Below, in pieces: positions 1 to 64,000 of a stretch of 64,000 nt of DNA (positions are counted from its first letter, which is position 1; every line of letters begins with the position of its first letter). Origin of the DNA: Dulcicalothrix desertica PCC 7102 (GTDB lineage: Bacteria > Cyanobacteriota > Cyanobacteriia > Cyanobacteriales > Nostocaceae); contig NZ_RSCL01000021.1 in NCBI RefSeq assembly GCF_003991905.1, forward strand, positions 46,638 through 110,637, read 5' to 3'. Under the pieces are notes generated by a model. That model was not told the DNA's origin. It searched no databases and worked only from the letters and a program-made list of their open reading frames with translations. The position numbers and the translations under genes are program-made.

Positions 1-1
1 T

Positions 2-46
2 GACGCTGCACCTGTAGCATTAACCGCACCTGCGATTAACGGTTAA
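2..46 (+). CDS. 3' end of an upstream gene (partial)
   Basis: Only the last 14 codons of an open frame are inside the window; they read DAAPVALTAPAING and end with TAA at 44-46. The Ala/Pro-rich tail does not identify a family. The assignment as coding rests on the strong Rho-independent terminator 30 bases downstream, which implies that a plus-strand transcript ends here. Confidence 0.4.
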   Translation, partial: DAAPVALTAPAING

Positions 47-76
47 TAGTTGAAAAACAACTAAACAACTGATAAG

Positions 77-106
77 AAAGCGCTCCTAGAAATAGGGGCG
101 CTTTTT
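77..106 (+). terminator. Rho-independent terminator
   Basis: An 11-bp stem (77-87 pairing with 94-104, one G-U pair) encloses a 6-base loop, and the 3' arm runs straight into five T residues at 102-106. It would end the transcript of the gene whose 3' tail opens the window. Confidence 0.85.
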
Positions 107-140
107 GTATTTCAAATAGGCGCCGTTAAAATTCTTGTAG

Positions 141-190
141 GTTGGGTGGAGGCTTTGCGTTTACGTAGTACGCCGTAGGCGCAACCCAAC
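141..190. repeat. GTTGGGT..ACCCAAC dispersed repeat, copy 1
   Basis: Starts GTTGGGT at 141 and ends ACCCAAC at 184-190, with a GGCTTTGCG-like core. Related copies lie at 2242-2291 (reverse orientation), 3554-3581, 6705-6754 and, partly, 41203-41231. The length and inverted ends suggest a small non-coding repeat common in filamentous cyanobacteria. Confidence 0.7.
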
Positions 191-227
191 AAAAAGCTCA
201 AAAGTTTTTTTAGGTTTTCCTCATGTT

Positions 228-725
228 ATGACAACAGTCGGCAACTACACACGGCTTTCACTCAGCGAGCTTGAACCGCTTATTGCAAATCCATATAAGT
301 TAGATGACTTCTTATGTGAGAATGCTAATAGTGAGCGCAGCCTTTATATTAATATTTTTTGGCACTTAATTCATTTGTTGCTTACGGGTGATGCATGGAA
401 CGGCGATGAAGTTTTACGAAATTTAGTTCTTGGAGGAGAAGAACTAAGCGAAAATGAAGTTGGCTTCGGTGAGTCAGTTAGATACTTGCTTCCCAACCAA
501 GTAAAAGCTACATATGAAGCAGTGAAAAATGTTACTTCAAATCAATTATGGTCTCGTTTTGATAGAAAAGTGGTTACAGATGCGTATATATATCCAATCG
601 GTTATTGGTCTGAATCATCAGAAGAATCTGTAAAGGAATGTGTATTAGATTACTTTGAGAAATTAAAAGAGTTTTTCAAAATTACTGTAGAACATGAACA
701 AGCTATGCTAATCTGGTTCTCTTGA
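228..725 (+). CDS. DUF1877 (YfbM-like) family protein
   Basis: A 165-residue soluble protein with no signal peptide. The order of motifs fits the DUF1877/YfbM family: an N-terminal GNYTRLS strand, a W-H-x-I-H-x-LLTGDAW segment near residues 45-56, LGGEEL, a YLLPNQVKATYEAV helix, then an aromatic-rich C-terminal helical part ending LIWFS. The biochemical role of the family is unknown; in other bacteria members are scattered and often sit in accessory regions. It stands alone, facing away from the zinc-finger gene downstream. The start is the only ATG before the conserved N-terminus; no strong ribosome binding site is visible. Confidence 0.75.
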   Translation: MTTVGNYTRLSLSELEPLIANPYKLDDFLCENANSERSLYINIFWHLIHLLLTGDAWNGDEVLRNLVLGGEELSENEVGFGESVRYLLPNQVKATYEAVKNVTSNQLWSRFDRKVVTDAYIYPIGYWSESSEESVKECVLDYFEKLKEFFKITVEHEQAMLIWFS

Positions 726-918
726 TAACCGATAAGCAGTTAGTTCAGTAATTGACTTGTTTAGCGCAGAACTAGATTCAAGTAGGGCTTTGGGTTAAAT
801 AACATCTGGCATCAAAAAAACCGTAATGCTGCAACTGAGAAATGCTCATCAGCTAGCCTGCTGAAGTTCAGAATGCAGGGGCAAATTTAACAGGACATTC
901 AATCGCAATACTACGTCT

Positions 919-1095
919 TTACGCCTTAATTCGCTCAATTTCATGTAGCGTTTCTGTTGTAAAATAGCTAGCTCCACAATTAGAACAGCTAATAAGCGGA
1001 ATATTTTCTATAACCAGTAAATTATCACCTTTGCCGTAAGCTCTGGATATTTTACGAATACGGGCGCCTTGTTGTCCACAAACATCACAATTCAT
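919..1095 (-). CDS. YgiT-type zinc finger protein
   Basis: A 58-residue protein with two CxxC knuckles: CDVC at the N-terminus and CSNC about 35 residues later, followed by GASYFTTET. This is the N-terminal zinc-binding module of MqsA/YgiT antitoxins without the C-terminal DNA-binding HTH. The ATG at 1095 is chosen over the upstream GTG because it lies 5-6 bases after a GAGGAGG ribosome binding site. It follows the 115-residue HicB-like gene with only a short gap, so the two are probably one operon. In cyanobacteria such zinc-finger genes usually pair with a small partner of toxin-antitoxin type; which partner does what here is inferred only from the arrangement. Confidence 0.75.
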   Translation of the reverse strand: MNCDVCGQQGARIRKISRAYGKGDNLLVIENIPLISCSNCGASYFTTETLHEIERIKA

Positions 1096-1110
1096 TACCA
1101 CCCTCCTCTT

Positions 1111-1458
1111 CTAATCAAGCATATATAATAAGGGGTCAACCTCACTATCATCTTTGGATTCCCTTTCAGATCGAATTGCATCAGCAATCTCTTTAAAGTA
1201 TGGGTCGTCTTTAAAGATACCAGCAAATCTAACCCAAGGATTTGGAGAAACTTGAGCATGAGATGCCTCTATTTCTAAAGGAACTATTTCCGCGTTTTTT
1301 AAACGACTATCTAAAAGTTGCTTTATAGCTTCAAACGCTTGTTGACGATTCGCTGCTTCTACTTTATAAGCGGGAAATTCTATAACAGAGGCAGTTATTG
1401 TACCATCTTCTTTGTCTTCTAACAGAACATTAAGCTTTAAGTTAGCAGCATGTTTCAT
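1111..1458 (-). CDS. HicB-like small protein, partner of the YgiT zinc finger
   Basis: A 115-residue protein when started at the ATG at 1458; a GTG at 1509 would add 17 residues unlike the fold. Residues about 8-60 read as a HicB-type partial RNase-H fold: strand LKLNVLLEDKEDG, strand TASVIEFPAYKVEA, then the helix QQAFEAIKQLLDSRL. The tail is acidic and charged, as in antitoxins. It lies just upstream of the zinc-finger gene. No HicA toxin is visible nearby, so it is either an orphan antitoxin or works with the zinc-finger protein. The family call is moderate; the function is inferred. Confidence 0.55.
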   Translation of the reverse strand: MKHAANLKLNVLLEDKEDGTITASVIEFPAYKVEAANRQQAFEAIKQLLDSRLKNAEIVPLEIEASHAQVSPNPWVRFAGIFKDDPYFKEIADAIRSERESKDDSEVDPLLYMLD

Positions 1459-1725
1459 AATTAAGTTTTGATTGGTTAAATAGTTTATATAATTACGATG
1501 TTTAAGCACATTTGCTAGATTTTAGCAAATATTCTTTGACAAAAGCCAAATTTCATGAATATTGCGTACTTAGCGTGCTAATTTAGTGAAACATTAGCTT
1601 AAAATCCTTGTCGGGCTTATATTACAGCCATTATTATCTTAAAAATGGTGTTCTTGTCTGAAATTAAAACTATAAGCGTCTGTAAGCCTTGTAAATAAAG
1701 CATACTTATAAATTTTAATTAAAAT

Positions 1726-2218
1726 TTAGCACGCTATGTACGAAAGAACCGTTTTTTTACCTTCTTCGGATATCACAAAAAAATCAAAATTAGATATATC
1801 CTCATCGGCATGGACATCATAAACACGATGAACCCTTCTTATTCCTCCTTCTTCATCGTATTTATTTTGATATTCAGCCAATTTTATTTGAAGCTTTGTA
1901 TCAGAAGATTTTTCGCCAATTGTAATACCTTCTTCTTCAATTCGGGGTAATTTATAGCCAAAGAACAAGTGCCGCAAAAAATTACTGCTTGTATTTTGGG
2001 AATATGGGAGAGCAACACTTGACCAACTTTCTTGCCGAGCTTCTACAATATCAAGCAAAGTGCTAGGTGATGCGTTGCTAGCATAGAGCTACGACTGCTT
2101 CAATAAAAGCACTTTTGCCAGCATTATTTTTACCGACGACCAGGTTGACTCGGCCTAGTTTTTCTACTTCTATATTTTGAAACAGTCTAAAGTTGCTGAT
2201 ATGGAAGGATTTCAGCAT
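1726..2218 (-). pseudogene. Broken AAA (OLD/RecF-like) ATPase
   Basis: The first part, from the ATG at 2218, encodes a RecF/OLD-type N-terminus: FHISNFRLFQNIEVEKLGRVN then Walker A GKNNAGKS, and FIEAVVAL. It hits a stop at 2078. The continuation lies in another frame from about 2085 (LYASNASPS, then LLDIVEARQESW...) to a stop at 1726. The two parts join naturally if two bases (or one extra) are restored near 2085. The protein also ends at about 160 residues, without Walker B or any C-terminal ATPase part, so it carries both a frameshift and a 3' truncation. OLD-family ATPases usually work with a nuclease domain in phage defence, which is absent here. Confidence 0.75.
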
Positions 2219-2241
2219 ATACACTCCCGTGCGTGTTTTAT

Positions 2242-2291
2242 GTTGGGTTGTGCCTCCGGCATACTGCGTAAACGCAAAGCCTCCACCCAAC
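2242..2291. repeat. GTTGGGT..ACCCAAC dispersed repeat, copy 2
   Basis: Reverse-orientation copy of the repeat at 141-190 (GTTGGGT at 2242-2248, ACCCAAC at 2285-2291). It sits between the broken ATPase and recR, close upstream of recR, and may have displaced part of the recR 5' region. Confidence 0.7.
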
Positions 2292-2388
2292 CTACAATAT
2301 TATGGAAGCTGGTTGAATTTTAGCAAAATTATTGAGCTAGAATTCTCTAATGGTGTCATTATAAGTAAAGTACAGATTTACTGGAGAT

Positions 2389-2991
2389 ACGACTACGGTT
2401 TACGCACGCCCTTTAGCACGGTTAATTGAACAGTTGCAACGCTTACCCGGAGTTGGACCCAAAACTGCCCAACGTTTAGCGCTGCATATTTTGAAGCGTC
2501 CCGAAACGGAAGTCGAAGCTCTTGCACAAGCTCTTATCGAAGCTAAAAAAAAGATAGGTTTGTGTAAGGTTTGCTTTCATCTTTCCTCTGAACCTGTTTG
2601 CGAAATTTGTCGGAATAATACGCGCGATAATACTACTTTATGTGTTGTCGCAGACTCACGCGATGTGATTGCACTTGAAAAGACTCGCGAATTTAAAGGG
2701 AAGTATCATGTTCTAGGTGGTGTAATATCTCCTATTGATGGTGTCGGACCCGAACAGCTTACTATTCAGTCATTAGTACGACGGGTTAGTAAAGACCAAC
2801 CTCAAGAAGTCATTTTGGCTATTAGTCCTAGCGTTGAAGGAGAGACTACTACTTTATATATCGGTCAACTTCTCAGACCTTTTACAAAAGTTACACGTAT
2901 TGCTTTTGGTCTACCTGTGGGTGGAGATTTAGAATATGCTGACGAAGTTACACTCGCGCGCGCACTTGAAGGGCGCCGGGAATTAGATTAA
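2389..2991 (+). CDS. recR: Recombination mediator RecR
   Basis: RecR loads RecA on gapped DNA together with RecF/RecO. The protein shows the helix-hairpin-helix [13 protein letters not shown] near the N-terminus, a C4 zinc finger (CKVC..CEIC) and a Toprim domain beginning [15 protein letters not shown] with [13 protein letters not shown]. Conserved N-terminal residues [16 protein letters not shown] are encoded from 2389, but there is no ATG, GTG or TTG between the in-frame stop at 2362 and a TTG at 2434 that lies inside the conserved region. Aligning with family members puts the start at ACG 2389 (or ACG 2395, well spaced from GGAG at 2383). From 2389 it is 200 residues, the normal length. 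See the finding on the start. Confidence 0.9.
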
Positions 2992-3012
2992 TCATGTCTA
3001 AAATATCATTTA

Positions 3013-3030
3013 TAATTAGGCAGCTAATTA
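3013..3030. promoter_or_regulatory. Probable MarR operator, copy upstream of marR
   Basis: Perfect dyad TAATTAG-N4-CTAATTA (18 bases) 16 bases before the GTG start of the MarR gene. The same dyad, with a different 4-base spacer, occurs upstream of the DUF2269 gene at 3647-3664. MarR dimers bind dyads of this size, so autoregulation is likely. Confidence 0.7.
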
Positions 3031-3046
3031 ATAAGTAAATATCAAA

Positions 3047-3550
3047 GTGGAAACACTACGTCCTTTCGTTGAAAAAGAAATTTTAGAAAATCTCGCCAAG
3101 CAGGTTCCGGAACTTGATGTAACCTCCGTCGAAACTTGTTTGGCTTTTCTTCATACTACTGCCGAAGTTTACACTGCTTTAAATACTCATTTCGCTCGCT
3201 ACGGTCTCTCGATGGGTAAATTTACCCTATTAATGCAGCTATTTCACGCACCCGAACAAGGTTTAACACCATCTGAATGTGCAGAACGTGCAAAAGTTAC
3301 GCGCGCTACCATTACTGGTTTACTTGATGGACTCGAACGCGATGACTATATCAGGCGCCAACCTTCATTAACAGATAGGCGCATGTTAACTATACATCTA
3401 ACTGAAAAAGGGCGCCTGCTATTAGAGAACATGTTACCAGACCACTTTTGCCGCACTACTAAACTAATGGCTAATCTATCTTACGCTGAAAAGCTCATGC
3501 TAATTGAATTATTGGCAAAAGTAAGTGCCGGAGCGCCTGCCATGAGTTAG
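3047..3550 (+). CDS. MarR family transcriptional regulator
   Basis: A 167-residue winged-helix regulator. The DNA-binding core is at about residues 80-125: LTPSECAERAKVTRATITGLLDGLERDDYI, followed by the wing with the signature DRR and the strand LTIHLTEKG. Long helices at both ends form the usual dimer interface. It starts with GTG at 3047 directly after an 18-base dyad. The same dyad precedes the next gene, a membrane protein, so the regulator probably controls both itself and that gene. The ligand is unknown; MarR proteins typically sense small aromatics or oxidants. Confidence 0.88.
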   Translation: METLRPFVEKEILENLAKQVPELDVTSVETCLAFLHTTAEVYTALNTHFARYGLSMGKFTLLMQLFHAPEQGLTPSECAERAKVTRATITGLLDGLERDDYIRRQPSLTDRRMLTIHLTEKGRLLLENMLPDHFCRTTKLMANLSYAEKLMLIELLAKVSAGAPAMS

Positions 3551-3590
3551 TAGGTTGGGTTCTGCAAAGCCTCTACCCAACCTATTTTTT
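3551..3590 (+). terminator. Repeat-derived terminator after marR
   Basis: A GTTGGGT..ACCCAAC repeat copy forms a 10-bp stem (3551-3560 with 3575-3584) followed by TTTTTT, just past the marR stop. It has the form of an intrinsic terminator and suggests that the dispersed repeat has been co-opted here. Confidence 0.6.
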
Positions 3591-3646
3591 ACCACAGAGG
3601 ACACAGAGAAAAGAGGTTGCTTTTTCATACCTTTAGAGATTAAATA

Positions 3647-3664
3647 TAATTAGCTCCCTAATTA
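3647..3664. promoter_or_regulatory. Probable MarR operator, copy upstream of the DUF2269 gene
   Basis: The dyad TAATTAG-CTCC-CTAATTA, identical in both arms to the one before marR, ends 16 bases before the ATG of the membrane protein gene. A further half-site-like GCTAAT follows at about 3672. Confidence 0.7.
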
Positions 3665-3680
3665 TAAACTAGCTAATCAT

Positions 3681-4223
3681 ATGAAGAAATTGAGTGTAAA
3701 ACCCAAAAACTGGTTACTATCATTCCACGTCGCATCAGGAGGAATATGGTTCGGTGCCGCACTATGCATGGTAGTTGTCGCGCTCTTCAAAGGAGGTAAA
3801 GCCGGCAACGGTGACGAGCTTTACGCGATTAACTATATATTGAAAGTACTCGATGATTTTGTAGTGATTCCATCTGCTAACTTATCGTTATTAACGGGTG
3901 GATTACTTAGTTGGCTAACTATATGGGGATTTTTTAAGCATTACTGGGTAATTTTCAAGTGGGTTGCAACAGTGACGCTTATAGTTAGTGGTACTATTTG
4001 GCTGGGTCCGTGGGTTAATGCCATGACGAGTATTTCTGAAGCGGAACGACTACAAGCGCTGCATAACCCTTTATATTTATTTGACCAAAGAGGCGCCTTA
4101 ATTGGTGGTGCAATTCAAACAAGCTTAATTTTGGTTATTATCGCAGTTTCAGTTATTAAACCTTGGGGTCGAAGAATATTGAAGACTAAGCCATCAGAAG
4201 AACCAAGTGCTTCTACTAGTTAA
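3681..4223 (+). CDS. DUF2269 family membrane protein
   Basis: A 180-residue protein with four hydrophobic segments: about residues 11-33 (starts LLSFHVASGGIWFGAALCMV), 60-82, 90-112 and 138-160. The histidine in the first helix and the SGGIWFG-type motif fit the DUF2269 group of small integral membrane proteins (some relatives are haem-associated). The tail is cytoplasmic and Ser/Pro/Glu-rich. It lies downstream of a MarR gene and carries the same operator dyad, so it is probably the target of that regulator. Its transport or sensing function is unknown. Confidence 0.7.
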   Translation: MKKLSVKPKNWLLSFHVASGGIWFGAALCMVVVALFKGGKAGNGDELYAINYILKVLDDFVVIPSANLSLLTGGLLSWLTIWGFFKHYWVIFKWVATVTLIVSGTIWLGPWVNAMTSISEAERLQALHNPLYLFDQRGALIGGAIQTSLILVIIAVSVIKPWGRRILKTKPSEEPSASTS

Positions 4224-4236
4224 AGTTTGTTTAAAA

Positions 4237-5271
4237 CTATCTGGGTGTTTCGCATCCAGAGACTGAAGTATCTGATAACGCACAATTTGGGTTATTGAAA
4301 GATGAAGGTTTTGGTCTACTAAACCAAAACAATAGAGGAATTAAGGTAAGCAATGAGGCAAGCAGAAGCTTAAGTCGATGCTTTATTAAAAAATGAGCAA
4401 CGACTTTTTTGTCAATAGAGCCAGGAAATAAATCGATTTTTCCATGAGCAATTTCAGCAGCACGCATTGCCGCTTCAGTGGCACGTTGAGCGGATAATGC
4501 TGCGATTTTAGCTGTTTCGGCTTCCTGTTTGGCAGCTAAGGCATCTGCTTGCGCGGTTATCGCACCAATTTTAGCTGTTTCAGCTTCTTTCCAAGCTTTT
4601 TTGGCTTCTGCCCTAAAAGTTTCGGCTTCTCGTAAAGCTGCTTCAACCAAAGCTTTGGCAATTTCGATTTCTTTAAGAGCAGTTAGGGCACCAGTTTTAG
4701 CAGTTTCGGTTTGTTTGAGAGCAATTTGGGCGTCAGTTTTAGCATCTTCGGTTTGTTTGAGAGCAGTTAGGGCGCCAGTTTTAGCAGTTTCGGTATCTTT
4801 GAGAGCAGTTAGGGCGCCAGTTTTAGCAGTTTCGGTATCTTTGAGAGCAGTTAGGGCGCCAGTTTTAGCATCTTCAGTTTGTTTGAGAGCAATTTGGGCG
4901 CCAGTTTTAGCATCTTCAGTTTGTTTGAGAGCAATTTGGGCGCCAGTTTTAGCAGCTTCGGTTTGTTTGAGAGCAATTTGGGCGCCAGTTTTAGCAGTTT
5001 CGGTATCTTTGAGAGCAATTTGGGCGCCTAATTTTGCAGTTTCCTTGTTAGCTTCAGTATCATTTTTGGGAATAAGAGGATTGGTAGTTGGTTCTGTGGA
5101 TAGGTTTTCTGTTGATACTTGTAGGATTCCAAATAAAGATTGAAAAACATCCCAATTATCGAGCTTGGAATGTTCTATTGTTGGCTGTTCGATTCCCAGA
5201 AATAGAGATTGCAAAACTTCCCAATTATCGGGAGTGCTTTTTGGAACTGCTTCTGATTTTTTACTTGTCAT
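4237..5271 (-). CDS. 14-residue-repeat coiled-coil protein with C-terminal membrane anchor
   Basis: Last gene of the 16-kb minus-strand train, 344 residues. The N-terminus holds two related peptides, DNWEVLQSLFLG and DNWDVFQSLFG. About nine imperfect copies of a 14-residue unit (TETAKTGAQIALKQ type) follow, forming an Ala/Lys/Glu-rich helix, and then a further coiled coil to about residue 280. One hydrophobic segment (LLLASLLTLIPLLFWF, about residues 305-320) is followed by a short Cys-containing tail, so this is probably a tail-anchored rod. I do not recognise a named family. The NWD/NWE-aromatic motifs also occur at the ends of other proteins of the locus, which suggests a scaffold or tether. 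Confidence 0.75.
   Translation of the reverse strand: MTSKKSEAVPKSTPDNWEVLQSLFLGIEQPTIEHSKLDNWDVFQSLFGILQVSTENLSTEPTTNPLIPKNDTEANKETAKLGAQIALKDTETAKTGAQIALKQTEAAKTGAQIALKQTEDAKTGAQIALKQTEDAKTGALTALKDTETAKTGALTALKDTETAKTGALTALKQTEDAKTDAQIALKQTETAKTGALTALKEIEIAKALVEAALREAETFRAEAKKAWKEAETAKIGAITAQADALAAKQEAETAKIAALSAQRATEAAMRAAEIAHGKIDLFPGSIDKKVVAHFLIKHRLKLLLASLLTLIPLLFWFSRPKPSSFNNPNCALSDTSVSGCETPR
4672..5031 (-). repeat. 42-bp tandem repeat array (coding)
   Basis: About nine head-to-tail 42-base units encode the 14-residue helical repeats of the membrane-anchored protein. Neighbouring units differ by only a few bases (cagtttcggtttgtttgag versus catcttcagtttgtttgag), so the array is recent and likely to vary in copy number between strains. 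Confidence 0.85.
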
Positions 5272-5353
5272 TGAGTCCCCCCTCTCCCTAAAATTTTATT
5301 ACAAGTTATACCTCTAAATAATTACCACTATTCTAATTCACTATTTTTCATAC

Positions 5354-6655
5354 TTACTGTATCAGGGTTGTGTCTAGCCAATCTTGCGCCTCTTCTGCAC
5401 CTACATAAGGCGCCATGATTGTTCCACTACTAGGCTGAGGATTCCATCTTGCGTGCGCTAAAAATACTGTAGTACCACGTTTTTCGCTATAAGGGCAAGC
5501 TCCATATGTAGATATGTTCCATTTTGTCTCATCATGAACTTTAAAGTCTTGTCCATGTCTTGTACTAGTAAGTCCTGTCTGAGGCCATCCTTCTAGCTGT
5601 AAAAAAGTATTATAGTCACCAATAATTGGCATAGACCAGGCTGTACGACCAATTAAAAGTGATACTATAAATGGACAAACGTTAGGTGTTATTTCACCAG
5701 TAACAAAATCTGGGTAAACTTTCGCGGTCTTCAAGTTTCCTGCTGAAACTGGCTTAGAAGCAATAACTTTTGCATAGTGAGAGTGGTAAAGTGCCCAGGC
5801 GTTATTGAGAGGAAATTGATCATAAAAATTAGGTATTTTTTGTCCATTAGTACGTTCATTATCTCTGGAACTATCAATGATAACAAAGTGCGCTCCTACT
5901 GCGAGTAGTTTTAATAAATCCTTAATGTGTTCTGGATTTCCTTGAATAGAGTTTATATTTTTCTTGGAATATCCAGTTAATTTGTATTTGACTTTATTGT
6001 TAACAGCATTGATTTTTTGGAGGTCTGGTACATACATGCATAGTTTGTGATTATTTATGTACTTACATAAATGCGTTATGATGTTGATGTCACTTGGGTG
6101 AGTTTGATTTAAAAGGTTTTGGTTAACTTGGGTAGTTGGTCGTATGATGCTAGGGTTTGTCATCTCTTGAAGTGTTTTGTTCCATACGTTAAGCCAACAC
6201 CCTAATATTATTTCCTTTTCCGAACTAGTAATCAGCCAAGCTTCTTTTTGGTCTGGGTTCAAATTGATAGCTTTCTCAATTTCGGCTTTCCAGTTTAAGC
6301 GAACATCTGGTTGAAACAGGCTATTTACAAACTTATGAATATCTTGCTCATTATTAAAATTTTCTTTAAGTATAGCATTTGAGGGTCGAGCGAATTGTTC
6401 GGCAAAATTTCCTTGACTTAGAGATTCCGCAAATGATGAGCGCTTTTCAGTTCGTCTCAATGGATTCTTATTAATTAAGCCTTTTTGGAGAGTTTCCTGT
6501 CTTGACTTTAAAGATTGCTCTAGTTGAAGCAAACGATTTTCTGAAATTGACTCTGAGTCATTTTTATTAAATTCTTTTGTTTCAGAAAATCCTGCTTGAG
6601 ATTGCTGTTTTATTTGTTCAATTTGCTTTGCCAAACTAAATAGTTTATCACTCAT
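5354..6655 (-). CDS. Locus protein with LLxLExSL motif and an unknown C-terminal domain
   Basis: 433 residues, no signal peptide. The N-terminal 100 residues are polar and disordered-looking and contain NRLLQLEQSL near residue 40, a motif found at the N-termini of two other proteins of the locus. The remaining 330 residues are globular: a conserved-looking stretch has STRHGQDFKVHDETKWNIS then YGACPYSEKRGTTVFLAHAR, with His, Asp and Cys that could be catalytic. It ends TIMAPYVGAEEAQDWL; the 748-residue protein has a similar MAPYV segment. I recognise no family. A short polar leader plus one enzyme-like domain suggests a delivered or processed effector. Confidence 0.65.
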   Translation of the reverse strand: MSDKLFSLAKQIEQIKQQSQAGFSETKEFNKNDSESISENRLLQLEQSLKSRQETLQKGLINKNPLRRTEKRSSFAESLSQGNFAEQFARPSNAILKENFNNEQDIHKFVNSLFQPDVRLNWKAEIEKAINLNPDQKEAWLITSSEKEIILGCWLNVWNKTLQEMTNPSIIRPTTQVNQNLLNQTHPSDINIITHLCKYINNHKLCMYVPDLQKINAVNNKVKYKLTGYSKKNINSIQGNPEHIKDLLKLLAVGAHFVIIDSSRDNERTNGQKIPNFYDQFPLNNAWALYHSHYAKVIASKPVSAGNLKTAKVYPDFVTGEITPNVCPFIVSLLIGRTAWSMPIIGDYNTFLQLEGWPQTGLTSTRHGQDFKVHDETKWNISTYGACPYSEKRGTTVFLAHARWNPQPSSGTIMAPYVGAEEAQDWLDTTLIQ

Positions 6656-6704
6656 GGTTCAATTTATCACTCTTACTTTTTTGTTGACTTTTTGAAATAT
6701 TTCT

Positions 6705-6754
6705 GTTGGGTTACGCAAAGCCTACCCTGTGGGAAAACTCGGTTTACACCCAAC
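6705..6754. repeat. GTTGGGT..ACCCAAC dispersed repeat, copy 4
   Basis: Lies in the gap between the 874- and 433-residue genes of the minus-strand train (GTTGGGT at 6705, ACCCAAC at 6748-6754). It shows that the train has taken up a dispersed repeat in an intergenic gap without being interrupted. Confidence 0.65.
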
Positions 6755-6781
6755 CTACACAGTAATATTGCACTATACGAT

Positions 6782-9406
<2,625 letters not shown>

Positions 9407-9485
9407 AGATAGCTAATAAAGATGAAGTAATTATTTTTACCACAGAGACACGGAGGAGGGAGTAAGAGGCGCCTTGCCATGACAT

Positions 9486-10124
9486 TTAATCTTTATTCTC
9501 TGTTTCATCTGACTCTGCTGAGTCGGCAAACTTGTTAAGTCTTGCTTCTTGTAATGCTTTAAGTAAGGAACTATAAGATGCTTCGCTGTCAGAGAAAGTA
9601 GTATCAGAAACTAAGCTAAATTCAGTTAAGTCTGGTTCTGGAAGCTCAATTTCTGGTAATTCTAATGTGGGTTTAGGTGTTGGTTGCTTTATGGTTGTAA
9701 CTTTTTGATGTAAATCAGAATAAGATTTTTTAATAGTGTCTGACGAAAAACCAAACATTTGTTCACGAGGTAATGGCGCCAATTCATCCTCTTGTGTTTC
9801 AAGTTGAGCTATATTACCGTTAAAACGTTGACTGGCATTGTTGGATAATACTGATGCTAAACCGGAGTAAGATAAGTTATCTATTTTTATAAATTCATCC
9901 ATATATCTATAATCTAATGGCGCCGAATCTTTTTGAGGTTCCTGCTGTTCAAATTCTTCATCTATATTTATACCATCTGAATTTTCTTCTATAGTTTCTA
10001 ATGCATCTCCTTCCGCTTCCTGTAGAGTTACTGGAAAAACAGGTTTATTTTGTGGCACCTGCTTCCATTTGTACAGTTCTTTTTCAAGGGCTAAAAGGCG
10101 ATTTTGGCTAGAATCGTTAGACAT
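9486..10124 (-). CDS. Small acidic protein with N-terminal LLALEKEL motif
   Basis: 212 residues, acidic and largely unstructured by composition. It opens MSNDSSQNRLLALEKELYKWK, the same leader motif as in the 874- and 433-residue proteins, and has NLSYSGLASVL at about residue 83, close to NLTYSGAFV of the 874-residue protein. A Pro/Glu-rich stretch (about 145-165) precedes a helical C-terminus (SSLLKALQEARLNKF). It appears to be the motif-rich leader of the larger proteins without a folded effector domain, so a chaperone, adaptor or decoy role is possible. No family recognised. Confidence 0.6.
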   Translation of the reverse strand: MSNDSSQNRLLALEKELYKWKQVPQNKPVFPVTLQEAEGDALETIEENSDGINIDEEFEQQEPQKDSAPLDYRYMDEFIKIDNLSYSGLASVLSNNASQRFNGNIAQLETQEDELAPLPREQMFGFSSDTIKKSYSDLHQKVTTIKQPTPKPTLELPEIELPEPDLTEFSLVSDTTFSDSEASYSSLLKALQEARLNKFADSAESDETENKD

Positions 10125-10188
10125 ATTTTTGACCTTGTGTTGTATTATAATTTGAGAAAGTCGGTTTATTCCGCAGTCCGATTAATTT

Positions 10189-10956
10189 TTATTTTTTAAG
10201 TTTTGTTATAGGCAATTGTAAATTCATAGTCACAATAGCATAAGGGTCAAGAGCTATTTGCAACTGACTTTGTTCACCTTGTAAATAATTATCATTAACC
10301 TGAATTTTTAATTCTTTCGCGTTTGCCGAAATTACTTCCACCACTTGACTATTAATAGCCGCAGCCGGAAATTGCTCGCTCGATTGGGCTATTGCTAAAT
10401 TTTCTCCCTCTAATGTTAAAATAGTTTTACCTTGCGATTTGGAAAAACTTGCTTTGGAAACTGTAGGTGCCAGTTGTTGGCGCCGGGACTGGTTAATTAA
10501 GTTGGCAAGTCCTTTATAATCAACTTTTTTGTCTGTAACCTTTTCAATATCGACATTTTGGTCTTCGATAGTGCGCCTTAAATCCTCGGCTGAACGAATC
10601 CCCAGCTTTTTAAGCTCTCTTTTTTCTGGTTCTGGGAGGTTAATTTCTTCAAGAGAAATATCACCGCGCGTTAGAGGTTTTCTAGAAACTTCTTGGATTT
10701 GATGGTCTCTAATTGACCCCAGTAAAAAAGTCACTTTAGATGCTCCTATCTCACCTGGTTGAGCAGTGACAAAGCGAACTGTTTCACCATCAAATTCTGG
10801 AAATATTTGTAAGTCGAGGGAGACATCTTTCACAGTATATGTTAATTTTCGATTCATTCCTTTGACAGACAGTGTATCTTGAGCTTTATCCAACTCATAG
10901 ATTAATGAATCGAGAAAAGTTTCTAAATTCCAGGTGCGGTTGTTACTAGTCGCCAT
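10189..10956 (-). CDS. Trypco2-like domain protein
   Basis: 255 residues. The first 95 match the layout of the trypsin-co-occurring domain 2: a helix (LETFLDSLIYELDKAQDTL), strand LTYTVKDVSLDLQIFPEF, a polar loop, then strand KVTFLLGSI. That domain was named for its association with trypsin-like peptidases in predicted NTP-dependent conflict systems; here the peptidases are a subtilisin and a C80-like enzyme. Next comes a helix-hairpin-helix-like part (LKKLGIRSAEDLRRTI), then an Ig/IPT-like beta domain to the end. The ATG overlaps the stop of the preceding gene by 11 bases, indicating translational coupling. Confidence 0.6.
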   Translation of the reverse strand: MATSNNRTWNLETFLDSLIYELDKAQDTLSVKGMNRKLTYTVKDVSLDLQIFPEFDGETVRFVTAQPGEIGASKVTFLLGSIRDHQIQEVSRKPLTRGDISLEEINLPEPEKRELKKLGIRSAEDLRRTIEDQNVDIEKVTDKKVDYKGLANLINQSRRQQLAPTVSKASFSKSQGKTILTLEGENLAIAQSSEQFPAAAINSQVVEVISANAKELKIQVNDNYLQGEQSQLQIALDPYAIVTMNLQLPITKLKK

Positions 10957-11296
10957 CTCTAACTATCCGTAGTCGCATTTGATGAAAAACAGGCATAACA
11001 GTAGTTTTAACAAGTTGGGTTGGGGGTGAACCCTTAATGTTAACTTTACCATCATTATTGACAGTCACTTTTAATTCAATTGGCATATCCACAGTTAGCT
11101 GCTCAATTGTCATGGCTAATCCCGTTTTGTAATCAACTTGCTGTTTTTCGTAATTTGTTAGTTCCTCCACAAGTTGAGCAAATGGCATTAACAAACTGCG
11201 GTCATTTTGTTCTGTTGGCGGTTTTGTTGTTTTAACGGCATCAAACATATCAAGTTTTGGCAGGTTTGATTCACTTGGTTTATTTTCAGGCGCCAT
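10946..11296 (-). CDS. Small beta-rich protein coupled to the trypco2-like gene
   Basis: 116 residues from the ATG at 11296, which overlaps the end of the peptidase gene by 11 bases; the next gene in turn overlaps its own stop. After a polar N-terminus there is a helix (MPFAQLVEELTNYEKQQVDYK) and a pair of amphipathic strands (DMPIELKVTV, KVNIKGS), ending FHQMRLRIVRDGD. The strand pattern recalls the second half of the trypco2-like protein. No named family. The double overlap shows that peptidase, this protein and the trypco2-like protein are made together and probably act together. Confidence 0.7.
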   Translation of the reverse strand: MAPENKPSESNLPKLDMFDAVKTTKPPTEQNDRSLLMPFAQLVEELTNYEKQQVDYKTGLAMTIEQLTVDMPIELKVTVNNDGKVNIKGSPPTQLVKTTVMPVFHQMRLRIVRDGD

Positions 11297-12221
11297 TACG
11301 ACGTGCTTCCTCTTTTGATTCAAGATTTACAGGGTAAAGTCCAACAGATTGGTCAAAGATAACTTTCATGCCATTCAGCAAAACTGGTTCGTTGGCTAGA
11401 GCATAGTTGAGTCCCGAAGGCGCCCAAGGGAAAACTGAATTAGCATTAGATAAGGCGCCTGCAAGAGTAAAGGGGTTAAAATGGAAGCCAAAAACATGTG
11501 CAGATTTTTTAGTATCTACATACTTTTCCAAAAATTCATCTTCCTTAAGTTTGCTTAATTTATCTAAATGTTTTTGGTCAAATGTTACAATATCTGGCTT
11601 TTTATCAGAGATATATCCTACGCCATTCATCCCTCTTATTATAATATCTTGACCATATTTTTCCTTTTTCAATGTTTCACTCACTAAAAAAGTTATGGCA
11701 CCTACTGTACTCACCTTTCCTTGGTCTGCTTCATTTCCACTATAGATAAGAGTTTTCATACTATTCAAAGCACCAGCAGAGATATTAATAATTACTTCTG
11801 GAGGGTCTGCAACTCGCTGGTAAGTATCAATATTTAATGCTGACTCACAACACCAAATGCTGATTTTATTTATTTTTAAATTCAAAATACAAAAAATAAT
11901 AAACGGTGTAATTTCTTCAATTTTGTACCCACCTATTCTTCTAGCGCTTAGTGATAATCCCTTAAGCTTGCTTATATTTTGATCGTGAAAAGGGGTGTCG
12001 CTTGGAAAAAAGCGTGAATGACCTGTAATTATCAATTCATTAAATTTTTTCCCATCAATGCTTGTGTGAGCATACTTCGGTGATATCTCGCTAAACTTGA
12101 TGACAGTTACAGTATTTTTCTGAACATTTTTTTCGTGTTTTTCTATAGCACTAGTCATGCGCCACATTTCACCATCACTATCATCTTTAAGACATGCCAC
12201 AATCAAAACGTTTTCCGGCAT
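11286..12221 (-). CDS. Putative clan CD (C80/caspase-like) cysteine peptidase
   Basis: 311 residues, no signal peptide. The first 135 residues have a Rossmann-like alternation typical of caspase-fold enzymes: LIVACLKDD, then NELIITGHS with a probable catalytic His68 at the end of a strand, then KISIWCCESA with Cys124/Cys125 at the end of the next. This spacing resembles C80 (MARTX-type self-cleaving) and other clan CD peptidases. GMNGVGYISD around residue 200 may be part of the specificity loop. The C-terminal 60 residues are an extra part ending ESKEEARRNGA. In clan CD families the peptidase is usually activated by a ligand or by processing. The call rests on motif positions only. Confidence 0.5.
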   Translation of the reverse strand: MPENVLIVACLKDDSDGEMWRMTSAIEKHEKNVQKNTVTVIKFSEISPKYAHTSIDGKKFNELIITGHSRFFPSDTPFHDQNISKLKGLSLSARRIGGYKIEEITPFIIFCILNLKINKISIWCCESALNIDTYQRVADPPEVIINISAGALNSMKTLIYSGNEADQGKVSTVGAITFLVSETLKKEKYGQDIIIRGMNGVGYISDKKPDIVTFDQKHLDKLSKLKEDEFLEKYVDTKKSAHVFGFHFNPFTLAGALSNANSVFPWAPSGLNYALANEPVLLNGMKVIFDQSVGLYPVNLESKEEARRNGA

Positions 12222-12293
12222 TTTTTCCTCACTTGTATATACTGTATTAGTTTTCTGACCATGAATAATTACATCAAAATTTATGTTGACTGA

Positions 12294-14540
12294 TTAACCT
12301 GTACTCACCCCAATAAAATGAGCGGTTGCGGGCATGGGAAAATAAACTGGATGTTCTCTCAATCCCAGCACATGACCATGAGCATTAGTATTTTCTGCAC
12401 GCTTAAGTATTACCTGTTGCAGTTTAACTTCGGGATATATCCACAGTGCAACTGTTTCTCTGGGTCGTCCTTGAAATTTTACCTGGGTGCGAGCTGCATT
12501 ATTAAACCGTTGTCTAAATTCTGGCGCCATCAGTGCTGATAATTCACCCGAACTTAGTCGAGGATGTTGGGAAATTTGTCCCAGCAGTTCGTTCAACACG
12601 TAAGGCGCCATAATTAAACCTGATTTTAGCCTGCTCTTTCGACCCGCTAAATCTTCTTCTAAAACCTGCGTCACTGTCTCCATGCGAGCGTTTTCAGTGC
12701 GTTTCGTTTCTAGCGTGTAGTAATATTTACAATCAAAATTCACTCTGCGTACATTTTCAGTTAAATCTCCCTGCCAAACTTTGTGCCAGTAAGAACGGAA
12801 TTTCTCTACATTATTTAGCGGTATTGTTTCACCTGAACTTTCTACACGGTCAAACAAGTATTCGCCTACCAATGTAAACATTTGTACAGTACTTGTTCCC
12901 AGACGTTTAACTTGTTGTGTCTTTTTAGATCGACCCTGCCAGACTAATGCGGCACAAACTAAATATTCTTGATTGGGAGCTAGTTTTTTCAGATGCTCTT
13001 TACTAATTCTGGGTGCTACGCTTAACATACCAGAAGTGGCGCTTTCAATTTGATAGTTTTGCTCGATTAATATTTTTAATGTTTTTGGGTGTTTAACCAG
13101 CAGTTGCAATCGTGCTTTTCTAACTGGCTGGGGTGTTTGTAATTTTAGTGGGAAGGCAATATCCTGGTCTTGGCGATATAAAAAACGTGAACGTCCGTGC
13201 ATCATTACAGGTTTTACATCGCTAAATTCTAAGGTAACGGCGCCTACTCGTTGGTATATTAAGTCTGGTGTTGCAGATGCTGCCATTGCCAAACTCAAAG
13301 CAATTAATACTGCCTCATCCTCTGCATCTTCTCCATCAATGCCCAGCATCATACTCATTTGACCAGATGCTGCTGTTTGAGGATTGAGTAACGACGTAAA
13401 CATATTCATCAGTTGAGGGCCAAGCGTTGAGAGTAATGTTGGCGCCAGAGATAGCAACTTCGGTGCAATGGTAGATAATATGCCACCAAGAGCAGGCAGA
13501 ATTGCGCCGATAAACATTGACTCCGCGTATTCAGATGACATTGCATCTGCATAATCTGAAGATAGGGAAAGACCATAGGTATCTGCCTCATCCTCATCTT
13601 CATCAAAGTCTAAGCTTGAATAGTAATTTTGTGCTGATAATGCTAAAGATTTAGCTCTTGATACCCCACGTTTTTGAGCAGGCGCCACACGACTCATAAC
13701 CGGTTGAGGTCGAGGTGTTGTAGTAACTCTAGGTTGTGGTACAAGTGCGCTAACTATGTTTGCGACGTTTGAGGTAGCTGGTGCTGATACTGGTGCTGTT
13801 TGTTCTGGCGCCGCGACAGCACTGCCGACTTGTTGGAGCAACCCAGTTAAAATACTCGTTAACTGGCTAGCATCTGGAGGTTGTCCTGTTGCGGTCGGGG
13901 TACTTCCATCTGTAGAAGTGGTGCCACCTGTAAGTTGGGGTAATAATCCGCCAATAACACCCGCTAATTGCGGCAATATTGAACTAAGTATACCAGTAAT
14001 TCCACCAGATGCTCCACCAGATGCTCCACCAGTAGCTATTCCCGTAACTGCACCAAGAATAGGCGCCGCAACGCTTTTGACTGCATTTAGTATTCCACCC
14101 AAAAACATCGCCTCGCTGACGGGTTGAACTTCTCGATATTGAAAGGGTACTGTTTCGATTGGAGCTTTATCCATTGCCGTTTCCATTGCTGTTGTTAAGC
14201 TAAACGAAGTTGCAGGTGTAGTTCCAATCGCGACCGTGACAATTTCTGAGATGGCAGGTCCAACCCGTTGACGGTCGCGAAAGCTAGTAATTTGGATGGC
14301 ACGGTGTTTTGTATCAAATTTGTTGTTGGGAACTTCAAAAATTGTTCGTCCTAGGTTTTCAGGTGATAAGGTAAGTAGCTCGGAGGTATAAATAGGGCTT
14401 TGTAGCATTTTTAAGCCATTGACATCATGCACCTCTAAGCCACCAATTTGATATTGATAAAACCGATTTGTGCCTAAATCAATTTGAAATCGGCTTTTGG
14501 CGCCGTCACTTTCTAAAAATCGCAGAATTGCCAGTGCCAT
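12294..14540 (-). CDS. Large protein with duplicated hydrophobic glycine-rich segments
   Basis: 748 residues. An N-terminal beta domain (about 1-115) is followed by a long hydrophobic Gly/Ala/Leu-rich region. Two segments look like a duplication: SEAMFLGGILNAVKSVAAPI (near 145) and AESMFIGAILPALGGILSTI (near 340), each continuing into amphipathic Gly-zipper-like helices. An intervening linker is Pro/Thr-rich. The C-terminal 330 residues are beta-rich, with a helical hairpin and a MAPYV segment also found in the 433-residue protein. I know no matching family. The two glycine-rich helices could insert into membranes, making this the best candidate of the locus for a pore or membrane-docking component. 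Confidence 0.65.
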   Translation of the reverse strand: MALAILRFLESDGAKSRFQIDLGTNRFYQYQIGGLEVHDVNGLKMLQSPIYTSELLTLSPENLGRTIFEVPNNKFDTKHRAIQITSFRDRQRVGPAISEIVTVAIGTTPATSFSLTTAMETAMDKAPIETVPFQYREVQPVSEAMFLGGILNAVKSVAAPILGAVTGIATGGASGGASGGITGILSSILPQLAGVIGGLLPQLTGGTTSTDGSTPTATGQPPDASQLTSILTGLLQQVGSAVAAPEQTAPVSAPATSNVANIVSALVPQPRVTTTPRPQPVMSRVAPAQKRGVSRAKSLALSAQNYYSSLDFDEDEDEADTYGLSLSSDYADAMSSEYAESMFIGAILPALGGILSTIAPKLLSLAPTLLSTLGPQLMNMFTSLLNPQTAASGQMSMMLGIDGEDAEDEAVLIALSLAMAASATPDLIYQRVGAVTLEFSDVKPVMMHGRSRFLYRQDQDIAFPLKLQTPQPVRKARLQLLVKHPKTLKILIEQNYQIESATSGMLSVAPRISKEHLKKLAPNQEYLVCAALVWQGRSKKTQQVKRLGTSTVQMFTLVGEYLFDRVESSGETIPLNNVEKFRSYWHKVWQGDLTENVRRVNFDCKYYYTLETKRTENARMETVTQVLEEDLAGRKSRLKSGLIMAPYVLNELLGQISQHPRLSSGELSALMAPEFRQRFNNAARTQVKFQGRPRETVALWIYPEVKLQQVILKRAENTNAHGHVLGLREHPVYFPMPATAHFIGVSTG

Positions 14541-14552
14541 AGCTTCTGGTTG

Positions 14553-15635
14553 TTAAGGGGTTGTTGGTGGAGGTGCGGGTGGTAATTGTTGCGGAGGTGT
14601 TGCTGGTGGAACTTGGGACTGTGGTGCGGGAACTTGTCCTTGACCTAAATCGAAGATTTCTCTGAAGTTATCCAATTTGAAGTAGTCTGATTTAAATTGA
14701 ATTTCTACAAAACCTTCCATTTGTGCTGAAAGTTCTGAACCCATCTCAGTGTTTGATGTGGCAATGCTAACTTGTGATTTTTGCCGTGAGAAACCTCCAC
14801 CAAAACCAAAAAATCCGGTGTTGAAGGAAGACCCTTCGTTTCTACTTTCTTGCGCTCTATCATCGTTAACGGTATCTTCGTAGGCATCAATATTAAATTT
14901 GACATTGGCGCGGATTACACCTTTTTCAACAACCATACGGGAAACACCCATTAGCAAAGTTTCTCGCAGTAATGTTCGTCGCTCCTTTGCCAAAGCCAAT
15001 CTCGCATCCAAGATTTTAGCTTGAATGGCAGCATCATTCATATTGGCTTCTTTACCCGTTGCCTGGTCAATAAGAACGGGTTTTGGTGGTTCGGCGCCTT
15101 GGGCAGGTTCATTTGCGTTTCGTCGTCCTCCTCCTCGGCGCCTACCAGTACCTGCTTTGCTCATTGACAAACGATATTGATTATTACTTTCTACTAAACG
15201 TAGCAAAGCTTCTTCATCCCCAACTTGTCGGACATATTCAGCAAGTGACTTAGTAGCTTGCTTCATTAAATCCATAAATACCCGCATCTGCCGCTCGTTG
15301 GCATCTTGGTTCGCATCGAAAACACCCACGAGCAAATCCCGTACAAAGCCAGGAAAATTCACTTTATTAACGAGTTTGCCTAAAGTATCCGCAGCATCCT
15401 GATTTGCATCCCCAATACGACGATTTATATGTCGGTTTGCGTCAATCATATCACCAGCAGCCATTTCAGTTGCTAGTCCTTGTTCTTCGGCTAAGTCGTT
15501 GTAGTTGGCATCAACTAATTCTTTGTATAAGGACATTTGTTCTTCTCTATCCATCGCGCGGAAAGATTGCGAGTGAGATAGAAGAGATCGAGTTTTGGCA
15601 CGAGCTTGTTCTTTTAGTTCTTGTTGATTGGGCAT
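14553..15635 (-). CDS. DUF2589-like protein with helical N-terminus
   Basis: 360 residues. The N-terminal 160 are helical (KEQARAKTRSLLSHSQSFRA... to LLRLVESNNQ), then comes a basic Gly-rich linker (GTGRRRGGGRR). The core from about 200 starts with a long helix (ILDARLALAKERRTLLRETLL), then MGVSRMVVEKGVIRANVKFNID, a mobile loop rich in Phe/Gly, and strands QVSIATSNTEMGSEL and GFVEIQFKSDYF. That order is reminiscent of DUF2589-type proteins. The end is Pro/Gln-rich. It is 12 bases before the next gene, so the two are co-transcribed. Function unknown; the family resemblance is tentative. Confidence 0.6.
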   Translation of the reverse strand: MPNQQELKEQARAKTRSLLSHSQSFRAMDREEQMSLYKELVDANYNDLAEEQGLATEMAAGDMIDANRHINRRIGDANQDAADTLGKLVNKVNFPGFVRDLLVGVFDANQDANERQMRVFMDLMKQATKSLAEYVRQVGDEEALLRLVESNNQYRLSMSKAGTGRRRGGGRRNANEPAQGAEPPKPVLIDQATGKEANMNDAAIQAKILDARLALAKERRTLLRETLLMGVSRMVVEKGVIRANVKFNIDAYEDTVNDDRAQESRNEGSSFNTGFFGFGGGFSRQKSQVSIATSNTEMGSELSAQMEGFVEIQFKSDYFKLDNFREIFDLGQGQVPAPQSQVPPATPPQQLPPAPPPTTP

Positions 15636-15686
15636 GGTAATAACTTCCTACAAAATTACTTCTACAAAGTTGATAAATGAGAGAGT

Positions 15687-17459
15687 TTAAACATCCCAAT
15701 CATCGAAATCATCATTGCTAGACCGTTTTTTTGGTTTTGCTGCCGCTAACCGATGAGAATTTTTATGGCTTCTGCCGTTGTTGCTGTTTCTATTACCGTG
15801 AAACTCACTGTCATGACGAGCTGACTCCATCGATGCTTGGGAAATAATCCAAGACTCTGCGGCACTTAAAAGCATGTCAAAATCAACTTCCCGTACTCCA
15901 CCTTCAGATTCAAAGCCGGCAATCCATTGAAAAATCTTGTTTCCTTCAACTGCAATAGTTCTGAGAGGAGCGGTTGGCACTGTAGTACCTAAGTCTTCTT
16001 TTGCTACTCGCTCAATTACACTCCAAAGAGTTTTACGTCTTCCACCAAAGTGATTAATAATATCTTCTGACCGAATAATATCAAGGGCTTCTTGCAAATG
16101 AGCATAGTCTTCTGTCACTTGGACGTGGGACATACCAGTCATATGCTCGGTTAAATTATATTGCAAATTTTTGGTTGCTTGATATAGAGGCGCCCGTGAT
16201 ACCCAAACGTCTTTACTACGTTCTGATTTGCGAATATATTCCACTACTTCTGCCATCAATTGATGCCAGAGTCCTGCAAAAGCGGTATTTGCCACCATAC
16301 TAGAAAGTAATTTACCGTTACCTCTATTTAATACGCGCTTATAAAGCATTGCCCTTTCTGCTGAGGTGCTTCGTTCATTACGTAATTTATGAAAGCGGTA
16401 GAGAATACTTGCTGTTTTTCCTTCTGGAACATCAAGCATTCCACTTGCCCAACGCAGTACTAAAGCATTTGCTACGTCAAATACTCGCATTCCTTCACCA
16501 ATGAAGTATATGTAGTCTAATGCTCCTGCTGCCTTAATATTTTCTGGAATTATACCTTGACGGTCAACAGCATCAAAGTTGTCTACTACAAAATTCCAAG
16601 TGACTTGACCACCCTTAATACGTGCGGTATCAATTGGGTCATCGGCAACGGCGCTCATTTTTTGAGCTTCGTTGTATGCTAGGGCAAGATATTCATCATT
16701 ATTTTTAAAGTCATCATCCGATCCAAACTTCACCCCTAACTTAAGCAGGTAATCAATCATTGATTGCTTAATAGCTGGAGTGAACGAGCTTTCTTCTACG
16801 GCGCCGCTTCTAGCATATAGTTCAACATAGTAGGGAACTTTCCCTTCTTTGTAGACAATATTTAAGAGCGCAACAACCGCAGAGCGAACTTGACCCGCAC
16901 GGATATCAATACCTTGCTTACGAGTAAGTTCAACCAGTCGAGGCCAGTTTTTATTCGGGTCGTTTAGGACAACTTGAACGTTTAAGTCATCGGTAACATT
17001 CGCTAGTATCCTTGCAAAAAAGTATTGCTTAGGAACATTATCAATTCGTAACACAACGGCATTTGCTAAACCAACAATATCATCTGACTTAACAGAATCA
17101 ACTGCCTGTAATAGTACAAAAGCATAAATGCTAGAACTAGATAGCAGTAACCTAGGTATATCTCCCAGTCCGTTTGTATCAAGTTTCTTGGTTAGCTGGT
17201 CAATCTTATCAATTGATAATTTTTTTGCTAGGGTATCTTTTGCGGTTGCCTCTAATGTGCTTCCTGGGTTTTCCTTTATATATTCCCCTTTATACTCCTC
17301 CCACTTAGCCGTTCTTATCCACTCTTCGGTTTCCTTCAAAGCAGATGCTGCATAGGAGTCAATACTGGTTGGCGCCCTAAAAGCCAGCGCTCTATCGACA
17401 GCATAGCTTTGGGGAACGCCATTAGAATTGTTGCTTGTTGTAGTGCTGGGTGTTGCCAT
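15687..17459 (-). CDS. Helical 590-residue locus protein with FDDWDV tail
   Basis: 590 residues, no signal peptide or membrane segment. The body is predominantly helical (VDRALAFRAPTSIDSYAASAL, FFARILANVTDDL, DVANALVLRWASGML and others), with the look of an alpha-solenoid or structural shell protein. The last 50 residues are basic, Ser/His-rich and disordered and end NDDFDDWDV. That acidic-aromatic peptide resembles the NWDDFEEFF tail of the preceding gene's product and the NWE/NWD peptides at the head of the membrane-anchored repeat protein. No named family. I infer a structural or hub component. Confidence 0.65.
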   Translation of the reverse strand: MATPSTTTSNNSNGVPQSYAVDRALAFRAPTSIDSYAASALKETEEWIRTAKWEEYKGEYIKENPGSTLEATAKDTLAKKLSIDKIDQLTKKLDTNGLGDIPRLLLSSSSIYAFVLLQAVDSVKSDDIVGLANAVVLRIDNVPKQYFFARILANVTDDLNVQVVLNDPNKNWPRLVELTRKQGIDIRAGQVRSAVVALLNIVYKEGKVPYYVELYARSGAVEESSFTPAIKQSMIDYLLKLGVKFGSDDDFKNNDEYLALAYNEAQKMSAVADDPIDTARIKGGQVTWNFVVDNFDAVDRQGIIPENIKAAGALDYIYFIGEGMRVFDVANALVLRWASGMLDVPEGKTASILYRFHKLRNERSTSAERAMLYKRVLNRGNGKLLSSMVANTAFAGLWHQLMAEVVEYIRKSERSKDVWVSRAPLYQATKNLQYNLTEHMTGMSHVQVTEDYAHLQEALDIIRSEDIINHFGGRRKTLWSVIERVAKEDLGTTVPTAPLRTIAVEGNKIFQWIAGFESEGGVREVDFDMLLSAAESWIISQASMESARHDSEFHGNRNSNNGRSHKNSHRLAAAKPKKRSSNDDFDDWDV

Positions 17460-17519
17460 AATGTAATACTTTTAATTAGGGTTTAATACAATCCGAAATA
17501 TGTTTTCAGTACTTCTTAA

Positions 17520-19028
17520 CTAAGCAGAACCTTTGATTTTCTTTGTTTTTAAATCAAAGAACTCCTCAAAATCATCCCAATTTGTTTCGTCTGGCGGCAA
17601 TTCTTTTTTCTTGCTTTTGCTTGTGCGGGTAGTATCAGTATTGTTCTCAAACAATTCCCAGATATTTTTAAAGTTAGGACCTTCTAATGGAGTTGAGCTT
17701 TTGGGTACATCTAAACCACTTTCAGCAGCTTTAGCCAGCTTGTCAACCTCTTGTTTTATTTTCTCAATCTTTTCTGGAACTAATTTAAGTTCTTCTAATG
17801 GCTTGCTAATTCTACCATACGCAGCTTTTGCTTCTTCTTCCTTTTCAGCAATATTGTTTACTGAAATTTTTAATATATCTAATTCGGTAAATTTATGGCT
17901 TTCTTCCTCCTGATTTTCTACATCTTGAACTGCTGTTTCAGCGTTTTTAACTTCATTTACAATTATTGTAAAAATTGTTTCAGCGTTTTCCAATTCTTTT
18001 TGAACAATATCATCCTGTTTTATTGCTTGATTAGCAGCTTCATCAGATGCTTTTGCTTTTTCTGCTGAAAGTTTACTTAATGCCTCGGCAGCAGCCTCTC
18101 TAGCTTGTTTAACTACACTTTCGACACCACTCCTTAATGCCTTAATTTGATTGTATATATTTGTTGCTTCTGCCAACTTAATAGAGGCGCCTCTTGCAGA
18201 TTCTTTGGCTTTGACTAGGGAAGCAGAAGCCTCAGCTCTATAAGCTTGTATTTGTGCTGTTTTTCGTGCCTCCAAAACAGTGGTTTGTACTTCAACTATT
18301 CGATTTAATAATGGCTCAACTTCTTTTTTAACTTCTGCAACAACACTATCTTTAGCCTCATTAACATCTCTAGTCGCTTCATTTTTTGCTACATTAATCT
18401 CTTTGATATTACTATCTTTGACAACATTGACTTCTTTAACTGCACTATCTCTTGCTCCATTAACACCTTTAACCACGCTATCTCTAGCAATATTAATATC
18501 TTTTATTACATTGTCTTTTGTTTCTTTAATTTTTTCAATTGCTTTATCTTGGCTGCTATCGACCTCTTCAATAACTCTATTTTTAGCAGCATTAATCAAT
18601 TCAATTGCACTATCTTTTACATTGTCGATAGTTTTGACTGAGGTATTTTTAGCGTCATCAATACTTTTAACGGCGTTATTAATTTTTCCTAAATTTTCAG
18701 TGGCACCAGTTATCGCTGTATTTACATCACTAATCGCAGTGTTGGCGTTATCTTTAGCAGTGTTGATTTGTTTAAGTATTTCTTGAAATTCACTATCTGT
18801 TTGATTCCATATTGGTTCAAATCGTTTAATTAACGCTTCCCAAGTTTTATCACCTACCTCACCATCAACTTTAAGTCCTGCATTTCTCTGAAAGTTTTCA
18901 ACTGCTGTTTTGGTTGCTCCATCAAAAGTATCGCTGATATTTTTAATTACATTAGGTTGCAAAACCTTTAAATATGATTGCAATATCTTTACAAGTAGAC
19001 CTTTTGAGCCTGATTTCAGTGATTCCAT
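17520..19028 (-). CDS. Peptidoglycan-binding-like domain plus long coiled coil
   Basis: 502 residues from the ATG at 19028, chosen because the fold begins immediately after it; the frame extends 11 codons further into the subtilisin gene. Residues about 3-70 are a PG_binding_1-type domain: LKSGSKGLLVKILQSYL, FDGATKTAVENFQRNAGLKVDGEVGDKTW. Next comes a very long helix with 11-residue repeats of the form VKDSxxKEINVA (about 120-240), then Ala/Glu-rich coiled coil to about 420. The tail has NIWELFENN and ETNWDDFEEFF, matching acidic-aromatic motifs elsewhere in the locus. There is no signal peptide, so the N-terminal domain may bind something other than the wall. Confidence 0.75.
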   Translation of the reverse strand: MESLKSGSKGLLVKILQSYLKVLQPNVIKNISDTFDGATKTAVENFQRNAGLKVDGEVGDKTWEALIKRFEPIWNQTDSEFQEILKQINTAKDNANTAISDVNTAITGATENLGKINNAVKSIDDAKNTSVKTIDNVKDSAIELINAAKNRVIEEVDSSQDKAIEKIKETKDNVIKDINIARDSVVKGVNGARDSAVKEVNVVKDSNIKEINVAKNEATRDVNEAKDSVVAEVKKEVEPLLNRIVEVQTTVLEARKTAQIQAYRAEASASLVKAKESARGASIKLAEATNIYNQIKALRSGVESVVKQAREAAAEALSKLSAEKAKASDEAANQAIKQDDIVQKELENAETIFTIIVNEVKNAETAVQDVENQEEESHKFTELDILKISVNNIAEKEEEAKAAYGRISKPLEELKLVPEKIEKIKQEVDKLAKAAESGLDVPKSSTPLEGPNFKNIWELFENNTDTTRTSKSKKKELPPDETNWDDFEEFFDLKTKKIKGSA

Positions 19029-19038
19029 ATTTAACCTG

Positions 19039-20334
19039 TCAATAGTTAAGTTTATAATCAAGAAGTTTTAATGCATCGATTAGGTTTAGTCTCCCAAACC
19101 CTGCTTTTCGATGCTTAAAGCGACTATCAATTTTGTCTGCTGTATGTTGAATTAGGTGTTTAACCTGTCTATCTTGCAGACGAATACCTTTCTTTTTCAG
19201 AGCGTAAGATTTTAGTAAAGCTACTGCACCTGCTACAAAGGGAGAAGCGTGAGAAGTTCCTGTGGAGAAGGCATATTCTTTGTTCAAGTAGGTACTGTAA
19301 ATATTAGTACCTGGCGCCACAAAATCGAGCTTGCCATAAGTAGAAAACGGCGCAATATTTCCCATCTCATCAGTGGCGCCAACAGCAATAACATAAGGCA
19401 GTGAACCAGGATAGTAGAGTTGCTCAGTACCATCATTGCCAGATGCTGCAATGATAGTTACTCCTTTGCGTTGGGCATAGTCTACAACTTCTTGGTGTGG
19501 TAATCCTCCACCTGCATGTTGAATACCTAAGCTCATATTAATGACATCAGCACCTTTATCTATAGCCCACTTAATACCTGCATTGATGTTGTCTACCAAA
19601 CCGGCGCCGACTCGTTTATTACCTCGCTGCATTGCCCCTAACACCCGCACAGGTAGAATTTTACAATTGGGCACAACTCCAGAAGGCATTGATTCACCTT
19701 GAGCCGCAATAATACCTGCCACATGAGTTCCATGTCCAACTTCATCCTCTGGTATTTCATCGGCACCTAAATAGTCACCTAAAAATTTTCCAGTTCCATC
19801 AATAATGTCAACAAAGTCATGTCCTGGCAACAATGCATGAGCAAATTCTGGGTGATGCAGCGACACACCCGTATCCAATACCGCAACAGTTATCTCTGGT
19901 GTACCCTGAGTAAACTGATGCGCTTCAGGTAAATAAATTGCTTGGCGAGAGCGCATATCTGTTGTCATACTCATTGCAGCAGATTGCATTGTTGGTAAAT
20001 GTGCTTCTCCTACTGCACCAACTTGCACCGACTCGACAATCTTGCACTTCCGCATTTCCTGGATAAGGCTATCTGGCACTGTTACATTTTGCTGAAGAAT
20101 AATTCGGTAAACACGATTAAGCCCACTAGCGATTTCTTCAATGTTCCAATCTTTCCCGCTAGGCTTATACTCTTGTGTCACCCAAACTGGCAACCTATAT
20201 TTAGTAAAAAACGTATCAATCTCAGGATGAAGATTTGTAACAGCTTGTGCTTTATTTTGTAACAATTGCTGCCAATGGGGTGCATTAGCAAAACAGGCAT
20301 GTTCCTTTAATTTCAGCCTTATATGCGACTTCAT
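19039..20334 (-). CDS. Subtilisin-like serine peptidase (S8), apparently cytoplasmic
   Basis: 431 residues with a complete S8 triad: Asp154 in VLDTGV, His201 in GHGTHVAG, Ser361 in GTSHASPFVAG, and the oxyanion Asn300 in AASGND. The domain runs from about residue 145 to the end (GFGRLNLIDALKLL). The first 140 residues form a polar pro-region or docking domain, and there is no signal peptide or lipobox, so the enzyme probably works in the cytoplasm or is released by lysis. It is the first gene of the 16-kb train and sits 10 bases before the next gene. It probably cleaves or activates the other locus proteins. Confidence 0.93.
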   Translation of the reverse strand: MKSHIRLKLKEHACFANAPHWQQLLQNKAQAVTNLHPEIDTFFTKYRLPVWVTQEYKPSGKDWNIEEIASGLNRVYRIILQQNVTVPDSLIQEMRKCKIVESVQVGAVGEAHLPTMQSAAMSMTTDMRSRQAIYLPEAHQFTQGTPEITVAVLDTGVSLHHPEFAHALLPGHDFVDIIDGTGKFLGDYLGADEIPEDEVGHGTHVAGIIAAQGESMPSGVVPNCKILPVRVLGAMQRGNKRVGAGLVDNINAGIKWAIDKGADVINMSLGIQHAGGGLPHQEVVDYAQRKGVTIIAASGNDGTEQLYYPGSLPYVIAVGATDEMGNIAPFSTYGKLDFVAPGTNIYSTYLNKEYAFSTGTSHASPFVAGAVALLKSYALKKKGIRLQDRQVKHLIQHTADKIDSRFKHRKAGFGRLNLIDALKLLDYKLNY

Positions 20335-20688
20335 TTGAGTAAACTAAGTCCTTATGGAGTTGGTAAATGCTACAAGTAAATGCACATAGTTAGTTTTTGT
20401 ATAATATTTTTAAAAAAAACACAAGCGATTTTTTAAATTGAAATAACTCGAAACAACTTGAAACAAACTGTCATATTTCAAACATTGACCAGAAAGATAG
20501 AGTACAGATACCGTAAAAATATAATGTGTATAAATAAAAACTTTTGTCTAAGTATGGCTCTTTGTTGCTAACTAAATATACCTATACCTTTGTGCTGACT
20601 TTGATTTGCGTCTTGTGATAGTGTATAGCAAACTACGACAAGCTTAGGCTAAGTATGTACATGGTGTCTTTATGAGAGGAATACTATT
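20335..20688. promoter_or_regulatory. Divergent promoter region of the peptidase locus
   Basis: A 354-base AT-rich gap between the first gene of the minus-strand train and a plus-strand small gene. It must hold the train's promoter. Three 10-base direct repeats lie at 20438-20467, about 105 bases before the subtilisin start. A further inverted-looking TTTCAAAC follows at about 20476. No terminator or small ORF was found. Confidence 0.6.
20438..20467. repeat. Three 10-bp iterons in the locus promoter
   Basis: TTGAAATAAC, TCGAAACAAC and TTGAAACAAA follow one another without spacing, giving one helical turn per unit. Such helically phased repeats often bind a regulator along one DNA face. Confidence 0.6.
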
Positions 20689-20901
20689 ATGCCAGCAGGT
20701 CGCGCAAATCACAAAGGAACTTCAGATAAGCCAAACGTTAATGCTAACGGTCAACTGAATATGAACTCAGCTGCGGATAAGTCAGTAGACCCCAAAGACG
20801 TTTTACCAGAAGGTATTACGACAAACACAACTCGCACCCAAGAATACGTAGATTTTCCACCTGCAACTCAGCGTCCAGGTGAAGATATAAAGGAAGAGTA
20901 A
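20689..20901 (+). CDS. Small hydrophilic protein, unknown
   Basis: 70 residues, highly polar and Asn/Pro/Asp-rich (MPAGRANHKGTSDKPNVNAN...), no hydrophobic segment and no Cys; probably intrinsically disordered. An AGAGG ribosome binding site at the right distance supports the ATG. It diverges from the peptidase train across the shared promoter region and precedes another plus-strand gene. No family recognised; the clean start and ending argue that it is a real gene. Confidence 0.6.
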   Translation: MPAGRANHKGTSDKPNVNANGQLNMNSAADKSVDPKDVLPEGITTNTTRTQEYVDFPPATQRPGEDIKEE

Positions 20902-21022
20902 AGATTTTGAGGGTAGGTGCTGCCTACCCAAGTGTTAGTTTGGGCGACTTTGCAACTGGCAGTTAATATGTATTTAAGCCAAGTCATTAATATTGTCTCT
21001 CAAACTAACAGGAGATTAGACG

Positions 21023-21457
21023 GTGAGTAAATTAGGCAAAAAAAGATTAGAAGCAACTTCGGTAATTGTAACTTGTGCGCTCGGTAATGCCAGTGTTTCT
21101 GTGGCGCCCACACCTGGTGTAGAACTTCCCAAGCAGTTTCTTTTGACTGCTTCGGATATTTTAATGTATTCCCGTATATGGAAAACTTACTTTGAAGAAG
21201 ATTTATCGAGCAAAGGCATTTTAGATATATTAACAGAATTAGGTTTAGTTTGTGCAGTTGGCGCCGGAACAGGGTATGTAGTAAGCAAAGCGTCAACAGC
21301 AGTATTAAAAGAAATTATCAACTGGACTGGCCCGTTAGGTTGGGGAGTTACCGCAGCTGTAGCTGGTTCTGTCTCAGCAATGTTTGGCGCCGCATGGGCA
21401 TTATACTGCGATAAGACCTACCAACAAAAACATCCACAAGAGAGTGCTGAGTTCTGA
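21023..21457 (+). CDS. Small glycine-rich membrane protein
   Basis: 144 residues from a GTG start preceded by AGGAGA. Two hydrophobic Gly/Ala-rich segments (ILTELGLVCAVGAGTGYVV and the WTGPLGWGVTAAVAGSVSAM region) suggest a hairpin membrane insertion similar in texture to DUF697-type C-termini. A conserved-looking amphipathic N-terminal half precedes them. Function unknown. Its tail is followed immediately by a heptamer repeat array, whose first unit overlaps the last codons. Confidence 0.6.
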   Translation: MSKLGKKRLEATSVIVTCALGNASVSVAPTPGVELPKQFLLTASDILMYSRIWKTYFEEDLSSKGILDILTELGLVCAVGAGTGYVVSKASTAVLKEIINWTGPLGWGVTAAVAGSVSAMFGAAWALYCDKTYQQKHPQESAEF

Positions 21458-21495
21458 GTGCTGAGTTCTGAGTGCTGAGTGTTGAGTGTTGAGTA
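21442..21495. repeat. Heptanucleotide tandem repeat (STRR-like)
   Basis: Seven to eight copies of a 7-base unit (GAGTGCT/GAGTTCT/GAGTGTT) run through the stop of the preceding gene. Short tandemly repeated repetitive heptamers of this kind are a known trait of heterocystous cyanobacteria. Confidence 0.8.
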
Positions 21496-21558
21496 TTAAA
21501 TAGTAAATTACTACTACACTTTACAGCCGCACTCAATTACTTACCTCGCTTCAACTAT

Positions 21559-22227
21559 TTATGCAGCTAGCGGTGAATTGTCGTATTGTGCTAGTAAATC
21601 AGCAGGGTTATCGTAAATAGCGATAGCTTTGCTTAACTGACTATCATCAAAACCACCGCAGCGAAACGCGATAACTTTTACTCCAGCTTTACCCGCAGAT
21701 TCTATATCGTAAGGAGTATCGCCTAACATTATAACATCAGGCGCCTCTAATCCTACTTTCTCTAATGCTGCTTCAACTATGTCTGGTGCGGGTTTTGAGG
21801 ACTTCGCATCACTTGAAGTTGTTGCACTGTCTTCACTCAACAGGTCATCAACACCTGCTGCTTTTAGTAGTACACTCAGTTCTTCAGTGGTTGCCGAACT
21901 GGCTATCATCGTTTTTAAACCCTGATTTTGCACCTTCATAATTAAATCGTGTGTTCCAGGTGCTGGCGCCAGAGTTTTACCAAATTTATTAATTATCAAC
22001 TCCTTACGACGGTCGGCAATTTTTTTACCTTCACCTTCTTCACCCGATAAACCAGGAGCAAACTTGGGTACTACCTGGTCTCCACCCATCCCTATTAAAG
22101 GACGAACCTGGTCAAACTCGACTTTATACCCAAAGTCAGCAAATGCTTCAACCCAAGCTTGTGCATGAGCATCATTACTTATAACAAGCGTGCCATCAAT
22201 ATCTAAAAGTACACCCTTAAGTGACAT
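21559..22227 (-). CDS. HAD-superfamily phosphatase (beta-phosphoglucomutase-like)
   Basis: 222 residues. Motif I is LLDIDGTLV with nucleophile Asp9 and acid/base Asp11; motif II is the ASSAT segment near residue 116 with its Ser/Thr; motif III is the Lys of SSKPAPD; motif IV is MLGDTPYDIESA with acidic Asp residues. A helical cap domain (NDAHAQAWVEAFADFG) follows motif I, as in subfamily I cap enzymes such as beta-phosphoglucomutase or phosphoglycolate phosphatase. The substrate cannot be read from the sequence. It is convergent with the upstream membrane protein gene. Confidence 0.85.
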   Translation of the reverse strand: MSLKGVLLDIDGTLVISNDAHAQAWVEAFADFGYKVEFDQVRPLIGMGGDQVVPKFAPGLSGEEGEGKKIADRRKELIINKFGKTLAPAPGTHDLIMKVQNQGLKTMIASSATTEELSVLLKAAGVDDLLSEDSATTSSDAKSSKPAPDIVEAALEKVGLEAPDVIMLGDTPYDIESAGKAGVKVIAFRCGGFDDSQLSKAIAIYDNPADLLAQYDNSPLAA

Positions 22228-22422
22228 TGTTTTATTCCATCAATTAGTGCCTTTAAACTACTCCCTAAGCTGATGGAAAAACCTCATCCTATGGTTTGTA
22301 TAATTTGAGCATGTAATTTGAACCATTGGCAAGATGAAACCAAACACTCAAATATTTTGTTACACAATGGCACAGTTTTACGTTAGGTTATTCAAGTTGG
22401 AAATATATATATAGAGATAAGA

Positions 22423-24078
22423 ATGCAAGTAGCCCAGAAAAGGATGGCTAAGAAAACTAACAAGCTAGCGGTTAATTTGCTGCTTGGGGGACTGCTATTT
22501 AGAAGTTTTATTGCTTTTTGGCTTTATCCGAGCTTTGATGAAGCATATTACTACGTTTACAGCCTGCACTTAGACTGGAGTTACTTTGACCATCCACCGC
22601 TTGTAGCTTTTTCTACTGGTTTGGGACCCTGGTTGACTGGTAATGTATCCCAATTTACTATTCGCTTAGGCGCCTTGATTTTACATACAGGTAGCTTAGT
22701 ACTATTGTATTTAACAAGTGCTAGATTATTTTCAGTTAAAGCCGCGACATTAACATTAGCAATTGCTACAGTAACACCTATATATCAGCTTGCGTTTGGT
22801 ACATTCGCTTTACCCGATAATCCGCTAATGTTTTTTTGGTCAGCAAGTTTATATTGTGCAGTTTGCGAGTTTTTTAAGGAAGATTTTGATTTTCCACCGG
22901 GTAAATATATTCCTAGTTACCGTTTGACTATTCTTTCGGTTTTAGTGGGTTTAGCTTGTTTAAGTAAATATCACGGTTTTATTTTAGGATTTGGACTAGT
23001 TGGTTTTTGCTTAACGAGTCAGCAGCATCGTAGAGTTTTTAGTTCTGTTTGGACATGGTTAGGTGTTGGATTATTTTTGCTAACTATATCACCAATTTTA
23101 TATTGGAATATTCAACATGACTGGGTTTCGTTTCTTTTTCAGTCAGAACGCGCAGTGCCTAGAGTCGGCTATAATTTTCTAAATGTTTTACTAGTATGTT
23201 TAGTTGGTATTGGTTATTTATTTCCCACTATAGGGTTTCCATTGTGGCGCATTACATTAAAAACCACAATAAATCAAATTCGTCAAGTATTTTCTAAAAA
23301 GTCTATAGATACAGATTGTAAAGAATTAAAAGAATTTAAAGACCAAAAAAACATATTTATATTGTGGTTATCTTTACCCTTAATTTTAGGATTTAACTTA
23401 ATAGGAGGATACCGTCAGATATTACCAGCTTGGTCAATGCCAGGATTTTGGGGAGCAACTTTATTACTAGGACAGCAAGCTGTAATTTGGTATAATCGTT
23501 CTAAACGTTCAGTATGGAGATGGTTAACAGGTACAGGTGTTGCAGTTTCTACAATTTTACTATTTCTCTTACTACATATTACAACAGGTACACTGCAAAA
23601 ACCTAGTAACTTTGCAATATTTGGTGGATTTGTGGCGCCGCAAAATGACCCATCCTCGACAGAATTAATAGACATTCAACAAGTACGAAGCGGTTTTGCT
23701 GAGTCTGAGGTATTACGCGAAGCTTTAAAAAATTCTAACTTTATATTTACCAACCGCTATTATTATGGTGGACTCATCGCAATGGCACTCCACCCCATAT
23801 CTAACATACCAATTACCTGTTTCGATATTGGTTATGATATACGTGGGTTTGCATTTTGGTCAAAACCAGATGAATGGCTAGGCAAAGACGCTTTATATAT
23901 TACCACCGAAGCATTTATCACCAGAAAAGATTTAATGACAAGCTACAAATCTCACTTCAACAGCTTCAACGAAATTGCAAAAGTCCCAATTAAACGCGGA
24001 GGTGTAGTTGTAAACAATATTCACGTATATCAAGCAAAAACACTACTAAAACCTTACCCACGTGCATATGGTATATAG
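22423..24078 (+). CDS. ArnT/PMT-like membrane glycosyltransferase (GT39/GT83 type)
   Basis: 551 residues with about ten to twelve membrane helices. The first luminal loop carries the diagnostic acidic motif YPSFDEAYYYVYSLHLDWSY and then FDHPPLVAF, as in dolichyl- or undecaprenyl-phosphate sugar transferases, where the Asp-Glu binds metal and the lipid-phosphate donor. The C-terminal 150 residues are a soluble periplasmic domain. It would transfer a sugar from a polyprenyl-phosphate donor to a lipid, protein or glycan outside the membrane; the acceptor is unknown. An ATG seven codons downstream (22444) is an alternative start. It stands alone, divergent from the HAD gene. Confidence 0.85.
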   Translation: MQVAQKRMAKKTNKLAVNLLLGGLLFRSFIAFWLYPSFDEAYYYVYSLHLDWSYFDHPPLVAFSTGLGPWLTGNVSQFTIRLGALILHTGSLVLLYLTSARLFSVKAATLTLAIATVTPIYQLAFGTFALPDNPLMFFWSASLYCAVCEFFKEDFDFPPGKYIPSYRLTILSVLVGLACLSKYHGFILGFGLVGFCLTSQQHRRVFSSVWTWLGVGLFLLTISPILYWNIQHDWVSFLFQSERAVPRVGYNFLNVLLVCLVGIGYLFPTIGFPLWRITLKTTINQIRQVFSKKSIDTDCKELKEFKDQKNIFILWLSLPLILGFNLIGGYRQILPAWSMPGFWGATLLLGQQAVIWYNRSKRSVWRWLTGTGVAVSTILLFLLLHITTGTLQKPSNFAIFGGFVAPQNDPSSTELIDIQQVRSGFAESEVLREALKNSNFIFTNRYYYGGLIAMALHPISNIPITCFDIGYDIRGFAFWSKPDEWLGKDALYITTEAFITRKDLMTSYKSHFNSFNEIAKVPIKRGGVVVNNIHVYQAKTLLKPYPRAYGI

Positions 24079-24120
24079 TAACTTGTAGGCTATTCTTATA
24101 GAATACTCTTGTAGAATACT

Positions 24121-24181
24121 TTTGTGGAGCGGGCGTCCCCTTCAGCTATATTGGGACAGGCAAGGATGCCCATCCCACAAG
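24121..24181. repeat. GGGCATCC/GGATGCCC inverted repeat element
   Basis: TTTGTGGAGCGGGCGTCCCC is opposed to GGCAAGGATGCCCATCCCACAA: an inverted repeat forming a long hairpin. Further copies, full or half, were seen at 25749-25775, 26183-26246, 34928-34986, inside 39870-39996, at 47960-47992, 53246-53275, 55585-55611 and 62847-62873. All are intergenic, as expected for a small non-autonomous element. Half-copies contain just one arm pair. Confidence 0.75.
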
Positions 24182-24186
24182 AATGT

Positions 24187-25602
24187 TTAATGACTAGTAA
24201 GTATTAATTTGACATCACTGGGTTGGTAATTGCTGCCAAATTTTTCGGCACAATATCCAATCTCAACAAATTGGTTTGGTGCTAAACTTATTCCAGAATC
24301 TTCTGGTATGACAGTTATTGTTGGTGGTTGTAGGCAAAATTTACCATTCCAAATTTGATTAATTTGTACTTGACCGGGAATAAATGATAATTTCCACTTT
24401 GGTGCCAACTTCTCACCACTATTATTTGTGACTCGAAAAAGTACACATAGTCTTTTATCCCAATTTGATTCAATAATTATCTCTATGTCCAATATACTAG
24501 TTGAAGCTATTCGAGTTACATTAGATAGTGGCGCCTCAAATAAAGTTGTTGCAAGCAAATCTTGTTTCTCCTGATTTATATTTATCCAGTCGTTTTGTAA
24601 TATTCCGCTCGTATAACCGTTATTAGGATTCCAAGACCAGTAAGTGTAATGAAGTTGGTTTTGTTGAATATACTCAACCAACGCTCTCTGCCATAACCCT
24701 TCTACTGTATCTTTATTTACACTGTCGCCACCAAATTCTCCAATTAGAACTGGAGCAATATTTTCAGAAGCAATATAATTAAAACCCATTTCCCAACGGT
24801 ATTTGAGAAGGTCTAATATTTCTGATGTTGGTTTTTGAAACCATTCTCGCGCTAAAACTCCGGCGCCGTACTCGTGTACAGAATATACCAACTTATTCGC
24901 AACCGATAACCGAACGGGGTTATTGCGAACACCTTCTAAATTACTACCCCACCAATGTTTTGAAAGTTTTTGCCCTGCAACAGAACCGGAAATCCCTTCG
25001 ACTACAATTAACCAACTAGGATTTACAGATAAAATGGCATTTCCACAACGTTCTGCCGCTAGTTTCCAATCTGTCGCGATATCTCCACTACCCCAAGTCG
25101 CGGCGCCATGTGGATTATTCTTCAAGTCTGCACCAATAACATTTGCTCGGTTTTTGTACCGTTTCGCTAGTAATGTCCATGCATCAATCCAATCTTCTTC
25201 AGAAAAACCATCTCCATACCATAACTGCGGAGTATAAAAGTCATTAAGTCGATGACAATCTAAAAGAATCATCAAACCTTGGCGCCCAGCTTCTTGAATA
25301 ACAAAATCCATTACTTCCAAAGGTTTCTTATCCTTCAAAGCTCGGTTTTTACCATTCTTAAAATCAATCCCCGTTACCCAATTAGAACTCAAACATTCTA
25401 CAGAAAAAGGTAAACGGATAACATTATAACCTAGCTTCTTAATCTGAAGCAGCATGTCTGTACAATCTCTTGCCCACAGTCCGTGCGGTGCATGATTATC
25501 TGTTTCAAACCCAGACCAATTAACTCCACGCAATAAAATAACTTGCCCATCTGAATCCACTATCTGCGAACCATTAGTCACTAAGGGAAACTGAATTGTC
25601 AT
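24187..25602 (-). CDS. GH5-family cellulase-like protein with CBM2-like domain
   Basis: 471 residues from the ATG at 25602; there is a TTG 12 codons earlier but no signal peptide either way. The catalytic part (about 1-350) follows the GH5 subfamily of bacterial endoglucanases: LRGVNWSGFET, YNVIRLPFS, DCHR, then IGADLKNNPHG, YSVHEYG, the nucleophile segment PVLIGEFGG and the YWSWNPNNGYTSGIL segment. The catalytic acid/base is normally the Glu of NEP, but this protein has Asn (NNP). The last 110 residues look like a cellulose-binding Ig-like domain (CBM2 type: NNSGEKLAPKWKLSF..IWNGKF). Lack of an export signal and the altered motif make its activity doubtful. Confidence 0.85.
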   Translation of the reverse strand: MTIQFPLVTNGSQIVDSDGQVILLRGVNWSGFETDNHAPHGLWARDCTDMLLQIKKLGYNVIRLPFSVECLSSNWVTGIDFKNGKNRALKDKKPLEVMDFVIQEAGRQGLMILLDCHRLNDFYTPQLWYGDGFSEEDWIDAWTLLAKRYKNRANVIGADLKNNPHGAATWGSGDIATDWKLAAERCGNAILSVNPSWLIVVEGISGSVAGQKLSKHWWGSNLEGVRNNPVRLSVANKLVYSVHEYGAGVLAREWFQKPTSEILDLLKYRWEMGFNYIASENIAPVLIGEFGGDSVNKDTVEGLWQRALVEYIQQNQLHYTYWSWNPNNGYTSGILQNDWININQEKQDLLATTLFEAPLSNVTRIASTSILDIEIIIESNWDKRLCVLFRVTNNSGEKLAPKWKLSFIPGQVQINQIWNGKFCLQPPTITVIPEDSGISLAPNQFVEIGYCAEKFGSNYQPSDVKLILTSH

Positions 25603-25748
25603 AGGTAGTACTGAGTTGCGTATGTTTCCACAATACAACTATGCACTAATTAAGTATTCCGTAATTTTGCGTGTTTTAATACAAATGTATTTTAACTAAC
25701 TCAGTGAAGCTACTGAATATAATATTTAAAATTATCAAAAATATACAT

Positions 25749-25775
25749 CTTGTGGAACAGGCATCCCTGCCTGTC
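25749..25775. repeat. GGGCATCC-type repeat, half copy
   Basis: CTTGTGGAACAGGCATCCCTGCCTGT: one arm pair of the dispersed inverted repeat, upstream of the GH5 gene. Confidence 0.6.
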
Positions 25776-25814
25776 TCAACCTAACTATATTATTAATTAA
25801 AACTCTAAAAAACA

Positions 25815-26042
25815 CTATTTAGTTTTTCTAAGCGGTGGTGACATAATCAGTAAACCTCTAACAACTTCTTCTGGAGTCGCTGTGCCATTTGCTACTTTAG
25901 GCGTAATTCGCATAAGTTCTAACGCCAAATCTGTAGGAATTCCCCATTCTTCCAGGCGCCTTAATTCCAAAACATCAACACCTTTTTCTAGTCCCTCTAA
26001 ATACTCTTCTACAGTAATCCCATAGTCTTCAATTTCAGGCAT
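25815..26042 (-). CDS. Small acidic protein, unknown
   Basis: 75 residues from the ATG at 26042, which has AAAGG seven bases upstream; the frame continues another 24 codons upstream but without an N-terminal match. The protein is helical and acidic (YGITVEEYLEGLEKG, LRRLEEWGIPTDLALELMR) and ends MSPPLRKTK. It recalls the small companions of Uma2 or toxin-antitoxin genes but has no recognisable domain. Its neighbours are unrelated. Confidence 0.55.
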   Translation of the reverse strand: MPEIEDYGITVEEYLEGLEKGVDVLELRRLEEWGIPTDLALELMRITPKVANGTATPEEVVRGLLIMSPPLRKTK

Positions 26043-26136
26043 ACATATAACCTTTGTCTCATTATTCCAAATATTATATCGATTTTGAGGTAAATTTGAA
26101 ATGGCATAAAACAAAATGTTACCAATGCAGAGCGTT

Positions 26137-26163
26137 CCGGTCTAAATCCAAACACCAGCCCAA
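26137..26163 (-). pseudogene. Remnant of the DWAGVW protein C-terminus
   Basis: On the minus strand the short frame SDWAGVWI ends in a stop. The same peptide (GDWAGVWTQQPWH) ends a longer degenerate frame at 29899-30120. The two are remnants of one unrecognised gene family; this one keeps only the last eight residues or so. Confidence 0.4.
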
Positions 26164-26182
26164 TCACTAACTTTAATATTTT

Positions 26183-26276
26183 CTTGTGGAATGGGCGTCC
26201 CGCCCGTTCATTCAAAGGAGGTGTTTGCTTGGATGCCCACTCCACATTCCGGGAGAATTAAATTTTTGGAAGTTTC
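26183..26276. repeat. Inverted repeat element with AATTAAATTTTTGGAAGT tail
   Basis: The CTTGTGGAATGGGCGTCC arm is opposed to GGATGCCCACTCCACA; then comes GAGAATTAAATTTTTGGAAGT. The same tail terminates the element at 39870-39996 and the copy at 53246-53305. The 5' terminal repeat is missing here, so this copy is truncated. Confidence 0.65.
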
Positions 26277-26289
26277 TTATTGGGCAAAA

Positions 26290-26973
26290 TTAATTAGTTT
26301 CAATATTAACAGTTTCAATGAACTGCTTGGTCTTAGGAATAGTAGACTTTTTAGTAGAAACTACTTTTTGACGCTGGGACTTTTCTACAATTTGTTGCCC
26401 AGTTAAATAGTTACTACTAACCAAAGTTGAATCGCCATTACCACGGTCAAAATCAAGGATATCTTTACCAATTAACACAAGGCGCCCAGATGATTTATCT
26501 ATCCAGAAACGATGTTTAGTTTCACGAGCAAGTCGTGAACCACTTAGTTGAGATATTGTTATAACACCTTTTTTAATCTCTATATTTGAACCTACCCCAT
26601 CTGATCCAGCTAGTAAACCTCCACAAGACGAACATAGTAGAAGTTTATTTGCAACAGCTAGGCGCCGTAACTGCCCATTCGATTGCTTGACTAAAACTAC
26701 TAATCCACGCACACGCTCATCATTTTGTGTCCCTGCTTGGATTAATGTTAATACTGTATCTAGTTGACGGTCGTTGTTAATATCTCCATCTACCTTATCC
26801 TGAAGCTTCCAACCTGATGGTACAAAATCTTGAGCAGTTTTTCCTGACTCTGGGACTAAACTTGGATTTAGATTTGTGCTGCTATTTGCATTTACTACCG
26901 ATGTAAAAATAAAAGATATTGTAGTTGATAATACAAATCCACAAGTCAAAAAGCTTAGGTTTTTCCACTTCAT
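26290..26973 (-). CDS. Exported protein of unknown function
   Basis: 227 residues with a Sec signal peptide: MKWK, a hydrophobic core (FLTCGFVLSTTISFIFTSV), then cleavage near VNANS. The mature protein has an FG-GAP-like repeat feel, with DINNDRQLDTVLTLIQ, then CSSCGGLLAGSDG with a possible disulfide or metal-binding pair, and a final DILDFDRGNGDST. Proteins of this type are common outside the cytoplasmic membrane of filamentous cyanobacteria but have no known role. No operon partner. Confidence 0.7.
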   Translation of the reverse strand: MKWKNLSFLTCGFVLSTTISFIFTSVVNANSSTNLNPSLVPESGKTAQDFVPSGWKLQDKVDGDINNDRQLDTVLTLIQAGTQNDERVRGLVVLVKQSNGQLRRLAVANKLLLCSSCGGLLAGSDGVGSNIEIKKGVITISQLSGSRLARETKHRFWIDKSSGRLVLIGKDILDFDRGNGDSTLVSSNYLTGQQIVEKSQRQKVVSTKKSTIPKTKQFIETVNIETN

Positions 26974-27058
26974 AAAAAATTTAGTCCATAAATATCTACC
27001 TTAATTTATACACTCACATGCGCGCGCATTACAGACACCACCCATTAGTACATTTTTA

Positions 27059-27202
27059 TGTACATGGAGTGGCGCCAACACTGATAAAGTTGACCATATT
27101 CGACTGTTAGGTAACAATACCTTTGGTTTTGAGGATTTAGCTAACGGTGGTGATAAGGATTATAACGATATAATTGTCAAGGCTAATTTGACACTTGTAT
27201 AA
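27059..27202 (+). pseudogene. DUF4114 C-terminal fragment
   Basis: The frame encodes DKVDHIRLLGNNTFGFEDLA followed by NGGDKDYNDIIVKANLTLV and a stop. The FGFEDLANGGDKDYNDIIV stretch is the hallmark of the DUF4114 domain found at the C-terminus of large exported cyanobacterial proteins. Everything upstream, including the start and any repeats, is missing, so this is the tail of a deleted gene. Confidence 0.7.
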
Positions 27203-27336
27203 TCCATGTAAGAACCAGGTTTCTCAAACACCGAATCGTGTCACAACTATATTTTATAGTTTGCTATGCTATATACCCAATCGCATATAGCATAGCCTTG
27301 GCGCCGAATTAACCAAACGTAAATCAAAACATTGCC

Positions 27337-27804
27337 TTGAAAAAATCTGCACTAATTGTAGGGGATTATCGTTACTTACTCAGCCGTAAGTGGGACGCAA
27401 GTAAACCGAAAATTACCTTTGTAATGCTCAACCCAAGTACCGCAGATGCAAACCAAGATGACCCCACACTCCGTAAATGCATCAATTTTGCTCAATCTTT
27501 GGGTTATGGTTCTCTTAAAGTAGTTAACCTGTTTGCTTACCGCGCCACTAAACCTTGTGAGCTTCGTAAAGTTGCTGACCCTGTAGGCCCAAAAAATAAC
27601 TACTATATTCAGTTAGCAACAAGACGTGCCTCTTTGGTTATTGTAGCATGGGGTATTCATGGTAGCTTTCAAGGTCGAGATAAAGTTGTACATAATCTAA
27701 TTTATCGTGACCAGAGTCTTTATTGCTTAGGTGTTACGAAAGATGGATATCCACGTCATCCACTGTACCTTGAAAAAACTACAATACCAATAATTTTGAG
27801 GTAA
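27337..27804 (+). CDS. DUF1643 domain protein (copy 1)
   Basis: 155 residues from a TTG start (no ATG precedes the conserved IVGDYRYLLSRKW). Hallmarks of DUF1643 are clear: VMLNPSTAD, TLRKC, VNLFAYRAT, then a DPVGPKNN segment and WG. A close paralogue lies at 32925-33389, differing by scattered substitutions. The fold resembles uracil-DNA-glycosylase-like or nucleotide-binding domains, but activity is not established. The gene sits just before a methyltransferase. Confidence 0.82.
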   Translation: MKKSALIVGDYRYLLSRKWDASKPKITFVMLNPSTADANQDDPTLRKCINFAQSLGYGSLKVVNLFAYRATKPCELRKVADPVGPKNNYYIQLATRRASLVIVAWGIHGSFQGRDKVVHNLIYRDQSLYCLGVTKDGYPRHPLYLEKTTIPIILR

Positions 27805-27826
27805 GGGGAACAATAAAATACGGCAA

Positions 27827-28564
27827 ATGGTCAGAGAAATTAAGTTAAATTTCAGTGCTTACCAGAGAAAAGTTAGCATGAATGAAGCAAACATGCAAAA
27901 AATTCGGAATGATTTTGATAGCATTGCTCTACATGACCAAGAGGGATGGGATCACAACAATCATTATCACCACTTTTTGCTCAAACAGTTGCCATCCCAA
28001 TGTAAAACAGTGCTTGACATTGGCTGCGGAACAGGTGAATTTTCACGTATGGTTGCTAAACGCTGTGAAATGGTTGTTGCCATCGACCTGTCTGCTAATA
28101 TGATTGAAGTTGCCAAGCAGCGTTCAGAAAAGTTTTCAAATATTAATTTTCAAGTTGTTGACGTTTTACAGTGGGAGACGCCAATTGAGCAATTTGACGT
28201 AATTGTTTCTATTGCTACACTTCATCATTTGCCTGTTGAGAACTTGTTACTTACTTTAAAGGCAGCTTTAAAACCTGGCGGAAAGTTATTGATATTAGAT
28301 TTGCTCGAATATGAGAGTTTGTTGGATAAATTAAGTGATTTTGTTGCTGTTCCTTTAAATTGGCTATTTCAGACAATCAAAAATAGACATATTCAATTAT
28401 CACCTGAAGCAGCAGCAGCGATGAAAGAGCATCTTCGTACAGATAACTACCTAACTTGGAAGCAAGCACAACAAATTTACACAAGTTTGTTGAGGAGAGC
28501 AAAAGTCAGAAAGCATTTATTCTGGCGTTATTCAGTGGTCTGGCAAAAGCCAGAGGTATTATAA
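27827..28564 (+). CDS. Class I SAM-dependent methyltransferase
   Basis: 245 residues. Motif I is VLDIGCGTGEFSRM (SAM glycine loop), followed by AIDLSANMIEVA with the acidic residue that binds the SAM ribose, then the VVDVLQWETP strand and IVSIATLHHLPV. The small-molecule methyltransferase pattern (Methyltransf_11/25) is clear; the substrate is unknown. The start at 27827 follows an AGGGGAA; a second ATG 17 codons on begins closer to the fold (MNEANMQ). The DUF1643 gene ends 22 bases earlier, so the two may be co-transcribed. Confidence 0.85.
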   Translation: MVREIKLNFSAYQRKVSMNEANMQKIRNDFDSIALHDQEGWDHNNHYHHFLLKQLPSQCKTVLDIGCGTGEFSRMVAKRCEMVVAIDLSANMIEVAKQRSEKFSNINFQVVDVLQWETPIEQFDVIVSIATLHHLPVENLLLTLKAALKPGGKLLILDLLEYESLLDKLSDFVAVPLNWLFQTIKNRHIQLSPEAAAAMKEHLRTDNYLTWKQAQQIYTSLLRRAKVRKHLFWRYSVVWQKPEVL

Positions 28565-28639
28565 AAATCTGTGGTAATAATATTTGCCATCAATCTAAAA
28601 ATTTTTACTACAGTCTCGCGATTAATAACACGCCTATTA

Positions 28640-28870
28640 TCATATTTTACTTACCTCAGCCGTTCTCAATTTTTGGAATTCCCAATACTTGTCTCGCTCT
28701 TCAGGTAGCGGGTCACTTACTTGGAATAACTCTGTGTTAATACGAGTAAATAGATTTTGATGAATATGATGCTCTACAACGCTTTCTTGCCCTGGTTTAA
28801 TATTAGATACATTAAGGTAAAGTCCACTTTCCCAAATTCTGCCTGACTCTGTAGGATTTGTTGTTTTCAT
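28640..28870 (-). CDS. Small protein of unknown function
   Basis: 76 residues from the ATG at 28870 (a TTG lies four codons upstream). It has WESGLYLNVSNIKPGQESVV followed by a helix-rich C-terminus (DPLPEERDKYWEFQKLRTAEV). The polar composition looks like a real protein rather than a shadow of the methyltransferase gene, with which it is convergent. No family recognised; could also be a fragment of a longer lost gene. Confidence 0.4.
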   Translation of the reverse strand: MKTTNPTESGRIWESGLYLNVSNIKPGQESVVEHHIHQNLFTRINTELFQVSDPLPEERDKYWEFQKLRTAEVSKI

Positions 28871-29155
28871 CCCAATAGTCAAATGTGGTAGGGTAATATT
28901 TGAGTTATTTTTAAAGGCAAATAAAAAGATAAATGAGTTTTATTAACATGTAGCAGTTATTGAATGCGATGGGAGGGAGAGTTATAAAAATATAATGATT
29001 CCTCCTCTGTGCCCTAATTTTCCCAACCCAACAGACAAAACGAATAAGAGTATTATTTAATACACATATATGTATTTGGTGGGTTACTGATAATGTTCAA
29101 TAAAAATGCTAATATATCGATAGGTAAAAATCGATTTAAATGAATAATTCTATTT

Positions 29156-29431
29156 ATGCAATATTCAATCGAACAAATTTCCCTCAACTTAAACAAAATT
29201 ATTCAGGAAGCCGAACAAGGCGAACCAATCCAAATTACTCAGCAGGGCAAACAGATTGCTGTTATACTTTCTCATGCAGAATATGAAAAATTACTTAACA
29301 AAACACCAAACTTTTGGGAATCTGTAGAAAGATTTAGACAGGAGTATGATATAGAAGCAGCAGATATAAATCCAGATGAGCTTTTTGCTAATGTAAGAGA
29401 TAAATCATCTGGGCGTGAGGTAATATTTTAA
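29156..29431 (+). CDS. Phd/YefM-type antitoxin
   Basis: 91 residues. The N-terminus follows the Phd/YefM pattern: SIEQISLNLNKIIQEAEQGE, PIQITQQGKQIAVILSHAEYE, then an acidic helical C-terminus (ESVERFRQEYDIEAADINPDE) that would wrap a toxin. A PIN-domain toxin gene starts five bases after it, so the pair is a classical VapBC-like operon with autoregulation through the N-terminal DNA-binding domain. The upstream sequence is duplicated at 30481-30560 together with a broken copy of the antitoxin. Confidence 0.88.
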   Translation: MQYSIEQISLNLNKIIQEAEQGEPIQITQQGKQIAVILSHAEYEKLLNKTPNFWESVERFRQEYDIEAADINPDELFANVRDKSSGREVIF

Positions 29432-29435
29432 TTTT

Positions 29436-29858
29436 ATGCGCTTTCTTTTAGATACTAATATTTTCTCAGAGCCGTTACGCCCCCGCCCAAATCCAAACGT
29501 AGTCAGGATGCTACTGCAATATTCAGGCGAAATAGCTACTGCAACTGTAGTGTTTCATGAGCTTCTATTTGGCTGTTACCGTTTACCAGTAGGGTCTAAA
29601 AAGCGCCCGATTATTGAAGCATATTTATATGCAGAAGTGAAACAGAAAATACCTCTCCTTCCCTATGATACCGCAGCTGCCGAGTGGTTTGCTGTGGAAC
29701 GAGCAAGACTGACAACAATTGGTAAAACTTTAGCATATGCTGATGGACAAATTGCTGTAATAGCTTAAGTAAATAACCTAATTTTAGTTACAAATAACGT
29801 TGCTGACTATTCTGATTTTGAAAACCTAAAAATAGAAAACTGGTTGGTAATGAATTGA
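29436..29858 (+). pseudogene. PIN-domain (VapC) toxin with premature stop
   Basis: The frame opens MRFLLDTNIFSEPLR with the first catalytic Asp, shows HELLFG with the conserved Glu, and AYADGQIAVIA with a further Asp. It then hits TAA at 29766-29768. The same frame goes on without interruption to 29858, reading VNNLILVTNNVADYSDFENL and IENWL, which is exactly the missing C-terminal PIN part with its last acidic residue. A single base change (AAA or AAG to TAA) explains it. The truncated protein of 110 residues lacks part of the active site, so the toxin is probably inactive. Confidence 0.85.
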
Positions 29859-29898
29859 GTAGAGCTTTTGGTACAACAAAAAAATAAATACTCACTGC

Positions 29899-30120
29899 TC
29901 AATGCCAAGGTTGTTGCGTCCAAACACCAGCCCAATCACCCCAATGTGTTTGTCCTATATAATATACATAGTAGTCAAAAAGTCTATTTTCTGTAATGTT
30001 AATCAAGTTTTGCTGTAATACTTGAGACAGTCTTTGAGTTCTTTCTAATATTCTATAATCACAATTTTGCTTTTCAAATCCATCAAAAATAGTATTACAT
30101 AAATTGTCATTATAATACTT
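29899..30120 (-). pseudogene. Degenerate gene fragment ending GDWAGVWTQQPWH
   Basis: A 73-codon open frame without a start codon, beginning just after an in-frame stop. It reads KYYNDNLCNTIFDGFEK to FDYYVYYIGQTHWGDWAGVW and has regular amphipathic and aromatic spacing, so it was once a gene. A short copy of its last residues lies at about 26137-26163. No family recognised. Confidence 0.5.
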
Positions 30121-30202
30121 TTACCAAAATTACTTTTTCAAATACTTCACTATTCTCTCAAAACCGAATAGACTGGCGCGAACGGATGGTGTAGTGAAAT
30201 AA

Positions 30203-30225
30203 TTTGACAACGACTCGTTGTCAAA
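30203..30225. repeat. Perfect 23-base palindrome
   Basis: TTTGACAACGA-C-TCGTTGTCAAA: 11-base perfect arms around one base. It lies in the decayed region between the two antitoxin copies. It is not followed by a T-run, so a terminator is unlikely; it could be a binding site or the end of a lost element. Confidence 0.6.
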
Positions 30226-30335
30226 ATTTAGCGAGTAAAGGATTTGATAACCAATGGTTAACAAATTAACCTCGTGGGCTGCTATAGTGGTGGGGATACT
30301 TGAAAAATTGCATATGTATAGTATAGAAATCCCTA

Positions 30336-30470
30336 AAGCTCGAATTTCACCCTTTAGACCGTGGTAAAGTCAGCATTGCCCCAGACTTTGATGCTCCCCT
30401 ACCGGATGATGTTTTAAATAGTTTTTTCAACCCAGCAGACGAAGACGAAGAAGGGTATTACTTTATACTC
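30336..30470 (+). pseudogene. Remnant of a DUF2281/VapB-like antitoxin
   Basis: The plus frame reads KVSIAPDFDAPLPDDVLNSF then FNPADEDEE, the typical C-terminus of the small DUF2281/VapB-like antitoxins of cyanobacteria that wraps a PIN toxin. The N-terminal part (YSIEIPKARI) is in another frame, and no toxin follows. It borders the duplicated antitoxin segment at 30481. Confidence 0.55.
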
Positions 30471-30560
30471 ATGCATTTATTGGATGGATTACTGATAATA
30501 TCTAATAAGATTGCTAATATATCGATAGGTAAAAATCGATTTAAGTAAATAATTTTATTT

Positions 30561-30836
30561 ATGCAATATTAAATCGAACAAATTCCCCCTAATTTAGACA
30601 AAATTATTCAGGAAGCTGAACAAGGCGAAACAATCCAAATTACTCAGCAGGGCAAACAGACAGCTGTTATACTTTCTCATGCAGAATATGAAAAATTACT
30701 TAAGAAAACACCAAACTTTTGGGAATCTGTAGAAAGGTTTAGACAGGAGTATGATATAGAAGCAGCAGATATAAATCCAGATGAAATTTTTGCTTCGGGA
30801 AGAGATAAATCATCTGAGCGGAAAGTAATATTTTAA
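30561..30836 (+). pseudogene. Duplicated Phd-type antitoxin with stop at codon 4
   Basis: A diverged copy of the antitoxin at 29156-29431: same ATG context, same body (KIIQEAEQGE, ITQQGKQTAVILSHAEYEKLL, ESVERFRQEYDIEAADINPDE). Codon 4 is TAA instead of the Ser codon TCA, so the frame is closed. The toxin gene is absent. The 80 bases upstream are also copied, so about 360 bp was duplicated. Confidence 0.85.
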
Positions 30837-31109
30837 TTTTATATCTCATAATTATGATTCATACAATCTTTAAAATAACTATATAACTAGCTGTACATTG
30901 CTTATAAAATAATGAATTATATCTAACTAAGTAGCGATGTATATTATATTTTTTAACGTAAATTATAAAAAAAATGTTACTGCTTCTTCAGAATTTACAA
31001 TTACCTGTAGTGACTCGGTTGGGATATTCGTAACCAATTTTTATGTAGTTTATACGTACTCATTAAGCCCAGACTTTGTAAAAAGCTTAAAGCAATTCTT
31101 GTACAATAG

Positions 31110-31316
31110 GTGATGCCTCTGCAAATGAATGGATTTATAAAGAATTCCATTAGCAAACTTTACATATTGTTGCTTAGTGTTACGATACTTAACGCTGAAT
31201 TCACTGCTAATCACACTTACTATGTAAGCAGGTCAAAACAAGAGGAGGTAATTATTTGTGGAATAATTACCCTTACTGCTCTTATACTTCTTATCGCCAA
31301 AACAACGTCACCTTGA
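31110..31316 (+). CDS. Possible small membrane protein
   Basis: 68 residues with two hydrophobic stretches (LYILLLSVTILNAEF and IICGIITLTALILLIA). It is followed closely by a strong structured terminator, which supports a transcript, but the region is otherwise decayed and no relatives are recognised. Low confidence. Confidence 0.3.
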   Translation: MMPLQMNGFIKNSISKLYILLLSVTILNAEFTANHTYYVSRSKQEEVIICGIITLTALILLIAKTTSP

Positions 31317-31327
31317 ATTATTAGGGT

Positions 31328-31404
31328 AAGAGCGTGGTCAAGTAAGCATTCCCCTAAAACTTTAATGCTTCTCTAGTAACTATGTCTTACGACCGCGCTT
31401 TTTT
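31328..31404 (+). terminator. Long structured terminator with alternative pairings
   Basis: AAGAGCGTGGTC (31328-31339) pairs with GACCGCGCTTTT (31391-31402, one or two G-U pairs). The stem extends with GTAAG 31342-31346 to CTTAC 31386-31390, and T-rich sequence follows. Inside, AAGCATT 31344-31350 can instead pair with AATGCTT 31364-31370. The two pairings exclude each other, as in attenuators. Confidence 0.6.
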
Positions 31405-31583
31405 AAACTTGAGGTGGGTATTGCTAGACATTGCATGGTATGCAGTATACTAATGGCAATGTCAGAAAGCTTAAAAACTCTTTTCTGACTTTTAGGTAAT
31501 TTGTATAGAAGGTAATATGGAGCAAAAAGCAGAAAATATTTAGTCGGTGTTAATAACGGTAAATCAAGCTAGGAGAAAAATCT

Positions 31584-32858
31584 ATGCGAGTAAGGCAAGA
31601 AACTTTTGATACATATTGGAAATTTGCTGCCATGCGTCAGGAAGTATTTTTCAATAAAATTAACAATCCACTTCCCCCCTGGACTAATAATCGTATTCTT
31701 AATACTTACAAGTTTTGCAATGCTTATCGAGCAAGCGACCGCGTTTCTCAGTATCTTATTAAAAATGTAATTTATGACCCAAATAGGAGTAATAATGAAG
31801 AAGAAGTCATCTTTAGAATTTTACTATTTAAAATTTTTAATAAAATCGAAACTTGGAAATATTTAGAAGAGAAAGTAGGAGACTATATTGTATTATCTAA
31901 TTTTAACTTTAATACCTATTCTTCTATTTTAGAAGAAGCAATGAATTCAGGACATGCCATTTATACTAGTGCGTATATGTCTTGTGCCAGTAAAGAGTTT
32001 GGTTATGATAAAAAGCATCAAAATCATCTCAAATTAATTGAAAAAATGGTTTTTGAAGATAAACTAATTAATCGCATAGTTAAAGCTAAAAATCTTGAAG
32101 AAGTTTTTAATATTATTCAAGAATATCCACTACTTGGTAAGTTTATGGCTTACCAATTAGCAATAGACATTAACTATAGTGAAATTATTAATTTTGATGA
32201 AAACAGCTTTACCATAGCAGGTCCAGGTGCTGAACGCGGTATCAACAAGTGCTTCATTAATACTGGTGGTAAAAATTACAGCGATATCATTCTTTGGATG
32301 ACTGAAAATCAAGATAAAGAATTTCAACGTTTAGGTTTAAATTTTCAATCTCTCTGGGGTCGTCCTCTGCAAGCTATAGATTGTCAAAATCTTTTTTGTG
32401 AAACTGATAAATATTGCAGAGAGGCATTTCCTGAATTAAAAAGTAATCGTAAAAAAATAAAATCAAAATTTACTTCAAATTTTCAAGCAATTGATTATTT
32501 TTACCCACCAAAATGGCATATAAATCATAAAGTTCAACAAACGTTAGCGAAAAGATTGCAAAATCTAGATAATTATAAACTAGAAATTATTGAATTAGAA
32601 AATATTCAAACACAAAGAGAAATTACGAAACTTGAAGCATCAAATACTAAAAATTATCAGCAGCTATTTTTGGAAGACACGATAATTGATAGTTTACTAA
32701 GCAACATAGAAAAGAATAGCTCTCAATTTTTAGAAAATATGCCAATAGCAAAGAATAAGCAAGAGGCGCATAAAAAAAGTGCAAATAATAAGAGCAAAAA
32801 GCAAAAAAATTTACAGAATATGGAGGTCGAGAGTTCTCAACAACTATGTCTATTCTAG
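31584..32858 (+). CDS. Stand-alone 5-hmdU DNA kinase helical-domain protein (HMUDK_hel)
   Basis: 424 residues. Strong family hallmarks: TYWKFAAMRQEVFF at the start, PPWTNNRILNTYKFCNAYRAS then DRVSQYLI, GPGAERGINKCF near residue 210, and a final conserved IDCQNLFCETDKY. This is the helical domain that accompanies 5-hydroxymethyl-dU DNA kinases and is grouped with alpha-glutamyl/putrescinyl-thymine pyrophosphorylases in thymine hypermodification of phage DNA. No kinase domain is fused here. The C-terminal 80 residues are charged and disordered and end QQLCLF, which matches the QLxLF sliding-clamp-binding motif. DUF1643 and MazG-like genes follow. Confidence 0.82.
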   Translation: MRVRQETFDTYWKFAAMRQEVFFNKINNPLPPWTNNRILNTYKFCNAYRASDRVSQYLIKNVIYDPNRSNNEEEVIFRILLFKIFNKIETWKYLEEKVGDYIVLSNFNFNTYSSILEEAMNSGHAIYTSAYMSCASKEFGYDKKHQNHLKLIEKMVFEDKLINRIVKAKNLEEVFNIIQEYPLLGKFMAYQLAIDINYSEIINFDENSFTIAGPGAERGINKCFINTGGKNYSDIILWMTENQDKEFQRLGLNFQSLWGRPLQAIDCQNLFCETDKYCREAFPELKSNRKKIKSKFTSNFQAIDYFYPPKWHINHKVQQTLAKRLQNLDNYKLEIIELENIQTQREITKLEASNTKNYQQLFLEDTIIDSLLSNIEKNSSQFLENMPIAKNKQEAHKKSANNKSKKQKNLQNMEVESSQQLCLF

Positions 32859-32924
32859 GTCAAATAATATGTGTATCTAGAGCTTGACAAAATTTGGTAT
32901 GATGTGTATGCAAGTATAATAATT

Positions 32925-33389
32925 ATGAGAAAATCTGCACGAATTGTAGGGGATTATCGTTACTTACTCAGTCGTAAATGGGACGCAAGTAAACCGAAAA
33001 TTACCTTTGTAATGCTTAACCCAAGTACCGCAGATGCTAAACAAGATGACCGTACACTCCGTAAATGCATTCATTTTGCTAAATCTTTGGGTTATGGTTC
33101 TCTTCAAGTAGTTAACCTGTTCGCTTACCGCGCGACTAAACCTCGTGAGCTTCGTAAAGTTACTGACCCTGTAGGACCAAAAAATAACTTCTATATTCAA
33201 TTAGCAACAAGACGTACTTCTTTGATTATTGTAGCATGGGGTACTCATGGAGGCTTTCAAGGTCGGGATAAAGTTGTACAGAATTTAATCTCTAGCAAAC
33301 AAACTCTCTACTGTTTAGGCGTTACAAAATATGGATATCCACGTCATCCACTGTACCTTAAAAAAAATACTAAACCAATTATTTTTTAA
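32925..33389 (+). CDS. DUF1643 domain protein (copy 2)
   Basis: 154 residues from the ATG at 32925, which aligns with the TTG start of the copy at 27337; a longer frame upstream adds unrelated residues. The body repeats the copy 1 motifs IVGDYRYLLSRKWDASKPK, VMLNPSTAD, VNLFAYRAT and YPRHPLYL, with scattered substitutions (for example ANQDDPT versus AKQDDRT). It begins 66 bases after the HMUDK_hel gene and is likely co-transcribed. The pairing hints at a nucleotide or DNA-base-related role, but none is proven for DUF1643. Confidence 0.82.
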   Translation: MRKSARIVGDYRYLLSRKWDASKPKITFVMLNPSTADAKQDDRTLRKCIHFAKSLGYGSLQVVNLFAYRATKPRELRKVTDPVGPKNNFYIQLATRRTSLIIVAWGTHGGFQGRDKVVQNLISSKQTLYCLGVTKYGYPRHPLYLKKNTKPIIF

Positions 33390-33862
33390 TGTTTGATTAT
33401 AAGACTAACTAGCCTTGGAAAGCTGATTACCATATATTTAACTCAATATTATACTCATAAAAATAAAATTATTCGTAGCTTGGATAGAAGAATTAAACTG
33501 AAAAAATACGTTAATTTTAAGTTACACTACTTCGTTTAAGCTCCCGTTAGCGTTTTTTATTTAGCGAGAGTAATAAATGGCGTTTAAATTGTTAATATAC
33601 AGCCAATAAACAATCGTGACAATAAGTAACCATGTCTGATTTTATGAAAATCATTTGATATACGTATTTATTTTTATATACCTGTCTAACTTTTTTTTTG
33701 TATACTAGGTAGTGAATAACCACTTATTTTTTCGTCTTCTTTTACTTATATTTTCTACATGCTCTGGAAAAGCAGCTTATCTAATAAATTTTGTCTAATA
33801 AATAAAAAAAGTTTGCTTTTTAAATTTAAACCCAGTCAAACTATCAATAACAGGATTAAATA
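33390..33862. promoter_or_regulatory. AT-rich gap upstream of the MazG-like gene
   Basis: A 473-base gap containing no convincing ORF. It is strongly AT-rich with T and A runs and presumably holds the MazG-like gene's promoter. An inverted CTCCCG/GCGAGAG-type segment near 33540-33570 is too imperfect to call a terminator. Confidence 0.4.
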
Positions 33863-34762
33863 ATGGATTTCCGCCAGTATCAAGAACAAGCACTGATAAG
33901 CGACCAAGTTCCAAAGGGTACTGAAAATTCACAAATCGTACCTCTACTTGGTTTAGTAGGTGAAGCAGGTTCACTCCTTTCGGAATACAAGAAATACTTG
34001 CGTGATAAAGACGCTCACAAAAATTTTAAATATTGTGTAGCAGAAGAATTAGGAGATTTACTTTGGTATGTTGCCAACGTAGCAAGCAAATTTGACCTAG
34101 ATTTAGAAGAAATAGCGCAAAAAAATCTAGAGAAGTGTCATGACCGTTGGGGATGGAAAAAGGTAAAGACAGATGGGAAAGCTACAGGCTACAACTTTGA
34201 TAAAGAATTTGCAGAACATGAAAGATTGCCACGGCAGTTTGTAGTAGAGATTACCGAAGTTAGCCAAGATAACTCTATAAAGATGAAGGCATTCATCGAT
34301 GGAGAACAGATTGGCAATGATCTTACTGATAACTCTTACTCAAACGATGGCTATCGTTTTCACGATGTTTTCCATCTTTCATATGCGGCAGTTTTGGGTT
34401 GGTCGCCGGTCATTCGCAGTAACCTAAAATGTAATGAATTAAAACGTAAACGCAAAAGTAACCCTAGTATTGACGAAGTAGAAGATGGCGGTAGAGCAAT
34501 AGCAATTGAGGAAGGTATATCAGCACTTGTGTTTAGCTATGCTAAAGACCACGATTTTTTAGCAGGAGTTTCAGAAATAGACTACCAACTATTGAGGACT
34601 ATCAAAAGCATGACCTCACATTTGGAAGTTTCTTTATGTTCTTTAGGTGATTGGGAAAAGGCAATTCTCATGGGTTATGAAGTCTGGCGACAAGTAGAGA
34701 AAAATCAGGGAGGAAAAGTTATTGTTGATATTGATGAAAGTTCTATAAGTTATCAGCCATAA
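33863..34762 (+). CDS. MazG-like nucleotide pyrophosphohydrolase with second helical module
   Basis: 299 residues. Residues about 1-100 are a MazG-type all-alpha NTP pyrophosphohydrolase: LLGLVGEAGSLLSEYKKYL carries the first acidic cluster, and AEELGDLLWYVANVA carries the second, with the DRWGW end. Acidic residues coordinate the metal that positions the pyrophosphate. The remaining 180 residues (from FVVEITEV) hold a second region with RFHDVFHLSYAAVLGW and DGGRAIAIEEGISALVF, which reads like another helical MazG-like module. MazG enzymes remove modified or stress-linked nucleotides; here it follows DUF1643 and HMUDK_hel. Confidence 0.75.
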   Translation: MDFRQYQEQALISDQVPKGTENSQIVPLLGLVGEAGSLLSEYKKYLRDKDAHKNFKYCVAEELGDLLWYVANVASKFDLDLEEIAQKNLEKCHDRWGWKKVKTDGKATGYNFDKEFAEHERLPRQFVVEITEVSQDNSIKMKAFIDGEQIGNDLTDNSYSNDGYRFHDVFHLSYAAVLGWSPVIRSNLKCNELKRKRKSNPSIDEVEDGGRAIAIEEGISALVFSYAKDHDFLAGVSEIDYQLLRTIKSMTSHLEVSLCSLGDWEKAILMGYEVWRQVEKNQGGKVIVDIDESSISYQP

Positions 34763-34789
34763 TAACAGCGAGCTATCAGTAATTATAAT

Positions 34790-34919
34790 AGGATGTTTTA
34801 AAAGTTTCTTTAAATGTTATTAGTCCCGTAGTCCAGCATCTCAGTATTTAATCACACCTTAGATTCTTCGCTGCGCTCAGAATGACAATTTATACTTTAC
34901 TCGACTTTTAAAACATCCT
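34790..34919. mobile_element. MITE with 16-bp terminal inverted repeats
   Basis: AGGATGTTTTAAAAGT (34790-34805) and its exact complement ACTTTTAAAACATCCT (34904-34919) bracket 98 bases that encode nothing. The interior has a GATTCTTCGCTGCGCTCAGA segment, common in filamentous cyanobacterial repeats. The short length and perfect ends define a non-autonomous element mobilised by a transposase elsewhere. Confidence 0.8.
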
Positions 34920-34927
34920 CTAAGTTT

Positions 34928-34986
34928 TGTGGGATGGGCATCCTTGCCCGTCCTATATGAGCAGGCAAGGATGCCCACTCCACAAG
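34928..34986. repeat. GGGCATCC/GGATGCCC inverted repeat element
   Basis: TTGTGGGATGGGCATCCTTGCCCGT opposes GCAGGCAAGGATGCCCACTC and CACAAG; it forms a hairpin next to the MITE, upstream of the exporter's 3' end. Confidence 0.7.
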
Positions 34987-35022
34987 ATGCCCTACTTTAC
35001 TTAGTTAAATAATTTATTAGTC

Positions 35023-38000
35023 TTATATTCTCTGGCGCCTAATCAATTGACTAAACAATCCTGGTTGTTGTGCTAGTTGATCGAAGTTACCTTGTTGGAC
35101 TAATTTACCGTTTTGGAGGACATATATTTTATCAGCGTTGCGTATTGTGCTGAGACGGTGTGCTACTACTATACGGGTAACGTTGAGTTTTTCTAAGCTT
35201 TCGCTGACTATTGCTTGGGTTCTGTTATCGAGTGCGCTGGTTGCTTCGTCGAATAGTAATATGCGTGGACGTAATGCTAATGCACGGGCAATAAGTAGTC
35301 TTTGTCGTTGTCCACCCGATAAGTTTGTTCCTCCTTCACTGACTACGGTGTGCATTTTCATTGGCATTGAGTTTATATCGTCTGCTAAACCTGCCATTTG
35401 TGCTGCTTCCCATGCTTCTTCCATTGATAAAACAGCATTACTCGAAATGTTCTCAAATATAGAAGCGGACATTAAGCGACTGTTTTGTAATACTACCCCT
35501 AACTGGCGCCTTACTGCATTGATATCTAAACCAGCTAAGTCTTGTCCATCTAAGTACAAACTTCCTGATTCTGGAGCGTCAAACCCTAATAATAATCTAA
35601 ATAATGTTGATTTACCGCTGCCACTTGGACCGACTAGTGCTATAAATTCTCCTGGGTCTGCTTTGATGGAGACATCATCAAGCGTTAATGGTCCATCGTT
35701 ACGGTAGCGAAATACAATGTTTTTAATATCTATTTTTCCTGATAACCTACCTGGGTCTGCTTTTGTTGTGTCTACTTCGGGAGTTGCTTTGAGTATTGGT
35801 TGCGCGCGTTCCCATAATGGTAGTGTTTCTAATATATCTACTACAGTGGTGCTTAAACTGGTGGCGCCGCTAATAAATGTTCCAAATGCAGCGTTAAATG
35901 CTAAAAAAGTACCTGTGGAGAAACTACCATTAGCTTGTGATGAAGCAAGTAAGCTGGTTGCACATCCAAACATAACAGCAGGAGTTAAGGCAGAAAGTAT
36001 ATTATTAACTACTACTAAGTTATCTTCGATACTTTGCGATGCCATCGTTAATTGTAATTGATGGCGATATTGACTACCCCAGTAAGCAAATGCTCTAGCT
36101 TCAGCTCCAGCAGTGCGAAATTTTGATACACCCCCAATAATTTGCACCATCATCCCAAATAGTTTACCTTGTTGGTTTAATAGTGGACGGACTTTTTTAA
36201 TGGTAAGAACACCAGAAATAATGGTAACTACAACGTTGACTAAAGCTACAAGTGTGGCAACGAGTGCTAGTGGAATGCTGTAGTAAAATAGTAATCCGAG
36301 GTTGAGTAGAGAGAATACACTCGAAAAAAAGCTTTTGAGTAAAGTATTGCTAAGTTTTTGACGAATTTGAGTGATTACAGAAACCCGTGCGCTTAAATCA
36401 CCTATTGAGAATGCACGAAAAAACGATGGTTTGAGTTTTAATAATCTATCCCATACTGCTGCTTGGGTGGTAGTATCGGCGTAAGTTTCCAACCGCATTA
36501 ATGCAAAACCCTGTGTGAGTTGGAATAATGTGGCGCCTATTGTAGTTGCAACCAAACCTAAAGCAAGCTGAAATAATAGTGATTTATCACCACCCCCACT
36601 AGGTATAGCTTGGTCGATAATAAGTGCTGTTGCTTGTGGCGTCACCATACCGAGTAAAGTAGTTGCAATACCACCAAGCAAAATTGTCAGCATCTCCTTA
36701 GAACGTCCATACAGAGCAAATTTCATCAAAGACAGAAAATTTTGCGTTTCTGGTAACGGACGATAGAAAGTGTAAGCAACAGGTGATAACGTTGCAGCAA
36801 TTTTTTGATTACATGGCAAACGTTTTTGTAAAACGGGGTCAATTATTTCATAGCGACTTTCAGAAACAGGTAACAAAGCAATAGGACGATTATCTTCTAA
36901 TTTATATGCAACGAGCGGTCCACTATCTTGCTTCCACCACTCACCTTGTAGTGTAATGCGACGAACGCGGATATGGGAAGCGCGCGCAATAGCGTCGAGT
37001 GGGTCGCGTACTCGTTGTAAATCTTCAGAAGAAGCTGGAGGGTTAATAGTAATACCCAACACTCTCCCAACTATACCCGCAGAAAACAGCAAAGATTTTA
37101 CATGCAACTTCTCTGCATCTTCGGTACTTATAGGCGCCGCAGGTACGACTTTTGCTTTTTCAGGTTCAAATATACTAGCAAATTCCGATAAAGTGCTAGC
37201 TATTGCTTGATTATTTAACCTTTCGCGTTCTTTTGCGCGCGCTAGCTCAAAGAGTGTTTCTTGATGTTCGACTTGACTTATTGCTTGCAGTACAAAACTT
37301 TGTAGCTCGTGTAAACCGTTGAGTAAGAACTGAGAATCTAGATATAACCCTCCTTCATTTTCTGTTATACAAGCTGAGTCAATTTCCACTATAGACTCGC
37401 GTGCTTGTAACCATAAATTTTTCTCTAAAGGAATTCTGCCTGTATATGGAGTAATTTCTAAATTATCTAACCCTAGTAAATTAGCTTGTCCTTGTAATAC
37501 TTTTACCCAAATTACTTTTTCATACGGTGGTTGAAATACTTCACCCTCTCCGAATACGGCACATCCCGGCGCCTGTGATGGTGTTGGCAATTTAGATGAT
37601 GTAATCGTCGATACTGACGTTCCTAGAATATTTACCCATCGTTCAATTAATTGAATTGCTGGAATTTGTTTATTTCTATAAAGATTTATATTAGTATTTT
37701 GATTAATGTTACGATTAATGATATTAATATCTCGTTTAATTAAATCGCAAAACTCTGATTTAGAAATTCGTACAAGCTCACTCTCTTCTAAACTCACAGC
37801 CAAAATTTGATGCTGTCCATTTAATGAGCATGTCGCCGAAAACATTGCCTCACCAGCTTTGACTGTAGATAAATAACGGCGCCGACCTTTCGGTGTACCA
37901 TGTTCTACACTTATAGCAAACAATGCTAAGGCGCCGGACTTTACTAGCCAAACGGCGCCAGGGTTGTCAAGTAACAACGGCTCGTTGCTTTTAAAGGAAT

Positions 38001-38052
38001 AAACTTCACCATAATCATTTATATCGATATTATGTTTATGTTCTGCCAGCAT
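35023..38052 (-). CDS. NHLP-type bacteriocin export ABC transporter, permease/ATPase subunit
   Basis: About 1009 residues; the ATG at 38052 lies nine bases after AAAGGAG, while one at 38061 is directly adjacent to it. The N-terminal 300 residues contain a cyclic-nucleotide-binding-like beta domain (GAVWLVKSGALALF, LSTVKAGEAMF). The permease has six membrane helices (about 440-730), and the ATPase has Walker A GPSGSGKST, signature LSGGQRQRL, Walker B ILLFDEATSALD and the H-loop VAHRLST. This domain order is that of the NHLP/nitrile-hydratase-leader peptide exporter subunit without the C39 peptidase. Its peptidase partner is at 53326-55527, 15 kb away rather than adjacent. Confidence 0.88.
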   Translation of the reverse strand: MLAEHKHNIDINDYGEVYSFKSNEPLLLDNPGAVWLVKSGALALFAISVEHGTPKGRRRYLSTVKAGEAMFSATCSLNGQHQILAVSLEESELVRISKSEFCDLIKRDINIINRNINQNTNINLYRNKQIPAIQLIERWVNILGTSVSTITSSKLPTPSQAPGCAVFGEGEVFQPPYEKVIWVKVLQGQANLLGLDNLEITPYTGRIPLEKNLWLQARESIVEIDSACITENEGGLYLDSQFLLNGLHELQSFVLQAISQVEHQETLFELARAKERERLNNQAIASTLSEFASIFEPEKAKVVPAAPISTEDAEKLHVKSLLFSAGIVGRVLGITINPPASSEDLQRVRDPLDAIARASHIRVRRITLQGEWWKQDSGPLVAYKLEDNRPIALLPVSESRYEIIDPVLQKRLPCNQKIAATLSPVAYTFYRPLPETQNFLSLMKFALYGRSKEMLTILLGGIATTLLGMVTPQATALIIDQAIPSGGGDKSLLFQLALGLVATTIGATLFQLTQGFALMRLETYADTTTQAAVWDRLLKLKPSFFRAFSIGDLSARVSVITQIRQKLSNTLLKSFFSSVFSLLNLGLLFYYSIPLALVATLVALVNVVVTIISGVLTIKKVRPLLNQQGKLFGMMVQIIGGVSKFRTAGAEARAFAYWGSQYRHQLQLTMASQSIEDNLVVVNNILSALTPAVMFGCATSLLASSQANGSFSTGTFLAFNAAFGTFISGATSLSTTVVDILETLPLWERAQPILKATPEVDTTKADPGRLSGKIDIKNIVFRYRNDGPLTLDDVSIKADPGEFIALVGPSGSGKSTLFRLLLGFDAPESGSLYLDGQDLAGLDINAVRRQLGVVLQNSRLMSASIFENISSNAVLSMEEAWEAAQMAGLADDINSMPMKMHTVVSEGGTNLSGGQRQRLLIARALALRPRILLFDEATSALDNRTQAIVSESLEKLNVTRIVVAHRLSTIRNADKIYVLQNGKLVQQGNFDQLAQQPGLFSQLIRRQRI

Positions 38053-38287
38053 TCCTAACATCTCCTTTCCAGTAGTAGCGCGCGTTCAACCGCCCTTTGC
38101 TGCTTTTATATCAGCAGAACGTACTGAACGGTTGCTGTTTACTACTATTTCTGGCGAGCAAGAACATATGCATAACCCGTTTGCCTATGAAAACCTTATG
38201 AGTACCAAAAAATGAATGATCTTGCGGTGTCATGAGTCGCGAACGTTAACGCAGTTTTCCCGTTATCGAAGATATCCCGAAGGGTAG

Positions 38288-38560
38288 GGTAGCATCTCAG
38301 AGCGTAACTTAAACATAGTTTTCCCGCAAAGTGGGAGATTTGAAGCGAATGTTGTTAGCGACTTAAAACTTGGTGCTGTATCATTTACTCATGCGGAGGG
38401 ACGCGCTCTTGCCAAGCTAGCAAATGAAATGAAAGTTAGAAATATAACTGGGGGAGAAGCAACTTTATACGTAGATAAACCACTGTGTAACTATTGTCAA
38501 AAAGTAGTATTTAGTATTACAAGGCAGTATAATGTAAAACTAACAATAATTTCTCCATAA
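38288..38560 (+). pseudogene. Orphan deaminase toxin tip (nucleic-acid deaminase-like)
   Basis: A 90-codon open frame after a stop, with no start codon. It reads LKLGAVSFTHAEGRALAKLA, then GGEATLYVDKPLCNYCQKVV, and ends at TAA 38560. HAE and CxxC are the zinc-binding signature of cytidine-deaminase-fold toxins (SCP1.201-like) that end polymorphic toxins. The N-terminal delivery part is missing, so this is a toxin tip left by rearrangement. A candidate immunity gene follows 31 bases later. Confidence 0.7.
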
Positions 38561-38591
38561 CGATTAAAATTTAATTACGAGGATAAATCAT

Positions 38592-39049
38592 ATGACTATA
38601 TTTAGTAGCAATATTAATCAATTGAATTCAAAAGTTAACCTTTTTCTAGAAGAATTGGATACAATCGCTTGGTTTAAAAATGTTGGTAAATCTATACATA
38701 GCCATAAGTTAAACAATTATTTTCTTGGGATGATGCTTGGTCACATCTACAAAACGAGAATTGGATAAATGCTTCATTCCATAATCATATAGATAGTATG
38801 AATCCTGTTTGGGATATTGCTTATGATAAAGCATTGCAAGCTGTATCCAAATCAATTTACTGTCACGAGCTTGAAGAAGGAATAAGTGTGGCTGATGCAG
38901 TAGCCTATGATGTTGCTGCTGCTGCTGTAGAAATTGTAACAGGCAGTTCTGATACTTTTTTTACTAATCTAATAGAATGGTATCGATTAGGACATTGGCC
39001 TTGCGGTTGGGATGGACAGTACCCAGAAGGTAAATTAATTGTTTATTAA
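38592..39049 (+). pseudogene. Candidate immunity protein gene, frameshifted
   Basis: The frame opens MTIFSSNINQLNSKVNLFLE and after ANNYF-like residues (NNYFLGMM) stops near 38766. The coherent continuation starts in another frame at about 38724 with SWDDAWSHLQNENW, then MNPVWDIAYDKALQAVSKSI, and ends LIVY at 39049. Joining them needs one base near 38724. The combined protein of about 150 residues lies right after the deaminase tip, as immunity genes do. No named immunity family recognised. Confidence 0.65.
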
Positions 39050-39204
39050 AGGAACTGGCGCCTAAGAGTTGTGCAAACAATGCTTATGCACTACGCTTGT
39101 TGCTAAAATACTGCTTAAATACTTTATTTTGGTGTTGTTTTCCAATCGTGATGCTATTCAATAGTATAAAACAATGACACGGATTTCATTAACCAAATAA
39201 TAAA

Positions 39205-39507
39205 TTATTCCAAATTTGCTAGTAAATCTGAAATATCCTCATAGTCATAAGGAGGACGTTTTCTTATCGCTAAAACAGCTACTTGCTGAAACTCTTCGTC
39301 AATTGCATAAATTACTCGCCACATACTAAGACGAATCCGCCTAATTTCCCAATCAGTATCGACTTCTTCCAAATCTAATTCAATGCTATTGTAAGGACGT
39401 GGTTCTTTTGCCAAAGAATCAATCAAACTCTTCATTCTTTGCCGAATATTCCCTGGCAGTGCTTTTCGCTCATCATAAACGGTAGCTTGCAACCTAACAC
39501 GATACAT
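39205..39507 (-). CDS. RelE/ParE-type toxin
   Basis: 100 residues. The RelE-like fold pattern is there: strand MYRVRLQATVYDE, helix LPGNIRQRMKSLIDSLAKE, strand DWEIRRIRLSMWRVIYAIDEE, and strand VAVLAIRKRPPYDYE. Arg and Lys residues near the C-terminus would contact mRNA. The antitoxin gene ends ten bases upstream, so the order is antitoxin then toxin. Such toxins act as ribosome-dependent mRNA interferases or gyrase poisons. Confidence 0.85.
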   Translation of the reverse strand: MYRVRLQATVYDERKALPGNIRQRMKSLIDSLAKEPRPYNSIELDLEEVDTDWEIRRIRLSMWRVIYAIDEEFQQVAVLAIRKRPPYDYEDISDLLANLE

Positions 39508-39517
39508 CAGCTAAACC

Positions 39518-39757
39518 TTAATCCTCGTCCCATTGTTCTTTAACTGCATCCCAATCAAGCCACTCTTCACTAGCAGAACCAGAGCGCAGTTGCTTCAACT
39601 GGGGGATAGCAGCTTTAACAATTGCTGCATCTTCTTGCTTCTCTACCCAATCAAGCAAAGTTTCCCAAGATGCCATACTTAGCTGTACAGCTACCCGTTG
39701 ACCATGTGCATCTACCAAAAAATTAGCAGATTTTAAAGCTTTCAAAACATCTGTCAT
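39518..39757 (-). CDS. Antitoxin of the RelE-type pair
   Basis: 79 residues. A beta-strand-containing N-terminus (NFLVDAHGQRVAVQLSMASWETLLDWVEKQED) resembles the Phd/RelB-like DNA-binding antitoxins, and the C-terminal half is acidic (SEEWLDWDAVKEQWDED). It ends in WDED-type acidic-aromatic residues that would bind the toxin. It is the first gene of the operon with the RelE-like toxin. Confidence 0.8.
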   Translation of the reverse strand: MTDVLKALKSANFLVDAHGQRVAVQLSMASWETLLDWVEKQEDAAIVKAAIPQLKQLRSGSASEEWLDWDAVKEQWDED

Positions 39758-39869
39758 TAGTTTAGCGTATAGAGACTTTATCTTATTCTAAAACTTTTTT
39801 CTCTTGTACTCGCGGCTTAACTTGCTTGCCAAGTGTATGAAAGTAACAAAAAATTACATTCGCACTTAG

Positions 39870-39996
39870 GGACTTCCAATTAAATAAATACCCAAAATTG
39901 TCTTGTGGGGTGGGCGTCCCCGCCCGCCCGCGTCTGGAACGGGCGAGGACGCCCATTCTACAATATGGAGATGGAGAATTAAATTTTTGGAAGTCC
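39870..39996. mobile_element. MITE carrying the GGGCATCC hairpin
   Basis: GGACTTCCAA (39870-39879) and TTGGAAGTCC (39987-39996) are terminal inverted repeats extended by AT-rich arms (AATTAAAT / AATTAAATTTTT). The interior is the CTTGTGG..GGGCGTCC..GGACGCCC..CTACAA hairpin. It is the most complete member of this element in the window; 26183 and 53246 are copies lacking the left end. Confidence 0.75.
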
Positions 39997-40200
39997 ATTA
40001 ACAACAGTCCGAGTAGTGCGAGTTGGCATTTACACTTAAGGCGCCATGCTTACGCGATATTACTATAAGCTTTAACTGTAGCTATTAGGACGGCGCCTTA
40101 ACTATGATGTACCATTCTCTACAACAGTTCTACTTGCATATTTACTGTACCTTAACCATGAAGGTAAAATAATTACATCTGGAACACCCAGGAGAGAATT

Positions 40201-41149
40201 ATGGCATCAGGAATAATGGTTGCAGGTAAGTGGATAACCGATGGTAACGAGCGCACTCAAAACGGTGAGTTCCATGAGATACCAACAACATTTCGCCATT
40301 ACATAACCGCAGATGGTTCTAGTGGGTTTAAAGCAGAAGCAGGACGCTATCACCTTTACGTTGCCGCTTCTTGTCCGAATGGCACATCGCACTTTAATTA
40401 TGCATGAAATTAAAGGACTGCATGATGCTATCTCAGTTTCTATTGTCGATCCGATTATGAGCGATAAAGGCTGGATGTTTTCTCAAGCACCAGGAACCAT
40501 TCCTGACTCAGTAAATAACGCTCAATATTTGCAAGAAATCTATCTCAAAGCTAATTCCAAGTATACGGGACGAGTCACTGTTCCGGTATTGTGGGATAAA
40601 CAAACTCAAACCATCGTTAACAATGAATCTCGCGAAATTATGCGGATGTTTGATATCGAGTTTGCTTCCTTAGCAACGCAGAAAATAGACTTATACCCAC
40701 AGGACTTGCAACGGCAGGTTGATGAAACTATAGATGCAATTTATACACCAATTAATGCTGGGGTATATCGCGCGGGATTTGCGACTTCGCAAGTAGCTTA
40801 CGAAGAAGCAGTGACAGAACTTTTCGAGAGTTTAGATAAATGGGAAATTATTCTTAGCAAGCAGCGTTATTTATGCGGTAATTCCCTTACAGAAGCCGAT
40901 ATTTGCATGTTCGCAACATTGTATCGTTTTGACACAGTATACTACGGTCACTTTAAATGCAATTTGCGACGAATTCTCGATTATCCCAACCTCTGGAAGT
41001 ATTTAAAAGACCTATATCAACTTCCTGAGTTTAAAGCCACCTGTAATCTCGACCATATCAAACGTGGCTATTATATGAGTATGACCGATATTAACCCCAA
41101 TCGAATTGTACCTAAAGGACCTATCGTTGATTTTGATATTAAAAAATAA
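40201..41149 (+). pseudogene. Glutathionyl-hydroquinone reductase-like GST, frameshifted
   Basis: The N-terminal frame from ATG 40201 reaches Cys58 in ASCP, the catalytic cysteine of Xi-class glutathione transferases, then runs into a stop at 40407. The rest resumes one frame away at about 40380 (MAHRTLIMHEIKGLHDAIS) and continues to 41149 with IVDPIMSDKGWMF, VPVLWDKQT, IVNNESREIMRMF and LTEADICMF, typical of S-glutathionyl-hydroquinone reductases. One extra base between 40375 and 40381 splits it. Full length would be about 315 residues, the family norm. A sequencing error is possible. Confidence 0.85.
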
Positions 41150-41202
41150 GGTTAGTCTCCTGGCAAATAGAAAGATAAATGAGTTTTATAGACATTATGT
41201 AT

Positions 41203-41231
41203 GTTGGGTTGCGCGTAAGCAAAGCCAACCT
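41203..41231. repeat. Partial GTTGGGT repeat
   Basis: GTTGGGTTGCGCGTAAGCAAAGCCAACC, a short degenerate copy of the repeat at 141-190, at the end of the hemagglutinin-like gene. Confidence 0.5.
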
Positions 41232-42864
41232 ACGAACATGTGGGAGTTACTGGACGTGTGGAGGGTGTAAAGTTAGGCGCCATTGCTACAAGTTCTATAT
41301 TGCCATCTAGACTTTTAATCCAACCTTGTGCTTCTAATATAGGAGGTTGTGATGATTGTACATTTGATACCTTAGCTGTGCCATTTCCTTCTAATGTAGC
41401 AATAGAACTAAGCTTAGTTGTACCTGGCATTAGTTCAAGAGGACTTGGTGGTAAGCTACCACGTCCAGTAACTGTAAATTCTCCTAAAGGTTTGTCACCT
41501 GGGTTTCTAGGACAAATTTGAGCGACCCGTCTTGTTGCGTCTACGACTTCTTCGGGTAGTTCAATAATTGCTTGTGTGGGGTCTATATCTGGTTGAGCAA
41601 TATTAATTTGTCCTTGTACTCCTAGTAGGGGACTTGCTGTGATGTCACTTTGCGATATTGGAAAAATAGCTGGTTTGATGCCAAATAATCCTTGAGTTCT
41701 AATATCTATATTTCCACCTCGTCCTTCAAATGCATTGGCGCGAATATCACTGTCTTCTTTAGCAACTGCTACAATTGCATTTGTATTAATTCTAATATTA
41801 CCTCCTTGGGCACGGTTATTTGCACTAGCATTAATTTGGCTACCGTTCCGCAATAGTAATATATCTAAGTCACGCAAGTTAATTTCGGCGCCAGTTTGCT
41901 GATTCTCTAATCCTGTTTCTGCTGTTAATCTGCCTCTATTAAGTCTAATAAAGTTGGCATTAATATCTAGTGTACCTGCTCTACCTTCAGGACTGCTAAC
42001 ACTGACACGAGAATCCTCGGTAACGTTCAAGGTTTTTGTCTTCATTACTAAATTACCTGCATTGCCTCTATTTGTTGCTTCCACTGATAATTCACTTTGC
42101 CCTCTCAAATTTACTGTGGTCGCGTTAACACCTAAATTACCTGCTGTTCCATTGGGTTGAGTTGCACGCGCGGTAATCAAACTATTATTATTTAATAAAA
42201 GTGTTTGTATATTTAACGCAATATCACCACCGTTTGCTTGTGAGTCAGTCGAAGCTGTTATTTGTGCGTTATCTAAAACTTGTAATTGTGGTGTAGTGAC
42301 AAATAAATTTCCAGCAGTCCCAGTACCAGTAGTGCGAGTTGATAGCTGACTACTGTTAATATTATATATAGATGTACCGATAACCTCGACTGCTTGCGAT
42401 GAATTTACTGTTAAGGCGCCACCTCTCCCTGAACTTTGCACAACTTCTGTTGATACAATTCCACCATCACGAATACTCAAACGTGGTGTATTGATATTAA
42501 GATTACCTGCATTTCCTGAACTTTCGGCGCGCGCTGTCAATAAGCTGGGTGCAAAAATACTATTTGCTGACACTCCAACAACTTCTACAAATTCAGACGC
42601 ATTGATATTTAAATTACCTCCTTTTCCACTCTTAAGGATTTTTTTCTGCGGAGGATTGAGTACACCAACTTGGTATGCAGTATTTTTTTTGTAAAGTTTT
42701 GCTCCACCAAACTTAGAGATAAAAGCAATATAGGATGGTGGTAATAATGAACAAAAATCAGGTGATATAGTTTTCTTTATATCTAGTTTTCCTTTCTCTG
42801 TTTCTACAACATGAAATTTAAGGGTTTGAATTTCATTAATCTCTTTCTCTAACCATTCGTACAT
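41230..42864 (-). CDS. SUKH-like N-terminus joined to filamentous-hemagglutinin C-terminus
   Basis: 544 residues. Residues about 1-75 look like an SMI1/KNR4 (SUKH) immunity-type domain (LPPSYIAFISKFGGAKLY), with no signal peptide. From about 80 the protein changes to filamentous-hemagglutinin/S-layer-like beta-helix repeats: NLNINASEFVEVVGVSANSI, GNAGNLNINTPRLSIRDGG, GGDIALNIQTLLLNNNSLIT, and a tail with GSLPPSPLEL and IVAQGW-like segments. Two-partner-secreted exoproteins always have an N-terminal TPS domain and signal, which are missing, so this is a hemagglutinin C-terminus fused to unrelated coding sequence by rearrangement. It may be non-functional. Confidence 0.8.
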   Translation of the reverse strand: MYEWLEKEINEIQTLKFHVVETEKGKLDIKKTISPDFCSLLPPSYIAFISKFGGAKLYKKNTAYQVGVLNPPQKKILKSGKGGNLNINASEFVEVVGVSANSIFAPSLLTARAESSGNAGNLNINTPRLSIRDGGIVSTEVVQSSGRGGALTVNSSQAVEVIGTSIYNINSSQLSTRTTGTGTAGNLFVTTPQLQVLDNAQITASTDSQANGGDIALNIQTLLLNNNSLITARATQPNGTAGNLGVNATTVNLRGQSELSVEATNRGNAGNLVMKTKTLNVTEDSRVSVSSPEGRAGTLDINANFIRLNRGRLTAETGLENQQTGAEINLRDLDILLLRNGSQINASANNRAQGGNIRINTNAIVAVAKEDSDIRANAFEGRGGNIDIRTQGLFGIKPAIFPISQSDITASPLLGVQGQINIAQPDIDPTQAIIELPEEVVDATRRVAQICPRNPGDKPLGEFTVTGRGSLPPSPLELMPGTTKLSSIATLEGNGTAKVSNVQSSQPPILEAQGWIKSLDGNIELVAMAPNFTPSTRPVTPTCS

Positions 42865-42951
42865 TGTTCTATCGCCTCCTTACCTGATATTGGTTAACTA
42901 ACAAATAACACAAAAAAACGGTATGGGTTCGCCTTTAATCAAAAATAATGT

Positions 42952-43194
42952 TCACTCATTGGTAGTCTTTCTTCTTTTACCAAACCTTTGTTGGTCTGTT
43001 TCTCCCGTAACGGGGTCTGGAATCATGTGTTCAGTATTGGGGTCGCCAAATGCTGGTTCGACAAACATCGGATCACCACCATCAGCTAAAGGTCTTGGAT
43101 GGGATGCCCGTGCAAATTTACCAGTGACAGGGTCGATAGGCCAAGGTTCTCCATTTCTTTGTTCCCATCGTCTTTGTGTTTTTGTGGTTAACAT
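42952..43194 (-). CDS. Small hydrophilic protein, unknown
   Basis: 80 residues from the ATG at 43194 (another ATG lies six codons upstream). Polar, Pro/Gly/Asp-rich: RRWEQRNGEPWPIDPVTGKF and DPVTGETDQQRFGKRRK, with two near-identical DPVTG turns. It has no membrane segment or Cys and is probably disordered. It sits between the Rieske oxidoreductase and the hemagglutinin-like gene on the same strand. No family recognised. Confidence 0.5.
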   Translation of the reverse strand: MLTTKTQRRWEQRNGEPWPIDPVTGKFARASHPRPLADGGDPMFVEPAFGDPNTEHMIPDPVTGETDQQRFGKRRKTTNE

Positions 43195-43235
43195 AATTAC
43201 ATACCACTGCACAGGCGCCTTGGCCCGTGCTACAA

Positions 43236-44828
43236 CTATCCAGCTTGTCCAATTAAATCGAAATTACCTTGACGTAAAGTGTCAGGGTGTGGCATTTTAT
43301 TTAAGCGCATTAATTCGGTAATAGCTGCGGTTTCGGTGTCGCGTTTGCTACTGGCTGCTGCTAACACTTGATTGTCTTTTACATAGAAAACAATAAATTC
43401 ACGTTTTTGTAAATCTCCATCAACAATAATTTCGTCCCATTCTTTAGCATGTCCTACATAGCGCAAAGGGAAATCAAACTGCATTGTCCAAAATACGGGA
43501 ACGGTTTGAAATCTTACTGATTTACCTAACATGTTGTGTGCGGCAATTCTTCCTTGCTGTGCGGCAATTCTCCAGTGTTCAACGCGCGTATCTTTACCTG
43601 TACGCCTATCTGGGAACCGTGCGATATCTCCTGCTGCATACAAATCTTCAATACCTTCAGCAGTACATAAAAGGTGTTCATTAACAGGTATGCTTTTATC
43701 TTGATTTAAATCTATACCTTCGAGAAAGTCAGTAGCTGGTTGTACACCAATACCCACAACTAGCATATCAGTGGGTATTCGCTCTTGGTTGTCTAATATT
43801 ACTGCTTCAACTGTATCATTACCTTCAACACGAGTTACTTTTCTGCCAGTTTTAAAAGTTACACCGTTATCTTCATGTACTTGCTTAAATATTTGTCCTA
43901 TTTCTTCACCTAAGATTTTCTTAAATGGTATCGAATCAGGTGATATGACTGTTACTTTTACACCACGTTGCGTTAAGCTCGAAGCTGCTTCCATTCCAAT
44001 AAAGCTTGAACCAATTACAACTGCATGACTTGCTCTTGATGCTGCTGTTAATATACTTTCTGTGTCGGTAGCGCTACGTAAAGTAAATATATTTTTTAAA
44101 TCGGCGCCATCCACATCTAACTGACGCGCTTTACCACCTGTAGCTACAAGTAAAGCATCATAATTAAGACTTTCCCCATCAGCAAATGTTACAGTTTTAG
44201 CTTTTGCATCGACATGTACTACTTGTTTATTTAATAAAACTTTAATATTATGTTCTTGATAAAACTCAGGCGCCCTCAGAGGTAATTGCTCTTTATTAAC
44301 CTTACCAGTAAAATAATCTTTACTCAAGCAGGTACGGTCATAAGGTATTTGGTCTTCTTGCGTAACCATAACAACACGCCCTTGAAAACCTTCTACTCTC
44401 AATGTTTCTGCTGCATGGGCGCCTGCTGCTCCTGCTCCTAATATTATAAATGTACGTTTATCTATTTCAGAATTATACTCAGCCATTGCTCTAGTTCTAG
44501 TTTGTGAGCATGATTGAGGTATAGTAACAATTACATCTTCATTTTCTACATGCACAGAATAACAAGGTAAAGAATCTAACCCTGGTGGTTCTTGTTGGTC
44601 GCCTGTGTCTATTTGAAAATAAGCGTTGTGCCAAGGACAAATAATGTGATTTCCACTTAAAATACCATCTGCCAATGGTGCTTGATAATGCGTACAATAG
44701 GCGCCGATAGCATAATATTCTCCATTTGAACGCACTAGTAGTATATCAGTTTCGTTTACAGTTACTTGTCGCTTTTCTCCATCTTGTAAGTCATTTACCT
44801 TTGCGACTACTGCTTCGTTTTTCTGCAT
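43236..44828 (-). CDS. Rieske [2Fe-2S] / AIF-like FAD-dependent oxidoreductase
   Basis: 530 residues from the ATG at 44828. The first 100 residues are a Rieske domain with cluster ligands Cys45/His47 (CTHYQAPL) and Cys64/His67 (CPWHNAYF). The rest is a pyridine-nucleotide-disulfide oxidoreductase: FAD-binding IILGAGAAGAHAAETLR, NADH-binding AVVIGSSFIGMEAASSL, the LVVGIGVQPATDF and LYAAGDIARFPD segments, and a reductase C-terminus. The arrangement is that of apoptosis-inducing-factor-like or assimilatory ferredoxin-type reductases. It would pass electrons from NAD(P)H through FAD to the Rieske cluster. The partner is unknown. Confidence 0.9.
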   Translation of the reverse strand: MQKNEAVVAKVNDLQDGEKRQVTVNETDILLVRSNGEYYAIGAYCTHYQAPLADGILSGNHIICPWHNAYFQIDTGDQQEPPGLDSLPCYSVHVENEDVIVTIPQSCSQTRTRAMAEYNSEIDKRTFIILGAGAAGAHAAETLRVEGFQGRVVMVTQEDQIPYDRTCLSKDYFTGKVNKEQLPLRAPEFYQEHNIKVLLNKQVVHVDAKAKTVTFADGESLNYDALLVATGGKARQLDVDGADLKNIFTLRSATDTESILTAASRASHAVVIGSSFIGMEAASSLTQRGVKVTVISPDSIPFKKILGEEIGQIFKQVHEDNGVTFKTGRKVTRVEGNDTVEAVILDNQERIPTDMLVVGIGVQPATDFLEGIDLNQDKSIPVNEHLLCTAEGIEDLYAAGDIARFPDRRTGKDTRVEHWRIAAQQGRIAAHNMLGKSVRFQTVPVFWTMQFDFPLRYVGHAKEWDEIIVDGDLQKREFIVFYVKDNQVLAAASSKRDTETAAITELMRLNKMPHPDTLRQGNFDLIGQAG

Positions 44829-44868
44829 AACGTTTCGATATTGTTTAATTACATTTACACAACAAAAT

Positions 44869-44896
44869 GTAGAGACGTGAAATTTCACGTCTCTAC
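44869..44896. repeat. Perfect 28-base palindrome
   Basis: GTAGAGACGTGAAA and its exact complement form a spacer-free 28-base palindrome between two minus-strand genes. The GTAGAGACGT core is a known kind of dispersed palindrome in filamentous cyanobacteria. It might attenuate transcription between the stress gene and the oxidoreductase. Confidence 0.75.
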
Positions 44897-44922
44897 ACAC
44901 GACACATAGCATTAACTAATGA

Positions 44923-45438
44923 TTAGTGTTTGCCAAACCACTTAGAAGCGATTGCTCCTAATGCGGCGCCTACCATAGGGTTGCTGAGGAACTTAAAGAT
45001 TGCAGGTTGTTCTGCCATTACCTCACGGAAGAGGTCAGGATGATTGTGGTATGTAAACGATGCGAGTTTAGATACATCATCAGCAGTCATCCGGTTGGGG
45101 TTGTGAGTAGAAAGACCCAATTGCTTTTCTAGATGACGGTCGTCAAGTCCTCTTTCTTTAAGGTGCTTGAAGAATGAACGCGCTACATCGTCTCTTTCGT
45201 TTGGTTGAATCTTTTCAATTGCCTTCTTGAGTTCTGGCTCCATTTGGCTTGGAGGAACTTGGTTGTGGTCAATACGACCGAACAATTGGCGCCGTTCTTG
45301 GTGTGTTGAACGTTGTGCAAAATCGTCAAAGTTCTGATACTCTCTTGAAGGGTCTCTTGGAGCATCATCAAGAGATTCTGTATTTCCTTGTGCCAAATCA
45401 TTCATGATTTGACGTTTGTATTGGTCGCTGCTAGACAT
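44923..45438 (-). CDS. Stress-cluster protein, unknown
   Basis: 171 residues. A polar N-terminus (MSSSDQYKRQIMNDLAQGN) is followed by a helical part with KKAIEKIQPNERDDVARSFF and ASFTYHNHPDLFREVM, and a Gly-rich C-terminal hydrophobic patch (LSNPMVGAALGAIASKW). No named family. It is the first gene of a minus-strand group next to a lipoprotein and an AvaK-like stress protein, genes that in heterocystous cyanobacteria are often induced together by desiccation or nitrogen stress. Confidence 0.65.
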   Translation of the reverse strand: MSSSDQYKRQIMNDLAQGNTESLDDAPRDPSREYQNFDDFAQRSTHQERRQLFGRIDHNQVPPSQMEPELKKAIEKIQPNERDDVARSFFKHLKERGLDDRHLEKQLGLSTHNPNRMTADDVSKLASFTYHNHPDLFREVMAEQPAIFKFLSNPMVGAALGAIASKWFGKH

Positions 45439-45513
45439 TTATTTCTCCCTTCATTCAAATTTTATTTAAAGTCAACTAGCTTCTTGTTTTGTTTGAAGTC
45501 AATCAAAATCGTT

Positions 45514-45951
45514 TTATGAGTTGTACGCGATTTGATTTGACTGAGTATCGTACTTAGCTGTTAAAATCAGCTTTTTATCAGGTGCGTATACTAAAACCGT
45601 CAAGTCCTGATTTGGAAAGTTCTTGTGGAAACCTTGCACTAAAGATTTTGCCAATGGTCTTACTTCTGCTGGACGAACTTGAGGTGTAATTACAACACCT
45701 AATTTGTTGTTATCACGCACAAAAGCATCAGAGACGATTCCTTTTGCTGTTGATACTACCCAGTTGCCAAAGTCTTGACCTTGTGCAGTATTACCCAGTT
45801 CTAACTGTGAGTAATTATTGCTATATGTTGCACCTGGTAGCTGTGATGTTGGCTGTTTTGCTTGTACTGAGCTACATGCACTAGTAGTTGTTAGTAGTAG
45901 CACTAATGCAAATGCTGTTAAAATACGACGGAAATGCTGAATTATTTTCAC
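45514..45951 (-). CDS. Lipoprotein, unknown
   Basis: 145 residues with a lipoprotein signal: MKIIQHFRRILTAFALVLLL then TTTSACSS, Cys26 being the lipidation site. The mature part is beta-rich (GVVITPQVRP, TVLVYAPDKKLIL) and has no catalytic motif. It would be anchored to the outer or inner membrane. It precedes the 171-residue gene and follows the AvaK-like gene in the same orientation. Confidence 0.75.
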   Translation of the reverse strand: MKIIQHFRRILTAFALVLLLTTTSACSSVQAKQPTSQLPGATYSNNYSQLELGNTAQGQDFGNWVVSTAKGIVSDAFVRDNNKLGVVITPQVRPAEVRPLAKSLVQGFHKNFPNQDLTVLVYAPDKKLILTAKYDTQSNQIAYNS

Positions 45952-45993
45952 GCTTTACCTCCTTGATATGTAAAGATTTTTTAACTTTTTTGA

Positions 45994-46854
45994 TTAAATG
46001 CGGTCTTGTTTATTAACGACAGTTCTACCGTCGGTGTCTATATCCAATTCTTCACGACGAATTGTTTCAGTTGCTTCGACTGTTTCATGGTCTACAACTT
46101 TTCGGACACGAACTTCTTCTCGTACTACCGCTTCTTTACGAATGTCAGGAACTTCTTCGTAAATATCTACATGCGCTATTTCACCTTCACGGAATGCTGT
46201 TGCATCACCAGTAACTACTCTACCTGCATCTGCGGGGGTGACACGCTCAATAACTACTCGCTCTTTCTCAATTGGTACTGCTACACGTGCGGTTTCTGTT
46301 TCAACATGCTTACCAATTGCAACTTCACCAGCTTTACGACGCTGTTTGTTGGCTACTAAGCGCTCTTCATAAAGTCTAATAGTTGTATCATCCTGTACGC
46401 TGGTGTCGTATAAATCAGCGTCTTGGCTATAGTTATAAGTATTGCGGTCGTAAGTTGGGGTGGTACGTCCAACTCCACCCAGAGGCGCCGAGGCTTCGAG
46501 TGGTGTACGATATACTCCACGTACTCGCTCTTCGTAGTCGTAGTCTAGTACTGTATCATCCTTAAATTCAGGTAAATCTTCTGCTTGCTTTTTAGTTAAC
46601 GCAGTATACACACGCTCTTCTATTGAATCAACTTGAGCGCGACCAAGTGGAAGTAATACTTTCTTACCAAAAATCCAAAAGCCTAAATCAACAAGTAGAT
46701 AACGGAACTGTCCTTGGTCATCGACTAGGATATCACTGACTGTGCCAATTTTCTCATCACTGCTTCGGCTATAGACACCCATTCCTTTAATGTCTTTACC
46801 TTGAATAGTGTTATGGTAGTCTGTGTCGAAATCGCTAATTTTATGGAGTGCCAT
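45994..46854 (-). CDS. AvaK-like PRC-barrel / DUF2382 stress protein
   Basis: 286 residues. The N-terminal 100 are a PRC-barrel domain: KGMGVYSRSSDEKIGTVSDI, QFRYLLVDLGFWIFGKKVLL. The C-terminal 120 are a YsnF/AvaK-like DUF2382 domain rich in charged, repeated segments: TIRLYEERLVANKQRRKAGE, HVETETARVAVPIEKERVVI, EVPDIRKEAVVREEVRVRKV. Genes of this type are induced by stress and during akinete formation in heterocystous cyanobacteria. It sits upstream of the lipoprotein and the 171-residue gene on the same strand. Confidence 0.85.
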   Translation of the reverse strand: MALHKISDFDTDYHNTIQGKDIKGMGVYSRSSDEKIGTVSDILVDDQGQFRYLLVDLGFWIFGKKVLLPLGRAQVDSIEERVYTALTKKQAEDLPEFKDDTVLDYDYEERVRGVYRTPLEASAPLGGVGRTTPTYDRNTYNYSQDADLYDTSVQDDTTIRLYEERLVANKQRRKAGEVAIGKHVETETARVAVPIEKERVVIERVTPADAGRVVTGDATAFREGEIAHVDIYEEVPDIRKEAVVREEVRVRKVVDHETVEATETIRREELDIDTDGRTVVNKQDRI

Positions 46855-47303
46855 TAGTTATTTTCTCTAGGGTTATTTACTAACAATATTAAATATCTAA
46901 AACCCATGAGCCATCTTTCTAGAGAATGAAACGCCCTTATCTCCAGGTATAAAACACTCTTAATATTTATTAATATTTGCTCAATTTGATGCTTATATCA
47001 GCATGTAAGGTAATAATATTTCTCAAAATCTGGTTTTACAGATACCATTATAATGATTAACTATAAAATTGTGACTAGTTTCTAGCATTCTATGTCAATT
47101 ATAGATAAGTCATTATAGGACTAAAGTACTAAGCAAATTATTAATAATTGTGACTATGTTCTAGCATTTAATGTATGTTACATAACATTGTATTCTAACT
47201 TTTGAGAGATACTGTTTCATTCAATTGATTGATGATAAGTTCGCTTAAATATGAGGAGATATAGTTAAATAAATTGAGAATATAACTAAATACTGAAGTT
47301 ACT
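46855..47303. promoter_or_regulatory. Stress-gene upstream region with a 27-bp direct repeat
   Basis: A 449-base AT-rich gap between the minus-strand AvaK-like gene and plus-strand genes. Two direct copies of a TTGTGACTA-N3-TCTAGCATT sequence occur at 47069-47096 and 47147-47174, 79 bases apart. They may be regulatory sites. No ORF found. Confidence 0.45.
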
Positions 47304-47526
47304 ATGAAAAAGTAGTTCCGTTTCTTTTTAGCTGTTTTTTAATTATTGGTGCTGCTGTACTGATGTAACTACTAAAATAACCGACCGAGAAGCAACTGAT
47401 GCAGCTAAAAATGATGCCCAAAGTCAAATCAGGCGCCAGCAGTTAAATGCCGATATTCGTGCGCGTGAAGAGATGAAAGTTACCGTAGCTAGTGCTAAGA
47501 CTAAGGTGGTGAATAACCAACAGTAG
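47304..47526 (+). pseudogene. Broken small lipoprotein gene (BON-lipoprotein-like)
   Basis: ATG at 47304 is followed by AAA AAG TAG, and the hydrophobic segment is out of frame with the remaining sequence. The C-terminal frame is intact: VTTKITDREATDAAKNDAQSQ, then IRRQQLNADIRAREEMKVTV, ending VVNNQQ. That charged tail resembles cyanobacterial lipoproteins of the stress/BON group. At least one stop and a frameshift inactivate it. Confidence 0.55.
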
Positions 47527-47564
47527 AAAAAACTAGAACAAAAACTAGAACAAAGGAGTCAATT

Positions 47565-47954
47565 ATGGAAACTCAAGAACAAACCAAACAACAAGAATAT
47601 GCTACTAAGCTTCAAAACGAAGCAACTTCTCAATTCGATAGCCAAGTGCAACGCATTACTCAACAAGTTTCTAATTTTCTCGCAGAGCTACCAAGCAACG
47701 TTAATCGCTTCTATCAAGAGTACAAACTTCCTGTCCTTAGCTTTGTTGCACTTGTAGTTGGCATTGTAGTACTCCGTGTCGGCTTGGCAGTTATAGGCGC
47801 CATCAATGGCATTCCTTTAGTAAAACCAATTTTTGAGTTAATAGGAATGGGTTATACTGGTTGGTTTGTTTACCGCTACTTACTCAATAGTTCTGCTCGT
47901 AAGGAACTAGCAGAAAATATAGACTCGACTAAAAAGGAAGTCTTGGGTAACTAG
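47565..47954 (+). CDS. CAAD-domain membrane protein
   Basis: 129 residues. It has an N-terminal amphipathic region and two hydrophobic segments (LPVLSFVALVVGIVVLRVGL and PIFELIGMGYTGWFVYRYLL) ending in SARKELAENIDSTKKEVLG. The last stretch is the hallmark of the cyanobacterial aminoacyl-tRNA synthetase appended domain (CAAD), which anchors proteins to thylakoid membranes. It follows a broken lipoprotein gene and has a clear AAAGGAG ribosome binding site at the ATG. The partner protein is unknown. Confidence 0.88.
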   Translation: METQEQTKQQEYATKLQNEATSQFDSQVQRITQQVSNFLAELPSNVNRFYQEYKLPVLSFVALVVGIVVLRVGLAVIGAINGIPLVKPIFELIGMGYTGWFVYRYLLNSSARKELAENIDSTKKEVLGN

Positions 47955-47959
47955 GTTAG

Positions 47960-47992
47960 TACTGGGACGGGCAGGGATGCCCGTTCCACAAG
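47960..47992. repeat. GGGCATCC-type repeat, half copy
   Basis: GGGACGGGCAGGGATGCCCGTTCCACAAG, a hairpin-forming half copy of the dispersed element, just after the CAAD gene. Confidence 0.6.
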
Positions 47993-47995
47993 AGT

Positions 47996-48589
47996 TTATA
48001 TTGTTGTTTGTGGTCTGTGGACAAAGAGTCTGAATAGTACTGTAAACACAATACCACTTAGTACTGTAGCCCAAGTTGCTGGTGACAGCGTTTGATTCAT
48101 GGCAATTGCAACTGCTGGATTTAATATTCCTTTACTAATTAATAATCCAGCAGTTAAGGCTGCACCTATAGCTATACCACTACCAGAAGAAGGAACATTC
48201 TTTTCATAAACTGCTAAAACTGTTAGCATCAAAATACCAAAACCAACAAATTCTGCCAAGCTGTTTGCAGCAAAATAATACGGCGCCAAAACACCGACTA
48301 AGTTACCCAACGAACGCGCTAACAACGCACCAAGGATTTGGGCTGCAATATATAATGTACCAGTACTAGCCGTAATACTTCGATTTACAAGTAGACCAAT
48401 AGTGACGGCTGGGTTTAAATGGGCGCCTGAAATACTTCCAACTGCGTAAACAAATGCTGCAAGCGTTAAACCAACTGCGTAAGGTGTACCACCCAAAAGT
48501 GCAGCTAGTGTTAGGAAAAAGGTTCCTATAAATTCAGCAAAAGCAGCTTTAACGTTTGGTTTGAATAAGGCGCCTGTGGAGTTTCTCAT
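47996..48589 (-). CDS. Aquaporin / MIP family channel
   Basis: 197 residues with five to six hydrophobic helices. Both pore motifs are present: HLNPAVTIGLL (first NPA) and ILNPAVAIAMN (second NPA). A short intervening region and the length of 197 are below the usual 230-250 but typical of compact bacterial members. Water or glycerol-like solutes would pass through. It stands alone. Confidence 0.88.
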   Translation of the reverse strand: MRNSTGALFKPNVKAAFAEFIGTFFLTLAALLGGTPYAVGLTLAAFVYAVGSISGAHLNPAVTIGLLVNRSITASTGTLYIAAQILGALLARSLGNLVGVLAPYYFAANSLAEFVGFGILMLTVLAVYEKNVPSSGSGIAIGAALTAGLLISKGILNPAVAIAMNQTLSPATWATVLSGIVFTVLFRLFVHRPQTTI

Positions 48590-48733
48590 GTTGCTATATT
48601 TTTAATATAGAAACCGGGTTTCTACGCATTCATTGTCGCAGACAAATCATCATTTTGGTTACAACATCTCAACAAAGAAACCCGGTTTCTAGTTGTTTTT
48701 ACTATTTATATAGCTATTAAGTAATTATTATAG

Positions 48734-49531
48734 TTATAGAGTAACTTCAAGTTCGGCAGCTATGCCAAAATGGTCAGATGGATAAATTTGCTCGTTATCT
48801 GGCGCCGACTTGGTAAGTATCAATTCACAGTTATGAACTTGTAAACGCTGGTTAATAAATATATAGTCTAGCGTTCCGCGCCACGGTTCAATTTTACGAT
48901 GTACTAATATATTCACTACACGGCGCCCGATTTTACGGGTTAAACTTCTATTCGGTTTGCTTAAAGGTGTAGGACAAGTGTATTCAGGTTCGTGACCGTG
49001 ATGTGCTGCATAAGCTGAAATAAAATGTTCACGTATAAATTCTATTTCTGGTGTGTCGGGTGTTGCATTAAAATCTCCGACGGCAATTATAGGCAGTAAA
49101 GGTAACTCACTTAACCAATCTACAAGTAACTTAAACTGTTCCATTCGTGCAGGAGTAGCACCAGGTTGCCAGTAATAATGTCCATTACAAAATATCAATG
49201 GTTGATTATTTATATAAACAAGTACATACTGAGCTAGGCGCCCTTGACTTTGTAAATCAAGCTGTTGCTGCAAAACAAACGGATAGCGACTCAGTATACC
49301 AATTCCATATTCAGGCCCATTTTTATATGGTGGTGCTTGAAAAGGAACTAAGTACATATAAGGCATATTTAGTTGCTGTGCTAACCAATCACCTGTTTGT
49401 TCTTGAATATTAATTTCTTGTAATGCGATTAAATCTGCATTTATTAGTTTAAGCTCATCAACGAGAAGTTTACTTCGCTTCTCCCAACACTCCATGTCAA
49501 ACAAAATATTGACGGTAACAACTTTAACCAT
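48734..49531 (-). CDS. Endonuclease/exonuclease/phosphatase family protein
   Basis: 265 residues. Motifs of the EEP metalloenzymes are in order: TVNILFDMECWEKR with Asn, LIALQEINIQ with the catalytic Glu, ILSRYPFVLQ, then GHYYWQPG, AVGDFNATP with the Asp/Asn pair, and YPSDHFGIAAELEV with the catalytic Asp-His pair. This one is complete, unlike that at 58021-58713. The substrate could be DNA, a lipid or another phosphodiester; no signal peptide is visible. Confidence 0.85.
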   Translation of the reverse strand: MVKVVTVNILFDMECWEKRSKLLVDELKLINADLIALQEINIQEQTGDWLAQQLNMPYMYLVPFQAPPYKNGPEYGIGILSRYPFVLQQQLDLQSQGRLAQYVLVYINNQPLIFCNGHYYWQPGATPARMEQFKLLVDWLSELPLLPIIAVGDFNATPDTPEIEFIREHFISAYAAHHGHEPEYTCPTPLSKPNRSLTRKIGRRVVNILVHRKIEPWRGTLDYIFINQRLQVHNCELILTKSAPDNEQIYPSDHFGIAAELEVTL

Positions 49532-50188
49532 AAAATAATTCTACAAGGATAATTTGAATGATTTTCATGCTATTTTTGCATCCAAACGCTGTACAACGAA
49601 TTCAAGCGAATCTGGGGTAGAAATTGTAAAGCTATCTAATGGTAGTATTTTTATGTTTTCTTAAGGTTCTTTATGAAACAATAATTTAGTGAATGTTCTA
49701 CACATAGATTTCCCAAAATTTCTACCGAGCGAACATTTTACAGGCGCCTTTCTCACTACACTACCCAGATAGCTGTATTTATGTTTCAACAACACAGATT
49801 GAACTTAAACTGTAATAGTTAAGATTTGTATGTAATCCGTGAGTAGACAAATATACACAGATATCCAGCAGTTAGCTAGTTGATTGATGTACATTCTGCT
49901 TTGTTTTTAAAAGTACAAAGAAGGATATGGCGCCTTATATGAATAAATCGTAGAGATTGGCGCCTGAATCTGTTCGCATATACTTGTAGTTATATTTGCG
50001 TATTGATTATCACTATTAATACAGAGTTAGGCTAGCTGCTTGTGGATGTGTAATGAACAATAACAATTTGAGTGGCGCCACACGTAAAATCAAGATTCAG
50101 TGAATTTAGCAGGATTTAAATGACTTTACCTCTAAAAGTCATTATAGTATTTCTACTTAATTAATGCGTCACCCATACAACATCTATC
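49532..50188. promoter_or_regulatory. 657-base gap upstream of the PEP-CTERM gene
   Basis: No convincing ORF or repeat element. It is AT-rich with five GGCGCC palindromes. It should carry the promoter of the PEP-CTERM gene at 50189 but no regulator site is clear. Confidence 0.35.
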
Positions 50189-51304
50189 ATGAATAGCAAA
50201 ATTCTGCTCCAAGCTACATTAACTGCAACTACGTTGACTTTAGGTATTGGATTAGAAACTGCGAATGCAGCTCTACTAATCGGAAATACAAGAGGTGACA
50301 ATGTAGTATTATTCGATGAAGAAAGCGGTAACTTTTTGGGTGAGTTTATTACACCGGGTAGCGGAGGGTTGAAGGCACCGGATAGTTTGTTATTTGGTCC
50401 AGATGGTAACTTTTATGTGTCGAGTGGAGACGCTAAGGAAAATTCTGCGATTCTTCGATACGACGGAACAACTGGAAAATTCATTGATACTTTTGCAAGT
50501 GGTGGTGGGTTGATTCGCCCTTATGGTAAGGCATTTAGTCCTGACGGTAATCTTTATGTGAGTAGTTTTCTAACAGACCAAATTTTACGCTACGACGGTA
50601 AAACAGGCGCCTTTATTGATGTGTTCGTACAAGGTAATGGTAAAGCTGGGGGATTAAATGGTCCTAACGGTTTATTATTTGATTCTGATGGAAATCTCTA
50701 CGTTACAACTCAAGGTAGCGTGGCAGTAGATGGAAAACCAGATTTTAGCTTTGGTTTACCTTCTCAAGTATTACGCTTTGATGTCGCGACAAAAACATCT
50801 TCCGTATTTGTAGACCAACCAGCACCATCACCTGACAGTTTTGGTTTTGTTAGTTTTTTAGGGTTAGCTTTTGGTGCTGGTGATGATTTGTTTGTGAGCG
50901 ATTTTGCAAATGATATTAGACGTTACGACTCGAAAACAGGAGCTTTAATTGATACTTTATCTACTAACTACACTGATAGCGTACCTTCTAGTAACTTCAT
51001 TGGTAGTTTAACGTTAAATAATAATAATATCCTTTACAGTGTTGGGTTTGATAATACAGCGAACAGTAGAAACCTTGGCGCCATTCTACGTTATGATGCG
51101 CTACTTGGTAAACCATTACCATCGCAAGGTAACAGCGGTTCGGTGTTTGTGCCAACTAACGATAAACTTTTACGCCCAATTGGAATTATTTATACTGATA
51201 GGAAAGTTATTCCTGTACCCGAACCATCTTTAACGCTTAGTTTACTTGCTTTATTGTCTTTTTGTGCAATAAGGATATTGAACAAGAAAACTAAAAGTGT
51301 TTAA
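50189..51304 (+). CDS. PEP-CTERM-anchored beta-propeller protein
   Basis: 371 residues. A signal peptide (LLQATLTATTLTLGIGLETANA) is followed by NHL/SMP-30-like propeller repeats: SLLFGPDGNFYVSSGDA, AFSPDGNLYVSSF, GLLFDSDGNLYVTTQG, each with an FxxDGNLYV blade. It ends with the PEP-CTERM sorting signal VPEPSLTLS, a hydrophobic helix and basic residues (RILNKKTK). Exosortase would cleave and anchor it extracellularly. No enzyme motif, so binding or structural in character. Confidence 0.9.
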   Translation: MNSKILLQATLTATTLTLGIGLETANAALLIGNTRGDNVVLFDEESGNFLGEFITPGSGGLKAPDSLLFGPDGNFYVSSGDAKENSAILRYDGTTGKFIDTFASGGGLIRPYGKAFSPDGNLYVSSFLTDQILRYDGKTGAFIDVFVQGNGKAGGLNGPNGLLFDSDGNLYVTTQGSVAVDGKPDFSFGLPSQVLRFDVATKTSSVFVDQPAPSPDSFGFVSFLGLAFGAGDDLFVSDFANDIRRYDSKTGALIDTLSTNYTDSVPSSNFIGSLTLNNNNILYSVGFDNTANSRNLGAILRYDALLGKPLPSQGNSGSVFVPTNDKLLRPIGIIYTDRKVIPVPEPSLTLSLLALLSFCAIRILNKKTKSV

Positions 51305-51524
51305 CAGTCGTTGGCGCCTCTTAACTTTAATTATAAGAATATGAGTTCAGGATGCAATGAGCAATGAAAAACGGCACCACTGTTATTACAGCGATTACAG
51401 CAGTTCATCGCTTTAATCGGCTATGTTTTGCAAACAAGGTCTGGACAGTAAGCCAAATCTGGGGTTAGATCAAGATGCCTCCCCACTTGCTCTTGGGGGA
51501 AATTAGTTGAATGGAAACACGAAA

Positions 51525-52235
51525 ATGGTGGAGATACTGTTTGTGCATGGCGCACTCGTCCGCGACGGCGCTTGGTGGTGGCGGCGGGTTGCCGAGCAAA
51601 TTCATGAGCAGACTGGTGTTGTGAGCCGCGCGGTCGAGTTGCCATCCTGCGGAGAGTTAGCTCCACCCGGTACCGCCGGCTTGCTTGAAGATGCCCAGGC
51701 GCTTGCAAGGGCGCTCGACGATGTGGACTCTGCCATCGTTGTCGGGCACTCCTACGGCGGCACGGTCATCGCGGAAGGCGCCGACCACCCAGCCGCTCGT
51801 CATCTGGTCTACATAACCTCGTACCTGCCAGACATCGGGCAGTCGCAAGCCGACATCATGAGCGGCGAACAAGACCCGGTTTCTTTTGCGCCGAACGACG
51901 ATGGCACGGTTCGCCTTGCCGGCTACACCGCCTCCTCGCTCGGCGACCGCTTCTGGCAGGACTTGACAGACGAACAAACTCAAGCCGGGGCGTGGGAGCG
52001 CCTGACCGCGCAGTCTGTACGCGCCTTCGGGACTAAGACGACCAAGGCGGCATGGCAGGGCAGACCCTCGACGTACCTCGTTTGCACAGAAGACCGCAGC
52101 ACCTCAGAAGCCCTACAACGCTTCCATGCCGCCAGGGCGAAGCGCTCAATCGACCTGCATACTGGTCACCACCCGTTCCTATCCCGACCCGACCTTGTTA
52201 GCAAACATCTCATTGAAGTACTTGGCACCGACTGA
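51525..52235 (+). CDS. Alpha/beta hydrolase, GC-rich and foreign
   Basis: 236 residues from the ATG at 51525 (a TTG lies six codons upstream). It has the fold's hallmarks: HGALVRDGAWWWRRVAEQ oxyanion region, the nucleophile elbow GHSYGG, and a late HHPFLSRPD with the catalytic His. GC is far above the neighbours, with long C/G-rich codons that resemble actinobacterial or proteobacterial coding. It has signs of recent transfer. Substrate unknown; esterase or antibiotic-inactivating roles are possible. Confidence 0.9.
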   Translation: MVEILFVHGALVRDGAWWWRRVAEQIHEQTGVVSRAVELPSCGELAPPGTAGLLEDAQALARALDDVDSAIVVGHSYGGTVIAEGADHPAARHLVYITSYLPDIGQSQADIMSGEQDPVSFAPNDDGTVRLAGYTASSLGDRFWQDLTDEQTQAGAWERLTAQSVRAFGTKTTKAAWQGRPSTYLVCTEDRSTSEALQRFHAARAKRSIDLHTGHHPFLSRPDLVSKHLIEVLGTD

Positions 52236-52468
52236 AGGCTTTTACTACTTATTTATTAGAGCGCGCCAATTTAACGAGAACAATCGATTGGCGCCTGTTT
52301 TTTTGTTGGTGTAGTTAGAACTCTGTAGTTGGCAAACTTTTTGTAGTTATTCAGGGCGCCGAAATCATATTTAGTGCAAAATAACTACAAGAAAAGTGCA
52401 ACTGTATCTCGGAACAGTATTCCGATTCCTTCATAGGTATCTTACCTGATATTTACCTTTAACAATAT

Positions 52469-53005
52469 TCAAGGCGAAAAAGGTTGATTTTCATTCTTGT
52501 CTGGAAGAATACTGGGTATCGCCATGAAAATTAGCATTATTATATTAGCCACCCAGAACAACATAACTAGCCATAACAAACCTAGCTCAGGTTGACTATA
52601 AGAAGTTAAGTGCAATCCTTCCCAAACTTGCCACAAGCGAAAAATTGTGTAAATAGTTCCAATAACAACAACAACACTTTTGACAAGCCAACGGCTAAAA
52701 CTAACTTCACAGACCAATTGAACTACAACCACTACAATATAGCTGACCAGAAATTGGCGAACGATAGAATTCGACCATGAAGTTATTAACAGTACAAGTG
52801 GAACAATTACTCCAATAACTAAAGCGATTTTCACCCAAACCCGTATAAATCGTAATTGTCCCTCAGTGTATGCCATCATTGTTTTGAGCGGTAAACTCCC
52901 GGTTTTTACCAACCAACCTATCAAGATGCTGCTGAGTGTGGCGCCTGTCAGAAACGATGCAATAGTCAAAGTGTTATTGGCAATTGGAGTTGTAATGATG
53001 TTCAT
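52469..53005 (-). CDS. Integral membrane protein, unknown
   Basis: 178 residues from the ATG at 53005, preceded by GAAGGT. Five hydrophobic segments (TIASFLTGATLSSILIGWL, WVKIALVIGVIVPLVLLI, FLVSYIVVVVVQLVCEVS, VVVIGTIYTIFRLWQVW, LLWLVMLFWVANIIMLIFM). A small loop and no clear motif. No family recognised. It lies upstream of the NHLP peptidase transporter gene's 3' end but on the same strand. Confidence 0.65.
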   Translation of the reverse strand: MNIITTPIANNTLTIASFLTGATLSSILIGWLVKTGSLPLKTMMAYTEGQLRFIRVWVKIALVIGVIVPLVLLITSWSNSIVRQFLVSYIVVVVVQLVCEVSFSRWLVKSVVVVIGTIYTIFRLWQVWEGLHLTSYSQPELGLLWLVMLFWVANIIMLIFMAIPSILPDKNENQPFSP

Positions 53006-53245
53006 AAATACCTTCACAGAATGCTGTAAGGACAACAGGCGCCTTCTTGAATATTCATGGCACCATTAAAGTGCCATTATACATAGGCAAAACACCTGTA
53101 GTTATAGAGTACTTAACAACGATGTCACTAATCGAACACTTAGAAGACGGTGATTGGCGCGGCGCCCTTCGTAGAAGGTTTGAGGGAGCAATTCGTTTAT
53201 TACAAACAGACCGATTTGGTAGGTGTTCTAGCGCCGCCCTGATAT

Positions 53246-53305
53246 CTAAACGGGCAAGGATGCCCATTCCACAATACAGGATAATTAAATTTTTGGAAGT
53301 CTCTT
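53246..53305. repeat. Inverted repeat element, right-end copy
   Basis: CGGGCAAGGATGCCCATTCCACAATA followed by ATAATTAAATTTTTGGAAGTCTC, the same tail as the element at 39870-39996. Its left end is missing or replaced by coding-like remnants. Confidence 0.65.
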
Positions 53306-53325
53306 ATTGTGTAAAGATATTAGTG

Positions 53326-55527
53326 CTATTCTAATGTTCCACCTTCACTTTTAACCAGTTCTAAATAATACCCCTCAACTTTACTCAAATCATCATGGGT
53401 TCCTCGCTGCACAACTTTACCGCAATGCAACACTATAATCTCATCACAGTCGCGAATTGTACTCAAACGGTGGGCGACTATTAAACAGGTACAACCTCGT
53501 AGACGTAAATTTTGGTCAATAATCTTTTCGGTTTCTGTATCTAACGCACTTGTGGCTTCATCCATTAATAATATAGATGGATTATTAACTAGTGCGCGAG
53601 CTATCTCTAACCTTTGTCGCTGTCCTCCACTAAGGTTCGTGGCGCCTTCTAGTAAATCTGCATTATATCCACCCGGTAAAGACTGAACAATATCGTGTAC
53701 CGCAGCATCACGACAAGCTTGTACTAAATTACTATCAGGAATGGTACTATCCCACAAAGTTAAGTTATCGCGTACACTACCACCGAATAACATAATCTCT
53801 TGCTCAATCGTAGCAATCGAATTTGCCAAAACTTGAGGCTGTATCTTGTTTTTTGGCTTACCATCTAGATAAATTTCACCCGACCAAGGTTGATATAACC
53901 CAGCTACAAGTTTGGCAATGGTAGATTTTCCAGAACCGCTACCACCTACTAAAGCTACACGTTGTCCAGGTTTGAGTGAAAGACTAAAATTTTCAATCAA
54001 AGCAGGCGCCGTTTTGCTATAACCAAAGGTAATATTACGGAGTTCAAGATATCCCTCTAGTTTAGGATTATCGAGAATAAGTGACTTTCTTTCCCCGTTA
54101 CCCCTTTCCCTCTTTTCCTCTGTCGCATTTCCTAAAACATCATCGAGTCGATTTAAATTACCTTCAAGTTCTTGTAAATCTCCCCCCAAACTGACCAACT
54201 GGTTAACAGGTTGCATAAACTGTTGCATCAATGCTTGAAATGCTACAAGTTGCCCAATACTGAGGGCGCCATTCATAACTCGCAAACCACCCACACATAA
54301 CAGTAACATTGAAGCAATACCAGTTAAAAACGCAGGTAAAGTTCCTAACCCTTGGTTGAGACTGTCCATATCTTGCTGGACGTTGATAGATTTAGCATAA
54401 TATCCAGCCCAACGGTTGAAAAAGTCAGATTCTAAACCCGAAGCTTTTAGGGTTTCCATACTTTGTAACCCTGCTATTGCTACCCCACTCACTTTGCCCT
54501 GTTCCTGCATCAACCGTACATTTGTATCGACTCTTAATGTTGCCACCCATTGTAAAGCAACAAGGTTCACAACAACAAATGCAACACCTATCAGTGTTAA
54601 CACGCGGTCATATTGCCACATCACAACACCATAAAAAATCACCATCACAGCAGAAATTACGGTTGTAGCAAGCTTCCCCGAAAGCAAACTCGCGAGACGG
54701 TCGTTAAGTTGAATACGACTACTAATTTCTCCAGCAAACCGCTGGTCATAAAAACTTACAGGTAAATGCAGCAGATGCCAAATAAACTTACTCGACATAC
54801 TCATCGCGAGTTTAATCTTCAGTCGTCGTAATAGCTGTAACTGTAACCTTGTCAATAAACCACTAATTAAAGCAGTAAACAGCATCCCGAATATTAAAGG
54901 ACGTATCCATTCTTCGCGGTTATTAATTAACACTTGGTCTACAAAAAACTGTGAAAACGTCGGCATTGCCAAACCAGGTAATACAACAAAAAACCCAGCT
55001 AGCACACAATATAGCAATGGTACAAAACTACCCTGCACCCGTGAGTACAACGCCAAAAATAAACTTGGCTTATGACCCCCCTTCTTAAATACCTGGCTTT
55101 TTTCAAATACCAATACAACCCCAGTAAAAGCCGCACTAAACTCTTCTACTGAAACAGCACGGCGCCCAGTTGCGGGGTCATTGAGAAAAACTTGCTTTTT
55201 ACTAAAACCTTCGACAACTAAAAAGTGATTAAAATTCCAAAACACTATATAAGGACAAGCTACCTGTCGTAACCCTTCTAAATTAATTTTGAAACCCTTC
55301 GCCTGTAAATCATAACTTTTAGCCGCATTAATAATATTAGAAGCCTTACTACCATCACGAGATATGCCACAAGCAGTACGCAACTCAGCAAGCGGCACAA
55401 TTCGCCCATAATATCCCAATATCATCCCCAAAGAAGCGGCGCCACATTCTACCGCTTCCATCTGTAACAACGTTGGAGTACGGCGAATAGGCTGGTATTT
55501 TGACTTTAACTGCGGAATTTTCAACAT
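53326..55527 (-). CDS. NHLP-type bacteriocin ABC transporter with C39 peptidase
   Basis: 733 residues. The N-terminal C39 peptidase has the nucleophile Cys28 (MEAVECGAASLGMILGYYG), His101 (FNHFLVVEGF) and Asp117 (NDPATGRR), which together cleave the double-Gly leader. Six membrane helices follow (about 160-430), then the ATPase: Walker A GGSGSGKST, signature LSGGQRQRL, Walker B ILLMDEATSALD and H-loop VAHRLST. This is the peptidase/permease/ATPase subunit of NHLP-type peptide export; the second subunit is at 35023. No precursor peptide is visible between them. Confidence 0.92.
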   Translation of the reverse strand: MLKIPQLKSKYQPIRRTPTLLQMEAVECGAASLGMILGYYGRIVPLAELRTACGISRDGSKASNIINAAKSYDLQAKGFKINLEGLRQVACPYIVFWNFNHFLVVEGFSKKQVFLNDPATGRRAVSVEEFSAAFTGVVLVFEKSQVFKKGGHKPSLFLALYSRVQGSFVPLLYCVLAGFFVVLPGLAMPTFSQFFVDQVLINNREEWIRPLIFGMLFTALISGLLTRLQLQLLRRLKIKLAMSMSSKFIWHLLHLPVSFYDQRFAGEISSRIQLNDRLASLLSGKLATTVISAVMVIFYGVVMWQYDRVLTLIGVAFVVVNLVALQWVATLRVDTNVRLMQEQGKVSGVAIAGLQSMETLKASGLESDFFNRWAGYYAKSINVQQDMDSLNQGLGTLPAFLTGIASMLLLCVGGLRVMNGALSIGQLVAFQALMQQFMQPVNQLVSLGGDLQELEGNLNRLDDVLGNATEEKRERGNGERKSLILDNPKLEGYLELRNITFGYSKTAPALIENFSLSLKPGQRVALVGGSGSGKSTIAKLVAGLYQPWSGEIYLDGKPKNKIQPQVLANSIATIEQEIMLFGGSVRDNLTLWDSTIPDSNLVQACRDAAVHDIVQSLPGGYNADLLEGATNLSGGQRQRLEIARALVNNPSILLMDEATSALDTETEKIIDQNLRLRGCTCLIVAHRLSTIRDCDEIIVLHCGKVVQRGTHDDLSKVEGYYLELVKSEGGTLE

Positions 55528-56043
55528 AAGCCTTACTGAACCACTATCTATAGGTATTTCTAGGCGCCTTCAACTAATGCACTTCTTGTGGAACAGGCAT
55601 CCTGCCTGTTAAATACTCCTCTCTGTCCCTAATAAGGTAAATAATAATACCACCTGCGTATACTATACATAGCAGTAAATACCCATGCGCGACTCAACCA
55701 CTTTGAAAAGTGTCACATTTACAAGCTTTTTCAAGAATGATATGTTGAAAACAACCAAGTAATATTAATTACTCTTCATCAATAAAGTAACTTGCTTTAA
55801 AAAATTTAAATATCCAGTGTTAAAAATTTTTCTTTTGTCAGTAAAAATATATACTAGTCTATTTACTTTTGTAACCTTATATATTTATATACTGTTATCA
55901 AATGACACATGTGAATTATGTAATTTTCCAAATATTGTTACTAATATCAAATTGATATAAACCTTATAGAAAAAGGATGACGATTGCACGTAGGCGGAAA
56001 TAACATAGCAAATATCAACCAGAGAAAACACGTACATACAACT
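55528..56043. promoter_or_regulatory. Gap upstream of the PEP-CTERM gene
   Basis: 516 bases of AT-rich sequence. It holds a half copy of the GGGCATCC-type repeat at 55585-55611 and the presumable promoter of the exported protein. No ORF was found. Confidence 0.4.
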
Positions 56044-56811
56044 ATGCAAAAAGCTATGTTACTCGCAAAAATCTTCGCTGCAACAACTCTTGGCTTAAGT
56101 GTTCTTACTTTTGCTTCTACAGCAAATGCAACTTCCTTAGTACCTAATAGAGAAGGTGAAATTCAAACAACAAATCTTGGTTGTCTTAATGCTACTCAGT
56201 GTATTGATACTACTGCTGCTGCTGCGAATGGATTACCTTTTGGTTATACAGTAACCAGCTTAAAATACGATTTTGATAACAAGGGTCCTAAATTTGTTGA
56301 AAGCCGCATATATGTTGATGACCGCAGCACTAAAAACGATTACGGTTTCGGTATTATTTTTAATAAACAAGATGCAGGCACAAACCCAAATCTAAATCAA
56401 CTCTGGATTCGTCCCTCAGCAATGCTTGGTTTAACAAGCACTTTTGAAAAGGGTCAATTAGAAGTTGGTAGATTCAAGTTTGATTTTCTTGGTAAAAATA
56501 TTGGTTCCGTGACCTTTGATTTGTTTGACGTCGAAGACAAAGGTACAACCATTTTGGAAGTTAATGGTAAGGCAACTACAATTAATGCTGTTGCTGGCGC
56601 CGATAGCAACAGACAGACAATCACTATCCACGATGTTAGCTCGTTTGTAATTCAACTTGGCAATCATGACAGTAAATTATTTCCTAAAACTGGCGATGGT
56701 GTATCAATGCGTGTAAGTGTTCCTGAACCTGGCACTGTCATTAGCTTAGGCGCCCTAGCTGTTGCTGGTATAATCTCTGCACGTCAACGTAAAAAAGTAA
56801 ATATGGGTTAA
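56044..56811 (+). CDS. PEP-CTERM exported protein
   Basis: 255 residues from the ATG at 56044. A TTG at 55984 with an AAGGATGA ribosome binding site would add 20 residues that do not look like a signal peptide. The signal peptide begins MQKAMLLAKIFAATTLG. The mature beta-rich domain (EIQTTNLGCLNATQCIDT, SRIYVDDRSTKNDYGFGI, GRFKFDFLGKNIGSVTFDLF) resembles LEVG-type PEP-CTERM proteins. The C-terminus has VPEPGTVISLGALAVAGI and basic residues. Anchored extracellularly by exosortase. Confidence 0.88.
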   Translation: MQKAMLLAKIFAATTLGLSVLTFASTANATSLVPNREGEIQTTNLGCLNATQCIDTTAAAANGLPFGYTVTSLKYDFDNKGPKFVESRIYVDDRSTKNDYGFGIIFNKQDAGTNPNLNQLWIRPSAMLGLTSTFEKGQLEVGRFKFDFLGKNIGSVTFDLFDVEDKGTTILEVNGKATTINAVAGADSNRQTITIHDVSSFVIQLGNHDSKLFPKTGDGVSMRVSVPEPGTVISLGALAVAGIISARQRKKVNMG

Positions 56812-57129
56812 TTATCGTAACCAACCATATATTAACTACATAAAGCTTAATTTTAAAGTGCATCAAAAGTTTTAGATTTTTCCTTCTAGTTTACACATGC
56901 GTTGAGTAGATCAAGTTACTAATGGTAAAAGTTATTACTTGTATCTACTCAATTTCTCTGTATACGCCTATCCCGAATAATCATTCTGAAAAAAAAGTAT
57001 ATTTCATCGTTACGCGAGTAGAATGTTCCTTAGTGCTTTATTTGATGGCTGTGATTTAAACTGCCTTTCGCACAAATGACTGAGTATTTTTCGGCTATAT
57101 TTCAGTTCCCTTACCCTCACACTCTGACA

Positions 57130-57993
57130 ATGATGAATTCAACTGCTGCGTTACCTCCTTTTATCGTCCTCGATAAAATGCTATCTACCTGGCTACTAGA
57201 AGATATTGGTAGAGGTGACCGCACTACTCAAAGTTTATTTTTAGCGGATACAGTCGAAGGACAAGCTGAGTGGATAGTTAAAGCCACAGGAGTAATTGCT
57301 GGTTTACCAATAGCAGCAAGGGTGTTTCATTTGTTGAATGAGAGAGTTAGTTTTGTACCCTTTGCGGTCGAAGGTCAATACTGTGAGCGAGGTTTAATAG
57401 TCGCGCGAATGCATGGTTCGATGGATGCTCTATTAACAGGAGAACGAGTCGCGTTAAATTTAGTCATGCGCTTAAGTGGTATCGCGACATTAACCAGACA
57501 ATATGTAGAAAAAATTATCGATTTACCTGTTAGGTTAGTAGATACACGCAAAACAACCCCTGGATTACGCATATTAGAGAAATACGCTACACAAATAGGT
57601 GGCGCCATTAATCACCGTATGGGTTTGGATGATGCTGTAATGCTCAAAGATAATCATATCGCTGCCGCAGGTGGTATCGGCGCCGCCATTAAAAAAGTGC
57701 GTTCTCAAATTCCCTATCCCCTCAACATCGAAATCGAAACCGAATCGTTAGACCAAGTAAAAGAAGCATTGCTACATGGCGCCGATATTATCATGCTCGA
57801 TAACATGCCCATCGAAATGATGAAAAAAGCAGTACAAATGATACGCCAACAAGATAGTCGCGTCAAAATCGAAGCTTCCGGTAATATTACATTAGAAACA
57901 ATTCGTAGCGTCGCAGAAACAGGAATAGATTATATATCCACTAGCGCCCCAATTACACAATCAAAATGGCTAGACCTAAGTATGAAAATGTAG
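57130..57993 (+). CDS. nadC: Nicotinate-nucleotide pyrophosphorylase (carboxylating)
   Basis: 287 residues from the ATG at 57130; a frame start 18 codons earlier gives an unusually long N-terminus. It converts quinolinate and PRPP to nicotinate mononucleotide in NAD biosynthesis. Family hallmarks are present: EDIGRGDRTTQ, a GERVALNLVMRLSGIATLT core, VDTRKTTPGLRILEKYA (Lys and Arg bind the carboxylates), MGLDDAVMLKDNHI, and the ASGNITLETIRSVAETG end with ISTSAP. It is convergent with the membrane endonuclease-like gene. Confidence 0.95.
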   Translation: MMNSTAALPPFIVLDKMLSTWLLEDIGRGDRTTQSLFLADTVEGQAEWIVKATGVIAGLPIAARVFHLLNERVSFVPFAVEGQYCERGLIVARMHGSMDALLTGERVALNLVMRLSGIATLTRQYVEKIIDLPVRLVDTRKTTPGLRILEKYATQIGGAINHRMGLDDAVMLKDNHIAAAGGIGAAIKKVRSQIPYPLNIEIETESLDQVKEALLHGADIIMLDNMPIEMMKKAVQMIRQQDSRVKIEASGNITLETIRSVAETGIDYISTSAPITQSKWLDLSMKM

Positions 57994-58020
57994 GTGCTTG
58001 TATCTTGCCTGTTCTATTCA

Positions 58021-58713
58021 TCATATTTCCAAACGTGCCACTACAGGTAAATGGTCAGAACCACCACCTTCAGCAACCCATGCTTTTAACGCTTTAAGTT
58101 CTTTCGTATACCAGATAAAATCAATTCTTCCAAGACCAAAAAACTGACCGCGTACCGTATGTCCAAACCCCCATCCGACTTTACGAAAGCTGTCTTTCAT
58201 AACTTCTTGTGTACGTGCGTAGGCTTGCGATGTATCAACATAATTACAATCGCACAGCATAATTGTAGGTAGGCGCCGTTGTTGTATTAAACTGCGTAGA
58301 TAAGTAACCTCGTTTGCACGGCGAGTATACCATTCGTGTGCGAACTTAATGAACTCATTACTAAACAGCATATTAAAACTGATCACAGTTATTTCTGCTT
58401 GAACAGTTTCATCTGCTCCCCTAGGCAACTGAGGTAAAAACAACGAACCGTAAAACGCAATAAAAACACCAAGCGGAAAGCCTAGTCCAAAAAGTAGCCT
58501 CCATTGGTGCCATAATAATGCAAACGGTAGTAACAATAACAATGGAACAAAAATATATAGTACAAAAATATAAATAATTGCTAACCACCACAAGCTGTCA
58601 AAGAACACTAATCGTAATAAAATCCATACAGCGAACAGAATTACATATCCCCAGCTAATTCGGGACACTAAAGTTGAAAATTTCAAGTTAGGTTTTTTTG
58701 GTGATGGAATCAT
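58021..58713 (-). CDS. Membrane EEP-family protein with internal deletion
   Basis: 230 residues. Three hydrophobic segments precede an EEP catalytic domain at about residue 108 (VISFNMLFSNEF). A gap follows: normally the chain runs on through the catalytic LQE motif and a long middle region, but here it passes directly to EWYTRRANEVTYLRSL. Later motifs MLCDCNYVDTSQAY, IDFIWYT and SDHLPVVARLEI are present. About 80-100 residues that include the metal-binding Glu are missing, so activity is doubtful. Closely related full-length proteins are common in cyanobacteria. Confidence 0.7.
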   Translation of the reverse strand: MIPSPKKPNLKFSTLVSRISWGYVILFAVWILLRLVFFDSLWWLAIIYIFVLYIFVPLLLLLPFALLWHQWRLLFGLGFPLGVFIAFYGSLFLPQLPRGADETVQAEITVISFNMLFSNEFIKFAHEWYTRRANEVTYLRSLIQQRRLPTIMLCDCNYVDTSQAYARTQEVMKDSFRKVGWGFGHTVRGQFFGLGRIDFIWYTKELKALKAWVAEGGGSDHLPVVARLEI

Positions 58714-58812
58714 GTCCTAAATTGATTAAACAAACTTTAGAAATGTTCCGTTTATTCCCTCTATACTGTATAGTTTTGATGAAAAAATCTGGTTTTATAA
58801 AGGAAGTATAAA

Positions 58813-59199
58813 ATGTCTCCAGAGCAAATTAAAAGCATTATTGCCTCGTATTATACCAACCTAGCCGCAATGAACACAGAAGGAGTACTTACAAACTTCG
58901 CTCTTGATGCAATTAGTCACGACCCGGTAGGAGAACCACCAGCAAAAGTGTATGAAGGATTTGGAGAATTTATTGGTAGACTAAAAACAGTATTTGATAA
59001 CTTAGCTACAACCACAGAATCAATATTTATAGCAGGAAACTCAGCAGCAGTTAAATGGAAAACAATTGGCGCCAGTAAAACAGGTAAAACGATCACATTT
59101 GAAGGAATCACAATTTTTGAAATCAACGACAACGGTAAAATCCAAACAACGCGCGCATATTGGAGTCCAGCCGAAATGATAGCCCAATTACGCGGATAA
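58813..59199 (+). CDS. SnoaL-like / NTF2-like family protein
   Basis: 128 residues. The NTF2-like cone fold is indicated by an N-terminal helix pair (EQIKSIIASYYTNLAAMNTE), then LDAISHDPVGEPPAKVYEGF, NLATTTESIFIAGNSAAVKW, and a C-terminal ITFEGITIFEINDNGKIQ strand followed by WSPAEM. Such proteins are small cyclases, isomerases or ligand binders. No catalytic residue can be assigned. The ATG has an AGGAAG ribosome binding site. It stands alone. Confidence 0.85.
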   Translation: MSPEQIKSIIASYYTNLAAMNTEGVLTNFALDAISHDPVGEPPAKVYEGFGEFIGRLKTVFDNLATTTESIFIAGNSAAVKWKTIGASKTGKTITFEGITIFEINDNGKIQTTRAYWSPAEMIAQLRG

Positions 59200-59260
59200 A
59201 TACCGTAGGGGCGCCCCTAACCAACCATCCTCACTATAAAACCAAAATTTACCTAAACCT

Positions 59261-59292
59261 GCCCCAATGCCCCAACGCCCAACGCCCCAACG
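59261..59292. repeat. Heptamer repeat (CCCAACG type)
   Basis: Four to five units of 7-9 bases (GCCCCAATGCCCCAACGCC and so on) in tandem; a second STRR-like array, unrelated in sequence to that at 21442. Confidence 0.7.
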
Positions 59293-59353
59293 CATTGCCA
59301 ATATTTATAATATAAACATACCGCAACCGCCGAAAATGAAGAGTTGGCATTAA

Positions 59354-59375
59354 AATGTGAACCACGGTTCACATT
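59354..59375. repeat. 22-base perfect dyad
   Basis: AATGTGAACC-AC-GGTTCACATT, 10-base arms around two bases, in the 287-base gap between two convergent genes. No T-run follows, so it may bind a protein or be a dispersed palindrome. Confidence 0.65.
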
Positions 59376-59486
59376 TATATAGGACAAAAGTTCTGTATAA
59401 CTATTTATGAGCATGGCGCCATTCGCACTTGATTCTATTTTACACGTAATTGCAAGACGAAGTTAGGCACCTCTACATCGAAATTT

Positions 59487-59723
59487 TTACTTAACCATAG
59501 TAATTTTAAATGGACGGCAATGAAGCTCAGGTGTACTACCTTTCACGTCCTTGCACTCTAAAAGACTTGTTTGGTCGTTATATGACTCCTGCACTATCAA
59601 AACACGACCATCAGGTGTAGTTGCTATGTATTCAATTTGATTACTACATCCAGTCATTAACAGCATTGTAACTAGCGCAAACGAAGCAAACAATATTTTG
59701 ATAAAGCCTTGGCGTAGAATCAT
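59487..59723 (-). CDS. Small lipoprotein
   Basis: 78 residues from the ATG at 59723, which follows AAGGA; a longer frame upstream adds unrelated residues. A signal with the lipobox LMTGC lipidates Cys24. The mature part has IEYIATTPDGRVLIVQESYN and two Cys (LECKDVKGST, ELHCRPF) that could form a disulfide. No named family. Confidence 0.75.
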   Translation of the reverse strand: MILRQGFIKILFASFALVTMLLMTGCSNQIEYIATTPDGRVLIVQESYNDQTSLLECKDVKGSTPELHCRPFKITMVK

Positions 59724-60051
59724 GTTAATCCTTTTGCATAACTTAGCTGATACAAATAAAATCAACAAGCTCTGATACAAGTATTCCAGAAATACATTAA
59801 TCAAAATTCTATAATTTTTTTGGTACGTGGCGCTTATCCAAACAAATAAAAAATTGGTAGCTAGTAAGTGTAAATCTGTAATGTGTGATATGTTACAAAT
59901 CTGAACTAATACTTACTAGTTTACCAATAATTATCTAAACCACCAGAATGTTTCCATTTATTGCCGTATCACAACTAAAGCTTATCGAAGCCTAGCTCTA
60001 ATCGGCATTACCCATTGAGGGTACTTTTATACAAACTGTGATAAACGGAAA

Positions 60052-60849
60052 TTACGCGGGTAAATTATCAGGGTCAATACCTTGAGATTTTAAATAGTCA
60101 GCTAACCGTTCTTTTTGCAAACGTTCCTGTTCAGCACGCTGACTTTCTTGTTCGGCACGCTGACGTTCTTGTTCGGCACGCTGACGTTCTTGTTCCACAA
60201 GTTCTGTACCCCAAGGTAACAAATTACCTGCTTCATCCCACCATCGTAGCCAATACCCTGTTCTACCTTGTTTTGTTCCTTGCCATGTTCCCAAAAACAA
60301 ACCCATCGAAGCAACCCAATTACGACCATTTTCATCAGGTTGTTTTAACTCGTAGCGTCCATTTTCTAGTTCATGGAACTCTACTAAACCGCCATCTGGG
60401 TCAAAAATGACGTAAACAGGAACCTTCAAAACTTGCTCGTAAAAAAACCATTTTCCTGGTGGGTGAGATCTTTTGAAAGAATATTCTCCACCGTCTTTAT
60501 CTGATAAAAATTCCATTACAACCGCAGGAACATCCCCTTCTAAGTTAGGTGTATAACTTTTACGGTCTGGTAAAATTTGCGAAACAGAAGGTACATAAAG
60601 CCAATCAGGTGCTTTAATTACGAATTGCCCGTTAAAGGTTGCACAAAGACCAAAATTGAAGGCAATCAACATGTAGGGTTGGATAAAACCCATAAATTCT
60701 AAAATTTCACTTAAAGCTCCAGCCAAAAGCGGCTGATTTATATTATCCACTGGCTCATCCTCTAACTGGAAATCATCGGGCAACGCTTCCCAAGTGATTA
60801 CCAGTTCTCTTGACGCTGTAGCTTCACTGACCTGGGGCACCATAGACAC
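60052..60849 (-). CDS. Uma2 family endonuclease-like protein (long form)
   Basis: 265 residues; a second ATG two codons on is also possible. Residues about 1-190 are a PD-(D/E)xK-like Uma2 domain: the Asp of APDWLYVPS, then VPAVVMEFLSDKDG with catalytic Glu, and Lys of SFKRSHPPGKW, then VYVIFDPDG. The C-terminus has four QRAEQE-type repeats and a KERLADYLKSQGIDPDNLP tail. Uma2 proteins are very abundant in cyanobacteria and may be restriction-like or transposition-linked; none of that is proven here. Confidence 0.85.
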   Translation of the reverse strand: MSMVPQVSEATASRELVITWEALPDDFQLEDEPVDNINQPLLAGALSEILEFMGFIQPYMLIAFNFGLCATFNGQFVIKAPDWLYVPSVSQILPDRKSYTPNLEGDVPAVVMEFLSDKDGGEYSFKRSHPPGKWFFYEQVLKVPVYVIFDPDGGLVEFHELENGRYELKQPDENGRNWVASMGLFLGTWQGTKQGRTGYWLRWWDEAGNLLPWGTELVEQERQRAEQERQRAEQESQRAEQERLQKERLADYLKSQGIDPDNLPA

Positions 60850-61066
60850 TGCCTTGTTTTAACGTGTTTTCATTTTACTACTTATGTACTATTTTAAGAA
60901 TTTCTACCAATATTCTGCTATAATAGTAATTATTTGTTGTAACGCATGTATTTTATGAAGTGGCGACGAAGACGATAAAAAAATAGAAACAGGCACCGCA
61001 AGCATTTTTCATCAACTTGCTGCCAGAGGTACAATACGTCTGAATTAGAAATTTTCATACTTACAC

Positions 61067-62824
61067 ATGAACGTTACACAAGAACAACTAAAATTAAAAG
61101 TAGAACAGGCAACTGTTGCGGCTTTCGGCGCCGAGTTAGCAGGAACTGACGTAATGTTAGTATCCACAAATAATCCGAAATTTGGTGATTATCAAGCAAA
61201 CTTAGCTTTACCATTAGCCAAAAAGTTAAAACAGCAACCGCGCGCTGTAGCTCAGGCAATTGTAGATAAACTTGATGTATCAGATATTTGTGAGGCGCCA
61301 GAAATAGCCGGGCCAGGGTTTATTAACTTACGCTTAAAAACAGAATATCTCGAAGCGCAACTCAGTGCAATACAAGCAGACGAACGGTTAGGTGTACCAA
61401 TATCACAACATCCCAAGCGAGAAATAGTAGACTTTTCGAGTCCCAATATTGCCAAAGAAATGCACGTTGGACACTTGCGGTCTACAATTATTGGGGACAG
61501 TATTGCTCGGATTTTAGAATTTAAAGGACATGATGTACTGCGGTTAAACCATGTTGGTGACTGGGGTACGCAGTTTGGCATGTTAATTACTTACCTACGG
61601 GAAGTTTACCCCGAAGCATTAACCACTGCAAACGCATTAGATATTGGTGACTTAGTAGACTTTTATAAAAAAGCCAAAGCACGGTTTGACGCAGACGAAA
61701 AATTCCAAGAAATCGCGCGCTCTGAAGTTGTACGATTACAAGCAGGCGCCGAAGATACCACTCATGCTTGGAAGCTATTATGCGAACAGTCACGCAAAGA
61801 ATTCCAAATAATATATGACTTGCTTGATATTAACTTGACCGAACGTGGCGAATCTTTTTATAACCCTTACTTAAAGGCAGTTGTAGAAGATTTAGAAAAA
61901 GCAGGTTTATTAGAAGAATCTGATGGCGCCAAAGTAGTATTCTTAGAAGGATTTACTAATAAAGAAGGTAAACCATTACCGTTAATTGTCCAAAAAACTG
62001 ACGGTGGATATAACTACGCTACTACAGATTTAGCAGCACTACGGCAACGGATACAAAAAGAAGGCGCCAAACGATTAATATATGTTACCGATGCTGGACA
62101 AGCAAACCACTTTGCAGGAGTGTTTCAAGTAGCACGTCGGGCAGAGTGGATACCCGATGACGTAGAAATCGTACATGTCCCATTTGGCTTAGTATTAGGA
62201 GAAGACGGCAAGAAATTTAAAACCCGTTCAGGTGATACAGTACGGTTGCGGGATTTACTAGACGAAGCAGTAACTCGGTCGCGCAATGATTTAGAAACAC
62301 GGTTAAAAGAATCTGGAAACAACGAAACAGAAGAATTTATCGCTAACACTTCCAAAGTAGTTGGTATCAGTGCCGTTAAATATGCAGACTTAAGCCAAAA
62401 CCGAACCACGGACTATAAATTTAGCTTTGATAGAATGCTCTCGCTCAAAGGTAATACGGCGCCGTATATGTTGTATGCTTACGCACGGGTAAAGAGTATT
62501 GGGCGTGAAGGTAATATTGATTTTAGTAAATTCGGTGCAGATGCAAAAATTCTGTTACGCGAAGAAAGTGAATTTACTCTAGCCAAACACATACTACAGC
62601 TAGGCGAGGTAATTAATACTGTTGAGCAAGAATTATTACCTAACCGTTTGTGTGAATACTTGTATGATTTGAGCGATAAATATAACAAGTTCTACGAAAA
62701 CTGTCCCGTTCTCAAATCAGAAGAACCAGTGCGGACATCACGGTTAGCGCTGTGTGACTTAACCGCGCGTACTCTAAAACTTGGTTTATCCCTACTAGGT
62801 ATTCAAGTTCTAGAACGTATGTAA
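61067..62824 (+). CDS. argS: Arginine--tRNA ligase
   Basis: 585 residues, normal length. Class I synthetase attaching Arg to its tRNA. The Add-1 domain opens ([20 protein letters not shown]), then [20 protein letters not shown] holds the HVGH signature. A central [14 protein letters not shown] and [17 protein letters not shown] follow, then the KMSKS-equivalent [14 protein letters not shown], and a C-terminal DALR anticodon-binding domain ([30 protein letters not shown]). It ends [10 protein letters not shown], the canonical terminus. Confidence 0.98.
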
Positions 62825-62846
62825 AAACAAACATGTTAACTCATCT

Positions 62847-62873
62847 GTGGAATGGGCATCCTTGCCCGTTCTT
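62847..62873. repeat. GGGCATCC-type repeat, half copy
   Basis: TGTGGAATGGGCATCCTTGCCCGTTCT, just after argS. Confidence 0.6.
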
Positions 62874-63055
62874 AATTTGGGGTGTAAGCGCAAATGCATA
62901 TGTGTAAATAGTTCAACATAGAAACTTGAATTGGGTTATTGATAATACAAGCGAAATTATTACAGGCGCCTATTTATTAAAAATAGTTCTAAATTGCAAT
63001 TGGCGCGTCGCATTTGCTATAATTTGTAAAATAAGTTTCTTCGTAGTACACGTTT

Positions 63056-63670
63056 ATGACCGTGACAAACCCAGTCCTCGAAAAACCCACCACACCTAGT
63101 AGCACTTACGTTTTGCTATATGATGTTAGTTGGGAACAGTTAGAGCAACTTGATGTCACTCTTGCAGGAACAGGTGCCCGATTAACTTATTTGGATGGTG
63201 TTTTAGAAATTATGTCCCCACTTTCTGATGATCATGAAGATGCGAAAAGCACTCTTAGTTTATTGTTAGAAGCATACTTTCGAGAAAAAAGAATACGTTT
63301 TTACAAGCGGGGAAGTGCGACGCTTGGTAGAGAAGAAAAGAAGGGCCGTCGAGAGCCAGATGAATCATATAACATAGAAACAAAGAAACCCATTCCTGAT
63401 CTAATTTTAGAAGTAACAGTTACAAGTGGTGGTATCAATAAGTTAGAAATATACAAGCGTTTAGGTGTACCAGAAGTTTGGTATTGGGAAGATGGACTAA
63501 TTTCAGTTTATTCGCTACAAGCAGGGATGTATCAAAAAGTTACAAAAAGTGTTTTGCTACCAGATTTGGATTTAGAACTAATAGCTCGCCATTCACGTAT
63601 GGCTGACCAATACGACGCTGTATCTGAGTACAGCCAGATTATTGCTATATTGACTAAAAGCCAGATTTAA
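63056..63670 (+). CDS. Uma2 family endonuclease-like protein
   Basis: 204 residues. The Uma2 core is clear: LDGVLEIMSPLSDDHEDAKS, then REPDESYNIETKKPIPDLIL with the Asp and Glu of the PD-(D/E)xK site (EVTVTSGGINKLEIYKRLGV carries the Lys), and VWYWEDGLISVYSLQAGMY. It is shorter than the Uma2 protein at 60052 and lacks the C-terminal repeats. Function unproven as above. It stands alone between argS and a BrnT-like fragment. Confidence 0.9.
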   Translation: MTVTNPVLEKPTTPSSTYVLLYDVSWEQLEQLDVTLAGTGARLTYLDGVLEIMSPLSDDHEDAKSTLSLLLEAYFREKRIRFYKRGSATLGREEKKGRREPDESYNIETKKPIPDLILEVTVTSGGINKLEIYKRLGVPEVWYWEDGLISVYSLQAGMYQKVTKSVLLPDLDLELIARHSRMADQYDAVSEYSQIIAILTKSQI

Positions 63671-63710
63671 TATCTAATGTTTATAACAATTTATACCAAT
63701 AATAAGCTTG

Positions 63711-63953
63711 CTATGAGTAATAGGGGTAAGTTTTGAAGATGCAAAAACTGTCTTTGATGACCCTGATGCTTATATTTTTAACGACGAATGGCACTCTGTT
63801 AATGAACAACGAGAAACTATTGTAGGACACGACCTATCAAATCGCCTTTTACTGGTTTGTTTTACAGAAAGACTGAGTGTTATTCGTATTATTAGCGCGC
63901 GTTTAACAACTAAAAAAGAGCGTAGGGACTATGAACAATACACAAACTCCTAA
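63711..63953 (+). pseudogene. BrnT-like toxin fragment, frameshifted N-terminus
   Basis: From 63726 the frame reads VSFEDAKTVFDDPDAYIFND, then EWHSVNEQRETIVGHDLSNR and RIISARLTTKKERRDYEQYT to TAA at 63953. This is the BrnT RNase toxin core. The residues before VSFEDA (SNRG) sit one base out of frame with no start in the toxin's frame, so a base has been lost near 63726. The antitoxin-like gene overlaps its end. Confidence 0.8.
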
Positions 63954-64000
63954 TGAAGATAATGACGATTTGCTACCAGAATATAACTTTGAATACAAAA
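63931..64000 (+). CDS. BrnT-associated antitoxin-like gene (partial)
   Basis: ATG at 63931 overlaps the toxin's end; 23 codons are visible (MNNTQTPNEDNDDLLPEYNF). Short acidic N-terminus and position immediately after a BrnT-like toxin suggest the antitoxin of the pair. The window ends inside it. Confidence 0.55.
   Translation, partial: MNNTQTPNEDNDDLLPEYNFEYK

Follow-up and report, generated by a model that had tools for sequence, protein, structure and literature searches.

In polymorphic toxin systems, a constant address region is joined to toxin domains that can be exchanged (Zhang et al., 2012; PMC3482391). The peptidase-containing conflict systems of multicellular bacteria (Kaur et al., 2020; PMC7159879) include a case (EAD1) in which parts are joined by a shared adaptor domain. 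Here we analyze a twelve-gene locus of Dulcicalothrix desertica PCC 7102 that is apparently undescribed, and compare it with these and other systems. A literature search whose scope excluded bioRxiv and most subscription journals returned no description of the locus.

A conserved gene block

The window is a stretch of 64,000 nucleotides (contig NZ_RSCL01000021.1, positions 46,638 to 110,637). As the first-pass annotation had claimed, the locus is a co-oriented train: all 12 ORFs lie on the minus strand at the coordinates it gave, with intergenic distances of -38 to 126 bases. The translational overlaps are also present when the TTG start codons given in the ORF list are used (23 bases for L/K, 38 for G/F and 11 for F/E); position 11296, one end of an overlap in that annotation, is the first in-frame ATG of F.

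L, 19039..20334, minus strand: S8 subtilisin, 431 aa, first gene, without export signal
K, 17520..19061, minus strand: peptidoglycan-binding domain and long helical rod, 513 aa
J, 15687..17459, minus strand: core protein of no named family, 590 aa
I, 14553..15635, minus strand: core protein, 360 aa
H, 12294..14540, minus strand: type-1 core protein with hydrophobic stretches, 748 aa
G, 11286..12221, minus strand: exchangeable protein with a constant tag after its partner domain (aa 1 to about 255)
F, 10946..11323, minus strand: small core protein, 125 aa
E, 10189..10956, minus strand: core protein, 255 aa, the best-conserved marker of the system
D, 9486..10124, minus strand: tagged protein, 212 aa, NRLLALEKEL at the N-terminus, partner unassigned
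C, 6782..9406, minus strand: payload, 874 aa, N-terminal tags and C-terminal Ntox11
B, 5354..6655, minus strand: tagged protein, 433 aa, NRLLQLEQSL at aa 40-49
A, 4237..5271, minus strand: repeat protein, 344 aa, hydrophobic segment at aa 299-320, DNWDVF motifs

The core order is S8-J-I-H-F-E, and the changing portion comprises K, the partner domain of G, and D to A; among the core proteins, only the subtilisin matched a named family. None of the twelve window proteins has an N-terminal export signal or a Walker A motif. The reported absence of contractile, tube and secretion-ATPase families was confirmed for these twelve proteins, and no such family is among those listed for related loci (for one set, 25 of 54), where a single match to a phage gp5 trimerisation domain fell below its cut-off. 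Promoter and terminator scans gave values close to the shuffled means, and RNA structure 5' of the subtilisin gene was no better than in shuffles.

A genome scan with E yielded 69 loci, hosted by cyanobacteria, Bacteroidota, Pseudomonadota, Actinomycetota and others. In all 56 loci of at least 20 kb (L013 and L022 in this count overlap and come from a single locus), E is accompanied by F, I and J, and 53 of the 56 have the subtilisin. Gene neighbourhood thus keeps the core together in the long loci, a look at other genomes for separated genes left the single-system reading standing, and a chance gene train is ruled out because the block is conserved across loci. We conclude from these comparisons that the twelve genes almost certainly belong to one conserved system.

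The loci fall into two architectures, type 1 and type 2, one for each side of the E tree. This tree requires six phylum-label changes, the minimum possible being five, and horizontal transfer is not supported. The locus is rare: a sample of 386 cyanobacterial and 296 Bacteroidota genomes (centres included) contained 4 and 1 carriers, respectively; in Tolypothrix PCC 7601 and 7712 it is carried on plasmids. With PADLOC, L gave generic subtilase and IetS matches, K one weak Cas8e match (0.003), and eight other window proteins scanned no match, so the locus was not identified as a defence system. A phage or prophage module was likewise rejected, as E had no relatives in IMG/VR and J and H none in 50,697 phage records (tblastn).

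Core proteins

L is a genuine S8 peptidase (PF00082, 4.2e-55) that retains Asp154, His201 and Ser361 and lacks a hydrophobic segment at the N-terminus, in keeping with its first description as a subtilisin lacking an export signal. Among solved structures, AK.1 protease and thermitase are its top matches, and intracellular serine proteases rank lower. In an alignment, 64 of 67 rows retain the catalytic triad, and the other three are pieces of a single broken gene; a strict regular expression, which found all three motifs in 15 of 66 ORFs, was too stringent, and the alignment was used instead.

Family profiles were counted in a set of 73 loci. J is found in 68 of these (113 matches), with no Pfam match at E≤1 and no PDB match, and two profiles place F in all 72 E-bearing loci. 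The model of I contains helices and two long amphipathic strands at low confidence (pLDDT 73, pTM 0.45); no solved relative was found, and 27 of the 28 long type-2 loci carry four copies. The first-pass suggestion that I is DUF2589-like was not supported (2% probability against two true DUF2589 proteins, a thin template and a weak test); PF11655 had no match in the D. desertica genome at E≤0.01, and the strand layout and Gly-rich loop are alike by eye only. Equally, a trypco2-like identity, tested on E, received a probability of 0.2% against one true Trypco2 protein, again a thin template and a weak test. E has a weak TIG match (0.018, below cut-off).

The hydrophobic segments ascribed to H are real: there are four such stretches in the protein, and 26 of 28 aligned members contain one with a mean hydropathy >1.4. 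H occurs in 34 of the 73 loci, all of type 1; type 2 is without it, and H is therefore not a general membrane device. K, present in 6 of the 73 loci, fits its first description as a peptidoglycan-binding and coiled-coil protein (PG_binding_1, 6.2e-14, followed by an apparent coiled coil).

Constant tags and exchangeable domains

The partner domain of G has no relative at E<0.3 in the 73 loci, and sister genomes match G by its tag alone.

G tag, 11289..11456, minus strand: aa 256-311, contains NEPVLLNGMKVIFDQSVGLYPVNLESK

About 45 residues of the tag are constant, 12 of them invariant in seven proteins, and its profile matched in 23 loci. The partners joined to it differ by genome and include RGS (found in a single metagenome bin), Ntox30 and unknowns, while the core neighbours L, J, I, H, F and E are 87-99% identical in sister genomes. 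A C80-like peptidase, as G had been called, was not recovered (no Pfam peptidase at E≤1, no PDB match at E≤10), and the His and Cys motifs of the partner are seen by eye only.

C combines tags and repeats with a toxin domain that the first-pass annotation overlooked.

C tag 1, 9350..9373, minus strand: LLTLEQSL, N-terminal
C tag copy 2, 9119-9142, minus strand: LFALEQSV
C repeats, 9251-9271 and 9008-9028, minus strand: FDWDEAI
C motif, 8309..8392, minus strand: FDQMGRNVSHATAFDLGTFSLEQRFDEF
C Ntox11 domain, 6860..7522, minus strand: aa 629-849, PF15521

The Ntox11 match is strong (3.1e-27, 96 bits against a cut-off of 25), and the domain keeps, by eye, the GxR, RxxxoH, GxE and GxxH motifs listed for Ntox11 in PMC3482391. 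C-profile matches occur in 35 loci, and another C-type protein ends in EndoU. The pattern is that of polymorphic toxins, in that the tag of G is constant while toxin domains vary between close relatives, and C-type proteins end in Ntox11 or EndoU. Given the toxin of C and the exchangeable fusion of G, the description of the locus as 'peptidase-centred' misses the variable part.

NRLxxLE, a pattern defined after inspection of examples, occurs in 40 of 129 downstream ORFs of type-1 loci and in 0 of 206 core ORFs. Type 2 is without it (0 of 342 plus-strand ORFs), tagged ORFs are missing from 9 of 21 non-cyanobacterial type-1 loci, and 1 of 22 non-cyanobacterial C-type proteins bears the motif. 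D-family matches are limited to three loci; B, with no Pfam match above cut-off, is a probable payload. Rather than mere substrates, as first proposed, the motif-rich proteins appear payload-like, with docking tags. Many predicted payloads thus bear short constant tags, and a tagged, exchangeable payload is in our judgement very likely.

Payloads predicted in related loci are lysozymes, amidases, VanY/M15 or papain-like peptidases and EndoU, and outside cyanobacteria they are mostly wall enzymes. Against solved structures, a profile of type-2 proteins aligned with AmpD-type amidases, with an uncharacterised protein and with one containing an SLT domain; the SLT match was not reproduced with the C-terminal region alone of the Burkholderia type-2 protein, a region with no solved relative. 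Judged by sequence, the core (S8, J, I, F and E, joined by H in type 1) stays together alongside variable toxin or hydrolase genes, and the predicted partners and payloads are typical weapons (Ntox11, EndoU, Ntox30, RGS, lysozyme, VanY/M15, amidase, papain-like).

Proposed deployment and its alternatives

We infer assembly, docking and delivery as follows. F, E, I, J and H would assemble into a cytosolic complex or particle, on which payloads would dock via an N-terminal NRLxxLE helix or the LLNGMKVIFD tag, and the cytosolic subtilisin would trim or release them upon assembly as a maturation protease. The hydrophobic stretches of H, the amphipathic strands of I, or both could provide membrane passage; the loaded complex would exit the cell by lysis or another route and act on neighbours. 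The Bacteroidota and Pseudomonadota versions would attack bacterial walls, and the cyanobacterial ones cell contents, perhaps of grazing eukaryotes. No energy source for deployment was seen. The initial guess of delivery or death was sensible; cleavage of the motif-rich proteins by the subtilisin and membrane access through H or A are conjectural.

We consider the chances even that this is a dedicated effector-deployment system without its own contractile sheath, and action outside the producing cell is an equally balanced call. An RGS domain is known to be meaningful only inside a eukaryotic cell, which argues for such action. More tentatively, the loci may represent a new class of non-contractile delivery machine, made of J, I, F and E (and H in one branch) with the subtilisin as assembly protease, in which two tags load interchangeable toxins or wall hydrolases. 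Such a machine would span at least six phyla; its targets would be bacteria in some hosts and, in the cyanobacterial ones, eukaryotes.

The main rival, which we regard as rather unlikely, is programmed self-lysis or altruistic death, in which a subtilisin activated by stress or infection frees inactive wall hydrolases and toxins held by the core, and a membrane-active part opens access to the wall. Holin and endolysin provide an analogous membrane passage to the wall. The payload wall hydrolases lack a classical signal peptide (eight proteins, by eye) and adjoin a cytosolic subtilisin, and the toxins are of nuclease type, as this rival would have it; the conflict systems described in PMC7159879 also combine trypsin and S8 peptidases with lysozyme-like or papain-like wall-attacking effectors. 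An RGS partner, however, would be useless to the producer, the exchange of payload partners between sister strains is weapon-like, and no sensor or signalling NTPase domain is found among the window proteins.

An accessory effector-loading module for a contractile injection system encoded elsewhere in the genome (eCIS/PVC, thylakoid CIS or T6SS) is improbable. Ntox11 is listed as a PVC-delivered toxin in PMC3482391, the D. desertica genome has three PF04984 sheath-family genes elsewhere, and at least one such gene occurs in 6 of 7 tested cyanobacterial locus-bearing genomes. However, among 48 locus-bearing genomes, some of them drafts or metagenomes of untold completeness, 21 lack PF04984 (E≤0.001) and 14 have neither PF04984 nor VipB. 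The sheath family is present in 7 of 7 genus genomes with or without the locus and in 29 of 60 relatives, and its presence is therefore no sign of an association.

Least probable of all is an envelope-remodelling or differentiation complex, whose cytosolic scaffold and protease would guide wall enzymes in growth, heterocyst formation or gliding. The peptidoglycan-binding match of K and the predominance of wall enzymes outside cyanobacteria would suit it, but the rarity of the locus (4/386 and 1/296 genomes, as above), the nuclease toxins and the RGS partner do not.

Should the deployment reading hold, contractile injection and membrane secretion would be joined by a further delivery principle, one that occurs in culturable strains and on plasmids, and there would be a possible reason why very different bacteria place wall hydrolases that lack signal peptides next to a cytosolic subtilisin. 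It would also give function hypotheses for five unnamed protein families; the compact tags are suited to binding assays and could be used to find new toxin domains. Even if self-lysis proved correct, a tag-addressed lysis complex across several phyla would be new.

Comparison with known systems

With polymorphic toxin systems (PMC3482391), the locus shares Ntox11, Ntox30 and EndoU-type domains and nearby processing peptidases. It differs in that the export routes listed there are absent from the window locus, its tags are short, unlike the listed leader domains, and payloads outside cyanobacteria are mostly wall hydrolases. On the proposed reading it resembles contractile injection systems (eCIS/PVC, T6SS) in gathering tagged effectors for use on other cells, and Ntox11 is a known PVC cargo; in contrast to them, the locus gave no match to a family of sheath, tube, spike, baseplate or AAA ATPase. 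It resembles the systems of Kaur et al. (2020; PMC7159879), with their trypsin- and S8-type peptidases and wall-attacking effectors, whereas the window proteins have no NucA, STAND NTPase, MoxR, vWA or EAD match and the core here is J-I-F-E (H).

Also close is a third, unnamed J-bearing operon (G017, G024, G049 and Paraburkholderia PGU19). It shares J (profile E 1e-51 to 1e-65) and has a hydrophobic protein that weakly matches H in one locus (7e-4); matches to E, F and I are absent at E≤0.1, and in the subtilisin's place it carries EFE/EYE repeat proteins and a protein with an HEVSH motif.

A compact block of twelve genes

The block comprises twelve genes, lettered L to A, all on the minus strand from 20334 to 4237 and with intergenic gaps of -38 to 126 bases, which bears out the co-oriented twelve-gene train of the first-pass annotation. 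Three of the twelve proteins had Pfam matches over the cut-off:

L, minus strand: subtilisin (4e-55)
K, minus strand: peptidoglycan-binding domain (6e-14)
C, minus strand, residues 629-849: Ntox11 (3e-27)

NCBIfam, PADLOC and PHROGs, with some of the proteins run against only part of these libraries, returned just weak or generic matches, plus further peptidoglycan-binding and endolysin matches for K. Neither a Walker A motif nor an N-terminal hydrophobic segment was found in any of the twelve. The genome of D. desertica PCC 7102 is 11.4 Mb in size, and its congeners include Calothrix sp. PCC 7716, HK-06 and NIES-4105. Elsewhere in the window we note a run of GAGTGCT/GAGTTCT-like heptamer repeats (21447-21497) adjoining a plus-strand ORF of 144 aa with no Pfam match at E<=0.1, and, at 24187-25638, a GH5 cellulase (8.4e-50) with a CBM2 domain (9.6e-6), here in a cyanobacterial genome.

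Distribution and conservation

The core protein J matched in 7 of 100 genomes, D. desertica counted in: near full-length in D. desertica and three of six other congeners, and partially in three genomes of other genera. Three Tolypothrix/Microchaete plasmid records carry it as well, and a diverged form is present on replicons of Burkholderia pyrrocinia and of a Paraburkholderia. In the Tolypothrix plasmid copy (L008 13460-24957) only L to E are present; an IS701 transposase comes next, and D to A are absent. Searching a collection of species genomes with an E alignment yielded 69 loci, which with L008, L009, L010 and L013 form a profile set of 73. E was found in 72 of these, a presence true by construction because E was the bait; F, using two profiles, was found in all 72 E-bearing loci, I in 69 (166 matches), J in 68 (113 matches), C in 35, H in 34, G in 23, K in 6, and B and D in 3 each. 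The system is rare: it was seen in 4 of 386 cyanobacterial genomes (D. desertica counted in), and of 296 Bacteroidota genomes just one had it, the sample's centre. Two of these four (G375:C16; G466:C264, C142) have E-like stretches inside frames of 534-729 aa, perhaps a further architecture. No relatives of E were found in viral contigs, nor of J or H in phage records.

A branch with 100/100 support in the E tree separates type 1 loci (37 rows) from type 2 loci (35 rows); all H matches fall in type 1. Among 28 type 1 loci of at least 20 kb (among them L013 and L022, overlapping stretches of a single locus), J, I, H and F are present in all, a C-type protein in 27 and the subtilisin in 25. In the three exceptions, L022, L023 and L026, the fetched sequence ends within 1.8 kb of J, and the subtilisin gene of L022 is visible in L013. 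In all 28 type 2 loci of at least 20 kb, the subtilisin, J, I and F are joined by x350, which has ~350 aa, and by a large enzyme protein; 27 have four I matches and, likewise, 27 have two J matches. These comparisons show the L to A block to be one conserved system. In Lacinutrix neustonica (L053 2721-11918) the genes for S8, J, H and C are broken up, through either decay or frameshift errors.

Of 67 aligned rows of the L family, 64 have an intact catalytic triad and the other three are pieces of one broken gene; retention of the triad indicates that protease activity is under selection. In an AlphaFold model of I built with 78 sequences (pLDDT 73, pTM 0.45), helices accompany a pair of long strands. 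Parts of both strands show an alternation of hydrophobic and polar residues that holds throughout the family; as modelled, the strands could form a membrane hairpin or pack on the helices. Hydrophobic stretches occur in 26 of 28 aligned members of H, often as APALLAALPALMPLL.

A constant tag with exchangeable partners

G consists of a ~45-residue tag, with 12 positions invariant in seven proteins, and a partner that may stand before or after it. Two sister Calothrix loci share 87-99% identity with the window in L, J, I, H, F and E, and their G resembles that of the window in the tag only; for the partner domain of the window G, the 73 loci yielded no relative at E<0.3. The 23 matches to the tag profile comprise 11 fused proteins of at least 290 aa, 10 free frames of 60-95 aa and two of 134-160 aa. 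Among 60 relatives, the tag occurs once in each of four genomes, the same four that have near full-length J. A Pfam scan of six other fused tag proteins and the plasmid one identified two partners:

L024 7978-9060, Nostoc bin (metagenome): RGS domain fused to the G tag (1.4e-15)
Elainella: Ntox30 partner (2.3e-5, exactly at the cut-off)

The RGS protein also has a Membrane Localization Domain match below the cut-off (22 bits versus 35).

A second tag on downstream proteins

The motif L-L/F-x-L-E lies near the N-termini of window B, C (two copies) and D, and a control set of 47 window ORFs lacks it. A less strict pattern, N[RSK][LFIV]x(1,2)[LIVM]E, chosen post hoc after inspection of B, C, D and a few payload starts, was sought in the first 150 residues of ORFs from 34 type 1 loci. 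Of the 129 ORFs lying downstream of E, 40 have it, against 1.2 expected from shuffled sequences. None of 206 core ORFs has it (expectation 2.5), and 2 of 177 remaining ORFs do (expectation 1.9); it was also absent from 342 type 2 plus-strand ORFs. In the 91 downstream ORFs of at least 300 aa, 29 carry it in the first 150 residues and 2 in the last 150. The cyanobacterial C, D and B families are tagged in 20 of 24 cases and other cyanobacterial ORFs in 5 of 24; outside cyanobacteria, the figures are 1 of 22 for C-type proteins and 14 of 59 for others (0.59 expected). A tagged ORF is present in 13 of 13 cyanobacterial and 12 of 21 non-cyanobacterial type 1 loci, and in Bacteroidota and Pseudomonadota the tag often directly follows the start codon.

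Downstream payload genes

The C-termini of C-type proteins vary, with Ntox11 in the window and EndoU in Myxacorys (5.1e-6); the others given to Pfam had no match over the cut-off. In one locus an Exo_endo_phos2 protein (1.1e-17) is encoded beside C. Outside cyanobacteria, wall enzymes are frequent downstream. From 139 candidate type 1 neighbours, 99 were scanned (66 + 33), the 66 together with two more from L040 (68 in total) and the 33 together with window G; the omitted ones include those of L028, which closely duplicates L027, those of the fragmented L053, and genes more distant from the core. Among the matches listed for the 68 (25 of 54 families) are Peptidase_C70 (7), Phage_lysozyme (6), VanY (5), Amidase_2 (4) and Hedgehog-type M15 (3), together with Mg-chelatase and AraC regulators, which are ordinary neighbours or regulators. 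Flavivirga has a lysozyme gene followed by a VanY + M15 protein, and in Fluviicola M15, lysozyme, GH108, peptidoglycan-binding, LysM (weak) and amidase domains all lie in a single protein of 1216 residues. The Flavivirga payload at L041 13505-14830 matches the Hedgehog amino-terminal signalling domain (7.9e-53) along with VanY and M15.

The type 2 scan of 32 sequences (28 of 33 large proteins, three x350 and one DUF3467 protein) gave Peptidase_C70 in 24, Amidase_2 in 20 and Trypsin_2 in 13. The x350 protein (L010 17086-18138) is kept in 33 type 2 loci, L010 included; the three copies scanned have no Pfam family of their own, and by eye it recalls aromatic prenyltransferases.

If the system served to lyse the producing cell itself, the wall hydrolases would be accounted for and the RGS partner would not.

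A related third operon

J without E, F or I matches marks an operon common to three cyanobacterial genomes and Paraburkholderia PGU19:

L009 9736-16930: third operon
L014-L019 (genomes G024, G017 and G049): third operon

It encodes hydrophobic proteins rich in EFE/EYE repeats, one with a weak H-profile match (7e-4), a LuxR-like regulator (by eye) and, in G017 and PGU19, a conserved HEVSH-motif protein. This is a third, related system, and systems of this kind that include J may form a wider family. Beside a J of this type, L007 493-1377 encodes a protein of 294 aa that begins with a SEFEDEDEF stretch in its N-terminal part and ends in what, by eye, resembles a GIY-YIG nuclease; it may be a tagged payload of this operon type.

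Proposed function and relation to known systems

The comparisons establish the unity of the block, the conservation of its protease, the exchange of payloads and the tags. Most simply, the block would encode an effector complex that is loaded through tags, matured by the subtilisin of the block and put to use beyond the producing cell: the core proteins would assemble, payloads would dock through their tags, the subtilisin would cleave these payloads, and the loaded complex would then leave the producing cell for an external target. We give action outside the producing cell an even chance, and somewhat less to a new class of non-contractile, tag-loaded protein-delivery machine with an internal subtilisin; both estimates were reduced because horizontal transfer is unproven and the second tag is absent from 9 of 21 non-cyanobacterial type 1 loci.

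The block might instead serve a contractile system encoded elsewhere. Six of seven tested cyanobacterial locus-bearing genomes do have a sheath match, which keeps this explanation alive in cyanobacteria, but the sheath family PF04984 is found in 29 of 60 relatives and in all seven genomes of the genus, whether the locus is present or absent. The explanation is further weakened because, among 48 locus-bearing genomes of unstated completeness, 21 have no PF04984 match and 14 match neither PF04984 nor a second sheath family, VipB. In the libraries searched, no core protein except the subtilisin belongs to a named family. We found no description of the system in the literature, with preprints and most subscription journals outside the scope of the search and an earlier description possible. 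As a system it appears to be new, with delivery as its putative function.
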